A stretch of 64,000 bases of DNA, from NCBI GenBank assembly GCA_030068145.1, contig JAPJBO010000945.1:1-64000 (forward strand), given 5' to 3'. The DNA is from Diplonema papillatum (lineage: Eukaryota; Euglenozoa; Diplonemea; Diplonemida; Diplonemidae). The notes beneath the pieces are model-generated. The model had not been told where the DNA came from. It made no database searches and saw only the letters and a list, made by a program, of their open reading frames with translations. Made by a program: the position numbers and the translations under genes. Shown piece after piece: positions 1-64,000 of the stretch (the first letter of the stretch is position 1; every line of letters starts with the position of its first letter).

Positions 1-110
1 CCCGGAAAAAATGCTTTACGCACGACCCCCGTGGACTAAGCGGAGAGTGTGGGACTACGTTCGTGGAGCTATGGTGGCCGAACGCTACCCACTAAAACAA
101 CCGGGGGCCC

Positions 111-629
111 TTAGAGACTGCTGCTGAGGAGGCCATCCCCCGTGACTCCCCCGGAGGGGGGCTTGTCAGGCCGAGTCACGACAGCATCAGGGAGAGTGAG
201 GTCAACCATCTCTCCCTGCTCCGCTCCTGCTCCTGGGTTTGTTTGTTTGTTTTTGCTTCCGCTGACTGATGATGATGCTGCGCTCCGAGCTACCCCTGTC
301 AAGGGCTGACTTGCTCCCTGGCTCTCTTGCGCGCTTTGTTCCTGTGACTTGGGGTTGCCTGACCTCCCGCTCGCTCCTGGTTTCCCTCCCCCGGCAAGGG
401 GGGGTCCTTGTTGGCATCTTGTGCCGCTGACTCCTTGGCCGTTCCGTCGCTTTTTTTTTGTGTTTTTTTTTTTGGAAGAATCGTACGGGGGCCTTCGAGG
501 CAAACTGGGAAAAATGGGCAAGACAAGCAAGTTCCAAAAGGGGAAGTTCAAATACTTCGTTTGTGGGCCGACACTCGGGTATTCTCCGGTGTCTTTTCGA
601 TTGGTGTGACTCAGTCCCTCCTGCTGCAA
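111..629 (-). CDS. Uncertain ORF, basic and Ser/Gly/Gln-rich
   Basis: A 172-codon open frame begins with ATG at 629. Its middle is Lys-rich (KKKNTKKKRR) and its C-terminal half is rich in Ser, Gly, Ala and Gln. It has no recognisable domain and the codons follow the local GC-rich composition. It could be a short gene, an exon, or the first ORF of a retroelement. A second minus-strand frame (202-939) overlaps it and I cannot separate the two. No splice signals persuaded me. Confidence 0.2.
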   Translation of the reverse strand: MQQEGLSHTNRKDTGEYPSVGPQTKYLNFPFWNLLVLPIFPSLPRRPPYDSSKKKNTKKKRRNGQGVSGTRCQQGPPLAGGGKPGASGRSGNPKSQEQSAQESQGASQPLTGVARSAASSSVSGSKNKQTNPGAGAEQGEMVDLTLPDAVVTRPDKPPSGGVTGDGLLSSSL

Positions 630-796
630 ATTTTGTGAAATGCAGGAGTGGACTTGTCACAGCCAACCGCACAGACAGCCTTGATTTTTTTTTAAACACC
701 AGGCCGTACAGTTTGCCAGACAAGAAACCTGGTGCCTGACCTGGTGGGTTCTCCGGGTTCACTTCTTCACAACGAAAAACGGCACAACCACGAACA

Positions 797-868
797 CAGA
801 CAGGCGCGGTTTGAACCCGCACCAGTTGCACACTGCAACCGGCGCCTGCCCCACGGCACTGGGGACTC
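797..868 (-). repeat. tRNA-like sequence (degenerate)
   Basis: On the minus strand a T-arm-like hairpin (loop GTTCAAA, five pairs) with B-box GGTTCAAACCG lies at 807-817. A five-pair anticodon-arm-like hairpin lies about 20 bases upstream. No good acceptor stem can be formed and position 33 is not T, so this is not a functional tRNA. It is probably a tRNA-derived SINE piece or a pseudogene. Confidence 0.25.
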
Positions 869-1189
869 AGAAAAACGAAAGGAGAGTCGGCTAAGGGCCT
901 GGAAAGGCCGCGGCTCAGCCACAAGCCGCCACCTGTCACTCAGACTGGGGCCAACTAATTCAAAAAACCGGGGGCACATTGGTAACCATCCCGATTTTAC
1001 CCCGCCTTCACGATGAGAGGGCCACAAGGGAGTCAAACTTGGCAAGGCTCACCTGGAAGGTGCCTCTTTGCACCGCCCCCCCCGTTCCTGCTGGGCAGCT
1101 TGGGGCAGGATCTTTTACGCCCGGGAAGGGTAGGTGCGCAGCTCGGACGCCAGATACGAAGTAAGGGGCTTTCACCCACAGCAAAGGTA

Positions 1190-1265
1190 CTGCTTGCCTT
1201 GGCCGCGTTTCGAAAAACACGTTTCCAGGGGACACCGCGGGAGGTGGCAAGTCAGGTTTTGTCAC
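1190..1265. repeat. Dispersed repeat, copy 1 (second copy at 8583-8652)
   Basis: The segment shares most of its bases with 8583-8652. Both run from a TGC(T/C)TGC start through GGCCGCG, CGTTTCC, ACACC(A/G)CG and GAGGTG to GTCAG, in the same orientation. No coding frame is shared. The family is not identified. Confidence 0.45.
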
Positions 1266-1480
1266 TTTTTCGCACTTTTTCGGACTTTGGTGGTTACTAT
1301 TAGTTTGTGGGTACAGTTGTCCGTCTGTCTGTCTGTCCGTCTGTCCGAACCCGCGACTTTCTCAGGTCACTTTTTGACAAAAAAAAAATTGGCCCAAAAG
1401 GGCCAAAAACTGGTTCACGGGTCGCTTTCTGTCACTTTTTCAGGTCATTTTGGGACACTTTTTCGCACTTTTTCGGACTT

Positions 1481-1785
1481 TGGTGGTTGGGGGGTTTGTG
1501 GCTTTAGAAAAGCCACGACTGCATTTCACGACTGCATTTCATTCTGGGTCACTTTGGGTCACCTTTTCGGGCTACATTCCAACTTTGGTGGTTTGGTGGT
1601 TTGGTGGTTTGGTGGTTGGGGGGTTTGTGGCTTTAGAAAAGCCACGACTGCATTTCATTCTGGGTCACTGTGGGTCAGCTTTTCGGGCTACATTCCAACT
1701 TGGGTGGTTGAGGGGTTTGTGGCTTTAGAAAAGCCACGACTGCATTTCATTCCGGGTCACTTTGAGTCACATTCCGACTTTGGTA
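1481..1785 (+). repeat. Tandem repeat of about 90-110 bp with internal hairpin
   Basis: Three consecutive copies (starting near 1481, 1612 and 1705) contain TGGTGGTTG, a short hairpin with arms GTGGCTTT and AAAGCCAC, then GACTGCATTTCATTC and GGGTCACTTT. The first copy has an internal 13-bp duplication and the second carries extra TTTGGTGG units. Related T-rich text (CACTTTTTCGGACTTTGG) precedes the array from about 1260. It looks non-coding. Confidence 0.7.
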
Positions 1786-2054
1786 GTTGGGGGTGTATGA
1801 CTTCAGAAATTCGACTAGTCGGACGTTGGTGGTTAGATTGATGTGGAGTCAGTTTGCGCCAATTTTCCCGGCGACTCTTTCTTGTGAATTGCATCAGCTT
1901 TGTTGAGTTTTCTTAAAATGGCAAACCCTTGTGCTGGCATATGTGGTTTCCTGTTTTTTTGGCAGGGGAAAGGGCCAACCACGCCAGCACTGATGGGAAG
2001 ACTATTTCCTTTTTCTTTTGCATAGGGGAAAAAGCATTGTATCAAAGAAGCTAG

Positions 2055-4012
2055 CTAATGGTGCTAGAACGAGTGCATGGACAATGTCAAATAGTGGCGC
2101 CAGAGATACAGAACGACCACAAATGACTAAAGAACAGTGCCAGAACACAGCGCACTGCCAGCCCAAACGGCCAGAGAACGGTATTGCCAAAGAACAGTGC
2201 TACGATGACCTCAAACTGCCACACAACGACCGTAGAACGACTGCAGCGGCAGTGGTAAAAAGACTCCAAATGTCCAAAGGATGTCGCCTTAATTGCAGGA
2301 CGGCCGAAAGGCGGGGCCAGGAATGACACAGTGAATGCTGAACAAGCGGTGCTAGAACGGCGCTAGAGTGACCACAAACAGCTGGAGGACACCGCCTGAG
2401 AGACAACGAATGGCCCCAGAGCAGCGATAGAAACGACCCCAAATGCCCACAAAACGGCCGAAGAGCGGCGCTAGAACGAGAACACAATGACCACAACTGG
2501 TGCCAGTGAGACACGAATGGGCACAGAACTGCGGTAGAACGACTCCAAATGTCCAAGAAACGGCATCATTTTCCAGCAGCTAGAACGGCCGGGGAGCGGC
2601 GCTACATCGACTTGTAATGGCCACAGAACGGTGCTAAAATGACGGTAAACCCGTCAGAGTCAGAGAATGGTGCAAGAGACAATGCACGGCCAGGGCGCCA
2701 GCGATAAAACGACCCAAACCGGCGAGTGATGCTAGAACGACGAAAAATGCCCAGAGTGCGGAACCGGCATGACTGACCAGCTAACAAGCGGCGCTAGCCA
2801 CAAAACGAAAGGATGACAACAAACGGCCAGAGGACGGCGCCAGAGAGACAACGAATGGCCACTGAGAAGCAGGGTAAAACGACTCCAAAACTCCAAGGCA
2901 CGGCGCCAGAATTACAGCAAACGGCCGAAGAGCTGCACCAGAACGACTGCGAATGGCCAAAGAACGTTGTCGGCGACTGCAAATGGCCGGAGATGGTGCC
3001 AAGAATATCAGTGAATGACCTACGTTTCATCATTTCCAAGAGCATACCAGAATAACAGCAAATGGCGGTAGAACAACTATGAATGCCCAGAGAGCGGCGG
3101 CGGAATGACAGCAGGCGGATAACAGATCGGCGCTTGAGCGACTGCTAATGACAAAAAAACGACGTTTGAATGACGTCCAATGCCCAAAGATCGGCGCCAG
3201 GGAGACAACAAATGGCCCTCGACCGACTGCAAATTACCACAGACAGGCGCTAGAATAACAACAAACACCCAAGGATCAGCGCCAAAATGCTTCATCACGT
3301 CCAAAGGACGGAGCCAGAATAACAGCAAATGGCCAATGAGCGGCGGTAGAACGACTACGAGTGCCAAGAAAGCGGCGACAAAATGACAGCAAGCTGATAT
3401 CAGAACGGCGTTTGAATGACCACGAATGCCTGAGAAGTGGCACCAGATTGACAGCCAACGGCCACAGATCGGCGCTCTAGACTGCGAATGACAAAGTAAT
3501 GGCGTTTGAATGACATCAAACACCCATACATCGGCGCCAGTGACACAGCAAACGGCCCTCGACTGACTGCAAATGACCAAAGACCGGCGCTAGAATAACA
3601 ACAAACTACCAAGGATCGGCGCCAGAACGCTACATCATGCAACAGCAAATGGCCAAGGAGCACTGAAAACAGCGTTCGAATGACATCAAACGCCCAAAGA
3701 TCGGCAACAAACGGCGAAACCTCGATGGAAGCTACAACAACAACAAACGCTCAATGACCGGCGCCAAAACGCTTCATCATGTCCAACGGACGAAGCCAGA
3801 ATAACAGCAAATCGGAAAGGAGCTGCGGTAGAACGACTACGAATGCCCAGAGAGCGGTGGCAGATGACAGCAATCGGATAACAGAACGGCGTTTGGATGA
3901 CCACGAATGCGCGCCAGATTGACAGCGAACGGCCACAGATCGGCGTTCGATAGACTGCGAATGACCAAAGAACGGTGTTTGAATGACATCAAACGCCCGT
4001 AAGCGAAATCCT
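2055..4012. repeat. 32-bp degenerate satellite, block A
   Basis: This is a highly degenerate tandem array. The unit, about 32 bp, usually contains AGAACGACTGC or AGAATGACAGC followed by AATGGCCA and a GCGGCGC core. Individual units differ by many substitutions and small indels, so there is no conserved reading frame; the short ORFs on either strand are by-products of the repeat. The same unit continues at 5868-6460 and 6975-8478, which makes one ancestral array split by an island and a pyrimidine-rich block. Confidence 0.75.
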
Positions 4013-4072
4013 AAAAACGCTTGATGCAGGGTAGATGGCCAGATAACAGAACCAGCATGTGGCGCATTTGAA

Positions 4073-5820
4073 GGCCTGATTTTGACAGTAACTGGTAGGT
4101 AGCTGACAGTAACTGGCAGGTAACTTTTTTTCAGCCTCAAAATAAATATTTTTGTGCAGCTTTTCGCACTTAGCAGAAAAAAGGGCTCGGAAACTTCGAC
4201 GCTTACAAGGCTCGATCCCTTCGCAACAGATGCCAAGATGTGATGGAGGAAAAACAACCCATGTACTCTTGCAGCAAATCATCAATTCTCGTTGACATCT
4301 CCTTCGTGGAAGAACAGCGGCGGGTCCAATGGTCTCTTGTCTTGGTCGACTTCTGTATAAGGGCATCCGGGGGAATTCGTTGTCGTGTCTTGGATTTGCA
4401 CATCTGGGGGCCCTTCGCTGCAACTTTTGTGTGAGTCTCCATGTCACCCTCAAGCAAGCTTGCATGCAGAAAGTCGATGTCCTTCTCATCCTCGCTCTCT
4501 TGCCACTCCAACACAGGCCTTCCTTTTTTCGCTGGCTTATTGTCGATTTTGCTCCTCTAGCTTGGCACTGCTGAAGTGGTACTGGTCTCTGCCAGTCCGT
4601 TCTGTAGTCCAAGCGGAATGGAATCGTTTCCTTTTCCGAGCTTCAACGTTTTCTGCTGCCAACTGCTTGGTGTTGCCCCACAGCCGCTTTTCTTCGACCA
4701 GCTGCTTCTTTCGCTCTGTTGCCAAGAGAGCAAGAAGCTCTTTGAGACGACCCTGAGGAAGGATGACAAGGATGACAGTCGGTAACTCGGACTCCTTACA
4801 GCAAACCTTTGCCTTACCATCTCGTCACGAACTCTTGTGGTTTGCATCTCGCAAGATTCGCTTCATTTTCCCTCATGCCCCTTCCAGCACTGGGACCAAG
4901 CACCACGAGCCACTTCATGATCGAGATCGTCGGAGGGACAGTACTTTGTGATACTCGTAGTACAGCCCGCTTGCGATGCGGAGGAGGAATTCCACTTCGG
5001 ATGCGCTGGAGATACTGGGTATGAGAACCTTTGACCTCTTCACTCTAAAAGGTGAGGATAGTTTCCTATCTTGTGCTGCAGGTTCCATGAGGTCTTTCTT
5101 GCCGGGCAGGTAAAGTTACTGCATCGTCTGATCGGCTTGCACGTGAGTGGCAACAAAAATAAGCATGGGGGCTGGCTCACTCCCTATCCTTGCTCCCTGC
5201 CGTTCAAGGGACCTTACTACTTCGTTTTGAATCAGAAACAGCGGGAAGCCTCCGTTGGTGCTGCCATAACAGAAAGGTGGAGGGGGCGATGGGGACTGTA
5301 GGAAAATGAAGCCAGAAATCACATTCTGGAAAAGTCTTGTGGCTGGTGGACGAATTCGTCACTACGGCTTTTCTCCGAGGGACTGGATGTTGCACGGCAT
5401 AACAGGTTGCGGGGTCGGTCGCGGTGTGTCGGTTACAATCGTTTGACGGGATGTTCGGTAGAGCACTTGGTCGCTGGAGACTTTCCTTACCCGCCACTTG
5501 TGGACAATTTATTAATGTTTTCCAAGTAAGCACCACAAAGTCTCATCTCACCAGCAGGCGGGGGGTACACCGTCCTGCGCGTTTTCACTGCCCTTTGCGG
5601 TTTGTTTAGTGTCAGGTTTTAGATAATTTGTGTGAGGTTTCTATCCTCACTCGTTATTTCGCACACAACTTGGATGCATCCCTCGGGAAACCCGCCCAGG
5701 TGGTGAAACCCCCAAACTTTCTAGTACACAACAGTACGAACTGGGGGAAAAAAATATTGAAACCCGGCCTGATTTTTACAGTAACTGGTAGGTAACTGGC
5801 AGTACCTGCTAGGTAACTTT
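4073..5820. other. Island inside the satellite, bounded by about 55-bp direct repeats
   Basis: Bases 4073-4127 and 5766-5820 are near-copies in the same orientation (both GGCCTGATTTT, then ACAGTAACTGGTAGGTA). They enclose about 1.64 kb unlike the surrounding satellite. On the minus strand this interior has coding-like stretches in different frames: around 4537-4790 a Lys/Glu-rich helix-like stretch (with LLATERKKQLVEEKRLW), and at 4203-4514 a Glu/Asp-rich stretch. No family is recognisable. It could be an inserted transposon remnant or captured gene piece with a long target duplication, or simply a composite repeat. Confidence 0.4.
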
Positions 5821-5867
5821 GCTCGATACCAAACGCGCCAGCATGACAATATATAAATATAGCGAGG

Positions 5868-6460
5868 CTAGAATGAGCACAATGCGACCAATGAGCGGCG
5901 CTAGAATGACTGCCAACGGTCGAAGAATAATGCTAGAACTAGAACAACCGTCGCTGGCCAAAGAATAGAATTCGAATGACTACCAATTCTCTTCAACAGC
6001 GGCGGCAGACTGACAGTGAATGGACAAAGGGCGGTGCTCTCGTGGCCAATGAACGGCACAGAACGGCGTCAGCATGACTGCCAATGGGCAGAGAGCAGCA
6101 ATAGAACGACTGCAAATGACCGGAGACAGTGCCAAGAATACCAGCCAATGACCAACGAGCGGCGCCAGTGATCGCCCAAAGGATGAAAGCAAATGACCAA
6201 CGCACGGCGCAAGGACGACTACCAATGTCCAAAGAACGGAGCTTGACTGAGTGCCAATGGTCAAAGAATGGCGCCAGAACGACTGCAAATGGCCAGAGAA
6301 CGGCGCAAGAAAGACTACAAAGGCCCAGGGAGACAACAAACGGCCCTTGACCGACTGAGAATTTCCAAAGACAGGCACTAGAATAACAACAAACACCCAA
6401 AGATCAGCGCCAAATCGCTTCATCACGTCCACAGGACGGAGCCAGAATAACAGCAAATCT
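5868..6460. repeat. 32-bp degenerate satellite, block B
   Basis: The same unit type as at 2055-4012 resumes directly after the island, with AGAACGACTGCAAATGGCC and GGCGCC cores. It ends where the CT-rich block starts. No gene is supported inside. Confidence 0.7.
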
Positions 6461-6462
6461 TA

Positions 6463-6958
6463 CTTCTTTCTCTCTTTTTGCTGCAGCTCTTCCTCCTGCT
6501 TCTGCTCCTCTATCTGCTGCCCCTCTAGCTGTTCTATCCTCTAGCTGCTGCTCATCTTGCTTCTTTCCTCTTGCTGCTGCTCCTCGAGCTGCTGCTCATC
6601 TTGTTCCTGCTCATCTTCCTTCTTCCCCTCTTGCTGTAGCTTTTCCTCTGCTTCTGCTCCTCCATCTGCTGCTCCTCTAGCTGCTCCTTTCTTGCCTCTA
6701 GCTGCTGCTCATCTTGCTTCTTTCCTCTTGCTGCTGCTCCTCGAGCTGCTGCTCATCTTGCTCCGGCTCGTCTTCCTTCTCCCCCTCTTGCTGTAGCTCT
6801 TCCTCCTGCTTCTGCTCCTCTACCTGCTGCCCTTCTAGCAGTTCTATCATCTAGCTGCTGCTCCTCTTGCTTCTTCCTCTTGCTGCTCCTCCTCTATCTG
6901 CTGCCCCTCTAGCTGTTTTATCTTCTAGCTGCTGCTCCTCCTGTCTGCTGCTCATCAC
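6463..6958. repeat. CTGCTGCTC-type pyrimidine minisatellite
   Basis: About 500 bp of the plus strand is made of CTGCTGCTC, CTCTAGCTG, CATCTTGCTTC and TTCCTCTTG blocks, with longer duplicated segments (for example around 6548-6615 and 6700-6760). Read on the minus strand it would encode Glu/Gln-rich helix in places, but stops interrupt every frame. I treat it as a simple repeat. Confidence 0.7.
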
Positions 6959-6974
6959 GCTACGGCTCGATAGC

Positions 6975-8478
6975 AAGACCTCAAATTCCCAAAGAGTCGC
7001 GTCTGAATGATAAAGAGCGGCCCAAGAACGACTGCAAATTGGCCGATAATCAAACAGCGGCGCAAGAACGACTGCAACTGTGGGCGGCAATGACAGATGA
7101 CAGATGAACGGAGCTAGACCACAAATGTCCAAAGAGCCATGCCCGACTGACAGCAAACGGCCAAAGTGCGGTACGAGAACGACTGCAAATGTCCATAACA
7201 CCTGTCTTTTTTTCCTTCAAGGACAGCAGATGACCGCAGAACGGTACCAGAATGACAGCCAATGTCCAAGGAGCGGCACCAGAACGACTGCAGATTGCCA
7301 GAGACTGCCCCAAGAATGACAGCCAATGACCAATGAACAGCGTTAGAATGACACAAATGCCCATGAGCCACGCCTGAATGACAGTGAACGGGCAAAGAGC
7401 GGCGCTAGAACGACTGCAATGGCCAAACTACAGAACGAGAACGACTGCAACTGGCCGGAGATCGCCCAGGAAGGACAGCCAATGACCAGCAAGCGGCACC
7501 AGAATGACAGCGAACGGCCATAGAGCGGTACCAGAACGACTGTGCCAGAATGCCAGCGAATGCGCCAGAACGACTGCAGATTGCCAGAGATCGCCCAGCC
7601 AATGACCAGCAAGCGGCACTAGAATGACTGCCTATGACCAACAAACGGCGCTAAAATGACCACAAATGCCCATGAGCCACACCTGAATGACGGACCAAGA
7701 GCGGCGCTAAAACGACTGCAATGGCCAAACTGCGGAACGAGAACGACTGCAACTGGCCGGAGATCGCCCAGGAAGGACAGCCAATGACCAACGAGCGGTA
7801 CCAGAATGACAGTGAACGGCCATAGAGCGGTACCAGAACGACTGTGCCAGAATGCCAGCAAATGGCCAAGGAGCGGCGCCAGAACGACTCTCAATGACCA
7901 AAGAATGCCGCTAGAACGACTACAAATGCCCATAGAGCCTGAATGACGGCGGTCGGCCAAATGCAAATGTCCAAAGAACGGCGCTTGAACGACTGCAAAT
8001 TGCCCAAGAGCAGCGCCAGCATGACTGAAAATGGCCAAACTGCGGCGCGAGAACGACTGCAACAGGCTGGAGACCGCCCAGGAATGACAGCCAATGACCA
8101 AAGAGCGGCACCAGAATGACAGTGAACAGCCACAGAGTGGTACGAGAACGACTGCAAATGTCTAAATCACCTTGCTTGAGGGACGGCAAATGACCAGCAA
8201 GCGGCACCAGAATGACTGCCGACGACCAAAGAACGGAGCTAGAATGACCACAAATGCCCAAAGAGCCGCGCCTGAATGACAGCGAACCGCCAAAGCGGTA
8301 CTAGAGCGACTGCAAATGTCCAAAGCACCTTTGTTTGAAGGACGGCAAATGACTGCAGAACGGTGCCAGATTGACAGCCAATGGCCAAGGATTGGCACCA
8401 GAACGACTGCCAATCGCCAGAGATCGTCCCAAGAATGACAGCCAATGAATGACCAGCAAGCGGCACCAGAAGTAACGA
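6975..8478. repeat. 32-bp degenerate satellite, block C
   Basis: This is the most regular block; consecutive units starting AGAATGACAG... near 8080-8140 are exactly 32 bp apart. Local higher-order duplications exist: the text around 7428-7560 recurs around 7735-7860. There are no genes in it. Confidence 0.75.
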
Positions 8479-8547
8479 ACAGCGTGACACGTGAATGGTA
8501 TCGTTTGGCTGAACAGGAAACTGTCCAAACCTGTCAAAGAATCCTGA

Positions 8548-8968
8548 TCAATCATCAGGCAAAGACAGTTGGATAAACAACAAAGACTGCCTGCGTCGGC
8601 CGCGCTTGCAGCGCGTTTCCGAGGAACACCACGAGGAGGTGCAGGTCAGATTTTTGTCCCTCATGTCAAAAACAAGCAATGAGCCATCGTCTGGACTTCG
8701 AAGCGGAGGATGATGAGGAATATCCTTTGTGTGACTCTTGATCCCTTTGAAGAGTTTCCTGCAGTTCACAGGGCCACCTTGCCAAAGGAGCTCTCAACAA
8801 TGCGATGAGCGCCCCTGATGCCGAAATGGGGAAGAAGTTCCGATCTTCGAAAGAACGTCGTTCGTCTGTACTTCGAATTCCTGTGAGGGTTTCTTCAGAT
8901 GCATCGGTCAAAACCATCATCAATTTGAGCACGCACACCGCTCTCTGCACTTGTTCACTTAATCGCAA
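8548..8968 (-). pseudogene. Coding-like fragment, two frames, unknown family
   Basis: Two overlapping minus-strand frames (8666-8968, about 100 codons; 8548-8769, about 73 codons) have protein-like composition, and the natural reading seems to pass from one to the other. The region sits between the satellite and a minisatellite and overlaps the dispersed repeat at 8583-8652. It may be a decayed gene or transposon piece; no domain is recognised. Confidence 0.2.
8583..8652. repeat. Dispersed repeat, copy 2
   Basis: This is the second copy of the segment at 1190-1265, in the same orientation, with scattered substitutions. It lies just past the end of satellite block C. Confidence 0.45.
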
Positions 8969-9023
8969 AAATAAGTGCGCTCGGCTAAGGCCGGCGCGTG
9001 GCGAGACTGGAGGCAGCAGTTAA

Positions 9024-9532
9024 AGTTCGGGGAACAGCAAAGTTCGGGCAATGCTAAGTTCTGGTGAAGCAAAGTTCGGGTGAAGCTAAGTTCGGGCGAA
9101 GCAAAGTTCGGGCGAAGCTAAGTTCGGGTGAGCAAAGTTCTGGTGAAGCAAAGTTCGGGCGAAGGTGAAGCTAAGTTCGGGCGAAACAAAGTCCGGGCGA
9201 AGCTAAGTTCTGGGTGAAGCAAAGTTCGGACGTTCTGGTGAAGCTAAGATCGGGCGAAACAAAGTTCGGCGAAGCTAAGTTCGGGTGAAGCAAAGTTCGG
9301 GCGAAGCTAAGTTCTGGTGAAGCAAAGTTCGGGCGAAGCTAAGTTCGGGTGAAGCAAAGTTCTGGTGAAGCTAAGTTCGGGCGAAACAAAGTTCGGGCGA
9401 AACAAAGTTCGGGCGAAGCTAAGTTCGGGTGAGCAAAGTTAGGTGAAGCAAAGTTCGGGCGAAGCAAAGCTCGGGTGAAGCTAAGTTCGGGCGAAACAAA
9501 GTCCGGGCGAAGCTAAGTTCGGGTGTAAAGTT
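9024..9532. repeat. 16-bp minisatellite, AAGTTCGGGCGAAGCT type
   Basis: About 30 tandem copies of a 16-bp unit alternate between two variants, AAGTTCGGGCGAAGCT and AAGTTCGGGTGAAGCA, so the true period is often 32 bp. Copies with TTCTGG and occasional deletions interrupt it. Minus-strand ORFs through it (for example 9419-9646) only reflect the repeat. Confidence 0.85.
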
Positions 9533-9710
9533 TGGCCTCGTACCCGGGGCCCAGCACGGGGGGGGGCCGCCCTGGGGCAGCCTTTTCCCGCCGCCCCCCC
9601 CTCCGGTATTTCTCCGGGGGGCTGAGAAACTCCGCAAAAAACGCAAATTTCGGGCACATCAGGCCCCGAAACGACAGCAAACCTCGAAATAATCTTCGAC
9701 CGGAAAAGTG

Positions 9711-9778
9711 TCATGGGCGGGGTTTGAACCCGGACACACCGGCCTGAAGGCCGACACCCGCTCACTCTGCCACCCATA
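9711..9778 (-). repeat. tRNA-derived SINE head or tRNA pseudogene
   Basis: On the minus strand there is an A-box-like TGGCAGAGTGAG (9761-9772) and a perfect B-box-like GGTTCAAACCC (9720-9730), 30 bases apart, as in RNA polymerase III internal promoters. A hairpin CGGCC-TTCA-GGCCG sits where the anticodon arm should be, but its 4-base loop cannot be a 7-base anticodon loop, so it is not a working tRNA. G- and C-rich sequence follows downstream. A SINE head is the likeliest reading. Confidence 0.4.
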
Positions 9779-9839
9779 TACATTTTCCCAGGGGGAGAAA
9801 AAGCCAGCTCCGCGCTATTATCCAGTTCAAAACAATACA

Positions 9840-10914
9840 CTTTTTTAGTGTAGAGAAAAGTGGGGTTGGCTCGAATAGAGGCTATTCACATTGCATGTTC
9901 ATAGGACCTCCAGTCTCGAAAAATGGCATACTTCATTGTTTCCGGTGGGCGCCAAAACAACCGGCATTGAACCTCGTCACCCCGCCATCTTTTATTTTGG
10001 TGTCATGTTCTTCCGGTTGTTTTTATTACCTTTTTTGTCGTTTCAATTTGAATGGTTTCAACTTCTTCTTGCTCGAGTCGGGCCTCCCATAGATGAGAGG
10101 CCCCCTTTCCTGGACAAGACGGCCGCCTTCTTTCAAAGGTTCGGGATTCACGAGGGGGCCCGCTAGGGCCACCGAGTGTGGGTTTGCGGGTTTGCAGACG
10201 CGACGGGAGACACCACCCCACCGCCTGATCAACGGGGGGAATCCGTAGCGCGAATGAAGATGCTGGGTAGCGGAGTATAGAGTATCGTGACCCGGCGAAA
10301 CTCAGGTGCTCCCGTCGTGTCACCGCCGAAGGGGCAGCAATCATAAGGAACTTAGCTAAATGACAGGTTGGGTGACGCCGCCTCCCCAAGCCAGTTAGGG
10401 GGGGAGGGACGTGATGCGGCTGCTTCGGCAGTGACCCTGGTGGAGGAAAACCACGCGCACACGCCGGGGGGAAAATCTTAGTTTCGTGGGGGGGGGGACG
10501 TGTTTTCCCAATTACTTGAAAGCCCCCCCCCCGACTGTAGTAGTTGAGGAAGGTGCAAACTTGGAGACTGCTACAGTAGTCCTGCACGAGACTTGGGCAC
10601 GTGCCTCGCGTAGGGCAGATGACCCGCTTTGATAACCCTGGAGTCCGGCATGTGTACCGTTTACGGGATACCTGTCGGCTTCCTACTCATGGGGGACCAT
10701 GGTAGGCACTCTCACCCCTCAAAACCGGACCAACCACTAACGCAACAAGAAGCCGCAGAAAGGTGAGAACGGGTGAAAGAAGGCAGAGGTGTATTCAGAG
10801 GCTCGTTTCATGAAAGAGAATGCGTTAGCTATGTGTTGAAAGCCACCTTCTCATAGGATAGAAGAGGATTAGTGGAGACGGTTACGATTGGCAGCTGGCT
10901 GCTCGGTGCATCTA
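9840..10914. other. No gene identified
   Basis: The region contains GC-rich, G-run-containing sequence and a 194-codon minus-strand ORF (10003-10587) of low-complexity Pro/Arg/Ser composition that I do not believe is a gene. The last part (about 10760-10914) is probably the 3' untranslated and downstream region of the fumarase gene. Confidence 0.4.
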
Positions 10915-12402
10915 TCAGGTGGCTTTTCCCACCATAGCCTTCGCATCCATCAGGCGATCAAATTCGTGTTCTGTCAGATACTTCAACTCCATTGCAGCTT
11001 CCTTTAAGGTTATGTTTTTCTTGTGGGCTAACTTGGCTACGCTAGCTGCCTTATCATAGCCTATCACTGGGTTCAGGGCTGTAACAAGCATGAGAGAACG
11101 CTGCATCTTTTGATTGATTTCGTCATAATTGGGCTCAATACCTTCGACACATCGTTCGCGAAATGTCTTTGCAGAATCCGCTAGGAGACGAATCGACTGC
11201 ACAAGATTCATAATGATTACTGGACGATAAACGTTGAGTTCAAAGTTTCCTTGAGATCCTGCTATTCCAATAGCTGCATCGTTGCCCATGACCTGAACTG
11301 CCACCATGGTAATTGATTCGCATTGAGTCGGGTTGACTTTACCAGGCATTATTGATGAACCGGGCTCGTTGTTAGGGATGTTAAGCTCACTAATACCACA
11401 GCGTGGGCCTGATGCCATCCAGCGAATGTCATTGGCTATTTTCATAAGAGACCCTGCAATGCTCTTGAGAGCCCCGCTCATCACAACACAGGCATCCGCA
11501 GCTGCCAAGGCTTCAAACTTGTTTGGAGCTGTTACAAATTTTGTGCCAGTGAGCTCACTGATAACTTCGGCCACGCGTTCCGGAAAGCCGATGGGGCAAT
11601 TCAAGCCTGTTCCAACAGCGGTGCCACCTAACGCAATTTCTCTCAAGTGTGGCAGTGCTCTCTCAATTGTGTCAATACCATATCGTAATTGCGCCGCATA
11701 ACCTGAGAACTCTTGCCCGAGGGTAAGAGGTGTAGCATCCATTAGGTGTGTGCGACCCGTTTTTACGATCCCCTGGAAGTCGTTCGCTTTCTCTTGGAGA
11801 CTTGCATACAGAAGCTTCAAATTAGGAAGAAGGCTCTCTTCCACTAAGGCTGTTGCCGCAAGATGCATCGCTGTTGGAAAGGTATCATTGGAAGACTGCG
11901 ACTTGTTAACATCATCGTTGGGATGAAGAGGCGTCTTCGAACCTAAAGTCCCACCAAGCTGCCGGATTGCGTAGTTGCTAATCACTTCATTGACATTCAT
12001 ATTGGTTTGCGTACCGGATCCTGTCTGCCAAACGACCAGTGGAAACTCGTCATCCAAATCCCCCTTGAGGATTGCGTCGACTGCTTCGATTATCATCATT
12101 TTCTTTTCATCGGAAAGCAGCCCAAGCTCTGCGTTAACAATGGCAGCTGCCTTTTTGACAATTGCTTGGGAATAAATTACTTCCAGGGGCATGCGCTCTC
12201 CCCCGACACGAAAGTTCTGGAGAGATCTTTCTGTTTGAGCCCCCCAGAGTCTGTCAACAGGAACGTCCACGTTGCCTAACGAGTCGACTTCTTTCCGAAA
12301 TCCGGAGCTCGATGTGCCGTCGGCCCATCTCTTCGGTAAAAAGGATGGCATTGTTTTTTTCACCCCGATCCTTCCCCTTTTGGTGAGGGCTCGAAATGGC
12401 AT
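10915..12402 (-). CDS. FUM: Class II fumarate hydratase (fumarase)
   Basis: Class II fumarase catalyses reversible hydration of fumarate to L-malate in the TCA cycle (mitochondrion) or cytosol. The 495-residue intronless frame matches the family along its length. Visible are [13 protein letters not shown] near residue 53, [10 protein letters not shown] at 127-136, the [19 protein letters not shown] substrate segment at 160-178, [10 protein letters not shown] at 216-225 with the conserved His, and the signature [10 protein letters not shown] at 348-357 on the flexible loop carrying the catalytic Ser. Usual length is 460-490. A second Met at residue 18 (codon at 12349-12351) is an equally good start. 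An upstream minus-strand frame (12254-12724) could supply a spliced mitochondrial presequence, but I saw no convincing splice pair. The neighbour downstream of its 5' end, TRM1, is unrelated. Confidence 0.95.
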
Positions 12403-12868
12403 GCAGGCGAGGAGAGCCTTCTTTTTTCAATGATGACTGCTTTGTTATTGATGTCGCAAGATTGCTTTCGGGTACGGTATTGGGTTCGTGCACACTAGCG
12501 AATACATCCAGTGAGTGAGATAAGCTGACTGAGCATCGCAGCTGCGCGTGCGAAGAGAGGCGGTCGCCATGCAACCAGAGAGGGGGGCCGTGTTGGTTTC
12601 GAACTTCGTACAACACATCTGCGGACCCGGATCGAACTGGGAACTGGGCTGGCAAGGTGGAACAACGAAAGGCGTAAGAAGGCATCAAAGAGAGCGTGCT
12701 AGCAGTGTTCTCTTGTTGCGGCATTGAAGAAAGCTACACTTTCTATATTTTTTTGAGACAGGTTTTGATCCAAACACCGTTTGTGCGAAACAACACCTTT
12801 GCACTGTCAAAGTTGCATGTGTCGTAGGCAGCCGTGACATCGGCACCTTAGCTCGAAAGGTCTCGCTG

Positions 12869-15556
12869 TTAGCTCTTCTTGGCCCCTGTGGCACGAGCTT
12901 TCGGTCCCCAGTTTGGCTCATAAACCTTGCCCCACTTCGCTTCGCCGACAACTCGTGATCGGACATCGCTTCCGGGGCAGTGCGTGAAGTCAACATCAAC
13001 TCGCACAGGGGCAGCAACAATTGCTTTTGCGGTGGCATTCAAAGCTGATGGTCCTGGGTGGCCCTCGGCGACTACCTTCTCCTGCCATTTCTTCAGAACG
13101 TCATACACAACCTCAGGAGGAGCATCAGTTTTCACACCTTCCGGACAACAGTGCACCTGACTTGTGCGGTAACCGGCGTTCATCAGGGCTGAATTAAAGC
13201 TTGTGACAGGAATGCTGTATTGTGAGTGACAAATGCATAGGGCTTCCATCTGTTAGTATTCGGAAAATACAGAACACGATACACCCAGTTTCAAACTTCG
13301 GAAAGCGCACAGGAAACACGGTACAATATTCCCCTCCCCTGAGAAATCTAACATACGTGCTGCAATGGAGTGAGCCACATAAGGACGAGAGCTGGTAAAA
13401 CAGGGGGCAATCGGACAGCTCGTCTCGAGCAGCGGCGAGCAATGCCCGCACCCGTTTCTGAGCCTATGTTCGTGTGTTTTGCAATAGTCTCACCATGTAG
13501 TCTCAATGTCTGCAATGTTGCAGGTCGTGGTCCTCTTTCTTCTGGTGTCCCTGCTGCCGGCGTTGTGCATTCCGCCTCGGGCACGGCTTGATGTTTGTGA
13601 TCAGCCCAACCTAGCGGATGCTGGATTGAGAACGAGATCAGCGATGGCAAGAGTTTGCGCAAGAAGACGTGGGGGAGAAGGGCATACTGCAAAGTTGGAC
13701 GGTTCCGCATCGATGATCCCAATCAGTCGCTCAATGAAAGATTTGTCTTGAGTTGGTGCGCTGTATATCGGCCCTCCGACCTGTGTGATTGTTCGTTGCA
13801 TCCTCTTTGTTCTCAGCCGGTACATCTCCGGAAATGCAGAGAAGACATTACATACCCAGACTGCACCACCACAAACGTTGCAACCAGGTACAGGTGGCTT
13901 GAAGCTGGAACAGAATGAGACCGATGTGGCAGTGGAGTACTTCAAGCGCGGCTCCTCTCGGCTTGGAACAGGATTCAAGGCTGCGGTTGGTCTGTCCACA
14001 ACCTCTGGTACAGTGCAGTTTGCATCGTTGTTTTCCTCTGAGGACATTGCTTCGAGCTTTCTCTTCACACCCTGCGTGGTTCTGCGCTCCTCCCGCGACT
14101 GCTTTTCTACCCGAACGTGTCCTGTATTGGTTGGTGTGAGATGACCACTTTCTTTAGTTGTAGGCCGGTCTAGAAGGACCAGCTGGATCTGGCCGAGGCC
14201 ACTTCAGGACGGACCTGGCGGGTGAACAGAGTGACAGTGGAGAGAATAATCCGTTCTACAGGGTTGTGCATTTATGTCCATCGTTTTTTTACCAGACGTC
14301 GCCCAGAAGATCGGCTTCAAAGGCAGAAGAAGTAACAACAAAGCTGTGAGCAACTCCCTGTAGTGCTGGGGCTGACGGTGTCTTTTTCGCACATCCATTC
14401 TACCGGATCTGTCTTTCCGGAGCGCCAGCTGAATGAGACGTGGGGTCAAAAAATGAGAAGTGGGGTTGCCCCTCTTTCTAAATCGGCTCCAATTTCATCA
14501 TGATAAAATGTGGACGAAGACTTCCTACATACCGATGGGCTTTACTCGGAAAGCTGAACAAGCGCTGCATTGAAGGATATGGCTCATCTTGCTGATCGAA
14601 AGCTTTGCCTCCGCTTTTGAAGAGTGGATGCGAACAAAGACGCGCACGTAAAAGTCGATCTGAAGACACAAGAGTGGTTTGATGTATTTCCCATGCCGGA
14701 TTGCATGGCGCTCAACGCAGCCAAGCAGGATGCGCACAGCCATCTCGTGACAGTATTTGGCCTTGACAGAAATAGCACCGTACTTGTGATGGCACGCCTC
14801 CGGGTGCACACCGCAAAGAACATCACAATCAGTGCATGTTATGCAGAGGAGTCCACCTTCTTCTGCACACGAGATAGCAGAGTCCAAGAATGGGGCAGCT
14901 GTCCCATATGGATCGAGGTCAACAACATCCATTTTCTCCGAGGCCAACAATACCGAAGCAGCTCCCTCATCTGAAACAGACAACAGCTGCTTCTTCGAAA
15001 GACTTGTCCCCAGTCGTTGCATCAAAGATACCGCATCATCGCAATTTGGCACAACTTTTGACTGAGGTACATTGTTGTAATCGAGGTTCCTCTTGATATT
15101 GTCGACTGCAGCAGGTAGCAGATCGTTGACAATGATCTTGTCGATTCCCGGGATCTCCTTCCAGTAGCGAACAGCACGGAGACCTGTCGCGGATAATGCT
15201 TCCAGAATTCGCAGTCCGTCCTCTTTCCTTCGTCCCTTCTTAAAGGGCTTCTCGCGTCGTGCAGCGTCGTATCCACGGATAACTAATGTCGACAGGTCTC
15301 TATTCACGACCTGGACAGGATTGTAAAAGACTTGCTGTGTGCCATCCTCATTCAGCTTCGAGAGAATGGTGGCCTTGCCTTCGGTCACGGCTGAGAAGCC
15401 TGCCGGCACTGGCGCGTCCACCAGCTTTCTGCTACCCGACACTTTCTCGACAGAAACTGCGGCTTCCTTTGCATCCAAATGGTCTTTTTTCAGCTGTTGC
15501 AGTCTGCTGACGAGCTGGCATAGCTCCCTTTGGACATCCTCGCAACCGTCCATCAC
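12869..15556 (-). CDS. TRM1: tRNA (guanine26-N2)-dimethyltransferase, five exons
   Basis: TRM1 uses S-adenosylmethionine to dimethylate G26 of nuclear and mitochondrial tRNAs. I resolve exons 15556-14533, 14121-13856, 13780-13688, 13457-13357 and 13199-12869; all introns are GT-AG (75-411 bp), phases agree, and the joined CDS is 1,815 bases (604 residues). Landmarks: FYNPVQVVNRDLS near residue 77, the SAM-binding LEALSATGLRAVRYW at about 118-132, catalytic DLDPYG at 213-218, and DFYVRVFVR at 301-309. A zinc site is formed by C330/C333 and C422/C425 (CNVCGG) and is followed by GGPIYSAP; KTDAPPEVV and NWGP lie near the C-terminus. Each exon continues the known TRM1 order, which supports the splicing. 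The ATG at 15556 is the first Met in frame; a long targeting extension is not obvious. Confidence 0.93.
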
Positions 15557-16546
15557 CCAGCCTTTTTAATGTCCCTGCTTGGTGTTTACAATGCCTGAGA
15601 TCTTTCCGAAATGTACGATGGGAATAAAGGGAGACTTTTTTTTTGGCAGCAAGATCCTGGAATGTACGATGCTCTTTTCCCCAACCCCCCTTTACCCTAC
15701 CCTTTTCTTTTCGTCTCCATTGTAATGGCTGAGTGCCGACAATATTTTCGGAGCACTGCAAACGGTTCGATTGTAGACGCTGTTCGTCATAATCTCAGCA
15801 GCCGCTGGTAGTAGAAGCAGAGGGCTTCACCACCTCATGCTGCATCAGCGGGGAGCTATCGGCGTGCATGAAGACTGCTACACGCTGGCCCTTCGCTACG
15901 TGACTCCACTCGGCTGGCCCCCGGAAGCTGCAAACTGCTGTTTTGGTCTGGTGTCGGCAGCTCCTGCTTCGTTCGCTGGTTGGTTCTTTCTCGCTGGCAA
16001 GGTTTGCTCAGGTCTTCTACAATCGGTGGATAGGCGGCCGAGATTGAACAGAGAAAAAGGAAGGTATAACTTCGCTCGACTCGTACAGAAGACTGGGATA
16101 TTTACAAAAGCAAAAACAGATTCTGACACCGAAAGCTTTCTGCAGGGCGAAGGGGGCAGCATTCGTCGTTGGGCCGGGTTGTCACATCTGCCTCCTCCAG
16201 TCACCCTTCAGTCAAACAGAGAGAGATGTACAAATAGAAGCGGTCTTTACATGAGCCTGAAATCGGATTCGAGTTCACATTGCACATACGCATAATGGCA
16301 TACTTTGAAGCAGCTGGGTAGCCTTTCCTTCCTACAAGCGCAAAACAAAATACAACGAAGAAAACCATTTTTACCAACAAATGCAAAACGAGCCCGAACA
16401 GCTCCGACAATGTGGGTGGTGCGAAAGGTAAAAGACGGGATGGCCCTCTTGACCGTAATTCGTCGCTTTCTCCTTTTCCAGTGATGAAAAGCGGACCAGA
16501 GACCAGAGAGTGAGGTTGCCACAACTGGACGCGGGCTGTGTACTTT
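15557..16546. other. Intergenic; no gene supported
   Basis: This stretch lies between the TRM1 start and the stop of the next minus-strand gene. It should contain the TRM1 promoter and that gene's 3' untranslated region. A plus-strand 152-codon ORF (15837-16295) has unremarkable composition and no domain; I do not call it. Confidence 0.35.
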
Positions 16547-17668
16547 TTAGTACAGCTGCATGTCACCAGGGGAAACGGATCGTCTGTACGGTGAACCTCG
16601 GGAACCTCTGGGTGACGGCATGTCAGGGTTCCAGTCAGGCCGAGCCGCCAAAGCTTGCATGCCGGCATCTACGTTGATCTGGAAGTAGTCAGGCGGTCCA
16701 AGAGCAGCAGGTGATACGCGCCCGGTGTGTACGTACGAAATGGAGTTCGGGCTGCGGTTTTGCTGCGAGATGGGAGGTGGCGGCAACGCGAGCGGCTCCG
16801 CTGGCAACATTGCAGGCTGCTCCCAGACACCCGAGTACACATTGCTAAACGGCACCGTCGGAGGAGGCTGAGGCGGCGGTGAATAATACGCAGACGACGG
16901 TGGGTAGACCGGCGGATAGTGCCCGCTCGAGTATGACTGAGGAACGTACTGCAGAGGGGTCAGCACTCTGTTTTCGCTGCGGTCGCGGGGGTACGAGCGT
17001 GGGGGCGACGCGAAAGGAGAGGTTGGGTACTGCGAAGGGTCGTACGGAATATCGTGCTTCACGCAGAACTCGTCGAAGAGGTTTCGCAGATCCGTCAAAA
17101 CCGCGTGGCGCTGGGCCCGCGACTGCGGCAAAATCATGCTTCGTTGCAGCTCGGGTAAACGGAGGAAGTTGCCTTGATTCTCCTGCAGGGTTTTATGATG
17201 ATCATTCCCACGACGTGGGACGTGCGGTTTCCTTGGCGTGGTGTGCGCACCATGAATAACGAGTACGGATAAAATTGCGCGTTGAAAAAGTAATGACCTC
17301 ATCAAATACATACGGAACACATTGGGCCAAAGTGACGCAAAACATACCACAACTGAAAAAGGCGGTCGAGCTTCATTGTCTATGGAATATGCTGCCCTTC
17401 CTTCGTCGAGGCCGGATACCTTGACAGCGCGGCCTGTACCATCTAGGAAGGAAACTTCCCCTGTGGGCACTGGCCGGACTGGAGATACTTCTTTTCGAGG
17501 AGAAGCGATGGGGTCAGCGAGTGCCCGCGTGACATCCACGGAGCCTGTGCTGTGCCTATCGGTCGGCACAGCATAAAGCTTCGGCGGCTCGCTGAGGACT
17601 GAGGCCTGCATCGGCTTTCCTCTGCCCATCGAGCGCCTGCGTGAATCGGAAACCGATAATATTAGCAT
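16547..17668 (-). CDS. Hypothetical protein, Pro/Tyr/Ser-rich C-terminus, two exons
   Basis: Exon 1 is 17668-17348 and exon 2 is 17182-16547. The 165-bp intron (donor GTATGT, acceptor CTGCAG) is phase 0 on both sides and the intron itself happens to be open in frame. The spliced product is 318 residues. The N-terminal third is hydrophilic with Val-Pro-Thr-Gly runs. Exon 2 begins with a predicted helical stretch (about residues 108-150, with LPELQRS and LTDLRNLFDEFCVKHDIPYD), then a Pro/Tyr/Ser/Gln-rich tail of about 150 residues containing PPPQPPP and PLALPPPP. Such tails are typical of disordered scaffold or RNA-associated proteins, but no family is recognised. Confidence 0.6.
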   Translation of the reverse strand: MLILSVSDSRRRSMGRGKPMQASVLSEPPKLYAVPTDRHSTGSVDVTRALADPIASPRKEVSPVRPVPTGEVSFLDGTGRAVKVSGLDEGRAAYSIDNEARPPFSVVVCFASLWPNVFRMYLMRSLLFQRAILSVLVIHGAHTTPRKPHVPRRGNDHHKTLQENQGNFLRLPELQRSMILPQSRAQRHAVLTDLRNLFDEFCVKHDIPYDPSQYPTSPFASPPRSYPRDRSENRVLTPLQYVPQSYSSGHYPPVYPPSSAYYSPPPQPPPTVPFSNVYSGVWEQPAMLPAEPLALPPPPISQQNRSPNSISYVHTGRVSPAALGPPDYFQINVDAGMQALAARPDWNPDMPSPRGSRGSPYRRSVSPGDMQLY

Positions 17669-17785
17669 CAGAGACTATTTTCAGATTCCTTGCAGTTCAT
17701 ACCCGCACTTGACTTTTTGAGGTGGCTTGAATCTGTTCCCAACGCACGCCCTATTCAATGCAGTGACCCAAGGGTACCTGTATAT

Positions 17786-17814
17786 CCAGGGTCCCCGGGG
17801 CCCGGGGACCCTGG
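17786..17814. other. Perfect inverted repeat (14-bp arms, 1-base spacer)
   Basis: The arms CCAGGGTCCCCGGG and CCCGGGGACCCTGG are exact complements around a single G. GGTACC occurs on both flanks (near 17774 and 17833). It lies between the 5' end of the Pro-rich gene and the 3' end of the EGF membrane-protein gene. It could be a hairpin at the end of the latter's transcript or in the promoter of the former. Confidence 0.7.
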
Positions 17815-17957
17815 ATTTGGACCCGAATTGAAGGTACCCCTGCTGTGGCCCCTCTTATCGAGTATCATTGCCCTGCTCTCGAGTGCTGTGTGCCTCACTG
17901 CTTTCGGCATCTGTTCGCAATCTGTTTGCTTGTGAAATTGCGAAAAAGCTCTGAGAG

Positions 17958-20906
17958 TTAGCTGCAAGCATACGCGGAGGAAGGGGCGGCTGACATTCGT
18001 CTGACCCTCAATGTCTTCGAATCGACGGTCCTCGAGCTTTCGAACGGATCGTGCGCCGTCTTCGACTTCTTCTTCTTGTCCATGTCATACACGCACTTGA
18101 AGATGACCATCAGCAGGAAGCAGACACAGATGACAGAGCCGACGATCACCCAGTACCACCACTTCATAAATCTGTATGCGTTGGAAAAATACCACCTGGT
18201 CCAGACGAAGATATCGGGGAGTATCGGGGAGTTTCGTGGAAATTCGGGGAGTTTCGGGGTATTTCCTTTGTGGCGACCACTTTCCCTGCAGCCGGCCTTG
18301 GAGGGGGCTACGCTATTATGGCCCTACCTTGCGCAGAGCGGTCCCGTGTTTGGCTATGCCCCGAAGACGAAGATAGAGGATGAGAAGGAAGGACAGACTG
18401 GGAGGTACAGGTTGGCACGGTTTGACACAGGTAGCGACAGGATCCGCTGCGGCAAGGAGAGCAGGAACTGTTCCACCAGAGGTCGTGCGGGTACAGAGAC
18501 AATGCTCGTGCTCGAGTCGCAGCTGGGGACGAACAGGCACGCCTTCAATGATGAGGTCTGGGGGATGGACGTATTTTCCACCCATGGGCGGACGTGCTGG
18601 TGGGGACGCCTTCGAAGACGGCACCTCCGGCAAGAAGGGGCAGAAGAGGGTAAATTTAGGAGACCCAGTGCATGGAGGTAGGCGTGCCCAGGCCACCACC
18701 AAGGACGAGAGAGTGTGTACGACATCACATAGCGAAATGCGAAGAGTGCAAGCATCGGCAAGCGTCGGTAGCGCGCTGCTGCCGAGGCACACCACGCGAC
18801 AGGGGACGGCCTCGCCGTGAAGTATTGCGAGAAGCACAGGATGACGCAGTGCGGGACGTGCAAGACGATCGCGGAATGCTGCAGGAACTCACACCGCGGA
18901 TGCCTGCCTGCAGCACGATATGCCGATGTGCGGAGTCGGCGGCAAAGAGACGGAAGCGCGGGCCTTCGCCCCTGGGGACGCCCGAAGCGACACCGAAGTC
19001 GAGACGCAGGCTGCGACCATCGGCCCAAAGCGCCACAAGGGAAGCGGCGGATGCCGGCGCCAACACCGCCATCGAGAACGCCGAAGACAAGGCGACGACA
19101 CTAGGACGGCCGCTGCAACGAAGCGGCGGCGTAAGGACTCGCCATCATCGAAGACAGAGACGTGCACTCCGCGGCGGGCAGAGGTCAAGATAAGGTACCA
19201 GTGACGAAGAGAGGTAGCACGAAGAGGTAGTCACGAAAGAGAGCAGATGCAGATTATCGCCACAGGCTCTTTGCATGCTAACCCTAACCACCAGGACCAG
19301 GGGCAGCTACGGTCGAAGACGGCAATTCGAGCGAGGAGTAAGGTTGATAACCAAAATGAGAGGCACGATGGCCATCCGAAAGCAGGGTTGCAGGATGATG
19401 CTTGGCCAAGGATACGGTTGCTATGGCGACTGGGACAGAGAGATAACGCAAGATAGAGACTCCTCCTTATGGGGTGGTCACACCTTCGCAGTCCCAGGGC
19501 CTCCACCCACCTGCATACGGTCGTCGACTGACCATTCCCGAGACGAGTTGGAATGCGGGTACCATCTTTCCGGAGATTTCCGGTTCCTCCCGTACTCTAC
19601 AACTCCCCACATAAGTGAACGTGGACTCCGAAGTGGACACTCCTTGGGTGCACGCATTCAGAATTCCGGGATGGGTTGACCCACTATTTCCGATGCGGCT
19701 TCCAATCAGCCCACCACCATCCACCCATCTGTCCACTCAACTACCAACCTGTACACCTGCCCACCCACCGGCAGCCCCACTTTTTCCCACAAAAATCGGG
19801 CTGAGTATCGGGGAGTTTCGGGGAGTTTCGGGGAAGTGTCGGGGAGTTTCGGGGAACTTACCAGGAGCCCAGACCAGGTGGAAATAGTATACACGAGCCT
19901 GTGGGTACAGGGTGGATAAAATTACTGAGGGACTTTGTAGGAATCAATTTGACGTGTCTGACGAGTGAATAATCAGGATGTGGCATCATGGGATTCAGCT
20001 GTAGCTAACCTTATCGCAAATGTAAATTGCTCCAACTCCGACTAAAAGCGACCTCAGAAAACAACACAGCCACCACGCCCGTGCGGATAATTGTGGGCCG
20101 GGTCCCGAATAATCTTGCTCACAAGAGCTGTCACGGACGTGATTTATCAAGTGAACTTCAGGGATGCTCGGGACCCAAACGACACGAAGCAAAAAAGCAT
20201 ACCCATCGTCGTCGTCGTCGTCACCAAAGGCGCAGGTTGGGCCTTCGAAGCCACTGTCACACGTACAGACGCAGTCGGGACGCGTACCCGTAGCTGTGCC
20301 TCGGTTGCTGCACGAGGCACTAGTGCACGCAACTGCTATTGCAAGTGGTGTCCCATCGATAGCTGGCGCCGAGAACGACGAAAAGTCAATCGCAGCGCTA
20401 GGCAACACCTGCACTACAGCTGGAAAAGCAACTGATGACGAAGCAAGCCCCTCTTCAAGCACGACAGCCAGTTCGGTTGCTCGTGATTCTATTGTGTCGA
20501 TAGCCACTGCCGCGATCACAGATCCTTCAGTCACAGATTCCAACTCACACTCCTCCGCTGCATCGAGTTCGAGTATCGTCCTGACATCGTTGCAGACGGC
20601 GACTTCAAACGCACTGAGACCCGTCCCATTGGCTCCATTAACGTCTGACAGACTGATGCTCGCAAAGCGCAGTTTGAATGTCCACAAAATGATCAACTGG
20701 CACGTGCCGTCGATCAGAACTTCATTATCCGAACAGGTCTGCAGTTCTGCACCAGCACGTGCGGGAGCTTTGAACTGAGCAGAATTCAGCCGTTCTGAGG
20801 GGAAAACAGGAATCAGGTTCTCACTGTCCTCCGTGCTTCGTGGCAGGGGAACTGACACACTGCCGACTACAGTGAAGGCTAACTGTGTCACCAAGAAAAG
20901 CCACAT
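17958..20906 (-). CDS. Single-pass membrane protein with EGF-like domain, two exons
   Basis: Exon 1 is 20906-20203 and exon 2 is 18171-17958; donor GTATGC and acceptor ATACAG are both phase 2, giving 305 residues. An N-terminal signal peptide (MWLFLVTQLAFTVVGSVSV) is followed by an ectodomain of about 170 residues, an EGF-like module at about 194-225 (six Cys, ending CTCDSGFEGPTC), an Asp-rich stretch (DDDDDD), a transmembrane helix at about 238-260 (WWYWVIVGSVICVCFLLMVI) and a basic tail with KKKKSK. This layout predicts a type I plasma-membrane or secretory-pathway protein. The DDDDDD-to-TM junction falls exactly at the intron. The 2,031-bp intron holds minisatellites and a coding-like remnant listed separately. 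Ligand and role are unknown. Confidence 0.75.
18209..18264. repeat. GGGGAGTTTC minisatellite, copy 1
   Basis: About five 10-bp units (GGGGAGTATC, GGGGAGTTTC and variants) lie in the large intron close to its 3' splice site. The same unit recurs at 19800-19862 in the same intron and orientation. Confidence 0.7.
18676..18935 (+). pseudogene. Intronic remnant with two Cys/His-rich units
   Basis: On the strand opposite the host gene, two adjacent stretches in different frames share a pattern Cys-x2-His-x4-Cys-x2-Cys-Lys, then Cys-Cys-Arg (HIAKCEECK...RCCR, then YCEKHRMTQCGTCK...CCRNSH). They look like tandem zinc-binding units of one decayed gene, with at least one frame change between them. The following sequence to about 19200 is Arg/Ala-rich in all frames. 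I do not recognise the family; a transposase or host-gene fragment is possible. Confidence 0.35.
19800..19862. repeat. GGGGAGTTTC minisatellite, copy 2
   Basis: About six units of the 10-bp repeat seen at 18209-18264, near the 5' part of the same intron. Sequence between the two arrays is not repetitive. Confidence 0.7.
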
Positions 20907-21111
20907 TGCGTTCTATTTGCCCCCCACCGACCTGCCCTGTTGTTTCCCCTGGAATTTCAGGCGATATGCTTACATGCTTGTATCTTGCCGTTTCGTAACT
21001 GAGTACCCGGGTACTGTGGGTACTGGGTGGGCTTGGGGGGGCTTGTTTCGTGTACACTTTACTTGCTTGCTTCGGCAAGCGAAACAATTTGTGACCGACA
21101 CCAAGATCCAT

Positions 21112-21139
21112 CAGGTTAGGGGAGTGTTCTTGGGCTCCC
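21112..21139. repeat. 28-bp dispersed repeat, copy 1
   Basis: Identical to 36356-36383 at 27 of 28 positions (GGGGAGTGTTCTTGGGCTCC core), same orientation, 15 kb apart. Flanks are not similar. Confidence 0.6.
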
Positions 21140-21178
21140 CACGTTTTACGGAACGCGGGCGAGCAAGTTGAGCAGGAG

Positions 21179-21814
21179 TTGCCCTGTAATCCGTACCGGT
21201 CTATTGTCCGCACTACTGCTCAGTCTGACAGAGAGTTATTGTGTGCTGGTTTTTTGTTGAAGTATACACGAGTCAGAATGTTCGGGGGTTTCGTGCTTCG
21301 TCTGGACATGACTGAAGGCAGACCAACCACGCCTTGCGGAACTAAGAGCTCGGTTGTGCCAGGATCTTATCGGCGATGGGCCGAACTGTGTCACCGACGA
21401 CCAGTTTTTGGGACGCCATCAGCAATAATTCTTCAGTCCCGCACGGAGGCAGAGCCTTATAAGCTGGATTCCGACGAGCAGAGCTACCAGACGTTGCTGA
21501 TACCACCCACTTTCGGCCCTGACGATACGGTGCTCCCCACGCGCTCCGCGTCTGCGACATTTGCAGCAACAGGCAGGCATCCCATCTTGGCCGCCGACTC
21601 CCACAGTGCCGCTCCCAAGCGAAACTCATTGTCGCCCATGGTCGAGTCTGACGGCCAAGACGAAGAAGGAGGAACTAATGATTGGCCCGAAGAAGGTTGG
21701 ATGGCTCTAGCGACTGGGGATGTACGCCGGAGGAGCCACGATACAAGCTGCGTGCACGCGGAAGAAATCTTGCAGGCGTTGAGACGACTCGGGGAGCGAG
21801 GCAGTACGCAGTAG
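21179..21814 (+). CDS. Hypothetical protein
   Basis: A 211-codon plus-strand frame diverges from the EGF protein gene. From about residue 90 it has natural-looking acidic and Ser/Thr-rich composition (SDEQSYQTLLIPPTFGPDD, VESDGQDEEGGTNDWPEEG) and ends in a likely helix (EEILQALRRLGERG). ATG codons at 21179 and 21274 are both possible starts. Downstream plus-strand frames (to about 22188, Glu/Arg-rich) may be further exons. No domain is recognised. Confidence 0.35.
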   Translation: MPCNPYRSIVRTTAQSDRELLCAGFLLKYTRVRMFGGFVLRLDMTEGRPTTPCGTKSSVVPGSYRRWAELCHRRPVFGTPSAIILQSRTEAEPYKLDSDEQSYQTLLIPPTFGPDDTVLPTRSASATFAATGRHPILAADSHSAAPKRNSLSPMVESDGQDEEGGTNDWPEEGWMALATGDVRRRSHDTSCVHAEEILQALRRLGERGSTQ

Positions 21815-23244
21815 ACGCAAAGACAGAGCAGAGACGCCGGCAACTGACGCTGGAAGACAGGAAATACGGAGAGAATCCCGGTGATCACTTAGAGAGGCGA
21901 CAGTACCAGCAGGCAGCAGAAAACGGGCCGACACTGAAGTGATTCCTGGGGAACTTGAGGAGGAAGACGGAAAGGCTGACAGAAGCCAGCGGTGAAAATG
22001 GCGAAGGCGGGAGGGAGGCAACGGATGAAATCTCCACGAAAATAACGGAGGACGACTTCACACCAAGACGAAGATCAGAGAGAAGCGGTGAAGATGTTGG
22101 TCCCGAATCGCTTTTTACGGGGCACATCGGGCGAGAAGTGCCTGGTCGATACTTAGCAGCCCCGATACTAGAAGTCGGAATCTGGTAGACCGCTATGATT
22201 GTACAGCAAAAAGAAAAAACGGTTTTGGATAACGAAGCAAAGTCAAGAAGAACTCAGGAGTAAGAACAAAAGTAGAAATGGAAATAGGAACACACATCAA
22301 ATGAAAAACAGAGCAGAAAACGAGGTGGGAACGGGTGGATGGGTTGGTAAAACTGGGATGGGAAAATGTGGGAAAGGAAGGGAAAAAGAAAGAGAGAAGG
22401 CAGAAAACGGAACACAAAGGACAGGGTCAGAATGGGGTGTGGTGGGGCGCAGAGAGGAGAGCAAGTGGTGGACGACCTGCGCACACTTGCAAACGAGCAA
22501 TTCTTCACTGCTCGTTGTGATGTGGAACATATCTTATACCAACACTTGACCATATCGCATCGCCATGGGGTCTGACTGACGCAAGAACGCGATGTCAAAA
22601 AAACGCTGAAGAAAGGTCCTTCACAATCGATCGGTACCGGTAGAGAACCGCAAGAGACAATCTTTTAGAGCTAAAGTTTTGTGTGGACACATTACACTGC
22701 CAGGACCTGCTTCCTCCTCACCACGTATTGTAGTTGTTCGCATCGTGCAGCACCTCAGTTGACGAGAACAAAACCCGCACGTTCGAAGGGGAACGTTGAA
22801 AGCGGAACCAGGGAAAATGTAAAAGAAAAAGACGGGGACGCAAAGTAAGAGAACAGCGCAAAGTTCCAGAGACACAAAAAGAAAAGGGGGGGGGATGAGA
22901 AAAAATGAGCGGAGCGGGACGCGACGATGGCGAAAGCCACAGTCGAAGCGATAGCACAATCGTGTCGCAAATTCTTTTTTCTTTCTTTCTTTTGGCTTTT
23001 TTATGTTGGAACCTTTTCGCCAGGCCTACAATGGGCGTGCCACGTTCATGACAGTCTTTTCTTATTTCTTGGTATCGTGCCAACAAATTAACGGATGATT
23101 GTGGGGGTTTCTGGTCTGGACTTGCTCATGTAACGGCTGGCACGGCTGGCAACAAAGCTACACAACACAACTCTCGGTACGGTGACGGCCTTGGCCACTG
23201 TGTGTCCCCGGTTCTTCTTTCTTCCTTGTGGGGCTTTTCTTCTA

Positions 23245-23269
23245 CTCTCTCTCTCTCTCTCTCTCTCTC
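23245..23269. repeat. (CT)n microsatellite
   Basis: Twelve uninterrupted CT dinucleotides; a second imperfect CT-rich tract lies at about 23445-23473. Confidence 0.9.
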
Positions 23270-23816
23270 GTAAGGTCACCGCGGTAGCGATGACCACGAG
23301 AACACATACAGGTGGGTGGGGAGAGGTCCCGGGACTGCTGAGGAGCATGACCCCCGTCCCTGTCCCTCCCAGGGGGCCGCCCCGAACCTAGCCTGGCCCA
23401 CCTGATGGTGGAGGCCCACACCCTTTGCCTTGTTTTGATGTGTTCTCTCTTTCTCTCTCTTTCTCTCTCTCCCTCGTTGACTGCCTTTTCTTTTGTTTAT
23501 TCATTTTCGTGCAATTCGCGCCTGCTTCAACCGGTCAGAACCGCGTCTATTTCTGGCACGCGCAGTTCGACGTGAGTCTATCTGCGACAACTTGCTTTCT
23601 CTAGTGTGTACTCTATCATTGATTTCTCGTTTGCGAATCCGAAGATTTCTACTTGCTGTTGCTGTTTTTCTTTTTTCTTTCCCACCCACGACCTCGGGGA
23701 CAGAAGGGGAGCTTTGAACTGGCTCAAACTGATTCTGAACGTACGTTCTGCACTCAGCGAGAATTGCTCTCCTCGTTCGCCGTTTCTCCCGGTGTTCATT
23801 TCTGACACTCTAGACT

Positions 23817-23884
23817 TGTGTGGCAGCATCAACTGTGTGGCAGCATCAACTGTGTGGCAGCATCAACTGTGTGGCAGCATCAAG
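23817..23884. repeat. 17-bp minisatellite, four copies
   Basis: The unit TGTGTGGCAGCATCAAC occurs four times head to tail; the last copy differs only at its final base. Confidence 0.9.
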
Positions 23885-24477
23885 GCGGCCTGACCACGTC
23901 TGCGTCGAAGTACTGTTTGTGGTGCCCTCATTCATCGGAATCTCGTTTACAACGTGACAGTTGCTCCTTCTGTCTCCTTCTGGTATGGTACGATGGGGAG
24001 AAAACGGTTGGGTGTGTCAACCTGCCCATGGGGGAGCAAGCTTGGGTGGGATCACTCTAAAAAGATAATTATAAGAGAAGACAAAAGGTAAGAAAATATG
24101 AAGGGACGTGCATCTACCTTAGAAAAAGGTGCGTTTGCCAAAAGAATGTGTTTTTTATTTTTTTTGGTTTTTTTGGGTCTTGTGTTTTTTTTGGGGTAGG
24201 GATCTATCGAGGATCAGGGAACGGAAGGAAAAGTGTGTAGGCGTAAAAGACTTTGAATCGACCTCGCCTGCTGCTACTGACTGCGATGGCTACCCAGACT
24301 CGTTTCAAAACGGGTGCTCCCTTTCCCGCTGCCTCGATAAATCGCTGCTTCTATCTGAAGTTTTTCTCCTCTATTTTTTTTTTTCGGCCGAAGCAGGACT
24401 TAGGAAGACAATCTAATATTGTCGGTCGCGGGATGAACGAGAAAACAGAAATATGGAAAACAAAAGGGGAAACACGG

Positions 24478-24506
24478 CACTGTGGTGGCAGCAGGCCACC
24501 ACAGTG
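24478..24506. other. Perfect hairpin (12-bp arms, 5-base loop)
   Basis: CACTGTGGTGGC and GCCACCACAGTG are exact complements around AGCAG. It lies about 55 bp past the donor-like site of the minus-strand exon at 24562-25020, so probably in an intron. Confidence 0.7.
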
Positions 24507-24561
24507 AAAATTACCCGGATCAACTGCCGGTAGCACACTGGCAGCCGGGCCTTTTGCTTAC

Positions 24562-25020
24562 TTCGCATGGGATGAGCCCTACAAAATCATCCACACAGCC
24601 CAGTTGTGGCATATCTCTAGGCATAGGTTGCACCCTAGCCGGACAACATTGAAACACCTTCTCTATGTCTCGATGAAAACACAGCCCGGAGTTCACAACG
24701 AGCCTATCAAAACTGACTGTGCGAACAGTATGCAACACATGACGGCAGGATATCAAGCCTGTCAATTTGTGTGTGAGACTTTGCCCGGTTCCTGTTCTTA
24801 GGCCTAGAATTCGCTTGTAATGCTCGTACAACTTGTGCACCGCATCTGAATTGATGAAACAACTTAAAAAGGACTCAAGGAGCAATGCGAGTCGCTGGAG
24901 AAGAATGAAAGTGCGAATGCTGTTGTTTTCAAGATCAGACGAGCTCTTTGCAGCATACAATCGGACAACTTCTTCAAAACTGACAGCTCTTGCTCCAAGG
25001 GTGGGAAGACAACGAATCCT
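24562..25020 (-). CDS. Exon of an unrecognised gene (153 codons)
   Basis: An open frame bounded by an acceptor (CGGTCAG before 25020) and a donor (GAA then GTAAGC after 24562), phase 0 at both ends. The residues are well-mixed and helix-rich, with VSFEEVVRLYAAKSSSDLE near the start and LLQRLALLLESFLSCFINS in the middle, then a Cys-containing C-terminal part. It contains no Met suitable as a start, so upstream sequence is needed. No family is recognised. The neighbouring plus-strand exons from 25257 mean that the 5' part of this gene must be short or overlap them. Confidence 0.4.
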
Positions 25021-25256
25021 CTGACCGAAAGGTTTCTAGCTAACTTTCACTCTGAAAGGCCAAGCAGAGGAAGGCGACAGAGCCCAGAGTAGGAACGGGG
25101 GGAGAGAGGGGGTGGATGGGGGGATCTACTTTTGCTTTCCTAAGGGGGAAAAGAACAAAACAATACTGAGAGGCCTCTTCCGTTTTTTTTGGCTGGTCCG
25201 ACCTTGTTCTTATCTATCGAATACATTTCTAACCTCCTTTCGTCGACTCCACACAG

Positions 25257-26542
25257 GTGTGCGCGAGACCCTTTTTCCTCGCGTTCTCGTAGAAGAAAGT
25301 GCCGGCATGGTTTTAAGGTACGTCCCCACCTAGCTGCTCACGGGAAACGGGCGATGCGCGTGAGTCGGTGTAGTTGATGTGGCGGCAACGAGGTGTGTCT
25401 GTGTGTGTCGCAGACACATCATGTTAAGGTAGTATTGCGTGAGGTGAGATTTCACTGCCCCGTTGAGTACCTTCAAACACAAGTTCTGCACACGGCACGG
25501 GGGAGTCTAAGATAGCAGACATCCTGATGCATGGTTGTGTCATAATGGGAGTGCATTTGGCATGCCGATAACCACTCCTACTGGGCAACAATAGCCCGAG
25601 GTTGTGTGCAAAGACGACGAAAGTTCGCTGGGTTTCAAAGACCTCAGGGACAGGAGCTACCTGGTTTCTACAGAAGACATCGTTGTCCTCGCCGTAGGCC
25701 TTCTCCTCCAGAAGTGCTTTTTTTTCTTGCGTTCCCTCCGATCTCTCGCATTCGCCAGATCAGGAAAGGTAATGATGTGCTGGGAGGGCAAGCACGCCGT
25801 ACCGGGCAGCTTTTCTACGATCAAACTGTCCAGATTCGGCTCTCATTCAGGAAGCGGGTAAGAAAAACAAGCGAGAGAAAACGAAGTTCGACGAGGTGCA
25901 TGCCTCGCTTGATTCGTACATCTAACAAAAAAAAAAAAAAAGAATAGCGAAAGGGGAGAATGAAGAAAAGAGCTACCATCGAAAGACAGTAAGTGCGGGA
26001 AGACTGGGTGGATGGATGTGTGTGAAAATGGGGTTGCACGGGGAAGGGTGTATCAGCGTCGTGGCGGTTTCAATAATGGTACATGCGCATGCGTGTCTCG
26101 CAAAAGCCAGTGCCTCCGACAACAGAACAAACGGTGGCAACTTGTTCTTAAGAACTGGACTGTGTTATGCAGTTCGCTCGTCCTACCGCTGTGCGTATTC
26201 TTCAATAAAACATAGTGCCCAAAAGTCGAGGCACACTTTTTTTCCGATGCGCCTGTCGAAAACGCTTTCAGTTTACCTCTCACAGAAGTATGTTTTCTTT
26301 TTCTGGATCACCCAGGAATTGGCGTGTATTGCGCACGCAACCGCACAGAACTGCGCCCTACCGCAGCTGCCAATGATGAAAGCAAAAGCGGACAGAAATA
26401 CAGAAAGAAAAAGGTTGTCTCTGGAACACTAAAAGAAATGCAGCTGGGTCCTGTGAGCAAAAGAAGTCGAACAAACATCCCGACAGCTCTGGGGGAAAAA
26501 ACGATGATGGGTGGAGCTACGGTTTACAACCCTGGCACCTAA
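25257..26542 (+). CDS. Split gene, unrecognised product (partial model)
   Basis: Several plus-strand segments have good splice borders: 25257-25317 (acceptor CCACACAG, donor GTACGT), 25592-25696 (acceptor ACAATAG, donor GTAGGC), 25759-25857 (acceptor CGCCAG after a T-rich tract, donor GTAAGA), and a terminal exon from about 26316 (acceptor CACCCAG) to the stop at 26540-26542. The last encodes about 75 residues, basic, with QKYRKKKVVSGTL and ending TVYNPGT. Phases of the internal exons are not fully reconcilable, so at least one exon or border is missing. No domain is recognised. Confidence 0.35.
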
Positions 26543-27121
26543 ATATCATGCCGGCGGCTCGCGGTGGCGGCCGATGTGCGGTATGACTCTCGACTGGTTG
26601 AGGTTGTGATCCCCGTGTTGCTGACTACAAGTTTGTGGGAGAGTGGGTGGAAAGGATGCAAGAGGTCTGTGGCAACTTGTGCTGTCTAAATCTAAGGGTG
26701 GAGCAGTGCACCCAGCTTCGCTTTCAGTACATTGAGCTATCCATTCGCAAACACTACCGACAGTCAGACAGCCAATGAAACGCTGAAAGCATCATCCAGA
26801 GTCCTGTAAAACACAAGGTGACTTCAACCTTTGTACCTTTGTCGAGCTATTCCCCTGAAAAGAACCGCCGCAGAAAAAACAATCCTCTGCACAAGATTAC
26901 AGAGGAAAACTGGAAACAAAAGCCAGTTGAAGTAAACGTAAAGAGGGCATTAAACCTCTTCGTCGGCGATGAGCGCTTGTCAGTTGTCCGGGTGGACCGT
27001 TTTCTTAAGGTTCGGCACTCATTAGTCGATCTCGCTTAATTTCTCATTGCAGTCGTAGTTCCGGAAATGTTCGCTTCAATACAACAGGACAGCCAAAAAA
27101 GGAGCAAAGGCGTTGCAAGCC
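26543..27121. other. Intergenic; no gene supported
   Basis: Probably the 3' regions of two convergent genes (the plus-strand split gene and the minus-strand MYND gene). A plus-strand ORF at 26818-27039 (73 codons) has no supporting feature. Confidence 0.35.
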
Positions 27122-28282
27122 TCACTTGTCGGTTGGAGGCTGGCAGGTCTTCGCGTGGGTGGTCCACGCCTCACGCTGGCACTCCTGGTTGCAGAATGTC
27201 GCAACCTTGCAACGGCCGCAAAGCATCAACCGGCCACTCTTGCCACAGTGGTGGCAGACCTTTGTTCTGTCTTTCGGCGGGGGCTGCGCCTTTTGGTCCG
27301 GTACGCTCATGCTCACGGGGCCCATGGGGTTGCTTCCTCCGTTCACGTTGCCGTTACCTGAGTTGCCACTCGTCGCGGGTGGGTTGTATGGTGCGAAAGT
27401 GACACCCAGATCTTGAAGCTTTGCCCCGAGTGACTCAACGCTCATCATCAACGCACTGATCGATCTTCTGTTCCTGTCGTATTCCTCGTTGCGCTCCCTT
27501 TCTACGCTGTCGATCGCCATTTGCAACTGAGTCACTCTCTCCGACAGTCTGTCGTCGAAGTCCCGGATAGACCCAGAAATAGTGCTAAGAACTTGGTTGA
27601 TCGTGTTATGGTTGATGGGCTGTGTTTTAGTTAGTTCAGTTCATGGCTTTTATCATGCACGCAAGTAATACGTATAGAATCTTTCTCGTTTTGGCCTTTT
27701 TTTTCAGCTTGAATCCTACAAACTGCTTTTGGATGCTCCGAGCAGAAACCCGTGGCGTTGACCTTCATCGTCGCGCAAGTGCGCACGTGTAGTGTGTGGA
27801 CAGAGCAGTGAAGGTTCTGAGCGCACTTCGGAAGCCCGATAGAAGGTGATACCGCCAGAAGCATCGTCGTGACAGCACGAAAGCAAAAGATTGGGTACAA
27901 TGCCTTTCTTTGTTGACTTTAAATGACGCACAAGTAAGAAGAGGGCACACCTCGTTGTCTCCACCCAGGTTGGAGAACGGAAGCTGGTTGAGCTGATCGA
28001 ACCTGTTATCATCCTGGAAGCCCTGCATGCCAGGGAGCCCACCGAGGTCACCACCGAGGAGGTTAGGTGGCAGGTTCAGTTGCTGTGTGGTTTAGTTCCT
28101 CTTGTCGTATGTTGGACCTCGCAGACACCGAGAACAATGGTTGCGCGGTCTATCCGTATCTGTTGTTTCCTCGAGTCTGGGGGTGGTTATGGAGGGCAGT
28201 CATAGCATACCTGCTGAATCTGGTACTGTTGGAACAGATTCCTTTGCTGCATCTCGCTGTTGAGCTGCTGCTGCGACAGGCC
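27122..28282 (-). CDS. MYND zinc-finger protein (5' end not found)
   Basis: Exons 28282-28211 (Gln-rich, 24 codons), 28082-27951 (44 codons, Gly/Asn/Leu-rich with FQDDNRFDQLNQLPF) and 27619-27122 (165 codons plus stop), all phase 0 with GT-AG borders. The last exon starts with a coiled-coil-like segment (INQVLSTISGSIRDFDDRLS... VERERNEEYDRNRRS), then a Gly/Asn/Pro linker, and ends in a MYND finger with the expected order of seven Cys and one His (VCHHCGKSG... CGRCKVATFCNQECQ... HAKTC). MYND fingers bind Pro-rich partners, often in transcriptional regulation. The Met-containing first exon was not identified upstream of 28282. Confidence 0.72.
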
Positions 28283-28945
28283 CTGTTTGAAAAAGGACTT
28301 CAATAATAAGACTATTTGCACGAAGTGAAAGCGTGGACAACCGTGGAGAGTAAGCACAGAAAGAAAAGCCCACTACTAGATCTGTGGGCTGCGTGACACC
28401 CCGCATGTGCCGTGTGCTTCAAGTGCGCACAGCTATAACCTTGCAAGGGCCCTTCCTAGTCACACATGAAGACACTACAAGCATTGAGTTCTTTTGAGTA
28501 CATGAGTCACATGGATTAACATGGATTCACATACACCCTTTCAGCAGCAACAGCCGCCCAACACAACCTTGAATCACTTGAGATGTCACAACCAAGTTGC
28601 AGCAAAAACTAGCCGAGGATGGTCAATATCGAGCCTGCAACGCAAACCTGTCAAGCAGCTGTCATGGTCGTAACGAGACTGACACAAGCTACTTTTCTTA
28701 ACTGTAGACGTACTTTTCTACACTGTAGACACTTTTGGTTTTCCGCACCAACCAGGCACTAACAGCAAGCCGAGCATCGCGCCGCACCACAAGTTCTATG
28801 TCACAAGCCGTACCAGGTCAAGCTCCGTCCCCAAAATGTCCTCAGAAGTAGCTCCTGCAGTGTGTCTCAAAGCCGTCTGGCAGGTAGAAAAGCCATCGTG
28901 CAAGTGCAAGAAAACAACCTTTCGCTCAAAAAAAATAGCGATTTC
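28283..28945. other. No gene supported
   Basis: The start exon of the MYND gene and the 3' untranslated region of the CCCH gene should lie here; no clear exon was seen. Confidence 0.3.
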
Positions 28946-29225
28946 TCACTCTGCGTCCCGGAAAAGATAGGCACATACAATGTTGTACAAGTCTTCGTGC
29001 ATGGCCTCGTCCATGCGGCGCTGGTTGTGGTTAGGACGGCGCTCGTTAGGCATGTTGGAGGGCACATTCTTCGCCTTCACGTTCAGCGATGTGTGCTTCC
29101 AACAGCAGCTGTTCCCCCACGTGCAGCCACCTTTCAGGAACTTCGCGCAAACCTTCCCGTCGATGTCCGCGAACTTGCACTCGTCGCCGAAGGAGCACGA
29201 CCCGTACTGGTACACGCACGGATGC
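28946..29225 (-). CDS. CCCH zinc-finger protein, last exon
   Basis: Acceptor GATTGCAG precedes 29225; the stop TGA ends at 28946. The 93-codon exon encodes two tandem CCCH-type fingers. The second is a clean Cys-x7-Cys-x5-Cys-x3-His (CAKFLKGGCTWGNSCCWKH). The first (CVYQYGSCSFGDECKFAD) has Asp where the zinc-binding His is expected. A basic linker (NERRPNHNQRR) and a helical C-terminus (DEAMHEDLYNIVCAYLF) follow. CCCH fingers usually bind single-stranded RNA. The upstream intron carries the long (TG)n tract; earlier exons were not found. Confidence 0.65.
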
Positions 29226-29293
29226 CTGCAATCAACAGTTGATTGACTCTTCTTCAAAGTGCTTACAGATGGTCCAGCGGCCCCCATGCCCTG

Positions 29294-31778
<2,485 letters not shown>

Positions 31779-34126
31779 TTAACGCGAGATGCTGCGAAGG
31801 TGGGCCGTCAGACGAGACGTGAAGCTGTTCAGAGAAAAGTTTGCCACAACGTGTGCCTTCGCGGTCGCTGCCATCGACTTCGCGGGGTCAGCGAGAAGCT
31901 TGGCCAGCGCCTCAGCGAAGGCGGCCGGGTTCGGTTCTTCCAAGTAGCCGGTCTTCCCGTGCAGGACCGTTTCCGTCGGGCCGGCAGAGTTAACCGCCAC
32001 AACGGGGATGCCGCAGTACATTGCCTCGAGGGGAACGATGCCGAAGTGCTCGCCAGTCGGAGTGTAAATGAGGGCGCTGGCGTTGTGCAGCAGGCTGTAC
32101 TTTTCGTACTCTGTGAACGATGTCACGAAGACCACCTTGTCGCCGAGCTTGTATTCATCGACCAGCTTATGTAGCTCCGCAAGGCAGTTGACATTGTCCA
32201 ACAGCCGCGGGTCGTATCCTCCGGCGAGCACCTTTGTTAAAATGTGGGATTCATTGAAGCTTGCTCCAAACAAGTGCTGAGGAACGTGAGTTTGCCAAGA
32301 ACAGCCCCGTTTCACAACTCGAATATCGATTTGAGCTCTCTGATTCTACAACCCCGTGCTTACAGGCTTCTGTTACTGGAACACGACACTAAAAATTCGA
32401 TTGCGGCTGGTGTTGCTTGCAGGTCCTCATGGTACAACTCTTGAGAGACTCTGAATAAAAACGGTCAGAAACTCCAGCACCTAATACGGTTTCTGACTCA
32501 AACTTTTGTCATACCAAGAACACGTCGTCAACTGCGCACGGGGCTTTCACACTTCCCTGTTTCATCCGTTGCAACAAGATGTTGTATGCCTCAAGCGCGA
32601 GCTTAACATTCTTTTTGCCTTCAAAACGGTTGATGGACAGCAAGTAAGTCTTTCCTTTGAGCCTGTGTGTATATTCCGTTCGAAAGACTGTTTTCAATTA
32701 GTCCTTGAACCACGTTACAAACGTATGCAGCGCGCGAGTAGTAGCATGTGAGTAGGAGGAGCTGCAAAGGGGTCACGAGACATACCGATCGAGTCTGCCG
32801 TTGTCATGTTCCGCTGAAGGTTCTTCATTGAGCTTGCTCCAATTCATGGGCGGGTAGAGCACGTCGTCGTCAGTCGTCGACTTGATGGAAGAAAACGTAG
32901 CTGCGGTAGTAGCCTTCGTGAACTTGCTGTTGTAGACAATTCGCGTTGCAGAGCGCATGCACTGTTTGGTGTATGGGTTGGACAGGTACGATAGGAAAAC
33001 TCAACGCACACACCGTTCGCATGGAGTGCTGCCTAGGACACTCACACTGCTCAACCCCCAGGCTCTGCAGGACCGGCGGCGCATCAAAAAGGCCAGATTC
33101 CCACTCAGCTATCATTCGACATCTCGACGTCAGCGTATTATAGTGTTGTTGGATATGAATGGGTGATCTTTAAAAACCAGCCCGCACACTACAAATAGTC
33201 TCCATTTTCTCCCCCCACGCCGAACTGATCAAAAACGTAGAAATCGGCATCTGGTCCTCCCCCAGAAAACCTTTCAGCCGTGCTTCGGACGGCCCGGAGT
33301 CAAGACAATGATAAACTAGTTTCCTGGGCACTGTTCGCAGCTCGTTCCGGCCACGACTACCCGTGCTGCGGGAATACAGGCAAATCGGAGAGAGTTCTCT
33401 ACAACAGCGTGGCCGCCCTTCTGAGACTCACCAGAACGTACAGCTCCTTACAGTCTGCTTTTGGCACCAACCCGTGGATCTAAAAAGTAAGCTCTGCGCA
33501 AGAACAACATCTACGGGCAACCACCCGTAGTTCTGGTCTGAAAGCCAAAGGTTGAGCAGGGTAATCCTCCAAACCTGTTCCTCAATACTGTCGAAGACCG
33601 TGCGGTAAACTCTTCGAAGAAGGCCTCTCTTCTTGTTTAGCGTCGCGTCGCAGAGTTTGTCGGGGAAATGGCAGTAGAACAGAGACGGCGTCTTGGAAAA
33701 GAGCCGCATGAGAAGGAGCGGCAAGGTCACCTGGTCGACCACGTAGACGTCGGCCGGCGGCGCGAAGAGGAGGCAGTACAGCGTCAACCAGAGCATTCGG
33801 AGCGTCGCGAAGAGGACGTGCCCTTTGCCGGCGACGTGCCGAGGCATCCAGTCACCCGCGACGACCACTTTGAGCGTGCCGTCCCTTGTCTCCGCAAAGC
33901 AGTGCGACGGCGTGTGGTGCGATGTGTACATGGTCACATCGTGCCCGTTCCTGATGAGCCCAACCGCGGCATCGACCACGAGCCGCTCGGCCCCTCCGAT
34001 GCCAAGGTCCGGGTGCAGGAATGCAACCTTCATGAATCCCCCTTTTCCGCAAACCCCCTCCATCTGGAATCTCAAGATTTTGGGCAAGGCAGAGCCCCGC
34101 GAGAGTGGGAAGGCGCCCAAATTCAT
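31779..34126 (-). CDS. ALG2: Alpha-1,3/1,6-mannosyltransferase ALG2, four exons
   Basis: ALG2 adds the second and third mannoses (alpha-1,3 and alpha-1,6) from GDP-mannose to the dolichol-linked oligosaccharide on the cytosolic face of the ER, for N-glycosylation. Exons 34126-33575, 32961-32786, 32662-32515 and 32231-31779 join in phase into 442 codons. The ATG at 34031-34033 gives 411 residues, starting MKVAFLHPDLGIGGAERLVV, which is the family's usual start and length, so I prefer it. Further landmarks are HCFAETRD, LFYCHFPD, the IVYNSKFT segment, LLSINRFEGKKN, VLAGGYD and the retaining GT-B donor-site motif EHFGIVPLEAM (Glu-x7-Glu), followed by PVVAVNSAGP. Introns are 613, 123 and 283 bp. 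No hydrophobic N-terminal anchor is evident. Confidence 0.95.
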
Positions 34127-34966
34127 GTAGCTCTCCTACATGTCAAACCGAAATGAGTCTACGGCGATGATCTGTGTGTACATCTGCGGGGAGCCGCCAA
34201 TCATGTCAGATCGCCACGTTGTTCCAGCGGGCAAAGGAGAAGCGGAAATAAACTGAAATTAGAACACATTCCGCGCGAGATTGACGCTGCCGAGAGGGAG
34301 AATGTGGCTTTCAATCGATGGTCGCTTTGCTGTGTCAAAGCTGAGGCGAGAGACAAAACTATTCTGATCTGCCTGGGCTAGTGATCGCAAGATGGTGACG
34401 GCTTGGCAACTATGGAGGCGACTGGTTTCTGCCGTGCTGAACTTCACAGAAGAAACAAGCACTGTTACCCGTTCACTTGCTGGCTCTACCTGCCGAGAGC
34501 CATAAAATAGAAAGTCCCGCACACAACGGCAAGGGGACGCAAGAGGATGGCATGCCGCGAGTATTCGTAGCGCTGGGCTGTAGAGAATCCGAATCGGAAG
34601 CGATTTCATACAATGCAATGACGATTATCGCACGAAAACCATATTCTGAATCTTCGAGATGCTGGTGACTCCGCTGAGCAAAGATATCTTTGGTGCAGGT
34701 CCGACGCCATCCGGCCGTAGTATCTTCAGGCTAGCAAACAATAGTTGTTGCGCTTTTCCAGGCTTACATCGAACAGAAACTGCGCTTTAGCTCATTCTCG
34801 TTGGTGATCAGCAACACGTATAAGCGGGTACAAAACTGTTGGGTGTGTGTGCATGTAGATGGTTGCCCCGCGGGGGTAGAAGGACTCTTCAAGGAGCCGT
34901 TAATAATCCGCACCCTGCAGGAAGTATCCGGCATCTGATCGTTCAGGTATGGAGCGGATAGCATAC

Positions 34967-36220
34967 CGAAGAGAGCGTCCTGTACCTGGCTGACAACACC
35001 GTCCACGCATGCTTCATCGTCGCGCACATCGCATCCCGACCAGCTTCGTTAGTTGCAAATTTCGTCTGCATACATGCCATCTCGACGTTGCTCTTCTCGG
35101 TGAGGTACGTGTCGAGCTGTTGATTGGCACTTTCTTCGGGCTAGTTGTTGGAAAGCCGAAACAAAAATGGAAAGAAGGAGATATGATCAACTCCCTCGGA
35201 AGCAATCGGCTGAAACCGGAATTCTTCTTTTCAATAACCTGGATCGACTTTGGCAACAGGGAAAAAGAAGAGAGAACAGTACAGCTAATGGCTGCTCAAG
35301 GAGTACAGAATGCCGGCCGAGGTGTGAGCCTGCACTTCAACCCACCTGTTTGGGACAGGAAACTGTACGGAAAATGGCACACCTCAGATTTGAATGTCAG
35401 TTGGTGCAGCTGCTGAATGACGTACACAGTGCCGTTGAAAGCCTCCGGCATGTGGTATGTCGAAGGCCTGTGCAACACAAACCAGAGGCGGACGGGTCCC
35501 AGAACGCGGGACAGTGTGCGGGCTTCGACATCCACTCGTGCAAGTTCCTCACGCAAAATTGCGTCTTCGGGCAATCCACACGGGTTCCTGCTTCCTGCTT
35601 CGGTGCTGTCTAGCGGGACCGAAGGCTCAAGACACTTCGACCTGAGCTGGAGAACCTAGTTTTGTGATGTCGTTCTTAAAGTCATGAGCAAGCGTGCTGT
35701 GACTCCCGGGGCAAGTGCGCAACGCTGCACGCAAAGCCGGACAAAGAGTTCGCGCATTGCCCAAACAACAACCAAACAGGAAGGCCCCATAAGTCCGACC
35801 GAAACCGAACTGTAAAGGCGGCTCCCGATTATCTGCGGCTGGGAGCTATATTCTGAACATTCGACGATTTAAGGTTCCTGATAAAGGAAGCAACGGACGA
35901 TCGGCATCAACTGATCAATGATGCGAATGATAAGGCAAACGATTCTTGCTCATCACGCTTCAATTTTCATATGAATTCAGTGCAACTGACATTTCGGAGA
36001 TGTTCCTCTGAGAACAAAATCATGTACTATGTTGTTACAAGAAAGAAACGCAAACCCGCTCGCTTTGCTCGTCCCATCTCTTCACGGCCCCAACCAAGTC
36101 CGCACAGAATTCGCGGACGGCCTGCTCCGCGGTCTTCTTTTTGTCTTCGACGAGGGCTTTCAAAGCCTTCTTTTCGGCTCCGCCATGCAACCCGTCCACA
36201 TCGAGGAGACCTCGCTTCAT
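34967..36220 (-). CDS. Possible proteasome activator PA28-like protein (partial model)
   Basis: Exons 36220-36056 (from an ATG in frame), 35655-35383 and 35116-34967 are all phase 0 with GT-AG borders; a short C-terminal exon should follow below 34967. The 196 modelled residues begin with a Lys/Glu-rich helix (KALKALVEDKKKTAEQ), then a stretch with PSVPLDST, then VRLWFVLHRP, then a helix with LDTYLTEKSNVEMACMQTKF and VLSARYRTLSS. The order recalls PA28/REG subunits (helix 1, a loop with a conserved LPVPDP-like motif, VKMWVQLLIPR, a long helix ending in ISELRNQYVTLHD), but identity is low and the hallmark EDGNNFGV is not preserved. An alternative is an unrelated helical-bundle protein. Confidence 0.4.
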
Positions 36221-36355
36221 GTCCCCTCCGCCCTCCCCTGGCTCCAATGAGCCGGAAAGAGCTGCGCAGGTTTGTTGTGTGCTTGAAAATAGTAAACATG
36301 CCAAGACAAGACTGGCCCACTTAGTAGAATGAGCTCCGGTGCCTTAAGATCTCAC

Positions 36356-36383
36356 CAGGTTCGGGGAGTGTTCTTGGGCTCCC
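36356..36383. repeat. 28-bp dispersed repeat, copy 2
   Basis: Second copy of 21112-21139, one mismatch, lying just upstream of the PA28-like gene's 5' end. Confidence 0.6.
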
Positions 36384-36821
36384 TTACAAGTCCTTTTTCA
36401 GAGTTAAGGTTTCTTGTTGTAGGGCAGTGTTCTGGCCAGGGACTTATATGGGTCTGAGAGATTTGGCGGGAAAGTTGGGAGTGCAGTGGGTGAAACTTGG
36501 GCAGTTGGAATGTTGCCTTTTGGCAGAAGTTTCCGGCGCTTCTCGTCTCACGTTGGACACTGCTGTGTCATGCTCGCGCAGCCAGGTGCTAACTTGGCAG
36601 TCAGAACGCGCTGCGGCAATCGGGTAAGGGCGTTGGGGCAACAGGGTCTGTTTGTGTTCCAACTGAGAACGTTAGCCCCGAACTAGTTTCCTGGCGCCAG
36701 CACCTGCTCCGGTCAATACAAGACACCACGGAGACAGAGGTCTACGTAATCTAGACTTCTCTGCGATGTTGCATAATTCCCGCACATAGTTCCTGCATGC
36801 GTCGATTGGTATGCGAATCCT

Positions 36822-37028
36822 CTAGAAGCGAGTTGTTGTTTCATGAAGTCGGCTAGAGTGGCAGTCGTAGGTGCGATAACCCGTATATTGGCTGCTGTTG
36901 CGCTTTCGACTTGGGCTGCTGACACTTCTCCTTCCTGGGCGCACTCGAGCATGCCCAGCAGGTCCTGCATTTGGAGCTAAAAAGCCAGCGAGTGTGCCAT
37001 CGAATCTCGCCCGCTTCTTCGGTGGCAT
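36822..37028 (-). CDS. Small uncertain ORF starting MPPKKRARFDGTL
   Basis: A 68-residue frame starts with a nuclear-signal-like MPPKKRARF. A second frame (36713-36970) over the same bases is also plausible (LLGMLECAQEGEVSAAQVES, TLADFMKQQLASRG). Possibly the true gene joins the Met-containing start in one frame to the second by an intron I cannot see. Confidence 0.25.
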   Translation of the reverse strand: MPPKKRARFDGTLAGFLAPNAGPAGHARVRPGRRSVSSPSRKRNSSQYTGYRTYDCHSSRLHETTTRF

Positions 37029-37530
37029 GGTGCCCTGACTGACCCTGGCCAACACCCAAAAAAAGGACTGCCTGTTCAGAAGATTATCATTTTTTTTTTC
37101 CGGCCCGCCCAAGTTTTTTTTCGGTAAACAGTAAACTTGGGAGACGGCCCAAGTTTGCTATCCCTGGTTCTGGCAACATTCCCGACCTTCGAAACGCTCG
37201 AATCATCACCACCCCATACTCAATTCACGCCGGTGGAGGCTTGCGCAGGAAAAACGGAGGAAGATATTTTTCGGGTCCATCCCAGCAATTTCTTTCCGAC
37301 CGTGTCAGTCGAGTGAGGATCGAACGCAGTCGCCATGTGAACGAAGGTGCCATCAAGAGCACTCTGGGCACTGAAAGTCAAAGCAATCTAAAGAAGTACC
37401 ACAGAAAGCGGCGGGGAAGCGTGTCGATGTGACACAACGAGAGAGGAAAAAAGGCAATGCGACAATTATCGCAATGTTTCCCGATTGGGACTATCTGCAA
37501 GTAAGGCAGGTGTAGCGATTGAAAGAGAGA

Positions 37531-37625
37531 GGGGGGGGGGGGGGACAGTGTTGATACTAATCCGGAGCCCCAAAACGAAGTGGCTAACCCGGGGGGGGGG
37601 TGGGTACCCCCCCCCCCCCCCCCCC
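37531..37625. repeat. Homopolymer G and C tracts
   Basis: G14 at 37531-37544, then G10-TGGG-TA followed by C19 at 37591-37625. The second pair can fold on itself through GGGTACCC. Exact run lengths may suffer from sequencing error. Confidence 0.85.
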
Positions 37626-37704
37626 TACCACCGGGTGGACCCAGGACCGGATAAGTGTTTTGGGTCGGTCCCGCAACAGAAAACACAAACGTGGCCAGAC
37701 GATG

Positions 37705-37795
37705 CGGCCACGAGTGGCTCATGCGACTTTCAAGACGCGGTGTAGGATGGTGGACTAGTCACTATGGGAAGGGATTTCGAACCCTCACCGCCCCC
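37705..37795 (+). repeat. tRNA-Leu/Ser-like sequence (pseudo-tRNA or SINE head)
   Basis: An A-box-like TGGCTCATGCGA (37715-37726), an anticodon-loop-like TTCAAGA (would be CAA, Leu), and a B-box-like GATTTCGAACC (37773-37783) with one extra base in the T-loop. The A-to-B spacing fits a class II tRNA with a long variable arm. Stems do not pair well, so it is not a functional tRNA. Confidence 0.35.
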
Positions 37796-38100
37796 AAAAT
37801 GGCCGACCGTCCAAATCTTTTTCATGCATCCTTCCTGAATTTGTTAGTGTCGGCTGGCTTCTGTGCATGAAGACTTGTGTATTCATGTATGTATGAGAGA
37901 CGTTCTGCTGCAAGAACACCGCCGGGGAAAGAGTGTGTGTAGTTCTGTTGAGGAAGAAAATTGCATGTACAACATGGATACGCAAAAAGGAAGGGTGCAA
38001 CGGCGAAACTGCACCCAGTTCCCCCGATCCAGATTCTGTTTGGAATCTGTATGTAGACTTGTCCGGAGCGGGGGGGTTCGCGGCCAGAGACGAGTCAGGC

Positions 38101-38190
38101 AGTGCCGGGGACCGTCTTCGCGGGAAAATTCCGGTCTCCTCGCTTTTTCTTTCGCAACTGCTACTGGGCGTAAGTCGCTTTGGTGGCGCG
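38101..38190. repeat. Dispersed repeat family, copy 1
   Basis: Aligns with 41301-41388 in the same orientation (shared GGGACC, TTCCGG, CTCCTC, CTGCTAC, GGGCGTAAGTCGCT and GCGCG blocks). About 70-75 percent similar by eye; short and non-coding, MITE- or SINE-sized. Confidence 0.55.
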
Positions 38191-38433
38191 TTGGGTCCGA
38201 AAATGCCCACTACTACACTACACTAGGCCGGCGCTCCTTCAGCTGAGCTGGACAGCCCCCTGGCAGGGTAGCAAGGAGTACACCGCCAGATCCAAATCGC
38301 CCGAGGAAGCTTCGGTGGATTAAAGTGTTTGGACTGAATTGATCCTAGCACACACCGGGTTTGCACACTTTTTGAGAGTCTTCCGAGTAACTCCGAGTCA
38401 AACAAGATACCTGCCGCAAACTATACTGACGTT

Positions 38434-41191
38434 TTACTCGAGTTTGCTGACAAGGGCCCATATCCAGTCGCGCAACACGAAGAGATTGGCAACACTGAGG
38501 ACCTGATCCAAGGATGCTGCAAGATCGTAGTAAGCCTCCTCAGAGGAAGAGGTCAAACAGGCGTCCACGACGGTATGCAAGTCCCACCACGACGCGGACG
38601 AGCAGCCTTCTAACGGGACAAGAGCCAAGTGCCCGTGCAACGCCTTAAGTGACGCAACCCGCGCGTTGGCCGCAGAAGCGATCTTCTTCGCTTCGGCAGG
38701 CTTGCACAAATTCATGTCCGAAAGCCTGCGCGCGAGAAGCAGGACCCCCGTGAACGCAACGAGAGCCGCGGGTGAGTCCGCCGTGGAATCAGCTGCCTCG
38801 CGGAGGCGCGCGATGCTTTCGTCGCTCAGGCGTTGGGGCATCGTCGCAGCGATCGCGCTGCAGAGGCCCGCCGTGTGCTCGGGGCTGGTCATGTGCAAAA
38901 ACCAGTCCTGGCGACCTTTCGTCGTCGCGGGGTAGTTCACTCCCGCGTGGACGAACGGGAACTCCGGCACGTTCGGCGCTTCCTCCGGCGCACTCGCCCG
39001 CAGAAGCTCGTCGGTTGCCTTCCTGCACGACAGCCGCTTCAGCTCCGACGAAGGGTGGTGCCTGCTCTCCGGCTTCGGCCTCTCGGCAATTTCCTTCAGC
39101 TTTCCGCCTATGGCCGCAGTGGTGCCGTCATCCCTCTTCCTTCTTTTCGCGTCCGGCTTCGGTGTGTCGGCAGGTTCGCCCCGCTTGTCTGTAGCGGGGA
39201 CCTTAGTAGCGTCGCCTGGTGCTGTGACGGTTTTGATATCAATACGTACACGCGGTCAGCATAGTAGTAGGTAGTAGCGTCGTCTGGTGCTGCTGGCCGG
39301 CGAGGAGAGCTGCTGACTCTCTTGATGACTCGATGTCCACGATAAACCGCAGCAAACCCAGATTTGCTCCCAAGGGTGACTATCCCAAAGTCTTCAACGA
39401 GAACAGCAGTTTTTTACATCATGGGTTGTTCCTTTCTTTTAGTGAACCCCACCTAGGTTGCTCGAACTCGTTCAATGCCAAAGCAACCGTTGACGACCCG
39501 TCGCACAGTCGACGCCGTAAGTGTGCAGGCTTCGGATACGAATCATCAACCACTAACACGGTGCACTCGAACCTTCTTTCCAACGCCATTGCACTGACGA
39601 TGAGTGACACGCAACTGGCTGGCTAAACTCCGCCTCACTCGTGCCGAAACACGACGCTTCGAAAGATAAAGCACAGGAAATCGCTACCTGCATCAGCTTT
39701 TGCGGGGGTTCCCTCAGGCAGTGCCGGCGACACGACGGCAGCCTCTCGCTTCGACTTTTTCGCGGCCGGCTGCGTCTTGCTGTCGTTGTCCACCGCCGTG
39801 CGCTTGCGTCCCTTCGCCGCTTCCTTGCGCGGAGAGGCAGCTTTCGGCTTGCCGACGGTTTTCACGTTCGCTTCTTCAGCAACCCGCCGCGCCGGCTCGG
39901 CCAGGACGGCGTCGGCATCGACGGTTCCCGCGTGCACTCCCCGAGACTCTGGCAATGCCTCCCCTTTTCCTTCTACTTCCACTTCGTTCGAAACGGGAAG
40001 CTCGCTGGTCGGTTCTGCCTGCTGTGGCGGTGTGCTCGCGGCGTGGCCTTCTGCTTCTGGCGGCGCGCCGGCGGCGGCCTTCTTCAGGGGCGGCTTGCCG
40101 GTGGCACCCCGCTTCTTCGACGGCTTGCCGGGCGTGCCCTTCGGCGGCAACTTGCTGGCGTCCTGCGTTTTTGTTGGCTCGCTGGGGGAGCTCTTCTGCG
40201 CTGGCTTCCTTGCGGCGGTGGCCTTCTTCGGCTTATTGGCCGTGTCGGTTGGCTTGCCGGTTGAGTCATCCTTCTGAGGTGGTCTTCTGGCTGCATCCTT
40301 CTTCTGAGGGGGCTTGCTGGTTGTATCCTTCTTCTGAGGAGGCTTGCTGGCTGTATCCTTCTTCTGAGGTGGTCTTCGGGCTGCCTCCTTCTTCTGAGGC
40401 GGTTTGCTGGTTGTGTTGTTCTCAGAAAGATCCGCTTTGGCACGCCGCTTCGGCGGCGGCTTTCTGGTCGGCGGCGGGTGGTTTGAAGCGCTCTCTACGG
40501 TTTCCGGCGCGTCTGGCGCCACGTCCCTCCGGTCCCGCCTCGCCAGCGCGGCCCGCGACTCCGCTGGCATCGCCGGGAAAACTGCGGTTTTCGCGAAGAC
40601 GGCGTCGGGGCCCTGCAGAAACCCCGCCTTCTCCCAAAACCGGTTGCTCTCTGCAGGGACCGGGGCTGTCTGCAGGGACGCGGCCAGGGCTTCGAGGCAG
40701 GCGACGAGGAGTCTGCCGACACCGTGCCTCCGGCAGTGCGGCTGGACTCTGATGGCTTCGATGCGCAGGCTGTCCGGCCCGGCGCGGGAGGCCAGCGCCG
40801 CACCTACCACGTGCCCCGCGCAGACTACTGCGAGTACCTCCGTCGGTTCGTCGGCAGCTGGCATCTCGCGCTGCAGCGTTTCCGACGCTTCCCGCTGGAG
40901 CGGCGGCGGAAGGCCGCCGAAGCGCGTCACTTTGACCCCGGTTTTCGCGGCGGGGAGCAGCACGCGTGCCTTGGCCTGCTGCACCAGCGCGAGCCGCCCG
41001 GACCACAGCGCCACCTCCTCGTCGGTCTTCGGCGCGTAGTGGCACGTGTCTCTGTTGAAGAAGCCTTCCGCGTCGAAAGCCAGGTCCGGCACCCTGAAGA
41101 ACCACTTGTCCAAGTGAAACCGCCGCGCCGCGAAAACGGAGCCGAGCCTCCCGCTGCCGTAGCACCTTTCCGATTCCTTCGACAGCTCCGA
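38434..41191 (-). CDS. GNAT-domain protein with Lys/Pro repeat linker (5' end unresolved)
   Basis: Exons 41191-39688 and 39221-38434 join in phase (donor GTAGCG, acceptor GTCACAG, 466-bp intron) into 763 codons. Residues about 75-185 form a GNAT acetyltransferase fold: VLAVVCAGHVVGAAL, then LRIEAIRVQPHCRRHGVGRLLVACLEAL (acetyl-CoA pyrophosphate loop R-x-x-G-x-G) and NRFWEKAGF. Next is a linker of about 280 residues rich in Lys, Pro and Ala with at least six copies of a SKPPQKKDTA-like repeat and nuclear-signal-like clusters. A C-terminal helical domain of about 170 residues (EFPFVHAGVNYP, TSPEHTAGLCSAIA, ending DWIWALVSKL) is unassigned. A nuclear or chromatin role is likely by composition. 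The first exon begins after an acceptor without a Met; the frame at 41696-43315 may be its 5' part. Confidence 0.65.
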
Positions 41192-41300
41192 CTGCGGGTG
41201 TAAGGTAGTCCTCTCGTCGCGTTTCGGTCCTGGCTCGTGCCAAGAAAAGATACGCGACCCCCCCCTCTAAATACAAAGAGAGAGAGACGAGCTAGTTAGA

Positions 41301-41388
41301 GTGCAGGGACCATCCCTCCGGGGAGTTTCCGGCCTCCTCACTTCTTTCCGTGCTGCTACGGCGGGCGTAAGTCGCTCCGGAGACGCGC
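41301..41388. repeat. Dispersed repeat family, copy 2
   Basis: Partner of 38101-38190. It lies between the GNAT exon and the 41696-43315 frame. A purine-rich GAGAGAGACGAG...GTTAGAGTGC segment directly before it recurs at about 41550-41575. Confidence 0.55.
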
Positions 41389-41695
41389 TGCAGGTTGCGG
41401 CTCTGCTGCGGTGGGTGACAAAGATCGTTCTGCACAGCAGTAGAAGTCGCGTTCTCAAATTTAATGCAGGAACCAGGTGGTAGGAAGGTAACTGTCAGCG
41501 GCTGTACTGACTGTTTTCTACCCTTCTCATTGGGGGGGACATCTTCAGAGAGAGAGAGCGACGAGTTAGAGTGCGCTCTTCATTGAGCTATTGGGCAGAA
41601 TCCTGCCTCTCATCTATGTTTGATAAAGTCTTTTCCGCGGGAAAGCAGAGACTTTTTGATTTTCCTGTTCACATGGCCTCAAAACCGGTCCTTGG

Positions 41696-43315
41696 TCACC
41701 CGTATCCAACACAACAGGGGAAACTAGAGAAATCGCGGACCAGCAAAATTTCGTGGACCCTGAGCTCGTACGGGTTGTTGCCGTAGGCGCGATCTCTCCA
41801 CAAGACGATCTCGAGCCACTTGCTGTTGCCATGGTACTGCACAACGGCGCAGGCGAGTAGCCGTCGAACCGGCCTTCCGCGATGATCTGAGTCTTCGTCG
41901 GTGGCAGCGTACACGTGCATGGAACCATTCTGCCACTCTTGGGCGAGCTTTTCGTTGTCTATCAAGTCTATGACTGCGCCCTTCGCCGCGAACTCCGACT
42001 TGTCGACGACGACACCTGACAGGCGCTTCGCTTCCTTGCGCAGCCTCGCCAGCTGCTGAGCCGACGGGGCGACTTTTCTCGGCTTGGACCTTCCTTGCTT
42101 GTCTTTTGCCGAACGAACGGGCGTCTCCGTCGGGTGATCTTTCGTTGCTATAGCGGAGTGGGTGGTCTGCAGCCACGCTTCGACGGATGCACGCTTCGCA
42201 AGGATCTCGGCTTCGGTCAGGAGTCGTTCGTCAAGCTCGCAAGGTTCGGCATCGACGTTCGGCTGCGGTTCGATATCAACGGCCATCTTCGTCGTCGGCT
42301 GCGACGGGTCATTCGAGGCGGTACTCGGCTCCTTCGGCAAAGCATTGGCATGAGCGGCATCCGGCTCTGCTCCACGAGTTGTTTCGACGCCACTGGGATC
42401 TTTCACGACCTTCTGCGCGATCCCCGAAGCGCACGTGATGTCCGCTTGAGACTCAGCCGGCGGGTTCGTCGTGGCAGCCGTGGGTACTGTTCCACGGCCT
42501 TGTTGGCTTTGCTTCTTTTCTCCAGCCGCGGCGTTTTCGCAGGTTGGGGACAGAATATCAGACGCTTCCGAGTCGGGTTTGAGTAATCCCGCGGGCTGCG
42601 TTGCTGAGGGAGCCCGCGACTCAGCTTTGTGAGCGTTTGTCCGCTCGGTTCGTTCGTCCAGATCAATTTCAAGCTTTTTTGGAGCCTCAGGCGCATCGCC
42701 GGGAGTGAATACTCCGGGCTGCGTTGAGGCGACTGCTGGTTGGGACTTGCGGGCACTTGCGAGCTCGGTTGGTTCAGCGGTGTTGGCCATGTCTTCGGCG
42801 TCTTGCGAAACCCCGGCCGCATCACCGCCGACAGATTGCTCAAGCGGGTTCGAGGCATGTTCGGCCTGCGACCGAAACGCGGCGCTGGGGGCAGCGGCAC
42901 TTTCGGTCGGTACGTCGTTGCTGGCCTTCGCAGCAGGTTGCACGCTTTCGCCCGCGTCGCTTACTGGATTGACTGATTCAATGGGCGCCGGCCGCACTGA
43001 TTCGACGATGGGCTCTGGCACGTCTTCTGCTTCTTCTTGGTCATTGTCAGTACAAAGATGCTCAGAGGGCTTGCCACCAACAACCGCAGGGCTTTGCCGC
43101 GCACATGTTGCCGGCCGGTCAGAAACCGCGCGATCGGAGCGCGGGAATTGCTCGGGCTCGGGCGGCGCGATGAGGTTTGCCGGAGGCATGCCTCCTTCGG
43201 TGGCCATTGGCTGAACGGGCTTCCCGTCAGCAACAGCAACGGGAGGCACGTATGCCTCGCGGCGCATTGCGTGCAGTGACTTCCGAGGCTTAATTGGAGC
43301 GGTTGTCACCGGCAT
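41696..43315 (-). CDS. Ala/Glu/Pro-rich protein; may be the 5' part of the GNAT gene
   Basis: The ATG at 43313-43315 opens MPVTTAPIKPRKSLHAMRRE; the frame runs about 539 codons. Roughly 370 residues are low-complexity (Ala, Glu, Pro, Ser, Thr), without strict repeats. The C-terminal 150 residues look folded: a basic helix (QQLARLRKEAKRLSGVVVDK), then FAAKGAVIDLIDNEKLAQEW and LLACAVVQYHGNSKWLEIVLW. The stop at 41696 follows a stretch that may be intron. A phase-0 junction to the acceptor before 41191 would be possible, but the nearest donor (CTG then GTCCGC) is weak. No known family. Confidence 0.5.
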   Translation of the reverse strand: MPVTTAPIKPRKSLHAMRREAYVPPVAVADGKPVQPMATEGGMPPANLIAPPEPEQFPRSDRAVSDRPATCARQSPAVVGGKPSEHLCTDNDQEEAEDVPEPIVESVRPAPIESVNPVSDAGESVQPAAKASNDVPTESAAAPSAAFRSQAEHASNPLEQSVGGDAAGVSQDAEDMANTAEPTELASARKSQPAVASTQPGVFTPGDAPEAPKKLEIDLDERTERTNAHKAESRAPSATQPAGLLKPDSEASDILSPTCENAAAGEKKQSQQGRGTVPTAATTNPPAESQADITCASGIAQKVVKDPSGVETTRGAEPDAAHANALPKEPSTASNDPSQPTTKMAVDIEPQPNVDAEPCELDERLLTEAEILAKRASVEAWLQTTHSAIATKDHPTETPVRSAKDKQGRSKPRKVAPSAQQLARLRKEAKRLSGVVVDKSEFAAKGAVIDLIDNEKLAQEWQNGSMHVYAATDEDSDHRGRPVRRLLACAVVQYHGNSKWLEIVLWRDRAYGNNPYELRVHEILLVRDFSSFPCCVGYG

Positions 43316-43443
43316 GGTCTGGTTCTTTCTTCGCTCTTTTTCACGCGATATTGCAACTAAATGGCGTTGTGCATTCAAAGAAGGACTCGCGAGCGAAGTC
43401 AGTCGATCTCGTGCACAGAAATAGCGATTTATTCTCGAGAAAC

Positions 43444-43519
43444 AGGTAGTTTTCTGCACGAGTAGTTTTCCAGTGTCACGGGTGGCACAATGGAAAACTA
43501 CGAGGTGCAGAAACTACCT
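43444..43519. other. Imperfect long inverted repeat (29-base arms) upstream of 43315
   Basis: 43444-43472 and 43491-43519 are near-perfect reverse complements (inner GTAGTTTTCCA / TGGAAAACTAC exact), with an 18-base loop that itself has GTGTCAC/GTGGCAC symmetry. It sits about 130-200 bp upstream of the start codon of the 41696-43315 gene, in its promoter or 5' untranslated region. It could be a regulatory hairpin or a small foldback element. Confidence 0.75.
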
Positions 43520-44555
43520 TTTTCGAGTGAATGAGATAGGTAATCCACCGCACCACCCGACTTTTCTGCACTCGAGTTGCACTGACACCAGGTAGAGCGG
43601 AGACCAAAATCGAAGAAAGATGTTCAAGCGGGGCAGCAGATGTCCAATGTGCCAGGCATTTCCAGAAGTACCAAGGAAGGTAGCTTTCGTCAGTGCGTCA
43701 CTGGAACCTCACGACGAAAGCACTGCGCTGAATCCAACTCTAGAGACTATCTGCGTCTCACGCGTTCGTTTTGTGCTGTATCCAGCATCCGGCAAACTTC
43801 GACCATAGACAGAAAAAACGAAAGAAACGGACAAAGGACGCAGTGAAGCACGTACGGTATTTCTGTTGGTAGGCAAGAGGATATCGTATCAGAAGATACG
43901 GTGTAAATGTACACGGGTACTGCCGAGAGGTGACTAAATCAGGCCCAGATGCAAGCCCCGGCATCGGGCGAGCGTGGGCTATGTGCGAGTGGATACTGGA
44001 TTGGCTGTCGACCTTGCGAGTTCGGCTCCTTTGCCATGCCACAGGTTTGATCGTGTGTTTTGGCAAACCCACGCTTCATTATTTCTGAAACATCCTGGTT
44101 GAGGCTTCCGCTCGTGTCGACGGGAAGTGGGGGGAACGTGCGTTGTTTGCAGAGGTTGAATGTCGCGGGTGTGTGAACAAAGCGAGTCAACATTCTGCAC
44201 AAGGTAATACTCCACAATGCTACGATATATAACAGACCCAGCGACGCCTGGGCCTCATTGGGGAGGGAGGGATTTTCTTTTCCACTACACTAATAATATT
44301 GTTGAGTAATCTGTCGTTTACCCACGTCAATCATGCACCCGCTCACGCGCGCGCCGCGCGTGCGCGGGTTCTCTAATTCCACTGCATGGCAAATCGCATC
44401 ACCCTCGCAAGCCTTTCTGCACGCAAGATCCAGTTGCACTAGGGTGCGACTTAATAAAAAATGTGTGGCACTTGAAGTGTTCAAATGGCTGCGTGCCCTT
44501 CCCGAGGATCAGGGGGGAGAAGTGGGTGGACTCGCCAAACACTCCCTCCGCAGGA
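43520..44555. other. Intergenic; no gene supported
   Basis: A minus-strand frame at about 43939-44170 (PVDTSGSLNQDVSEIMKRGF) and another at 44290-44484 have coding-like patches. They might be extra 3' exons of the TPR gene if its stop at 44556 is bypassed by splicing; I see no proof. Confidence 0.3.
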
Positions 44556-46971
44556 CTAAAACGCAAAGTGGCCACGAGAGCCCGACGTTACTCGGGACCG
44601 GCTGCGATTGTCCCGCAAGGTCTGCGGCAACGGATTGCGCAACGGTAGAACGACCCGGCCAGATAGGTTCTCGAACTCCGCCAGGCAGGCTTTGATGGCC
44701 TTCGTGGTCGGGTGTGCAAATCCTAAATACGACGTCGCCAACGTCAGGGCTCGCACGCAGGTGGCGGGCGCCTTCAGCGACTGCGGATTGGAGGGTTGTT
44801 TAGTTTCGGAGAAGTGCACGCGCCACGAGTTGGTATATAGGCGAGCAATGATGACGCTCGGATTTCCCGCTGTACTATCTCGGGAGCCTGGTGCGCTTCG
44901 CGAATATCTAAGATATGAGGACAACTTCAAAAAGTGTGCGACAAACCTCTGACTGTGTCACTGACTGCGCAACGGCAAGATTGTGCAAGGCGACGATCAT
45001 CAACAGCTTCGTGTTGTTCACATCCGAGTGCGCCTGAGTGTGTGCGAGGGATGGTTTTCGAAACGATTCGCTCCACTGGATCAGTACTGTGAGTCAATGA
45101 GCCGCAAAGGAAAAGATTTTGGCGGTATGGCCAAATACATGGTGGTAAATGTTGTGTCTATTCTGACCACACTGTGGGAAAGCTGTGGGTGCACAGTGCT
45201 GACTGGACGCGTGCCAGGTCACATCTGGTGCACCTGAAACCACCGACAATGCAGACACGAGGGGAGGCGCCACGTTGCTCGGACGTGGTTGGGTTCTGTG
45301 CATGGTTGGGTTCTGTGCGTCTTACTGTAACACAGTTGATCGACATGTTGAGATCATACCTTTCCGTTCCTTATGCGCCGCTTCAGCAGGCGCATCGACC
45401 TCTGACAGCAGCGAAGCGCGGCGGGTCCGTCTTGCAGCGCTGCGTAGACGGCGCTCAAGTTCAGTAATGTTGCGGGGCTCTCGCTCTGTACCGAGCACTC
45501 CAACTTATGCACCGCCTCCTGTTGTGGGTAGTCACGTTTGCACTGTTGAAAGCAAGAGAGGACATCATGTACAAGTCGTAGCTGGCAAACGACTAACTAT
45601 AGTGCGTTGCTCAGGGTAGTCGAAGGCCTGACAATGCAACAAACTTACGACTAACTGCCAACAGGGACGTTTCGGCTTCACTTTTACACCTTCCTATTAA
45701 CACGCGGCGGCATCCTTTCAGATTACACATCCAGCACGGGTACGGCGCCTCAACGGCACATCATAGTGAGGGCCAGGTGCTCATGCTGCTCATTTTCTGC
45801 TCCTCTTTCGAAGCCATCACGCAAAATACTCACCATCTGGACGAAACAGAAAGAGAAAGCTGCCTACAATCTTCGCTTTTTCTCACGAAAGGGGGCTGCT
45901 CTAAAGCGGTCCTGCAGTTGTAGTCAACTCTTCTCTGCGAGGAATAGCATGAATTTACTTTCAAGAAAACGCGGTGACACGTACCAGATACTCCAGCGCT
46001 TTCTCGTGGGCGTTCATGCGCTTGTACAAGCAGCCGACGTTGTTGAGAGTCGTGAAGCGGAGGCGTACGCGCACGTCGTTGCTGGCGAAGTCGATGTCGT
46101 CGGACGGCGACGCCGCCGCGCGGGTCGCGAGGTTCGCTTTGCGCAGGTGCTCCGCCGCCTCCGCGAACTTGTTCTGCAGCGCGAGCTGCGACGCGGTTTT
46201 GTTCCAGTCGAGGACCATCTGCTTGGAGGCCTCCTCCTTCGGCAGGCTGCGCCTCCGCTGCTCGCCCTCCACCAGCAGCAACGACACGTCCTTCTCGGGC
46301 TCGATGCCTCCTATACCCAATGGCGACAACCTCCTCTGTGCCCCGACACTCGCACGGTCCAACGGCCGTTGTCTAGGCCGCGACGCCGGCACGAAGGACT
46401 CACCACCTTCGGCGTCCTCGTCATCAGACGCGCCCTGCACGGGCGTGTCGGTGTTCTGCCAGCTTTCTGACCCCAGGAACAGCTGCACGAAGTCGTTCAC
46501 GCCGGCATCTTTGAAGCCGAGGGGCGGCTCGGCGTTGTCGCCGTTGCCGTAGAGACTCACGCGGCCGTGCGGGTTCCCTGGCGTCTTCTTGTCTTCGATG
46601 GCCAGCGGCTTGCCCGGCCGCATCGGGTCGGTGCCTTGCACCTCGGGCGTCAGTGTGCGCTGCCTCCCGTCGCCGGTCGGCGGCGGCTCCTTCGGGCCGC
46701 CCAAGACGGCGCTCACCGGGCGGGGCCCGCCGAGAGGCCGCAGCAGCGTTTGCCGGGTGAACGGGTCCGCGCGCTGCCGCCGCACCACTTCTTCCTTGTG
46801 TTCAAGCTCCTCGTCCTGATGCGCCCTCCAGCCGGATTTCAGCTTGTTGCTTTGCTCTCGTATCTGTGTGGTATCAGGGGTTTGAACTTGACGTGCAGCA
46901 ACAATCTGTGACGATAGACTGCACAGTAGTGGTATCAGGGGTGTATCGAGCTCGTAGCGAGAGGATAACAT
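44556..46971 (-). CDS. Tetratricopeptide-repeat protein
   Basis: Exons 46863-45985 (possibly extending to an ATG at 46971), 45518-45360, 45033-44947 and 44780-44556, all phase 0 with GT-AG borders. About 450 residues are covered without the 5' extension. The N-terminal 200 residues are polar and disordered (RQTLLRPLGGPRPVSAVLGG; a segment with VNDFVQLFLGSESW). TPR units follow: KTASQLALQNKFAEAAEHLR, LNNVGCLYKRMNAHEKALEYL across an exon join into EAVHKLE, LLNLSAVYAALQDGPAALRC, KLLMIVALHNLAVAQ, and LATSYLGFAHPTTKAIKACL, which resembles kinesin-light-chain-like TPR ends. TPRs act as protein-binding scaffolds. If the 5' exon is separate it would lie beyond the LINE insertion at 47085. Confidence 0.75.
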
Positions 46972-47032
46972 GTGACCTAAAAGTCGAATTTGTTGTGATT
47001 TGCAGAATCACGTCCCACCCGCACACACTACG

Positions 47033-47084
47033 CTTCGGAGGGGCTCACGCACTCAAAGATCGACGTATACGCACACACTACGCA
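47033..47084. repeat. 52-bp direct repeat, left copy (target duplication)
   Basis: Identical over all 52 bases to 48909-48960. The two copies exactly bracket the LINE-like fragment. Confidence 0.85.
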
Positions 47085-48908
47085 AGTCGACCTGAGGACA
47101 CTGGACGACCTCAAGGAGCTGGGGCACCTGGCGCGCGAAGCCCTGAGGCTCTGGCGGTGGCGGAACATCGACAGGAAGAACCTGGAAGGGATTGGTGAGG
47201 GCGTGGACCGCAACGCAACGTTGCGACTGCTGGAAGTAGGGCGCGGGAAAGGGGAGGCTAGGGAAGAGCGCGGAGCGACTGCCGTCAACCTTAGCGCGTA
47301 TGAACGAGGTGTGCTCAGGCACATCATGGCGGATGCAGTGCTGCCGCAGACGCGGTTGCACCAACGGAAGATGCAACCGAGCGCAACGTGCAAGTACTGC
47401 GGAAAGGAAGACGAGGACCACCTACACATGTGGTGGCGATGTGGAGAGTGGGACGCCATACGAACGACGTATGCGGTAACCGCGCTAGAATGGCAGGAAT
47501 GGCCGAAGTGTATGTCCGTTTGCGGGATCAAACCGAAGAGAGAGAGAGGAGGTGAAGGAGCAGGGGCATGGGTCTGCAGGGGCTTGACGCGCCAACTTGT
47601 CAACAGTGTGCAGGGCATGATGGTCCAGATCACCCTGGAGAGGCCGTGGAGGGACAAGAAGCCGTGCAGCGGGAAAACGACGGACGTGGGCTTGCATATC
47701 CTTGGGAGTGGGCGCCGCAGGAGACGGAAGTGATCCAGAATTCACTGGCGGACTACATGCCCAGAAACTGGGGCGCTATACTTAGCGCTGGCGCATTGGC
47801 TGGCGAGTCTGCGTTGGGCCAAGAGCGAGGAAGAGATGGCGGTGACGTTCATAGAACTCGCCGTTGACTTTGAAGTCGAATCCGGAATGGACCTGCCGCG
47901 ACGCGGACAGAAGGCGGTTGGGCCGGAAGACGCAGAGGACGGAGAGGAGGACGCAGGCCAGAAAGGGGAAGCGCATGGAGGAGCTGCGCTCGCGGGAAAA
48001 ATGAGGACGCTGTTGGGGATGCTCAAGACGCTCCAAGGAACCCACGATGGGGAGCTTTTGCCGGCAAGAAAGAAATCAATAGGTTGGCTTCGGCGGCTCG
48101 GCGCGTCAGGACGGTGGACGGAGGGTCTGGAGAGGCGCTGTATCCTGGGCAGAGATACCCTGCAAGCGCTGCGAGGGCTCGAGGTGTCGGCAGGAGAGTA
48201 CACGAAGGCAGAACACGGAAAGGTACAAGCAGAGCGCAGGGAAGACGGGGAGAGACTAGGAAAATTCGATTTCAAAAAGTGGTACCCATCGGACGAGGAA
48301 AGGGGGCGACGGGCCCAGAAGTGGTTCACCTTAGCGGAACAGGAGAATCAGGCGGGACGAGGAGGGAGGAGCTCGAAGAGGAACACCGCCCAGGGCAAGG
48401 AAGTGTCACGAGGTGCGCCGGAGGCAGAGGGCGCGAACCAGGATACGAAGGCGGAACAGCGCGCACGAGGACGACCGGCTCTGAAGAGGCCCGCGCCGCA
48501 AGCGGCGCGGGCAGCACGGAGTGCCAAGCAACGTAAGAAGGAAGACGAGGAGATCCAGACAGCACAGCAGGACGCCCGAGCTGAGGCGGCCGACGGACCA
48601 CAGAGGCGAAAGGCAGAACAGGAAAGGCAGGCGCGGTCGGTACGAGAAGCGGCAATCGCGGATAAGGCAACGAGTACAGAGCAGCCGTCGCGCAGAAAAG
48701 CAGTAAAGCGACCCGCGTCGCAGGTGGCACAAAACGTAGGAGCCCGTGCGGCAGGGAGTGGAGACGAGGTGATGCAAGACGAAGGGGAAGCGCGAAGCCC
48801 CCAGCCCGGACGGATCAACAAGACGCAGGACCAGGCGACCAAAAGAAGGAGGGGGACGCGACCCAGAGACCCGGGCTAAGTAGCTTGGAACTAGTGTGAT
48901 GGACCTTT
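47085..48908 (+). mobile_element. LINE-type retrotransposon 3' fragment (5'-truncated)
   Basis: A 1,824-bp insert between the 52-bp repeats. From 47086 one frame encodes the region after a reverse transcriptase: helical DLKELGHLAREALRLWRWRN, then a zinc-binding C-x2-C-x8-H-x4-C (CKYCGKEDEDHLHMWWRC) typical of the C-terminus of many LINE proteins, to a stop near 47733. The protein continues in another frame from about 47740 (LASLRWAKSEEEMAVTFIELAVDFE) as a Lys/Glu/Arg/Ala-rich tail to a stop at 48879. So at least one frameshift separates the two parts. No reverse transcriptase core and no poly(A) tail remain. The C-terminal pattern resembles elements frequent in dinoflagellates, by memory only. 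Confidence 0.65.
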
Positions 48909-48960
48909 CTTCGGAGGGGCTCACGCACTCAAAGATCGACGTATACGCACACACTACGCA
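48909..48960. repeat. 52-bp direct repeat, right copy (target duplication)
   Basis: See 47033-47084. After it (48961-49292) comes short unassigned sequence down to the stop of the giant gene. Confidence 0.85.
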
Positions 48961-49292
48961 GACTTTCAGCAGCGTTGAAGCAGTGTGTTGCAGAAAGGAC
49001 GAAAATGCACTCCGCACGAGCAGGAGTCACGGGCTTGCCGTTCCAGCAGTCCCATGAAGAAAAGGTGCAAGGTTGGTGAACCGCGGCACACCTCTTGACA
49101 CAGACCGGTCTTCCCTCTCCTGCACCCTAGTACTCGGCACAGGAGGGAAGAACACCAACATACCAAGCACTTTTTGAGGTTAGCAGGCTTCTTTATGGAT
49201 CTATGGATCTATCCTGGATCTGGTGCCCAGGGATTCGAATACCTTTGGAACCCCGGGAAAAACTACCAGGAACGCGGCATGCGGAAACCCTT

Positions 49293-52200
49293 TTACCATT
49301 TAGACTCTTCGTTGAGCTGGTTCACGCGGTTAGATGCATTGGATTGGGGAGCTCTCTGGGTTTGGGCCGTGAAAACCCGCTGCGTGTGCGCCCCCTGCCC
49401 TCCAGCTTGAAGAATCTTACGAGCCGTGTCAACGTTCTTTTGATTCTATTCTTTTTGTGGGACGCTTTGCGTGCGTCTTGCCCGGCATTAGATTCGGAAG
49501 CAGAAAAAGAGAGAGAGGGCGAAAGAAAAACAACTTAAGAGTGCAGAAAGCAGAAAGGGTATACCTCCTTGGCTCGGGCCTCCTTCTTCGCCATGTGCGC
49601 GGCCCAGCGAGCTTCCTTGGCCTGCTTCTCCTCCCGCCGGCACTCTTCGAGCACTTTGCGGCGTTCTTCCGCCTTTGCAACGTCGCTGCCGTTGAGCGAC
49701 TCGGCGACGCGCTGCTGCCAAGAAGCCCTCGAGTGCAGCCGATCCCGCCGGTTGAGCAGCAGCTGCTGCCCGCTCTGCAGCCTCTCCGCCAGCGCCATGC
49801 GCGCCCGGCGCTCGGCCTTGTGCGACTCGCGCCGCTGCCGGTCCTCCTCCGCCGCCACGTACGCCGCCTGGTCGAAGAACAGGTCAGCCACCGCGTCTCC
49901 CAGCCTTCCCGCCATCTCGCGCTTGTACACGCTCCGCCGAAGCCTGCCTTCCTCGCTGAGCAACCCGTCACGGATCGTGCCTTCGGCGTCGTGCAGCTTC
50001 CGCCGCTCCGCGGCCCTCGCCCGCATGCCGTCGCCCTCCATATCGAACGCGCGCGTGAGCTCCCGCCGGGTCGTCACTTCGCCAAACTCGGTCGCGACGC
50101 GGCCGTCGTCCTCGCGCCGGGCCACCAGCTCGCGGGCTTCGGCGGCCCCGTCGACCGGCTCCGCGCGCTTTTTCCCCGCCGGCGAAGGCGGCTGCACGTT
50201 CGCGGGGCGCGCGTGCCGGTGCACGACCGACGCCGCCGGGAGCCCGCCCTGCGCGCTCAAAAACTGTTTCAGCCGCCCCCGCCGCACGCCGCCGGCCGCG
50301 TTGCGGGGCAGGGTCCCCGGCGCGACAAACAGGAACTGGCACCCGGGCTGCCGCCGCGCAGCGGAGGCGCACCGGCGGTCGAGCAAGCTGCGCTGCCTTT
50401 CGGTTGTCGCGAGGGTCCTGGCGCCGGGTAGCCGCACGTCGTCCAGCTCGTGCACGACGAACGCGCGGCGGGGGTCCGCCTTCGTCCCCTTCCCGGTCAC
50501 GACGGCGGTCACATCGCGGGTTGTCACGCCGTCGCCCCACACGTCGGCGACGGACACAGCCGCCTCCGCCTCCAGCTCCGCTTCCTCCGGCTCCGGCGGC
50601 GCTTCGGCGCGGGAAGCTTGCGCGGGCTTCGCGCCGTCGGCCGCGCGCGGGACGCTTCTTTCGTACAAAACGGCCCCGGCCGGCAGCGCCTTCAACACCT
50701 GCCGCACCTCGTCGCGGGAGACCCCGCCAGCGCCGCCCCGCCGCAGCGTCCCCGGGCGAACGAAAATGAAGTCGCACTTCGACGCGGCCGGCGACGCCGC
50801 GAGCACCTTCTTCGAAGCCGCGGCGCAGCGGGCATGCAGCGCTTCCGCCTGGCGGGCGGCGGGGGGTCTGCCGCGCGTGCCGGTGGTTGGGTTCGGGGCG
50901 GGCGCAAGCTCCTGCACGATGGTCACGTCGCCTGACTCGGCGGTGACAGCGACGGAGTCACCGGTTTGCAGGCCGTCGAAGACGTCGCCCGCGTGGACTC
51001 GGCCGAGGGCGTCGAGGCTCGGATCCCCGGCTGGCCCCGGGCAGGTGAGCGTGACGGCGTCGCGCGGGAAAAGACCTTTCCGGACCATCTTCCGGAGGTG
51101 CTCCTGGTTGACGCGGCCGCCGCCCCGCCTCGGCAGCGTATCGGGCGGCACGAAGACGAACCTGCAGCCCGCCGCGCCCGGCGGCGCCGCCGCCAGGATG
51201 CCGGCCGAGGCGGCCGCGCAGCGGTCCTGCAGCACCTTCAGCATCCCCGCCTCCGGCGGCCGAGAACCAACCCCCGCTGCGCGCTTTTTCGCAAGCTCGT
51301 GCACGATCGTCACTTCTCCGGGGGGCGTCCCTTCCTCTCGGTCGGGGACCACTGCCACAACTTCGCTGGTATCCATACCCTCGAAAATGTCGTCCGTTTT
51401 CACATGTCCCAATTCCTTCAGTTGAGCTTCCGATTCTCTGCTTGCGTTGTCGGCGTCGACCCGGGCTCCCGCCGCCGGTTCGGGCCCGTCTGAGTGCGGC
51501 GCTCCCTTCGGGAAGCGCAGAGTACGCAGGACCGCCGGGCTCGACTGTGCACGCTCGATGGCGTCGGCCACTTTGTCCCGGCGGATGCTGCCCTTCTTGT
51601 CGCGGGGCAGTGTGCCCGGCCGCGCGAAGACGAACTTGCAACCGGCGGACCACGGCTTCCTCGAGAGAATCGCTCTCGCAGCGGCGGCGCATTCCGATTC
51701 CAGTTTGCGCACCCTGTTCTCGTCGAGTGGAATGCCGGTGGATGCGGGCGATCCCGATAGTTCCTGCACAACCAAGACTTCGTCACCGTCGCTGCCCTTA
51801 GTAGCGATGGCCACGACCTTACCAGGACCCATACCCGTGAAGACGTCGTTTACACCGACTCGTCCCTCCACCTCTACTTCTCGCCAGTCAGCAGCTGTTC
51901 CGTGATTTTCGGTGGAAACATTTGGAATCCGAATAGCACCCACGACAGCGGTCTTCGGTGCATTCTGGACCGCTTCGGCCACTTTGTAACGGCGAACTCG
52001 GCCACTCTCGTCACGGGGCAGTGTGCCCGGTCGAGCGAAGACAAACTTACAACCGGCGGACCAAGGCTTCCTCGAGAGAATCCCTTTTGCAGCGGCTGCG
52101 CATTCCGATTCCAGTTCTCGCATCCTATTCTCGTCGACTGGAATGCCGGTGGATGCGGGGGCTCCCGAGAGCTCCTGTACAATCAAGACTTCGTCACCAT

Positions 52201-55200
52201 CGCTGCCCTTGCCGGCGACGGCTACAATTTCACCAGGACCCATTCCCGTGAAGACGTCGTTTACACCGACTCGACCCTCGACTTCTACTTCTTGCCAGCC
52301 AGCGGCGGCTCCGTGTTTCTCGGGGGAAACTTTCGGGATTCGAATTGCGCGCACTACGGCGGCTTTCGGCGCCTTCTCGACAGCTTCGGCCACTTTATCA
52401 CGGCGGATGCTGCCCTTCTCGTCACGGGGCAGTGTGCCCGGACGAGCGAAGACGAACTTGCAACCTGCGGACCAAGGTTTCTTTGAGAGAATCCCTTCCG
52501 AAGCGGCTGCACACTTCGATTCTAGTTCCCGCACCATATTCTCGTTAACTGGAACGCCGGTGGATCCGGGGGATCCCGAGAGTTCCTGCACAATCAACAC
52601 TTCGTTCCCGTCGCCACCCTCTCCGGCGACGGCTACAACTTCCCCGGAACCCATTCCCGCGAAGACGTCGTTCACACCGACTCGTCCCTCGATTTCTACT
52701 TCTCGCCAGTCAGCAGCGCTTCCGTGCTGCTCAGTGAAATCCTTCGGAACTCTAATTGCACGCACGAAGGCCGTTTTTGGCGCCTTCTGGACAGCTTCGG
52801 CCACTTTATCACGGCGGATGCTGCCCTTCTCGTCACGGGGCAGTGTGCCCGGCCGAGCGAAGACGAACTTGCAACCGGCGGACCAAGGTTTCCTCGACAG
52901 AATCCCTTTGGCAGCAGCTGCGCACTTCGACTCCAGTTCTCGCACCCTACTCTCATCGAGTGGAACGCCGGTGGATCCGGGGGATCCCGAGAGTTCCTGC
53001 ACAATCAAGACTTCACCATCGCTGCCCTCCCCGGCTACGGCTACTATTTCACCAGAACCCATTCCCGCGAAGACGTCGTTTACAGCGACTCGTCCCTCGA
53101 TTTCTACTTCTCGCCAGTCAGCAGGGGGTCCGTGCTTCTCAGTGGAATCCTTCGGAACTCTAATTGAACGGACGAAAGCAGTTTTCGGCGCCTTCTGGAC
53201 CGCTTCGGATACTTTATCACGGCGGATGCTGCCCTTCTCGTCACGGGGCAGTGTGCCCGGTCGAGCGAAGACGAACTTGCAACCGGCTGACCATGGCTTC
53301 CTCGAGAGAATCCCTTTGGCAGCGGCTGCGCACTTCGATTCCAGTTCTCGCACCCTACTCTCGTCGAGTGGAACGCCAGTGGATCCGGGGGATCCCGAGA
53401 GTTCGTGCGCAATCAACACTTCGTCACTATCGGTGCCCTCCCCGGCTACGGCTACAATTTCACCAGGACCCATTCCCGCGAAGACGTCGTTTACACCGAC
53501 TCGTCCCTCGACTTCTACTTCTCGCCAGTCAGCAGCGCTTCCGTGCTTCTCAGTGGATTCCTTCGGAACTCTAATTGCACGCACGAAGGCGGTTTTCGGC
53601 GCCTTCTGGACCGCTTCGGCTACTTTATCACGGCGGATGCTGCCATTCTCGTCACGGGGCAGTGTGCCCGGCCGAGCGAAGACGAACTTGCAACCGGCGG
53701 ACCATGCCTTCTTTGATAGAATCCCTTTTGCAGCGGCTGCGCACTTCGACTCCAGTTCCCGAACCCTACTCTCGTCAACTGGAACGCCGGTGGATCCGGG
53801 GGCTCCCGAGAGTTCTTGAACAATCAAGACTTCGTCACCATCGCTGCCCTCCCCGGCGACGGCTACAATTTCACCAGGACCCATTCCCGCGAAGACGTCG
53901 TTTACACCGACTCGTCCCTCGACTTCTACTTCTTGCCAGTCAGCAGCGCTTCCGTGCTTCTCAGTCGAATCCTTCGGAACTCTAATTGCACGCACGAAAG
54001 CAGTTTTCGGCGCCTTCTGGACCGCTTCGGCCACTTTATCACGGCGGATGCTGCCCTTCTCGTCACGGGGCAGTGTGCCCGGCCGAGCGAAGACGAACTT
54101 GCAACCGGCGTACCTTGGCTTCCTCGAGAGAATCCCTTTGGCAGCGGCTGCGCATTCCGATTCCAGTTCGCGCATCGTGTTTCCGTCGAGTGGAACGCCG
54201 GTGGATTCGGGGGATCCCGAGAGTTCTTGTACAATCAAGACTTCGTCACCATCGCTGCCCTCCCCGGCGACAGCTACAATGTCACCAGGACCCATTCCCG
54301 CGAAGACGTCGTTTACACCGACTCGTCCCTTGACTTCTACTTCTTGCCAGTCAGCAGCGGTTCCGTGCTTCTCAGTGGATTCCTTCGGAACTCTAATTGC
54401 ACGGACGAAAGCAGTTTTCGGCGCCTTCTGGACCGCTTCGGCCACTTTATCACGGCGGATGCTGCCCTTCTCGTCACGGGGCAGTGTGCCCGGTCGAGCA
54501 AAGACGAACTTGCAACCGGCAGACCATGGCTTCTTTGATAGAATCCCTTTTGCAGCGGCTGCGCACTTCGACTCCACTTCCCGAACCCTACTCTCGTCAA
54601 CTGGAACGCCGGTGGATCCGGGGGCTCCCGAGAGTTCTTGAACAATCAAGACTTCGTCACCATCGCTGCCCTCCCCGGCGACGGCTACAATTTCACCAGG
54701 ACCCATTCCCGCGAAGACGTCGTTTACACCGACTCGACCCTCGACTTCTACTTCTTGCCAGTCAGCAGCGGTTCCGTGCTTCTCAGTGGAATCCTTCGGA
54801 ACTCTAATTGAACGGACGAAAGCAGTTTTCGGCGCCTTCTGGACCGCTTCGGATACTTTATCACGGCGGATGCTGCCCTTCTCGTCACGGGGCAGTGTGC
54901 CCGGTCGAGCGAAGACGAACTTGCAACCGGCGGACCATGGCTTCCTCGACAGAATCCCCTTGGCAGCAGCTGCGCACTTCGACTCCAGTTCTCGCACCCT
55001 ACTCTCGTCGAGTGGAACGCCGGTGGATCCGGGGGATCCCGAGAGTTCCTGCACAATCAAGACTTCACCATCGCTGCCCTCCCCGGCTACGGCTACTATT
55101 TCACCAGAACCCATTCCCGCGAAGACGTCGTTTACAGCGACTCGTCCCTCGATTTCTACTTCTCGCCAGTCAGCAGAGGGTCCGTGCTTCTCAGTGGAAT

Positions 55201-58200
55201 CCTTCGGAACTCTAATTGAACGGACGAAAGCAGTTTTCGGCGCCTTCTGGACCGCTTCGGCCACTTTATCACGGCGGATGCTGCCCTTCTCGTCACGGGG
55301 CAGTGTGCCCGGTCGAGCGAAGACGAACTTGCAACCGGCGGACCATGGCTTCCTCGAGAGAATCCCTTTGGCAGCAGCTGCGCACTTCGATTCCAGTTCT
55401 CGCACCCTACTCTCGTCGAGTGGAACGCCAGTGGATCCGGGGGCTCCCGATAGTTCCTGCACAATCAAAACTTCTTCCCCGTCGTTGCCCTCCCCGGCTA
55501 CGGCTACAATTTCACCGGGACCCATTCCCGCAAAGACGTCTTTTACACCGACTCGTCCCTTGACTTCTACTTCTTGCCAGTCAGCAGCACTTCCGTGCTT
55601 CTCAGTGGATTCCTTCGGAACTCTAATTGCACGCACGAAAGCAGTTTTCGGCGCCTTCTGGACCGCTTCGGCCACTTTATCACGGCGGATGCTGCCCTTC
55701 TCGTCACGGGGCAGTGTGCCCGGCCGAGCGAAGACGAACTTGCAACCGGCGTACCATGGCTTCCTCGAGAGAATCCCTTTGGCAGCGGCTGCGCATTCCG
55801 ATTCCAGTTCGCGCATCGTGTTTCCGTCGAGTGGAACGCCGGTGGATTCGGGGGATCCCGAGAGTTCTTGTACAATCAAGACTTCGTCACCATCGCTGCC
55901 CTCCCCGGCGACAGCTACAATGTCACCAGGACCCATTCCCGCGAAGACGTCGTTTACACCGACTCGTCCCTTGACTTCTACTTCTTGCCAGTCAGCAGCG
56001 GTTCCGTGCTTCTCAGTGGATTCCTTCGGAACTCTAATTGCACGGACGAAAGCAGTTTTCGGCGCCTTCTGGACCGCTTCGGCCACTTTATCACGGCGGA
56101 TGCTGCCCTTCTCGTCACGGGGCAGTGTGCCCGGTCGAGCAAAGACGAACTTGCAACCGGCAGACCATGGCTTCTTTGATAGAATCCCGCTTGCAGCGGC
56201 TGCGCATTCCGATTCCAGTTCCCGAACCCTACTCTCGTCAACTGGAACGCCGGTGGATCCGGGGGCTCCCGAGAGTTCTTGTACAATCAAGACTTCGTCA
56301 CCATCGCTGCCCTCCCCGGCGACGGCTACAATTTCACCAGTACCCATTCCGGCGAAGACGTCGTTAACACCGACTCGTCCCTCGACTTCTACTTCTTGCC
56401 AGTCAGCGGCAGCTCCGTGTTTCTCGGCGGAAACCTTCGGGATCCGAATAGCGCGTACGACAGCGGTCTTCGGCGCCTTTCGGACAGCTTCGGCCACTTT
56501 GTCACGGCGGATGCTGCCCTTCTCGTCGCGGGGCAGGGTGCCTGGCCGCGCGAAGACGAACTTGCAACCACCGGATCGAGACTTGCGCGAGAGAATCTTC
56601 TGCGAAGCCGCCGCACATTGCGACTCCAGCTCGCGCATTGCCTTGTCGTCGACCGGTGCGCCGGTGGTGCCAGAGGTACCACCGGGCTCCGTCAGCTCCT
56701 GTACGATCAAGATTTCGTCGTCAACGTCGCTTGCCTCCGCGGCAACCGCAACGACTTCGCCAGGACCCATTCCCGCGAAAACACGGTCGACTCCGACGCT
56801 TGCATCCACTTCTACAGTGCCCCATTCCATCGCCTCTGCGATGCTCTGCCGGCTGCTGGCACGGGTTTGCGCTGCATCGGCGGCATCGCCGTGTGCGTGC
56901 CGAGTTTGGAAGACGGCGTCTTCAGGCGGAAAGGACTTGTTGCGCAGGACGTCTGCCAATTTCAAGTTGTCAACGCGGCCCGCAGCGTCCCGCGGGAGGG
57001 ACCAAGGAGCAGCGAAGATGAACCTGCAGGCGGAGGCGACGCCGGGGGAGTTCGACAGAACGTGCCGCGCGGTCGAGCCGCAGCGAGACTGCACAATCTG
57101 CTTCTTCGAAGCGCTCAGCGACTGGGAAGTTGGCACATCGCCGTCGTTGCCCGAGCTCACGACTTCCTGCACGACGACGACCTCTGCCCCCCCGTCGTTG
57201 TTCGGAACAACGACGGCAGCCGCATCACCTGCTGCGCATCCGTCGAAAACGTCATCGACGACCCCGCGGCACACGCCTTTCATTGCATCCGCCACCTGTT
57301 GTGCCGGGGCTATCCCGACTTCGTCGGCGTCCTCTCCGATTCTCCCGCGGACAGCCTCCGGCGGCTTTCCCGCGGCTGCGTCCGCTTCGCGGACGGGGTA
57401 CCGCAGGTCGCACAGCACGTCGGCGGAGGCCAGCCGGCCGTTGGTGAAGTCGTCTTCGAGCTTCCTCCTCAGCAGCCCGCCCGCCCTGCTCCGCGGGAAC
57501 GTGCCGGGGCGGGCGAAGACGAAGCGGCAGCTCGACTTTCGGCCGTTCTCCGCCGAAAGGACCTCGTGGTACGCGCGGAGGCACCGCGAGCCCAAAGCCC
57601 GCCGCTGGTCCTCCGACATCGCCGCCTCCCGATCGCCGGCGAGCTCGTGCATGAGCACCACCTCACTTCCGTTGTCCCCGGCGAAGGCGACGACGTGGGC
57701 CGACTGAATCTCACGGGTGTCGACCTTTCCCTTCCGCTCCCAAGAGCGCGCGTCGGCGTCCATTTTGGCGGCGTCGTACTCGCGCAGGACCCGGGCACCT
57801 CCCTTCGTGGCCAGCTGCCCTTCCTTTACGAAAGCGAGCCGCTCAGTCACCGTCGCGTGCTGGTGCTCTGTCGCGGCGAATATCTTCCTCGCGACTCCGT
57901 CGAGAAAAAACGAGTCTTCCCGTGTGACTTCTTGCGTGATGGCGGCGCCGAGTGCGCTTGGGGTGATGACGACGCGGGTGTCGCGCAGAGAAGCATCGAT
58001 GGACCTGCAGGTGGCTCCTATCGCTGTCGGCAGCCGAGTGTCGGTGGGCCAGCGGGCGACGATTTCGTCCGAGTTCAGCGAGAGCGCTGTTTTCGCGGTC
58101 GATCGGTCGAAATTTTGGTCGGGTCTCGCGGACAACAGGGCGTACTGGTCCAGCTCAAGCCCCATGGCACGCAACGCCTTCTGGACCTGGGCGCCGTGCT

Positions 58201-61200
58201 CGGCCGCTGACTCCGGATCTCCATGTCCGGGGCCGGCCTTCTCGACAACAGTCATCTTCCCTTGCGCCAACGAAGGGAAGACAGCGAAGCCGTGGGAGTT
58301 TTTGAGGGGTCCTGCCGCCGCCAGCTTCTCTTCCACCTCCGTCGCCGGCACGCGGCGTCCTGCTCCCGTCGTCACGAAGTCGAGTGCGGCGGAGGCGGGT
58401 TGGCTCTGGCCCGGCTTCGCGGGCGTTGCGGCGGGCGTGTTTTGGCTCTTCGGCTTCGGCTTCGAGTCGAAGAGAACGTGGCTGGCAGTGTCGTCGTCGG
58501 CATTCTCCGGGTTCACCCGCATGCCGCGCGCGAACCGTTTGCCTCCTTTTCGCCGAGGTACGCTGCCCGGCTCGACGAACAAAACGCGGTCGACGCCGTC
58601 CATCATTTCCTCGCACCGTCTCGCCGCAGCTTGCAGCGCCCCCGCGTCTGCTTCCGGACCCTCGCTCAGTTCCACGAGGAGGGTTCTGAGCCCCGGCCCT
58701 TCGTCGATCACCTCCGCAAAAGCGACGCCGGCAATCGATCGCAGGCCGTCGGTTTCGATTTCCTTGACGAGCTGCGTCGTGTCGGCTTCTGATGCTGCTC
58801 CCGCACTCGAAACCGGATCCAACGGGTCCACTTCCCTGATCACTGCGTCGTTGTCTCGCACAGCCGCTTCGAGGACTTCCTTCTTCATCTCGGCGTATTC
58901 GAGGGTTCCACGTTCGACACCTCGTGCCTTTGCGAGGGCATCAACCCTTCGAACCAACCGATCTGAGTCTATGAGCACGACGCTGTCTGGGAGGATGCCG
59001 AGGTCGTTGTACAATTCCTTGCAGGCCGATTCGAAGTCGGCGCTGTCGCCCCGCGCGGTTTCGACGCCGATCCGGAATCCCGCGCCGTCGGGCCCGGGGT
59101 CCCCAATGGAGCAGCACGGCTTGCTCGTCGCCCTGCTCCAGCATTCTTCGATGTTCCGGCGGGTCGCGCTTTTCTTCTGCTTCTTCTTCATTTCTTCTCG
59201 GTCTTGCCCCGCGGAGCTACTGCCTCCTGCAGCCTTTGTCGTACTACCGGCAACAGTGTCCTGCTGGAAACCGCCTCGAGCAGTGCTTCCCGCGGCAGTT
59301 CCTGCAACGTTCGCTTCGCCGGCACTGGCTCCGGAATCCGCTCGCTCTGCCCCTGCAGCGTTGGAAGGCTTTGCGCCGCCTGGAGTGCCTGCAACAGAGC
59401 CCCTCACGTCACCATTTGCAGTTTCTGCACCACCGGCTCCCTGTGCACCCCCTTGTCTACCTGCTCCATTGGCATCCTGAGCTTTAGCAATGCCAGCGTT
59501 GGCTCTCGGTGCACTTACTGGAGCACCCGCTTCATTCACTCCCGGTGTTCCAGCTGGATCACGTGCTACCTCCGCACCGCCACCAGTTCCTGCAGTGCCG
59601 GATACAGTCGGTTTTCCTGCACCAGCTTGCGCACCAGTTCCATTGCCAGGTGTATCGCCAGTCTCGACACTCTGCACAGCCGGACCTGCTGCACCGCCAG
59701 CTACGACTCCCTGCGCAGCCGCTACAGGACCTGGTGCACCACTGACATTTGAGCCTTGTACACCATCACCAGCAGTAGTACCCGAACTTGAACGCTGTAC
59801 TCCAGCAGCAGCACTCGGCGCATCACCAACACTTGAACCCTGTATACTAGCAGCAGTACCTGGAACACCACCAGCACTGGAATCCTGTACATGACCTGGT
59901 GCACCACCAGCACTTGAACCCTGTACACCATCACCAGCAGTAGTACTTGGTGCACCGCCAGCACTTGAACCCTGTACACCATCACCAGGAGTAGTACTTG
60001 GTGCACCGCCAGCACTTGAACCCTGTACACCATCACCAGGAGTAGTACTTGGTGCACCACCAGCACTTGAACCCTGTAAACCAGCAGCAGTACCTGCTGA
60101 ACCGCCACCGTTGACACCTTGCGCACCGCCTTGTGTACCACCTGCATTTGCGCCTTGTACCGGAGCACCTGCAGTTGGAGTGTCATCCTGGTTACCACTT
60201 GCTGTACCCGTTGCATGACGAGGGACACTAGCACGTTGCACAGCACCTGATGAACCAGTTGCGGTGACATCCTGGTCACCACCTGCAGTGCCCGATGCAC
60301 GCCGAGGGACACTAGTACCTTGCACGGAACCTGGAGCACCTGTTGCAGTAACTTCATGGTCGCCACCTGCAGTGCCCGATGCATGACGAGGGACACTTGC
60401 ACGTTGTCCAGCACCTGGAGCTGATGAACCAATTGCGGTGACATCCTGGTCACCACCTGCAGTGTCTGATGTATGCCGAGGGACACTAGCACGCTGCACA
60501 GCACCTGGAGCACCTGTTGCAGCTTCCTGGTCGCTACCTGCAGTACCCGATGCATGACGAGGGACACTAGTACCTTGCACGGTACCTGGAGCACCTAATG
60601 AACCAGAGGCGGTGACATCCTGGTCACCATCTACAGTGCCCGATGTACGCCGAGGGACACTAACATGCTGCACAGCACATGGAGCACCTGTTGCAGTAAC
60701 TTCATGGTCGCGACCTGCAGTGCCCGATGCATGACGAGGGACACTTGCACGTTGCCCAGCACCTGGAGCACCTGATGAACCAGTTGCGGCGACACCCTGG
60801 CCACCACCTGCAGTGCCCGATGTACGCCGAGGGACACTAGCGCGCTGCACAGCACCTGGAGCACCTGTTGCAGTAGCTTCCTGGTCGCTACCTGCAGTGC
60901 CCGATGCATGACGAGGGACACTAGCGCGTTGCACAGCACCTGGAGCACCTGATGAACCAGCTGCGGTGACGTCCTGGTCACTACCTGCAGTGCCCGATGC
61001 ACGCCGAGGGACACTAGTACCTTGCACGGTACCTGGAGCACCTGATGAACCAGAGGCGGTGACATCCTGGTCACCACCTACAGTGCCCGATGTACGCCGA
61101 GGGACACTAACATGCTGCACAGCACCTGGAGCACCTGTTGCAGTATCTTCATGGTCGCGATCTGCAGTGCCCGATGCATGACGAGGGACACTTGCACGTT

Positions 61201-64000
61201 GCTCAGCATCTGGAGCACCTGATGAACCAGCTACGGTTATATCCTGGTCACCACCTGCACTGCCCGATGCGCGCCGAGGGACGCTAACAGCACCACCTGC
61301 AGTTGGGGTGTCTTCCTGGTCACCAGCAGTACCCGACGTACGCCGAGGGACACTAGCACGCTGCACAGCACCTGGAGTACCTGTTGGAGTAACTTCCTGG
61401 TCGCCACCCGCAGTGCCCAATGCATGACGAGGGACACTTGCACGTTGCCCGGCACCTGAAGCACCTGATGAACCAGTTGGGGTATCATCCTGGTCACCAC
61501 CTGCAGTGCCCGATGCATTCCGAAGGACACTAGCACGTTGCACAGCACCTGAAGCACTTGATGAACCTGCTGCAGTAACTTCTTGGTCACTACCTGCAGT
61601 GCCCGATGCATGACGAGGGACACTAGCGCGTTGCACAGTACCTGGAGCACCTGATGAACCAGCTGCGGTGACGTCCTGGTCACCACCTACAGTGCCCGAT
61701 GTACGCCGAGGGACACTAACATGCTGCACAGCACCTGGAGCACCTGTTGCAGTATCTTCATGGTCGCGATCTGCAGTGCCCGATGCATGACGAGGGACAC
61801 TTGCACGTTGCCCAGCATCTGGAGCACCTGATGAACCAGCTGCGGTGACATCCTGGCCACCACCTGCAGTGCCCGATGCACGCCGAGGGACACTAGTACC
61901 TTGCACGGCACCTGGAGCACCTGATGAACCACTTGCGGTGACATCCTGGTCACCACCTGCAGTCTCTGATGTTCGCCGAGGGACACTAGCACGCTGCACA
62001 GCACGTGGAGCACCTGTTGCAGTAGCTTCCTGGTCGCTACCTGCAGTGCCCGATGCATGACGAGGGACACTTGCACGTTGCCCAGCACCTGGAGCACCTG
62101 CAGTTGGAGTGTCATCCTGGTCACCACCTGCAGTACCCGATGCATGCCGAGGGACACTAGCGCGTTGCACAGCACCTGGAGCACCTGATGAACCAGCTAC
62201 GGTTATATCCTGGTCACCACCTGCACTGCCCGATGCGCGCCGAGGGACGCTAACAGCACCACCTGCAGTTGGGGTGTCTTCCTGGTCACCAGCAGTACCC
62301 GACGTACGCCGAGGGACACTAGCACGCTGCACAGCACCTGGAGTACCTGTTGGAGTAACTTCCTGGTCGCCACCTGCAGTGCCCAATGCATGACGAGGGT
62401 CACTTGCACGTTGCCCGGCACCTGAAGCACCTGATGAACCAGTTGGGGTATCATCCTGGTCACCACCTGCAGTGCCCGATGCATTCCGAAGGACACTAGC
62501 ACGTTGCACAGCACCTGAAGCACTTGATGAACCTGCTGCAGTAACTTCTTGGTCACTACCTGCAGTGCCCGATGCATGACGAGGGACACTAGCGCGTTGC
62601 ACAGTACCTGGAGCACCTGATGAACCAGCTGCGGTGACGTCCTGGTCACCACCTACAGTGCCCGATGTACGCCGAGGGACACTAACATGCTGCACAGCAC
62701 CTGGAGCACCTGTTGCAGTATCTTCATGGTCGCGATCTGCAGTGCCCGATGCATGACGAGGGACACTTGCACGTTGCCCAGCATCTGGAGCACCTGATGA
62801 ACCAGCTGCGGTGACATCCTGGCCACCACCTGCAGTGCCCGATGCACGCCGAGGGACACTAGTACCTTGCACGGCACCTGGAGCACCTGATGAACCACTT
62901 GCGGTGACATCCTGGTCACCACCTGCAGTCTCTGATGTTCGCCGAGGGACACTAGCACGCTGCACAGCACGTGGAGCACCTGTTGCAGTAGCTTCCTGGT
63001 CGCTACCTGCAGTGCCCGATGCATGACGAGGGACACTTGCACGTTGCCCAGCACCTGGAGCACCTGCAGTTGGAGTGTCATCCTGGTCACCACCTGCAGT
63101 ACCCGATGCATGCCGAGGGACACTAGCGCGTTGCACAGCACCTGGAGCACCTGATGAACCAGTTGCGGTGACATCCTGGTCACCACCTGCAGTGCCCGAT
63201 GCACGCCGAGGGACACTAGTACCTTGCACGGAACCTGGAGCACCTGTTGCAGTAACTTCATGGTCGCCACCTGCAGTGCCCGATGCATGACGAGGGACAC
63301 TTGCACGTTGTCCAGCACCTGGAGCTGATGAACCAATTGCGGTGACATCCTGGTCACCACCTGCAGTGTCTGATGTATGCCGAGGGACACTAGCACGCTG
63401 CACAGCACCTGGAGCACCTGTTGCAGCTTCCTGGTCGCTACCTGCAGTACCCGATGCATGACGAGGGACACTAGTACCTTGCACGGTACCTGGAGCACCT
63501 AATGAACCAGAGGCGGTGACATCCTGGTCACCATCTACAGTGCCCGATGTACGCCGAGGGACACTAACATGCTGCACAGCACATGGAGCACCTGTTGCAG
63601 TAACTTCATGGTCGCGACCTGCAGTGCCCGATGCATGACGAGGGACACTTGCACGTTGCCCAGCACCTGGAGCACCTGATGAACCAGTTGCGGCGACACC
63701 CTGGCCACCACCTGCAGTGCCCGATGTACGCCGAGGGACACTAGCGCGCTGCACAGCACCTGGAGCACCTGTTGCAGTAGCTTCCTGGTCGCTACCTGCA
63801 GTGCCCGATGCATGACGAGGGACACTAGCGCGTTGCACAGCACCTGGAGCACCTGATGAACCAGCTGCGGTGACGTCCTGGTCACTACCTGCAGTGCCCG
63901 ATGCACGCCGAGGGACACTAGTACCTTGCACGGTACCTGGAGCACCTGATGAACCAGAGGCGGTGACATCCTGGTCACCACCTACAGTGCCCGATGTACG
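49293..64000 (-). CDS. Giant modular protein with tandem acyl-AMP-ligase C-terminal-like modules (5' end beyond window)
   Basis: One exon of at least 14.4 kb (64000-49565) is joined, phase 0 (donor GTATAC, acceptor CGTAAG), to a last exon 49415-49293 ending ESKW and stop: at least 4,852 residues, open to the window edge. Counting from the edge: residues 1-1260, about 42 repeats of 28-31 residues; about 1270-1370, QGSSAGGAPSTTPGDGV repeats; 1370-1600, a Gly/Ala-rich linker ending in a basic patch (KKKQKKSATRR); 1750-4583, at least 20 modules of about 137 residues; about 4617-4812, charged coiled coil. Each module reads VFAGMGPGEIVAVAGEG, DEVLIVQEL, a Cys-containing helix, then CKFVFARPGTLPRDEKGSIR, which resembles the C-terminal subdomain of fatty-acyl-AMP ligases and DIP2. 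No adenylation core was seen. Probably a non-enzymatic scaffold; localisation unknown. Confidence 0.8.
51550..56650 (-). repeat. 411-bp coding tandem array, 13 near-identical modules
   Basis: Thirteen consecutive modules, each 137 codons; at least two are 136 codons (408 bp) through loss of one Asp codon in GEGSDGEVL. The motif LPRDEKGSIRR is kept in ten; variants are DENGSIRR, DESGRVRR and DKKGSIRR. Four divergent modules lie N-terminal (near 58560, 57800, 57480 and 56990) and three C-terminal (near 51120, 50730 and 50290). Confidence 0.9.
59875..60100 (-). repeat. 51-bp coding repeat (17 residues)
   Basis: About four close copies encoding QGSSAGGAPSTTPGDGV with looser copies on both sides, between the longer repeat array and the linker. 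Confidence 0.85.
60215..64000 (-). repeat. 84/93-bp coding tandem array with higher-order duplications
   Basis: About 42 copies of a 28- or 31-residue unit built around QRASVPRHASGTAGSDQ. Large blocks are duplicated almost exactly: 60594-61077 recurs 2,904 bp away at 63498-63981, and 61237-62184 recurs 966 bp away. The array continues past the window end. Confidence 0.9.

Follow-up and report, generated by a model that had tools for sequence, protein, structure and literature searches.

Our analysis points to a nuclear protein-coding gene of Diplonema papillatum whose product would be a giant scaffold that lacks catalysis and reuses the lid of an enzyme as its bead, a reading to which we give a probability of roughly 60%. 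The gene lies on the minus strand of contig JAPJBO010000945.1 (C945), of which the first 64,000 nucleotides were analysed (the window). Sequence profiles and a predicted fold both assign its repeated modules to the C-terminal domain, or lid, of fatty acyl-AMP ligases (FAALs). Within the window, 4,821 codons can be read without a stop between 49535 and the edge, and the same frame continues on the contig to base 72382 for a total of 7,615 codons, with neither a stop nor an N. An earlier reading made from the sequence alone had proposed a single polypeptide of more than 4,800 residues, which this frame bears out; the lower bound that it gave for the protein, 49293, has to be moved, as the frame ends at 49535 with a stop codon at 49535-49537. 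Stops over 49535-64000 number 107 and 206 in the remaining minus-strand frames, and 85, 27 and 110 in those of the plus strand. The probable start is at codon 84 of the full frame, where a pyrimidine-rich stretch ahead of the ATG could take a spliced leader. A euglenozoan leader core was matched in the genome 661 times with no more than one mismatch, compared with 0 matches for its reversed control. Our genome searches covered 2,910 contigs and 271,365,524 bases; the published D. papillatum assembly is described as having 6,181 contigs and 280,293,864 bases (PMC10161547).

The features of the gene that fall in the window are collected in Table 1. Read from the N-terminus, the full frame comprises a stretch in which no Pfam family was found when it was scanned alone (residues 84-571), a TPR block within residues ~785-970, a weak IQ-like stretch (~995-1011), divergent modules (1050-2150), a Ser/Thr/Gly/Ala-rich repeat part (~2190-4375), a second and longer run of modules (4490-7390) and an Arg/Glu-rich tail. 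Beyond the tail, the predicted exons would encode TPR-like ends that score below the Pfam cut-offs (TPR_1 at 21.7 bits against 27.8 for the first, TPR_12 at 18.8 bits against 30.1 for the second).

Table 1. Features of the giant gene in the window, listed in the direction of transcription (positions are those of the forward strand).
Feature	Coordinates	Strand	Basis or remark
In-window part of giant open frame	49535..64000	-	probable start ATG is codon 84 of the full frame
Ser/Thr/Gly/Ala-rich low-complexity repeat part, many R-x-S/T sites	59258..64000 (begins outside window)	-	repeat and residue counts
Divergent FAAL C-terminal-like module	58487..58915	-	only module with Lys in the catalytic-lysine column
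Doubtful, strongly degenerate module	57983..58420	-	by eye only
Divergent module	57407..57811	-	profile match
Divergent module	56897..57349	-	profile match
First array module, less alike	56447..56899	-	profile match
Run of twelve alike modules, each of 137 or sometimes 136 residues	51518..56467	-	profile and tandem repeat
Divergent module	51047..51541	-	profile match
Divergent module	50657..51091	-	profile match
Last module	50213..50665	-	profile match
Arg/Glu/Ala-rich tail, perhaps coiled coil	49565..50212	-	coiled coil by eye
Possible GT donor (GAG/GTATAC) closing the tail	49564	-	by eye
Predicted next exon, phase 0 (CAG/ATA ... CTG/GTACGT), TPR-like end	45985..46863	-	splice sites by eye
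Predicted further TPR-like exon, read in phase	45360..45518	-	splice sites by eye

Tandem Repeats Finder reports a unit of 411 bp at 51564-56597, present in 12.3 copies with 89% matches, and the array modules are spaced every 137 codons. A profile made from 19 window modules recovers those same 19 at E < 1e-15, which, being recovery of its own training set, gives their number and places rather than independent support. The same profile yields seven weaker stretches upstream, outside the window, three of them at E 1e-6, 0.0004 and 0.019 and the others at 0.19-0.97. We place seven further modules upstream, three by the profile and four by eye. With 19 clear copies and a doubtful one in the window and these seven upstream, eight of all these being very divergent, the giant frame would contain about 27 modules. 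The initial estimate of at least 20 was right to within the one doubtful copy, while of the 20 copies in the window 10 carry the exact end string that had been assigned to every module, FVFARPGTLPRDEKGSIRR, and the other 10 have variants of it.

These tandem copies exceed chance and the frame is real. When the twelve alike modules were compared codon by codon (66 pairs), mean dN was 0.071 and mean dS 0.297, a ratio of 0.24, and variable columns numbered 44, 21 and 83 at the first, second and third codon positions; computation thus shows the twelve to be under purifying selection. This bears on the idea that the array is a genomic repeat which looks coding and is spliced out or left unexpressed. 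There is a published precedent of similar numbers in this organism, 12 copies of a ~400 bp motif upstream of the SufC gene that are reported as absent from its mature mRNA (PMC10161547), and this case shows that parts of genes do become copied in tandem in the D. papillatum genome without being expressed. We nevertheless regard such an origin of the module array as very improbable. The copies are in frame, free of stops, selected on the protein and bordered on both sides by divergent modules. Moreover, the published array belongs to the SufC gene: 13 SufC-profile matches, drawn from 162 candidates, were scored, and the sole one over the cut-off is on contig C37, with none on C945, and a pattern search of the six frames of C945:1-84000 (of 86,749 bases) gave neither a Walker nor a signature motif of ABC proteins. 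The SufC array is therefore taken to be another locus.

Another contig, C1672, matches the locus at 99.9% identity over 17.4 kb, including ~8 kb of 5′ flank, and carries the same open frame, interrupted by the contig end. It has 14 strong modules compared with 19 on C945, and its low-complexity part is 968 residues shorter; the low-complexity part of C945 itself has a stretch of 425 residues that recurs without change at just this offset of 968, and the duplication could be a recent event or an assembly artefact. The strain has been suggested to be haploid, and separate short- and long-read assemblies were merged (PMC10161547), so C1672 is probably a redundant and collapsed version of the C945 locus. 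Modules five apart on C945 differ at 2.5% to about 19% of bases, and its five extra modules are therefore not mere assembly copies. Copy number thus differs between the two contigs; the module layout is common to both.

The likeness of the modules to the FAAL lid emerges from several searches that agree with one another. A sequence profile built on 17 modules, of which 5 lie upstream and 12 in the window, matches the solved C-terminal domains of the Synechococcus olefin synthase FAAL (7r7e/f/g, residues 473-563) at E 1.6e-6, and, to judge by their names, 11 of the 13 distinct sequences reached at E <= 10 belong to adenylate-forming enzymes. A profile of six upstream modules reaches FAAL chains at E 2.5e-6, whereas 15 window modules alone give only a weak match (E 0.12) and, when scanned singly against Pfam, a single chance match and nothing convincing. 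The sequence link between the window modules and FAALs therefore depends on the upstream modules, to whose profile that of the window modules is linked (probability 95.7, E 1e-8, the E value being for that single comparison). In the Pfam scans, the family AMP-dom_DIP2-like (PF23024) scores 29.9 bits against a cut-off of 27 for frame residues 1-2150, with its best stretch at 2063-2144. Three upstream modules scanned singly fall below this cut-off (15.9 bits, 11.9 bits and no match), and neither the complete window part nor any of the 15 window modules reaches it. An AlphaFold model of one window module has a pLDDT of 76 and a pTM of 0.73, and the first Foldseek match of this model is a FAAL C-terminal domain (E 8.9e-4, probability 1.00), at middling structural scores. 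A model of two modules is poorer (pLDDT 54, pTM 0.38), and its undefined packing may reflect flexible linkers or merely a poor model.

It might be argued that this likeness is convergent and that the module is some other small alpha/beta fold. The E value of the window-only profile, the middling structural scores and the want of a convincing Pfam match for single window modules all lean that way. Against this, sequence profiles, NCBIfam, Pfam and the structure search agree on one and the same enzyme domain, and we consider convergence highly unlikely. The identification of the module as the C-terminal subdomain of acyl-AMP ligases, first made by eye, is upheld, since the profile search and the structure prediction proposed for checking it both returned a FAAL C-terminal match. 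The accompanying FAAL/DIP2-like label holds for FAALs generally and not for DIP2 in particular.

In a FAAL the lid normally occurs once, after a core of about 450 residues, and the lysine of its C-terminal motif contributes to adenylation. The giant protein departs from this plan, with some 27 lids, no core found and the lysine changed in 26 of 27 modules. A Pfam search of the whole frame, taken as residues 1-2150, 2151-2794 and 2795-7615, gave no PF00501 adenylation core at E <= 10, and the 137-residue spacing leaves no room for one between array modules, in accord with the original observation that the copies follow one another without a core. A FAAL-specific core insertion would likewise have nothing to carry it, because the frame is without a core. 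Lysine occupies the catalytic column in one module and arginine in four, the others having Ser, Thr, Gly, Asn or Asp, in a register that is set by the motif and is uncertain in the most divergent modules. What the protein shares with a FAAL enzyme is thus the C-terminal fold and motif, with P-G-T-L-P-R, G and RR retained in many modules, and neither the core nor the catalytic lysine. FAAL-type catalysis by the modules is very unlikely, because no core was found and the lysine column is changed in all modules except one.

The retained fold and motif residues could be taken to mean that the modules serve separate ligase cores in trans, as their lids or as inhibitors, or that they still bind AMP or acyl-AMP. 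The near-complete loss of the lysine speaks against this, and we rate it as a marginal alternative. In the genome, none of seven FadD32-like matches exceeds the family cut-off, which says little because control genomes also gave 0 of 14, and a PF23024 search gave 0 matches, although the same search misses the giant protein too. Other AMP-binding frames are present (17 matches), and the five that were classified, from 5 of 6 loci fetched, are acyl-CoA-ligase-like, all below the curated cut-offs.

Among known systems, the closest likeness is to the C-terminal domain of FAALs (the Synechococcus enzyme, FadD32 and FadD23), in profile match, predicted fold and end motif. DIP2 offers a eukaryotic duplication of FAAL-derived parts, and PF23024 is named after it. 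The DIP2 protein is reported to join two FAAL-like domains in opisthokonts and to lose its function when adenylation residues are mutated (PMC9342972). Those two domains are full-length, whereas the giant protein has lids only and occurs in a euglenozoan; Pfam scans of the frame and of the predicted exons showed no core and no DMAP1-binding family, which is often present in DIP2. A further case, PDB 6ulw, appears among both the profile and the structure matches and contains, by its title, a pseudo A-sub subdomain; this copy sits beside other domains as part of an NRPS module, unlike the modules described here. Titin and the plakins are giant scaffolds in which one folded domain recurs many times along a single chain; the giant protein shares this layout, although its building block is unrelated. 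Kinesin light chain and nephrocystin-3 proteins are much smaller and without FAAL-derived modules; they have in common with it a TPR block, which is here placed ahead of the modules. Searches of a large protein collection and of the rest of the D. papillatum genome gave no relative of the giant protein, and a related genome that shares the layout was not found. Nor did the open literature that we searched yield a core-free FAAL-lid array, though one could still be in print. The building block is known; as a core-free tandem array, the FAAL lid is not known to us. If the reading is correct, the mobile subdomain of an enzyme has become a structural unit repeated in tandem, and copies that differ in their likeness to FAALs still stand together in one chain.

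The regions outside the modules suggest how such a scaffold might be held and controlled. The N-terminal TPR block is clear, with TPR_12 at 79.7 bits over three stretches (cut-off 30.1) and a match to kinesin light chain 1 at E 5.3e-12, while the IQ motif reaches 11.0 bits against a cut-off of 20.3 and does not qualify as a calmodulin-binding IQ family member. The Ser/Thr-rich part contains 82 R-x-[ST] sites against 31 expected (500 shuffles, maximum 45) and 24 R-[RK]-x-[ST] sites against 2.1 expected (500 shuffles, maximum 7). Both excesses follow from the repetition of one sequence phrase and are only a hint of basophilic kinase control. In the scaffold that we favour, FAAL-derived modules would have lost their enzymatic function and then duplicated, giving folded beads joined by flexible linkers of about 20 residues. 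The TPR ends and the Ser/Thr-rich part may anchor or regulate the protein, possibly via calmodulin at the weak IQ-like motifs and via basophilic kinases, and the surface of the beads might serve to bind a partner that is itself repeated, or to fix a length.

A more specific proposal is a multivalent docking array, in which carrier proteins or acyl-AMP ligases would attach to the repeats and be brought together along one string. To us this is the most interesting of the alternatives, because the FAAL C-terminal domain is described as interacting with acyl carrier protein and helping to dock it (review, PMC11837247). The genome does contain AMP-binding enzyme genes, together with a long frame elsewhere that has adenylation-like, carrier-like and ketosynthase-like stretches, the last two seen by eye. 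Set against this, the Pfam scans of the giant frame show no carrier or ligase domain and the motif region that would face the active site is altered, and on balance we think docking of this kind rather unlikely. A wider proposal is that an acyl-AMP ligase lid, freed from its enzyme and without catalysis, became the unit from which diplonemids build a new class of giant scaffolds, which would dock carrier proteins, ligases or another partner multivalently along one string and be regulated via their TPR and phosphorylatable parts; this we put forward tentatively, as less likely than not. D. papillatum is described as genetically tractable (PMC8611851) and gene replacement in it has been reported (PMC10161547), so that tagging or removal of the giant gene should be possible in this free-living marine flagellate.

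Several other observations were made along the way. At about 35.2-35.6 kb of contig C284, the long frame of 3,475 codons has a FadD32-like stretch (E 2.2e-7), to which reading by eye adds a carrier-like stretch and the beginning of a ketosynthase; it resembles an NRPS-PKS gene, here in a diplonemid. Tubulin genes are numerous: 57 of 70 matches span the full profile in one stop-free frame, many of them clustered (C65, C197, C258, C485, C103, C114 and others), and in the one stretch read an alpha gene lies ahead of a beta gene. Pieces of 18S rRNA are scattered through the genome, where one primer-like core was matched 228 times; eight that were examined share stretches of 56-522 bp, except for one pair sharing 1.6 kb, and Rfam scored two of the three tested. 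Many scattered 28S pieces have been reported in D. papillatum (PMC10161547). Closer to the giant gene, its predicted intron contains a stretch at 47030-48970 that is retroelement-like by eye; part of it reads as zinc-finger-like (CKYCGKEDEDHLHMWWRC), and its two ends carry short sequences that are almost identical. Elsewhere in the window, two open frames lie on the minus strand, one of 587 codons without a Pfam match (41696-43459) and one of 492 codons (39635-41113) in which a GNAT acetyltransferase domain (PF00583, 29 bits against a cut-off of 20.7) is followed by a long repetitive tail, and positions 29295-29675 are a nearly pure TG dinucleotide repeat of 191 copies.
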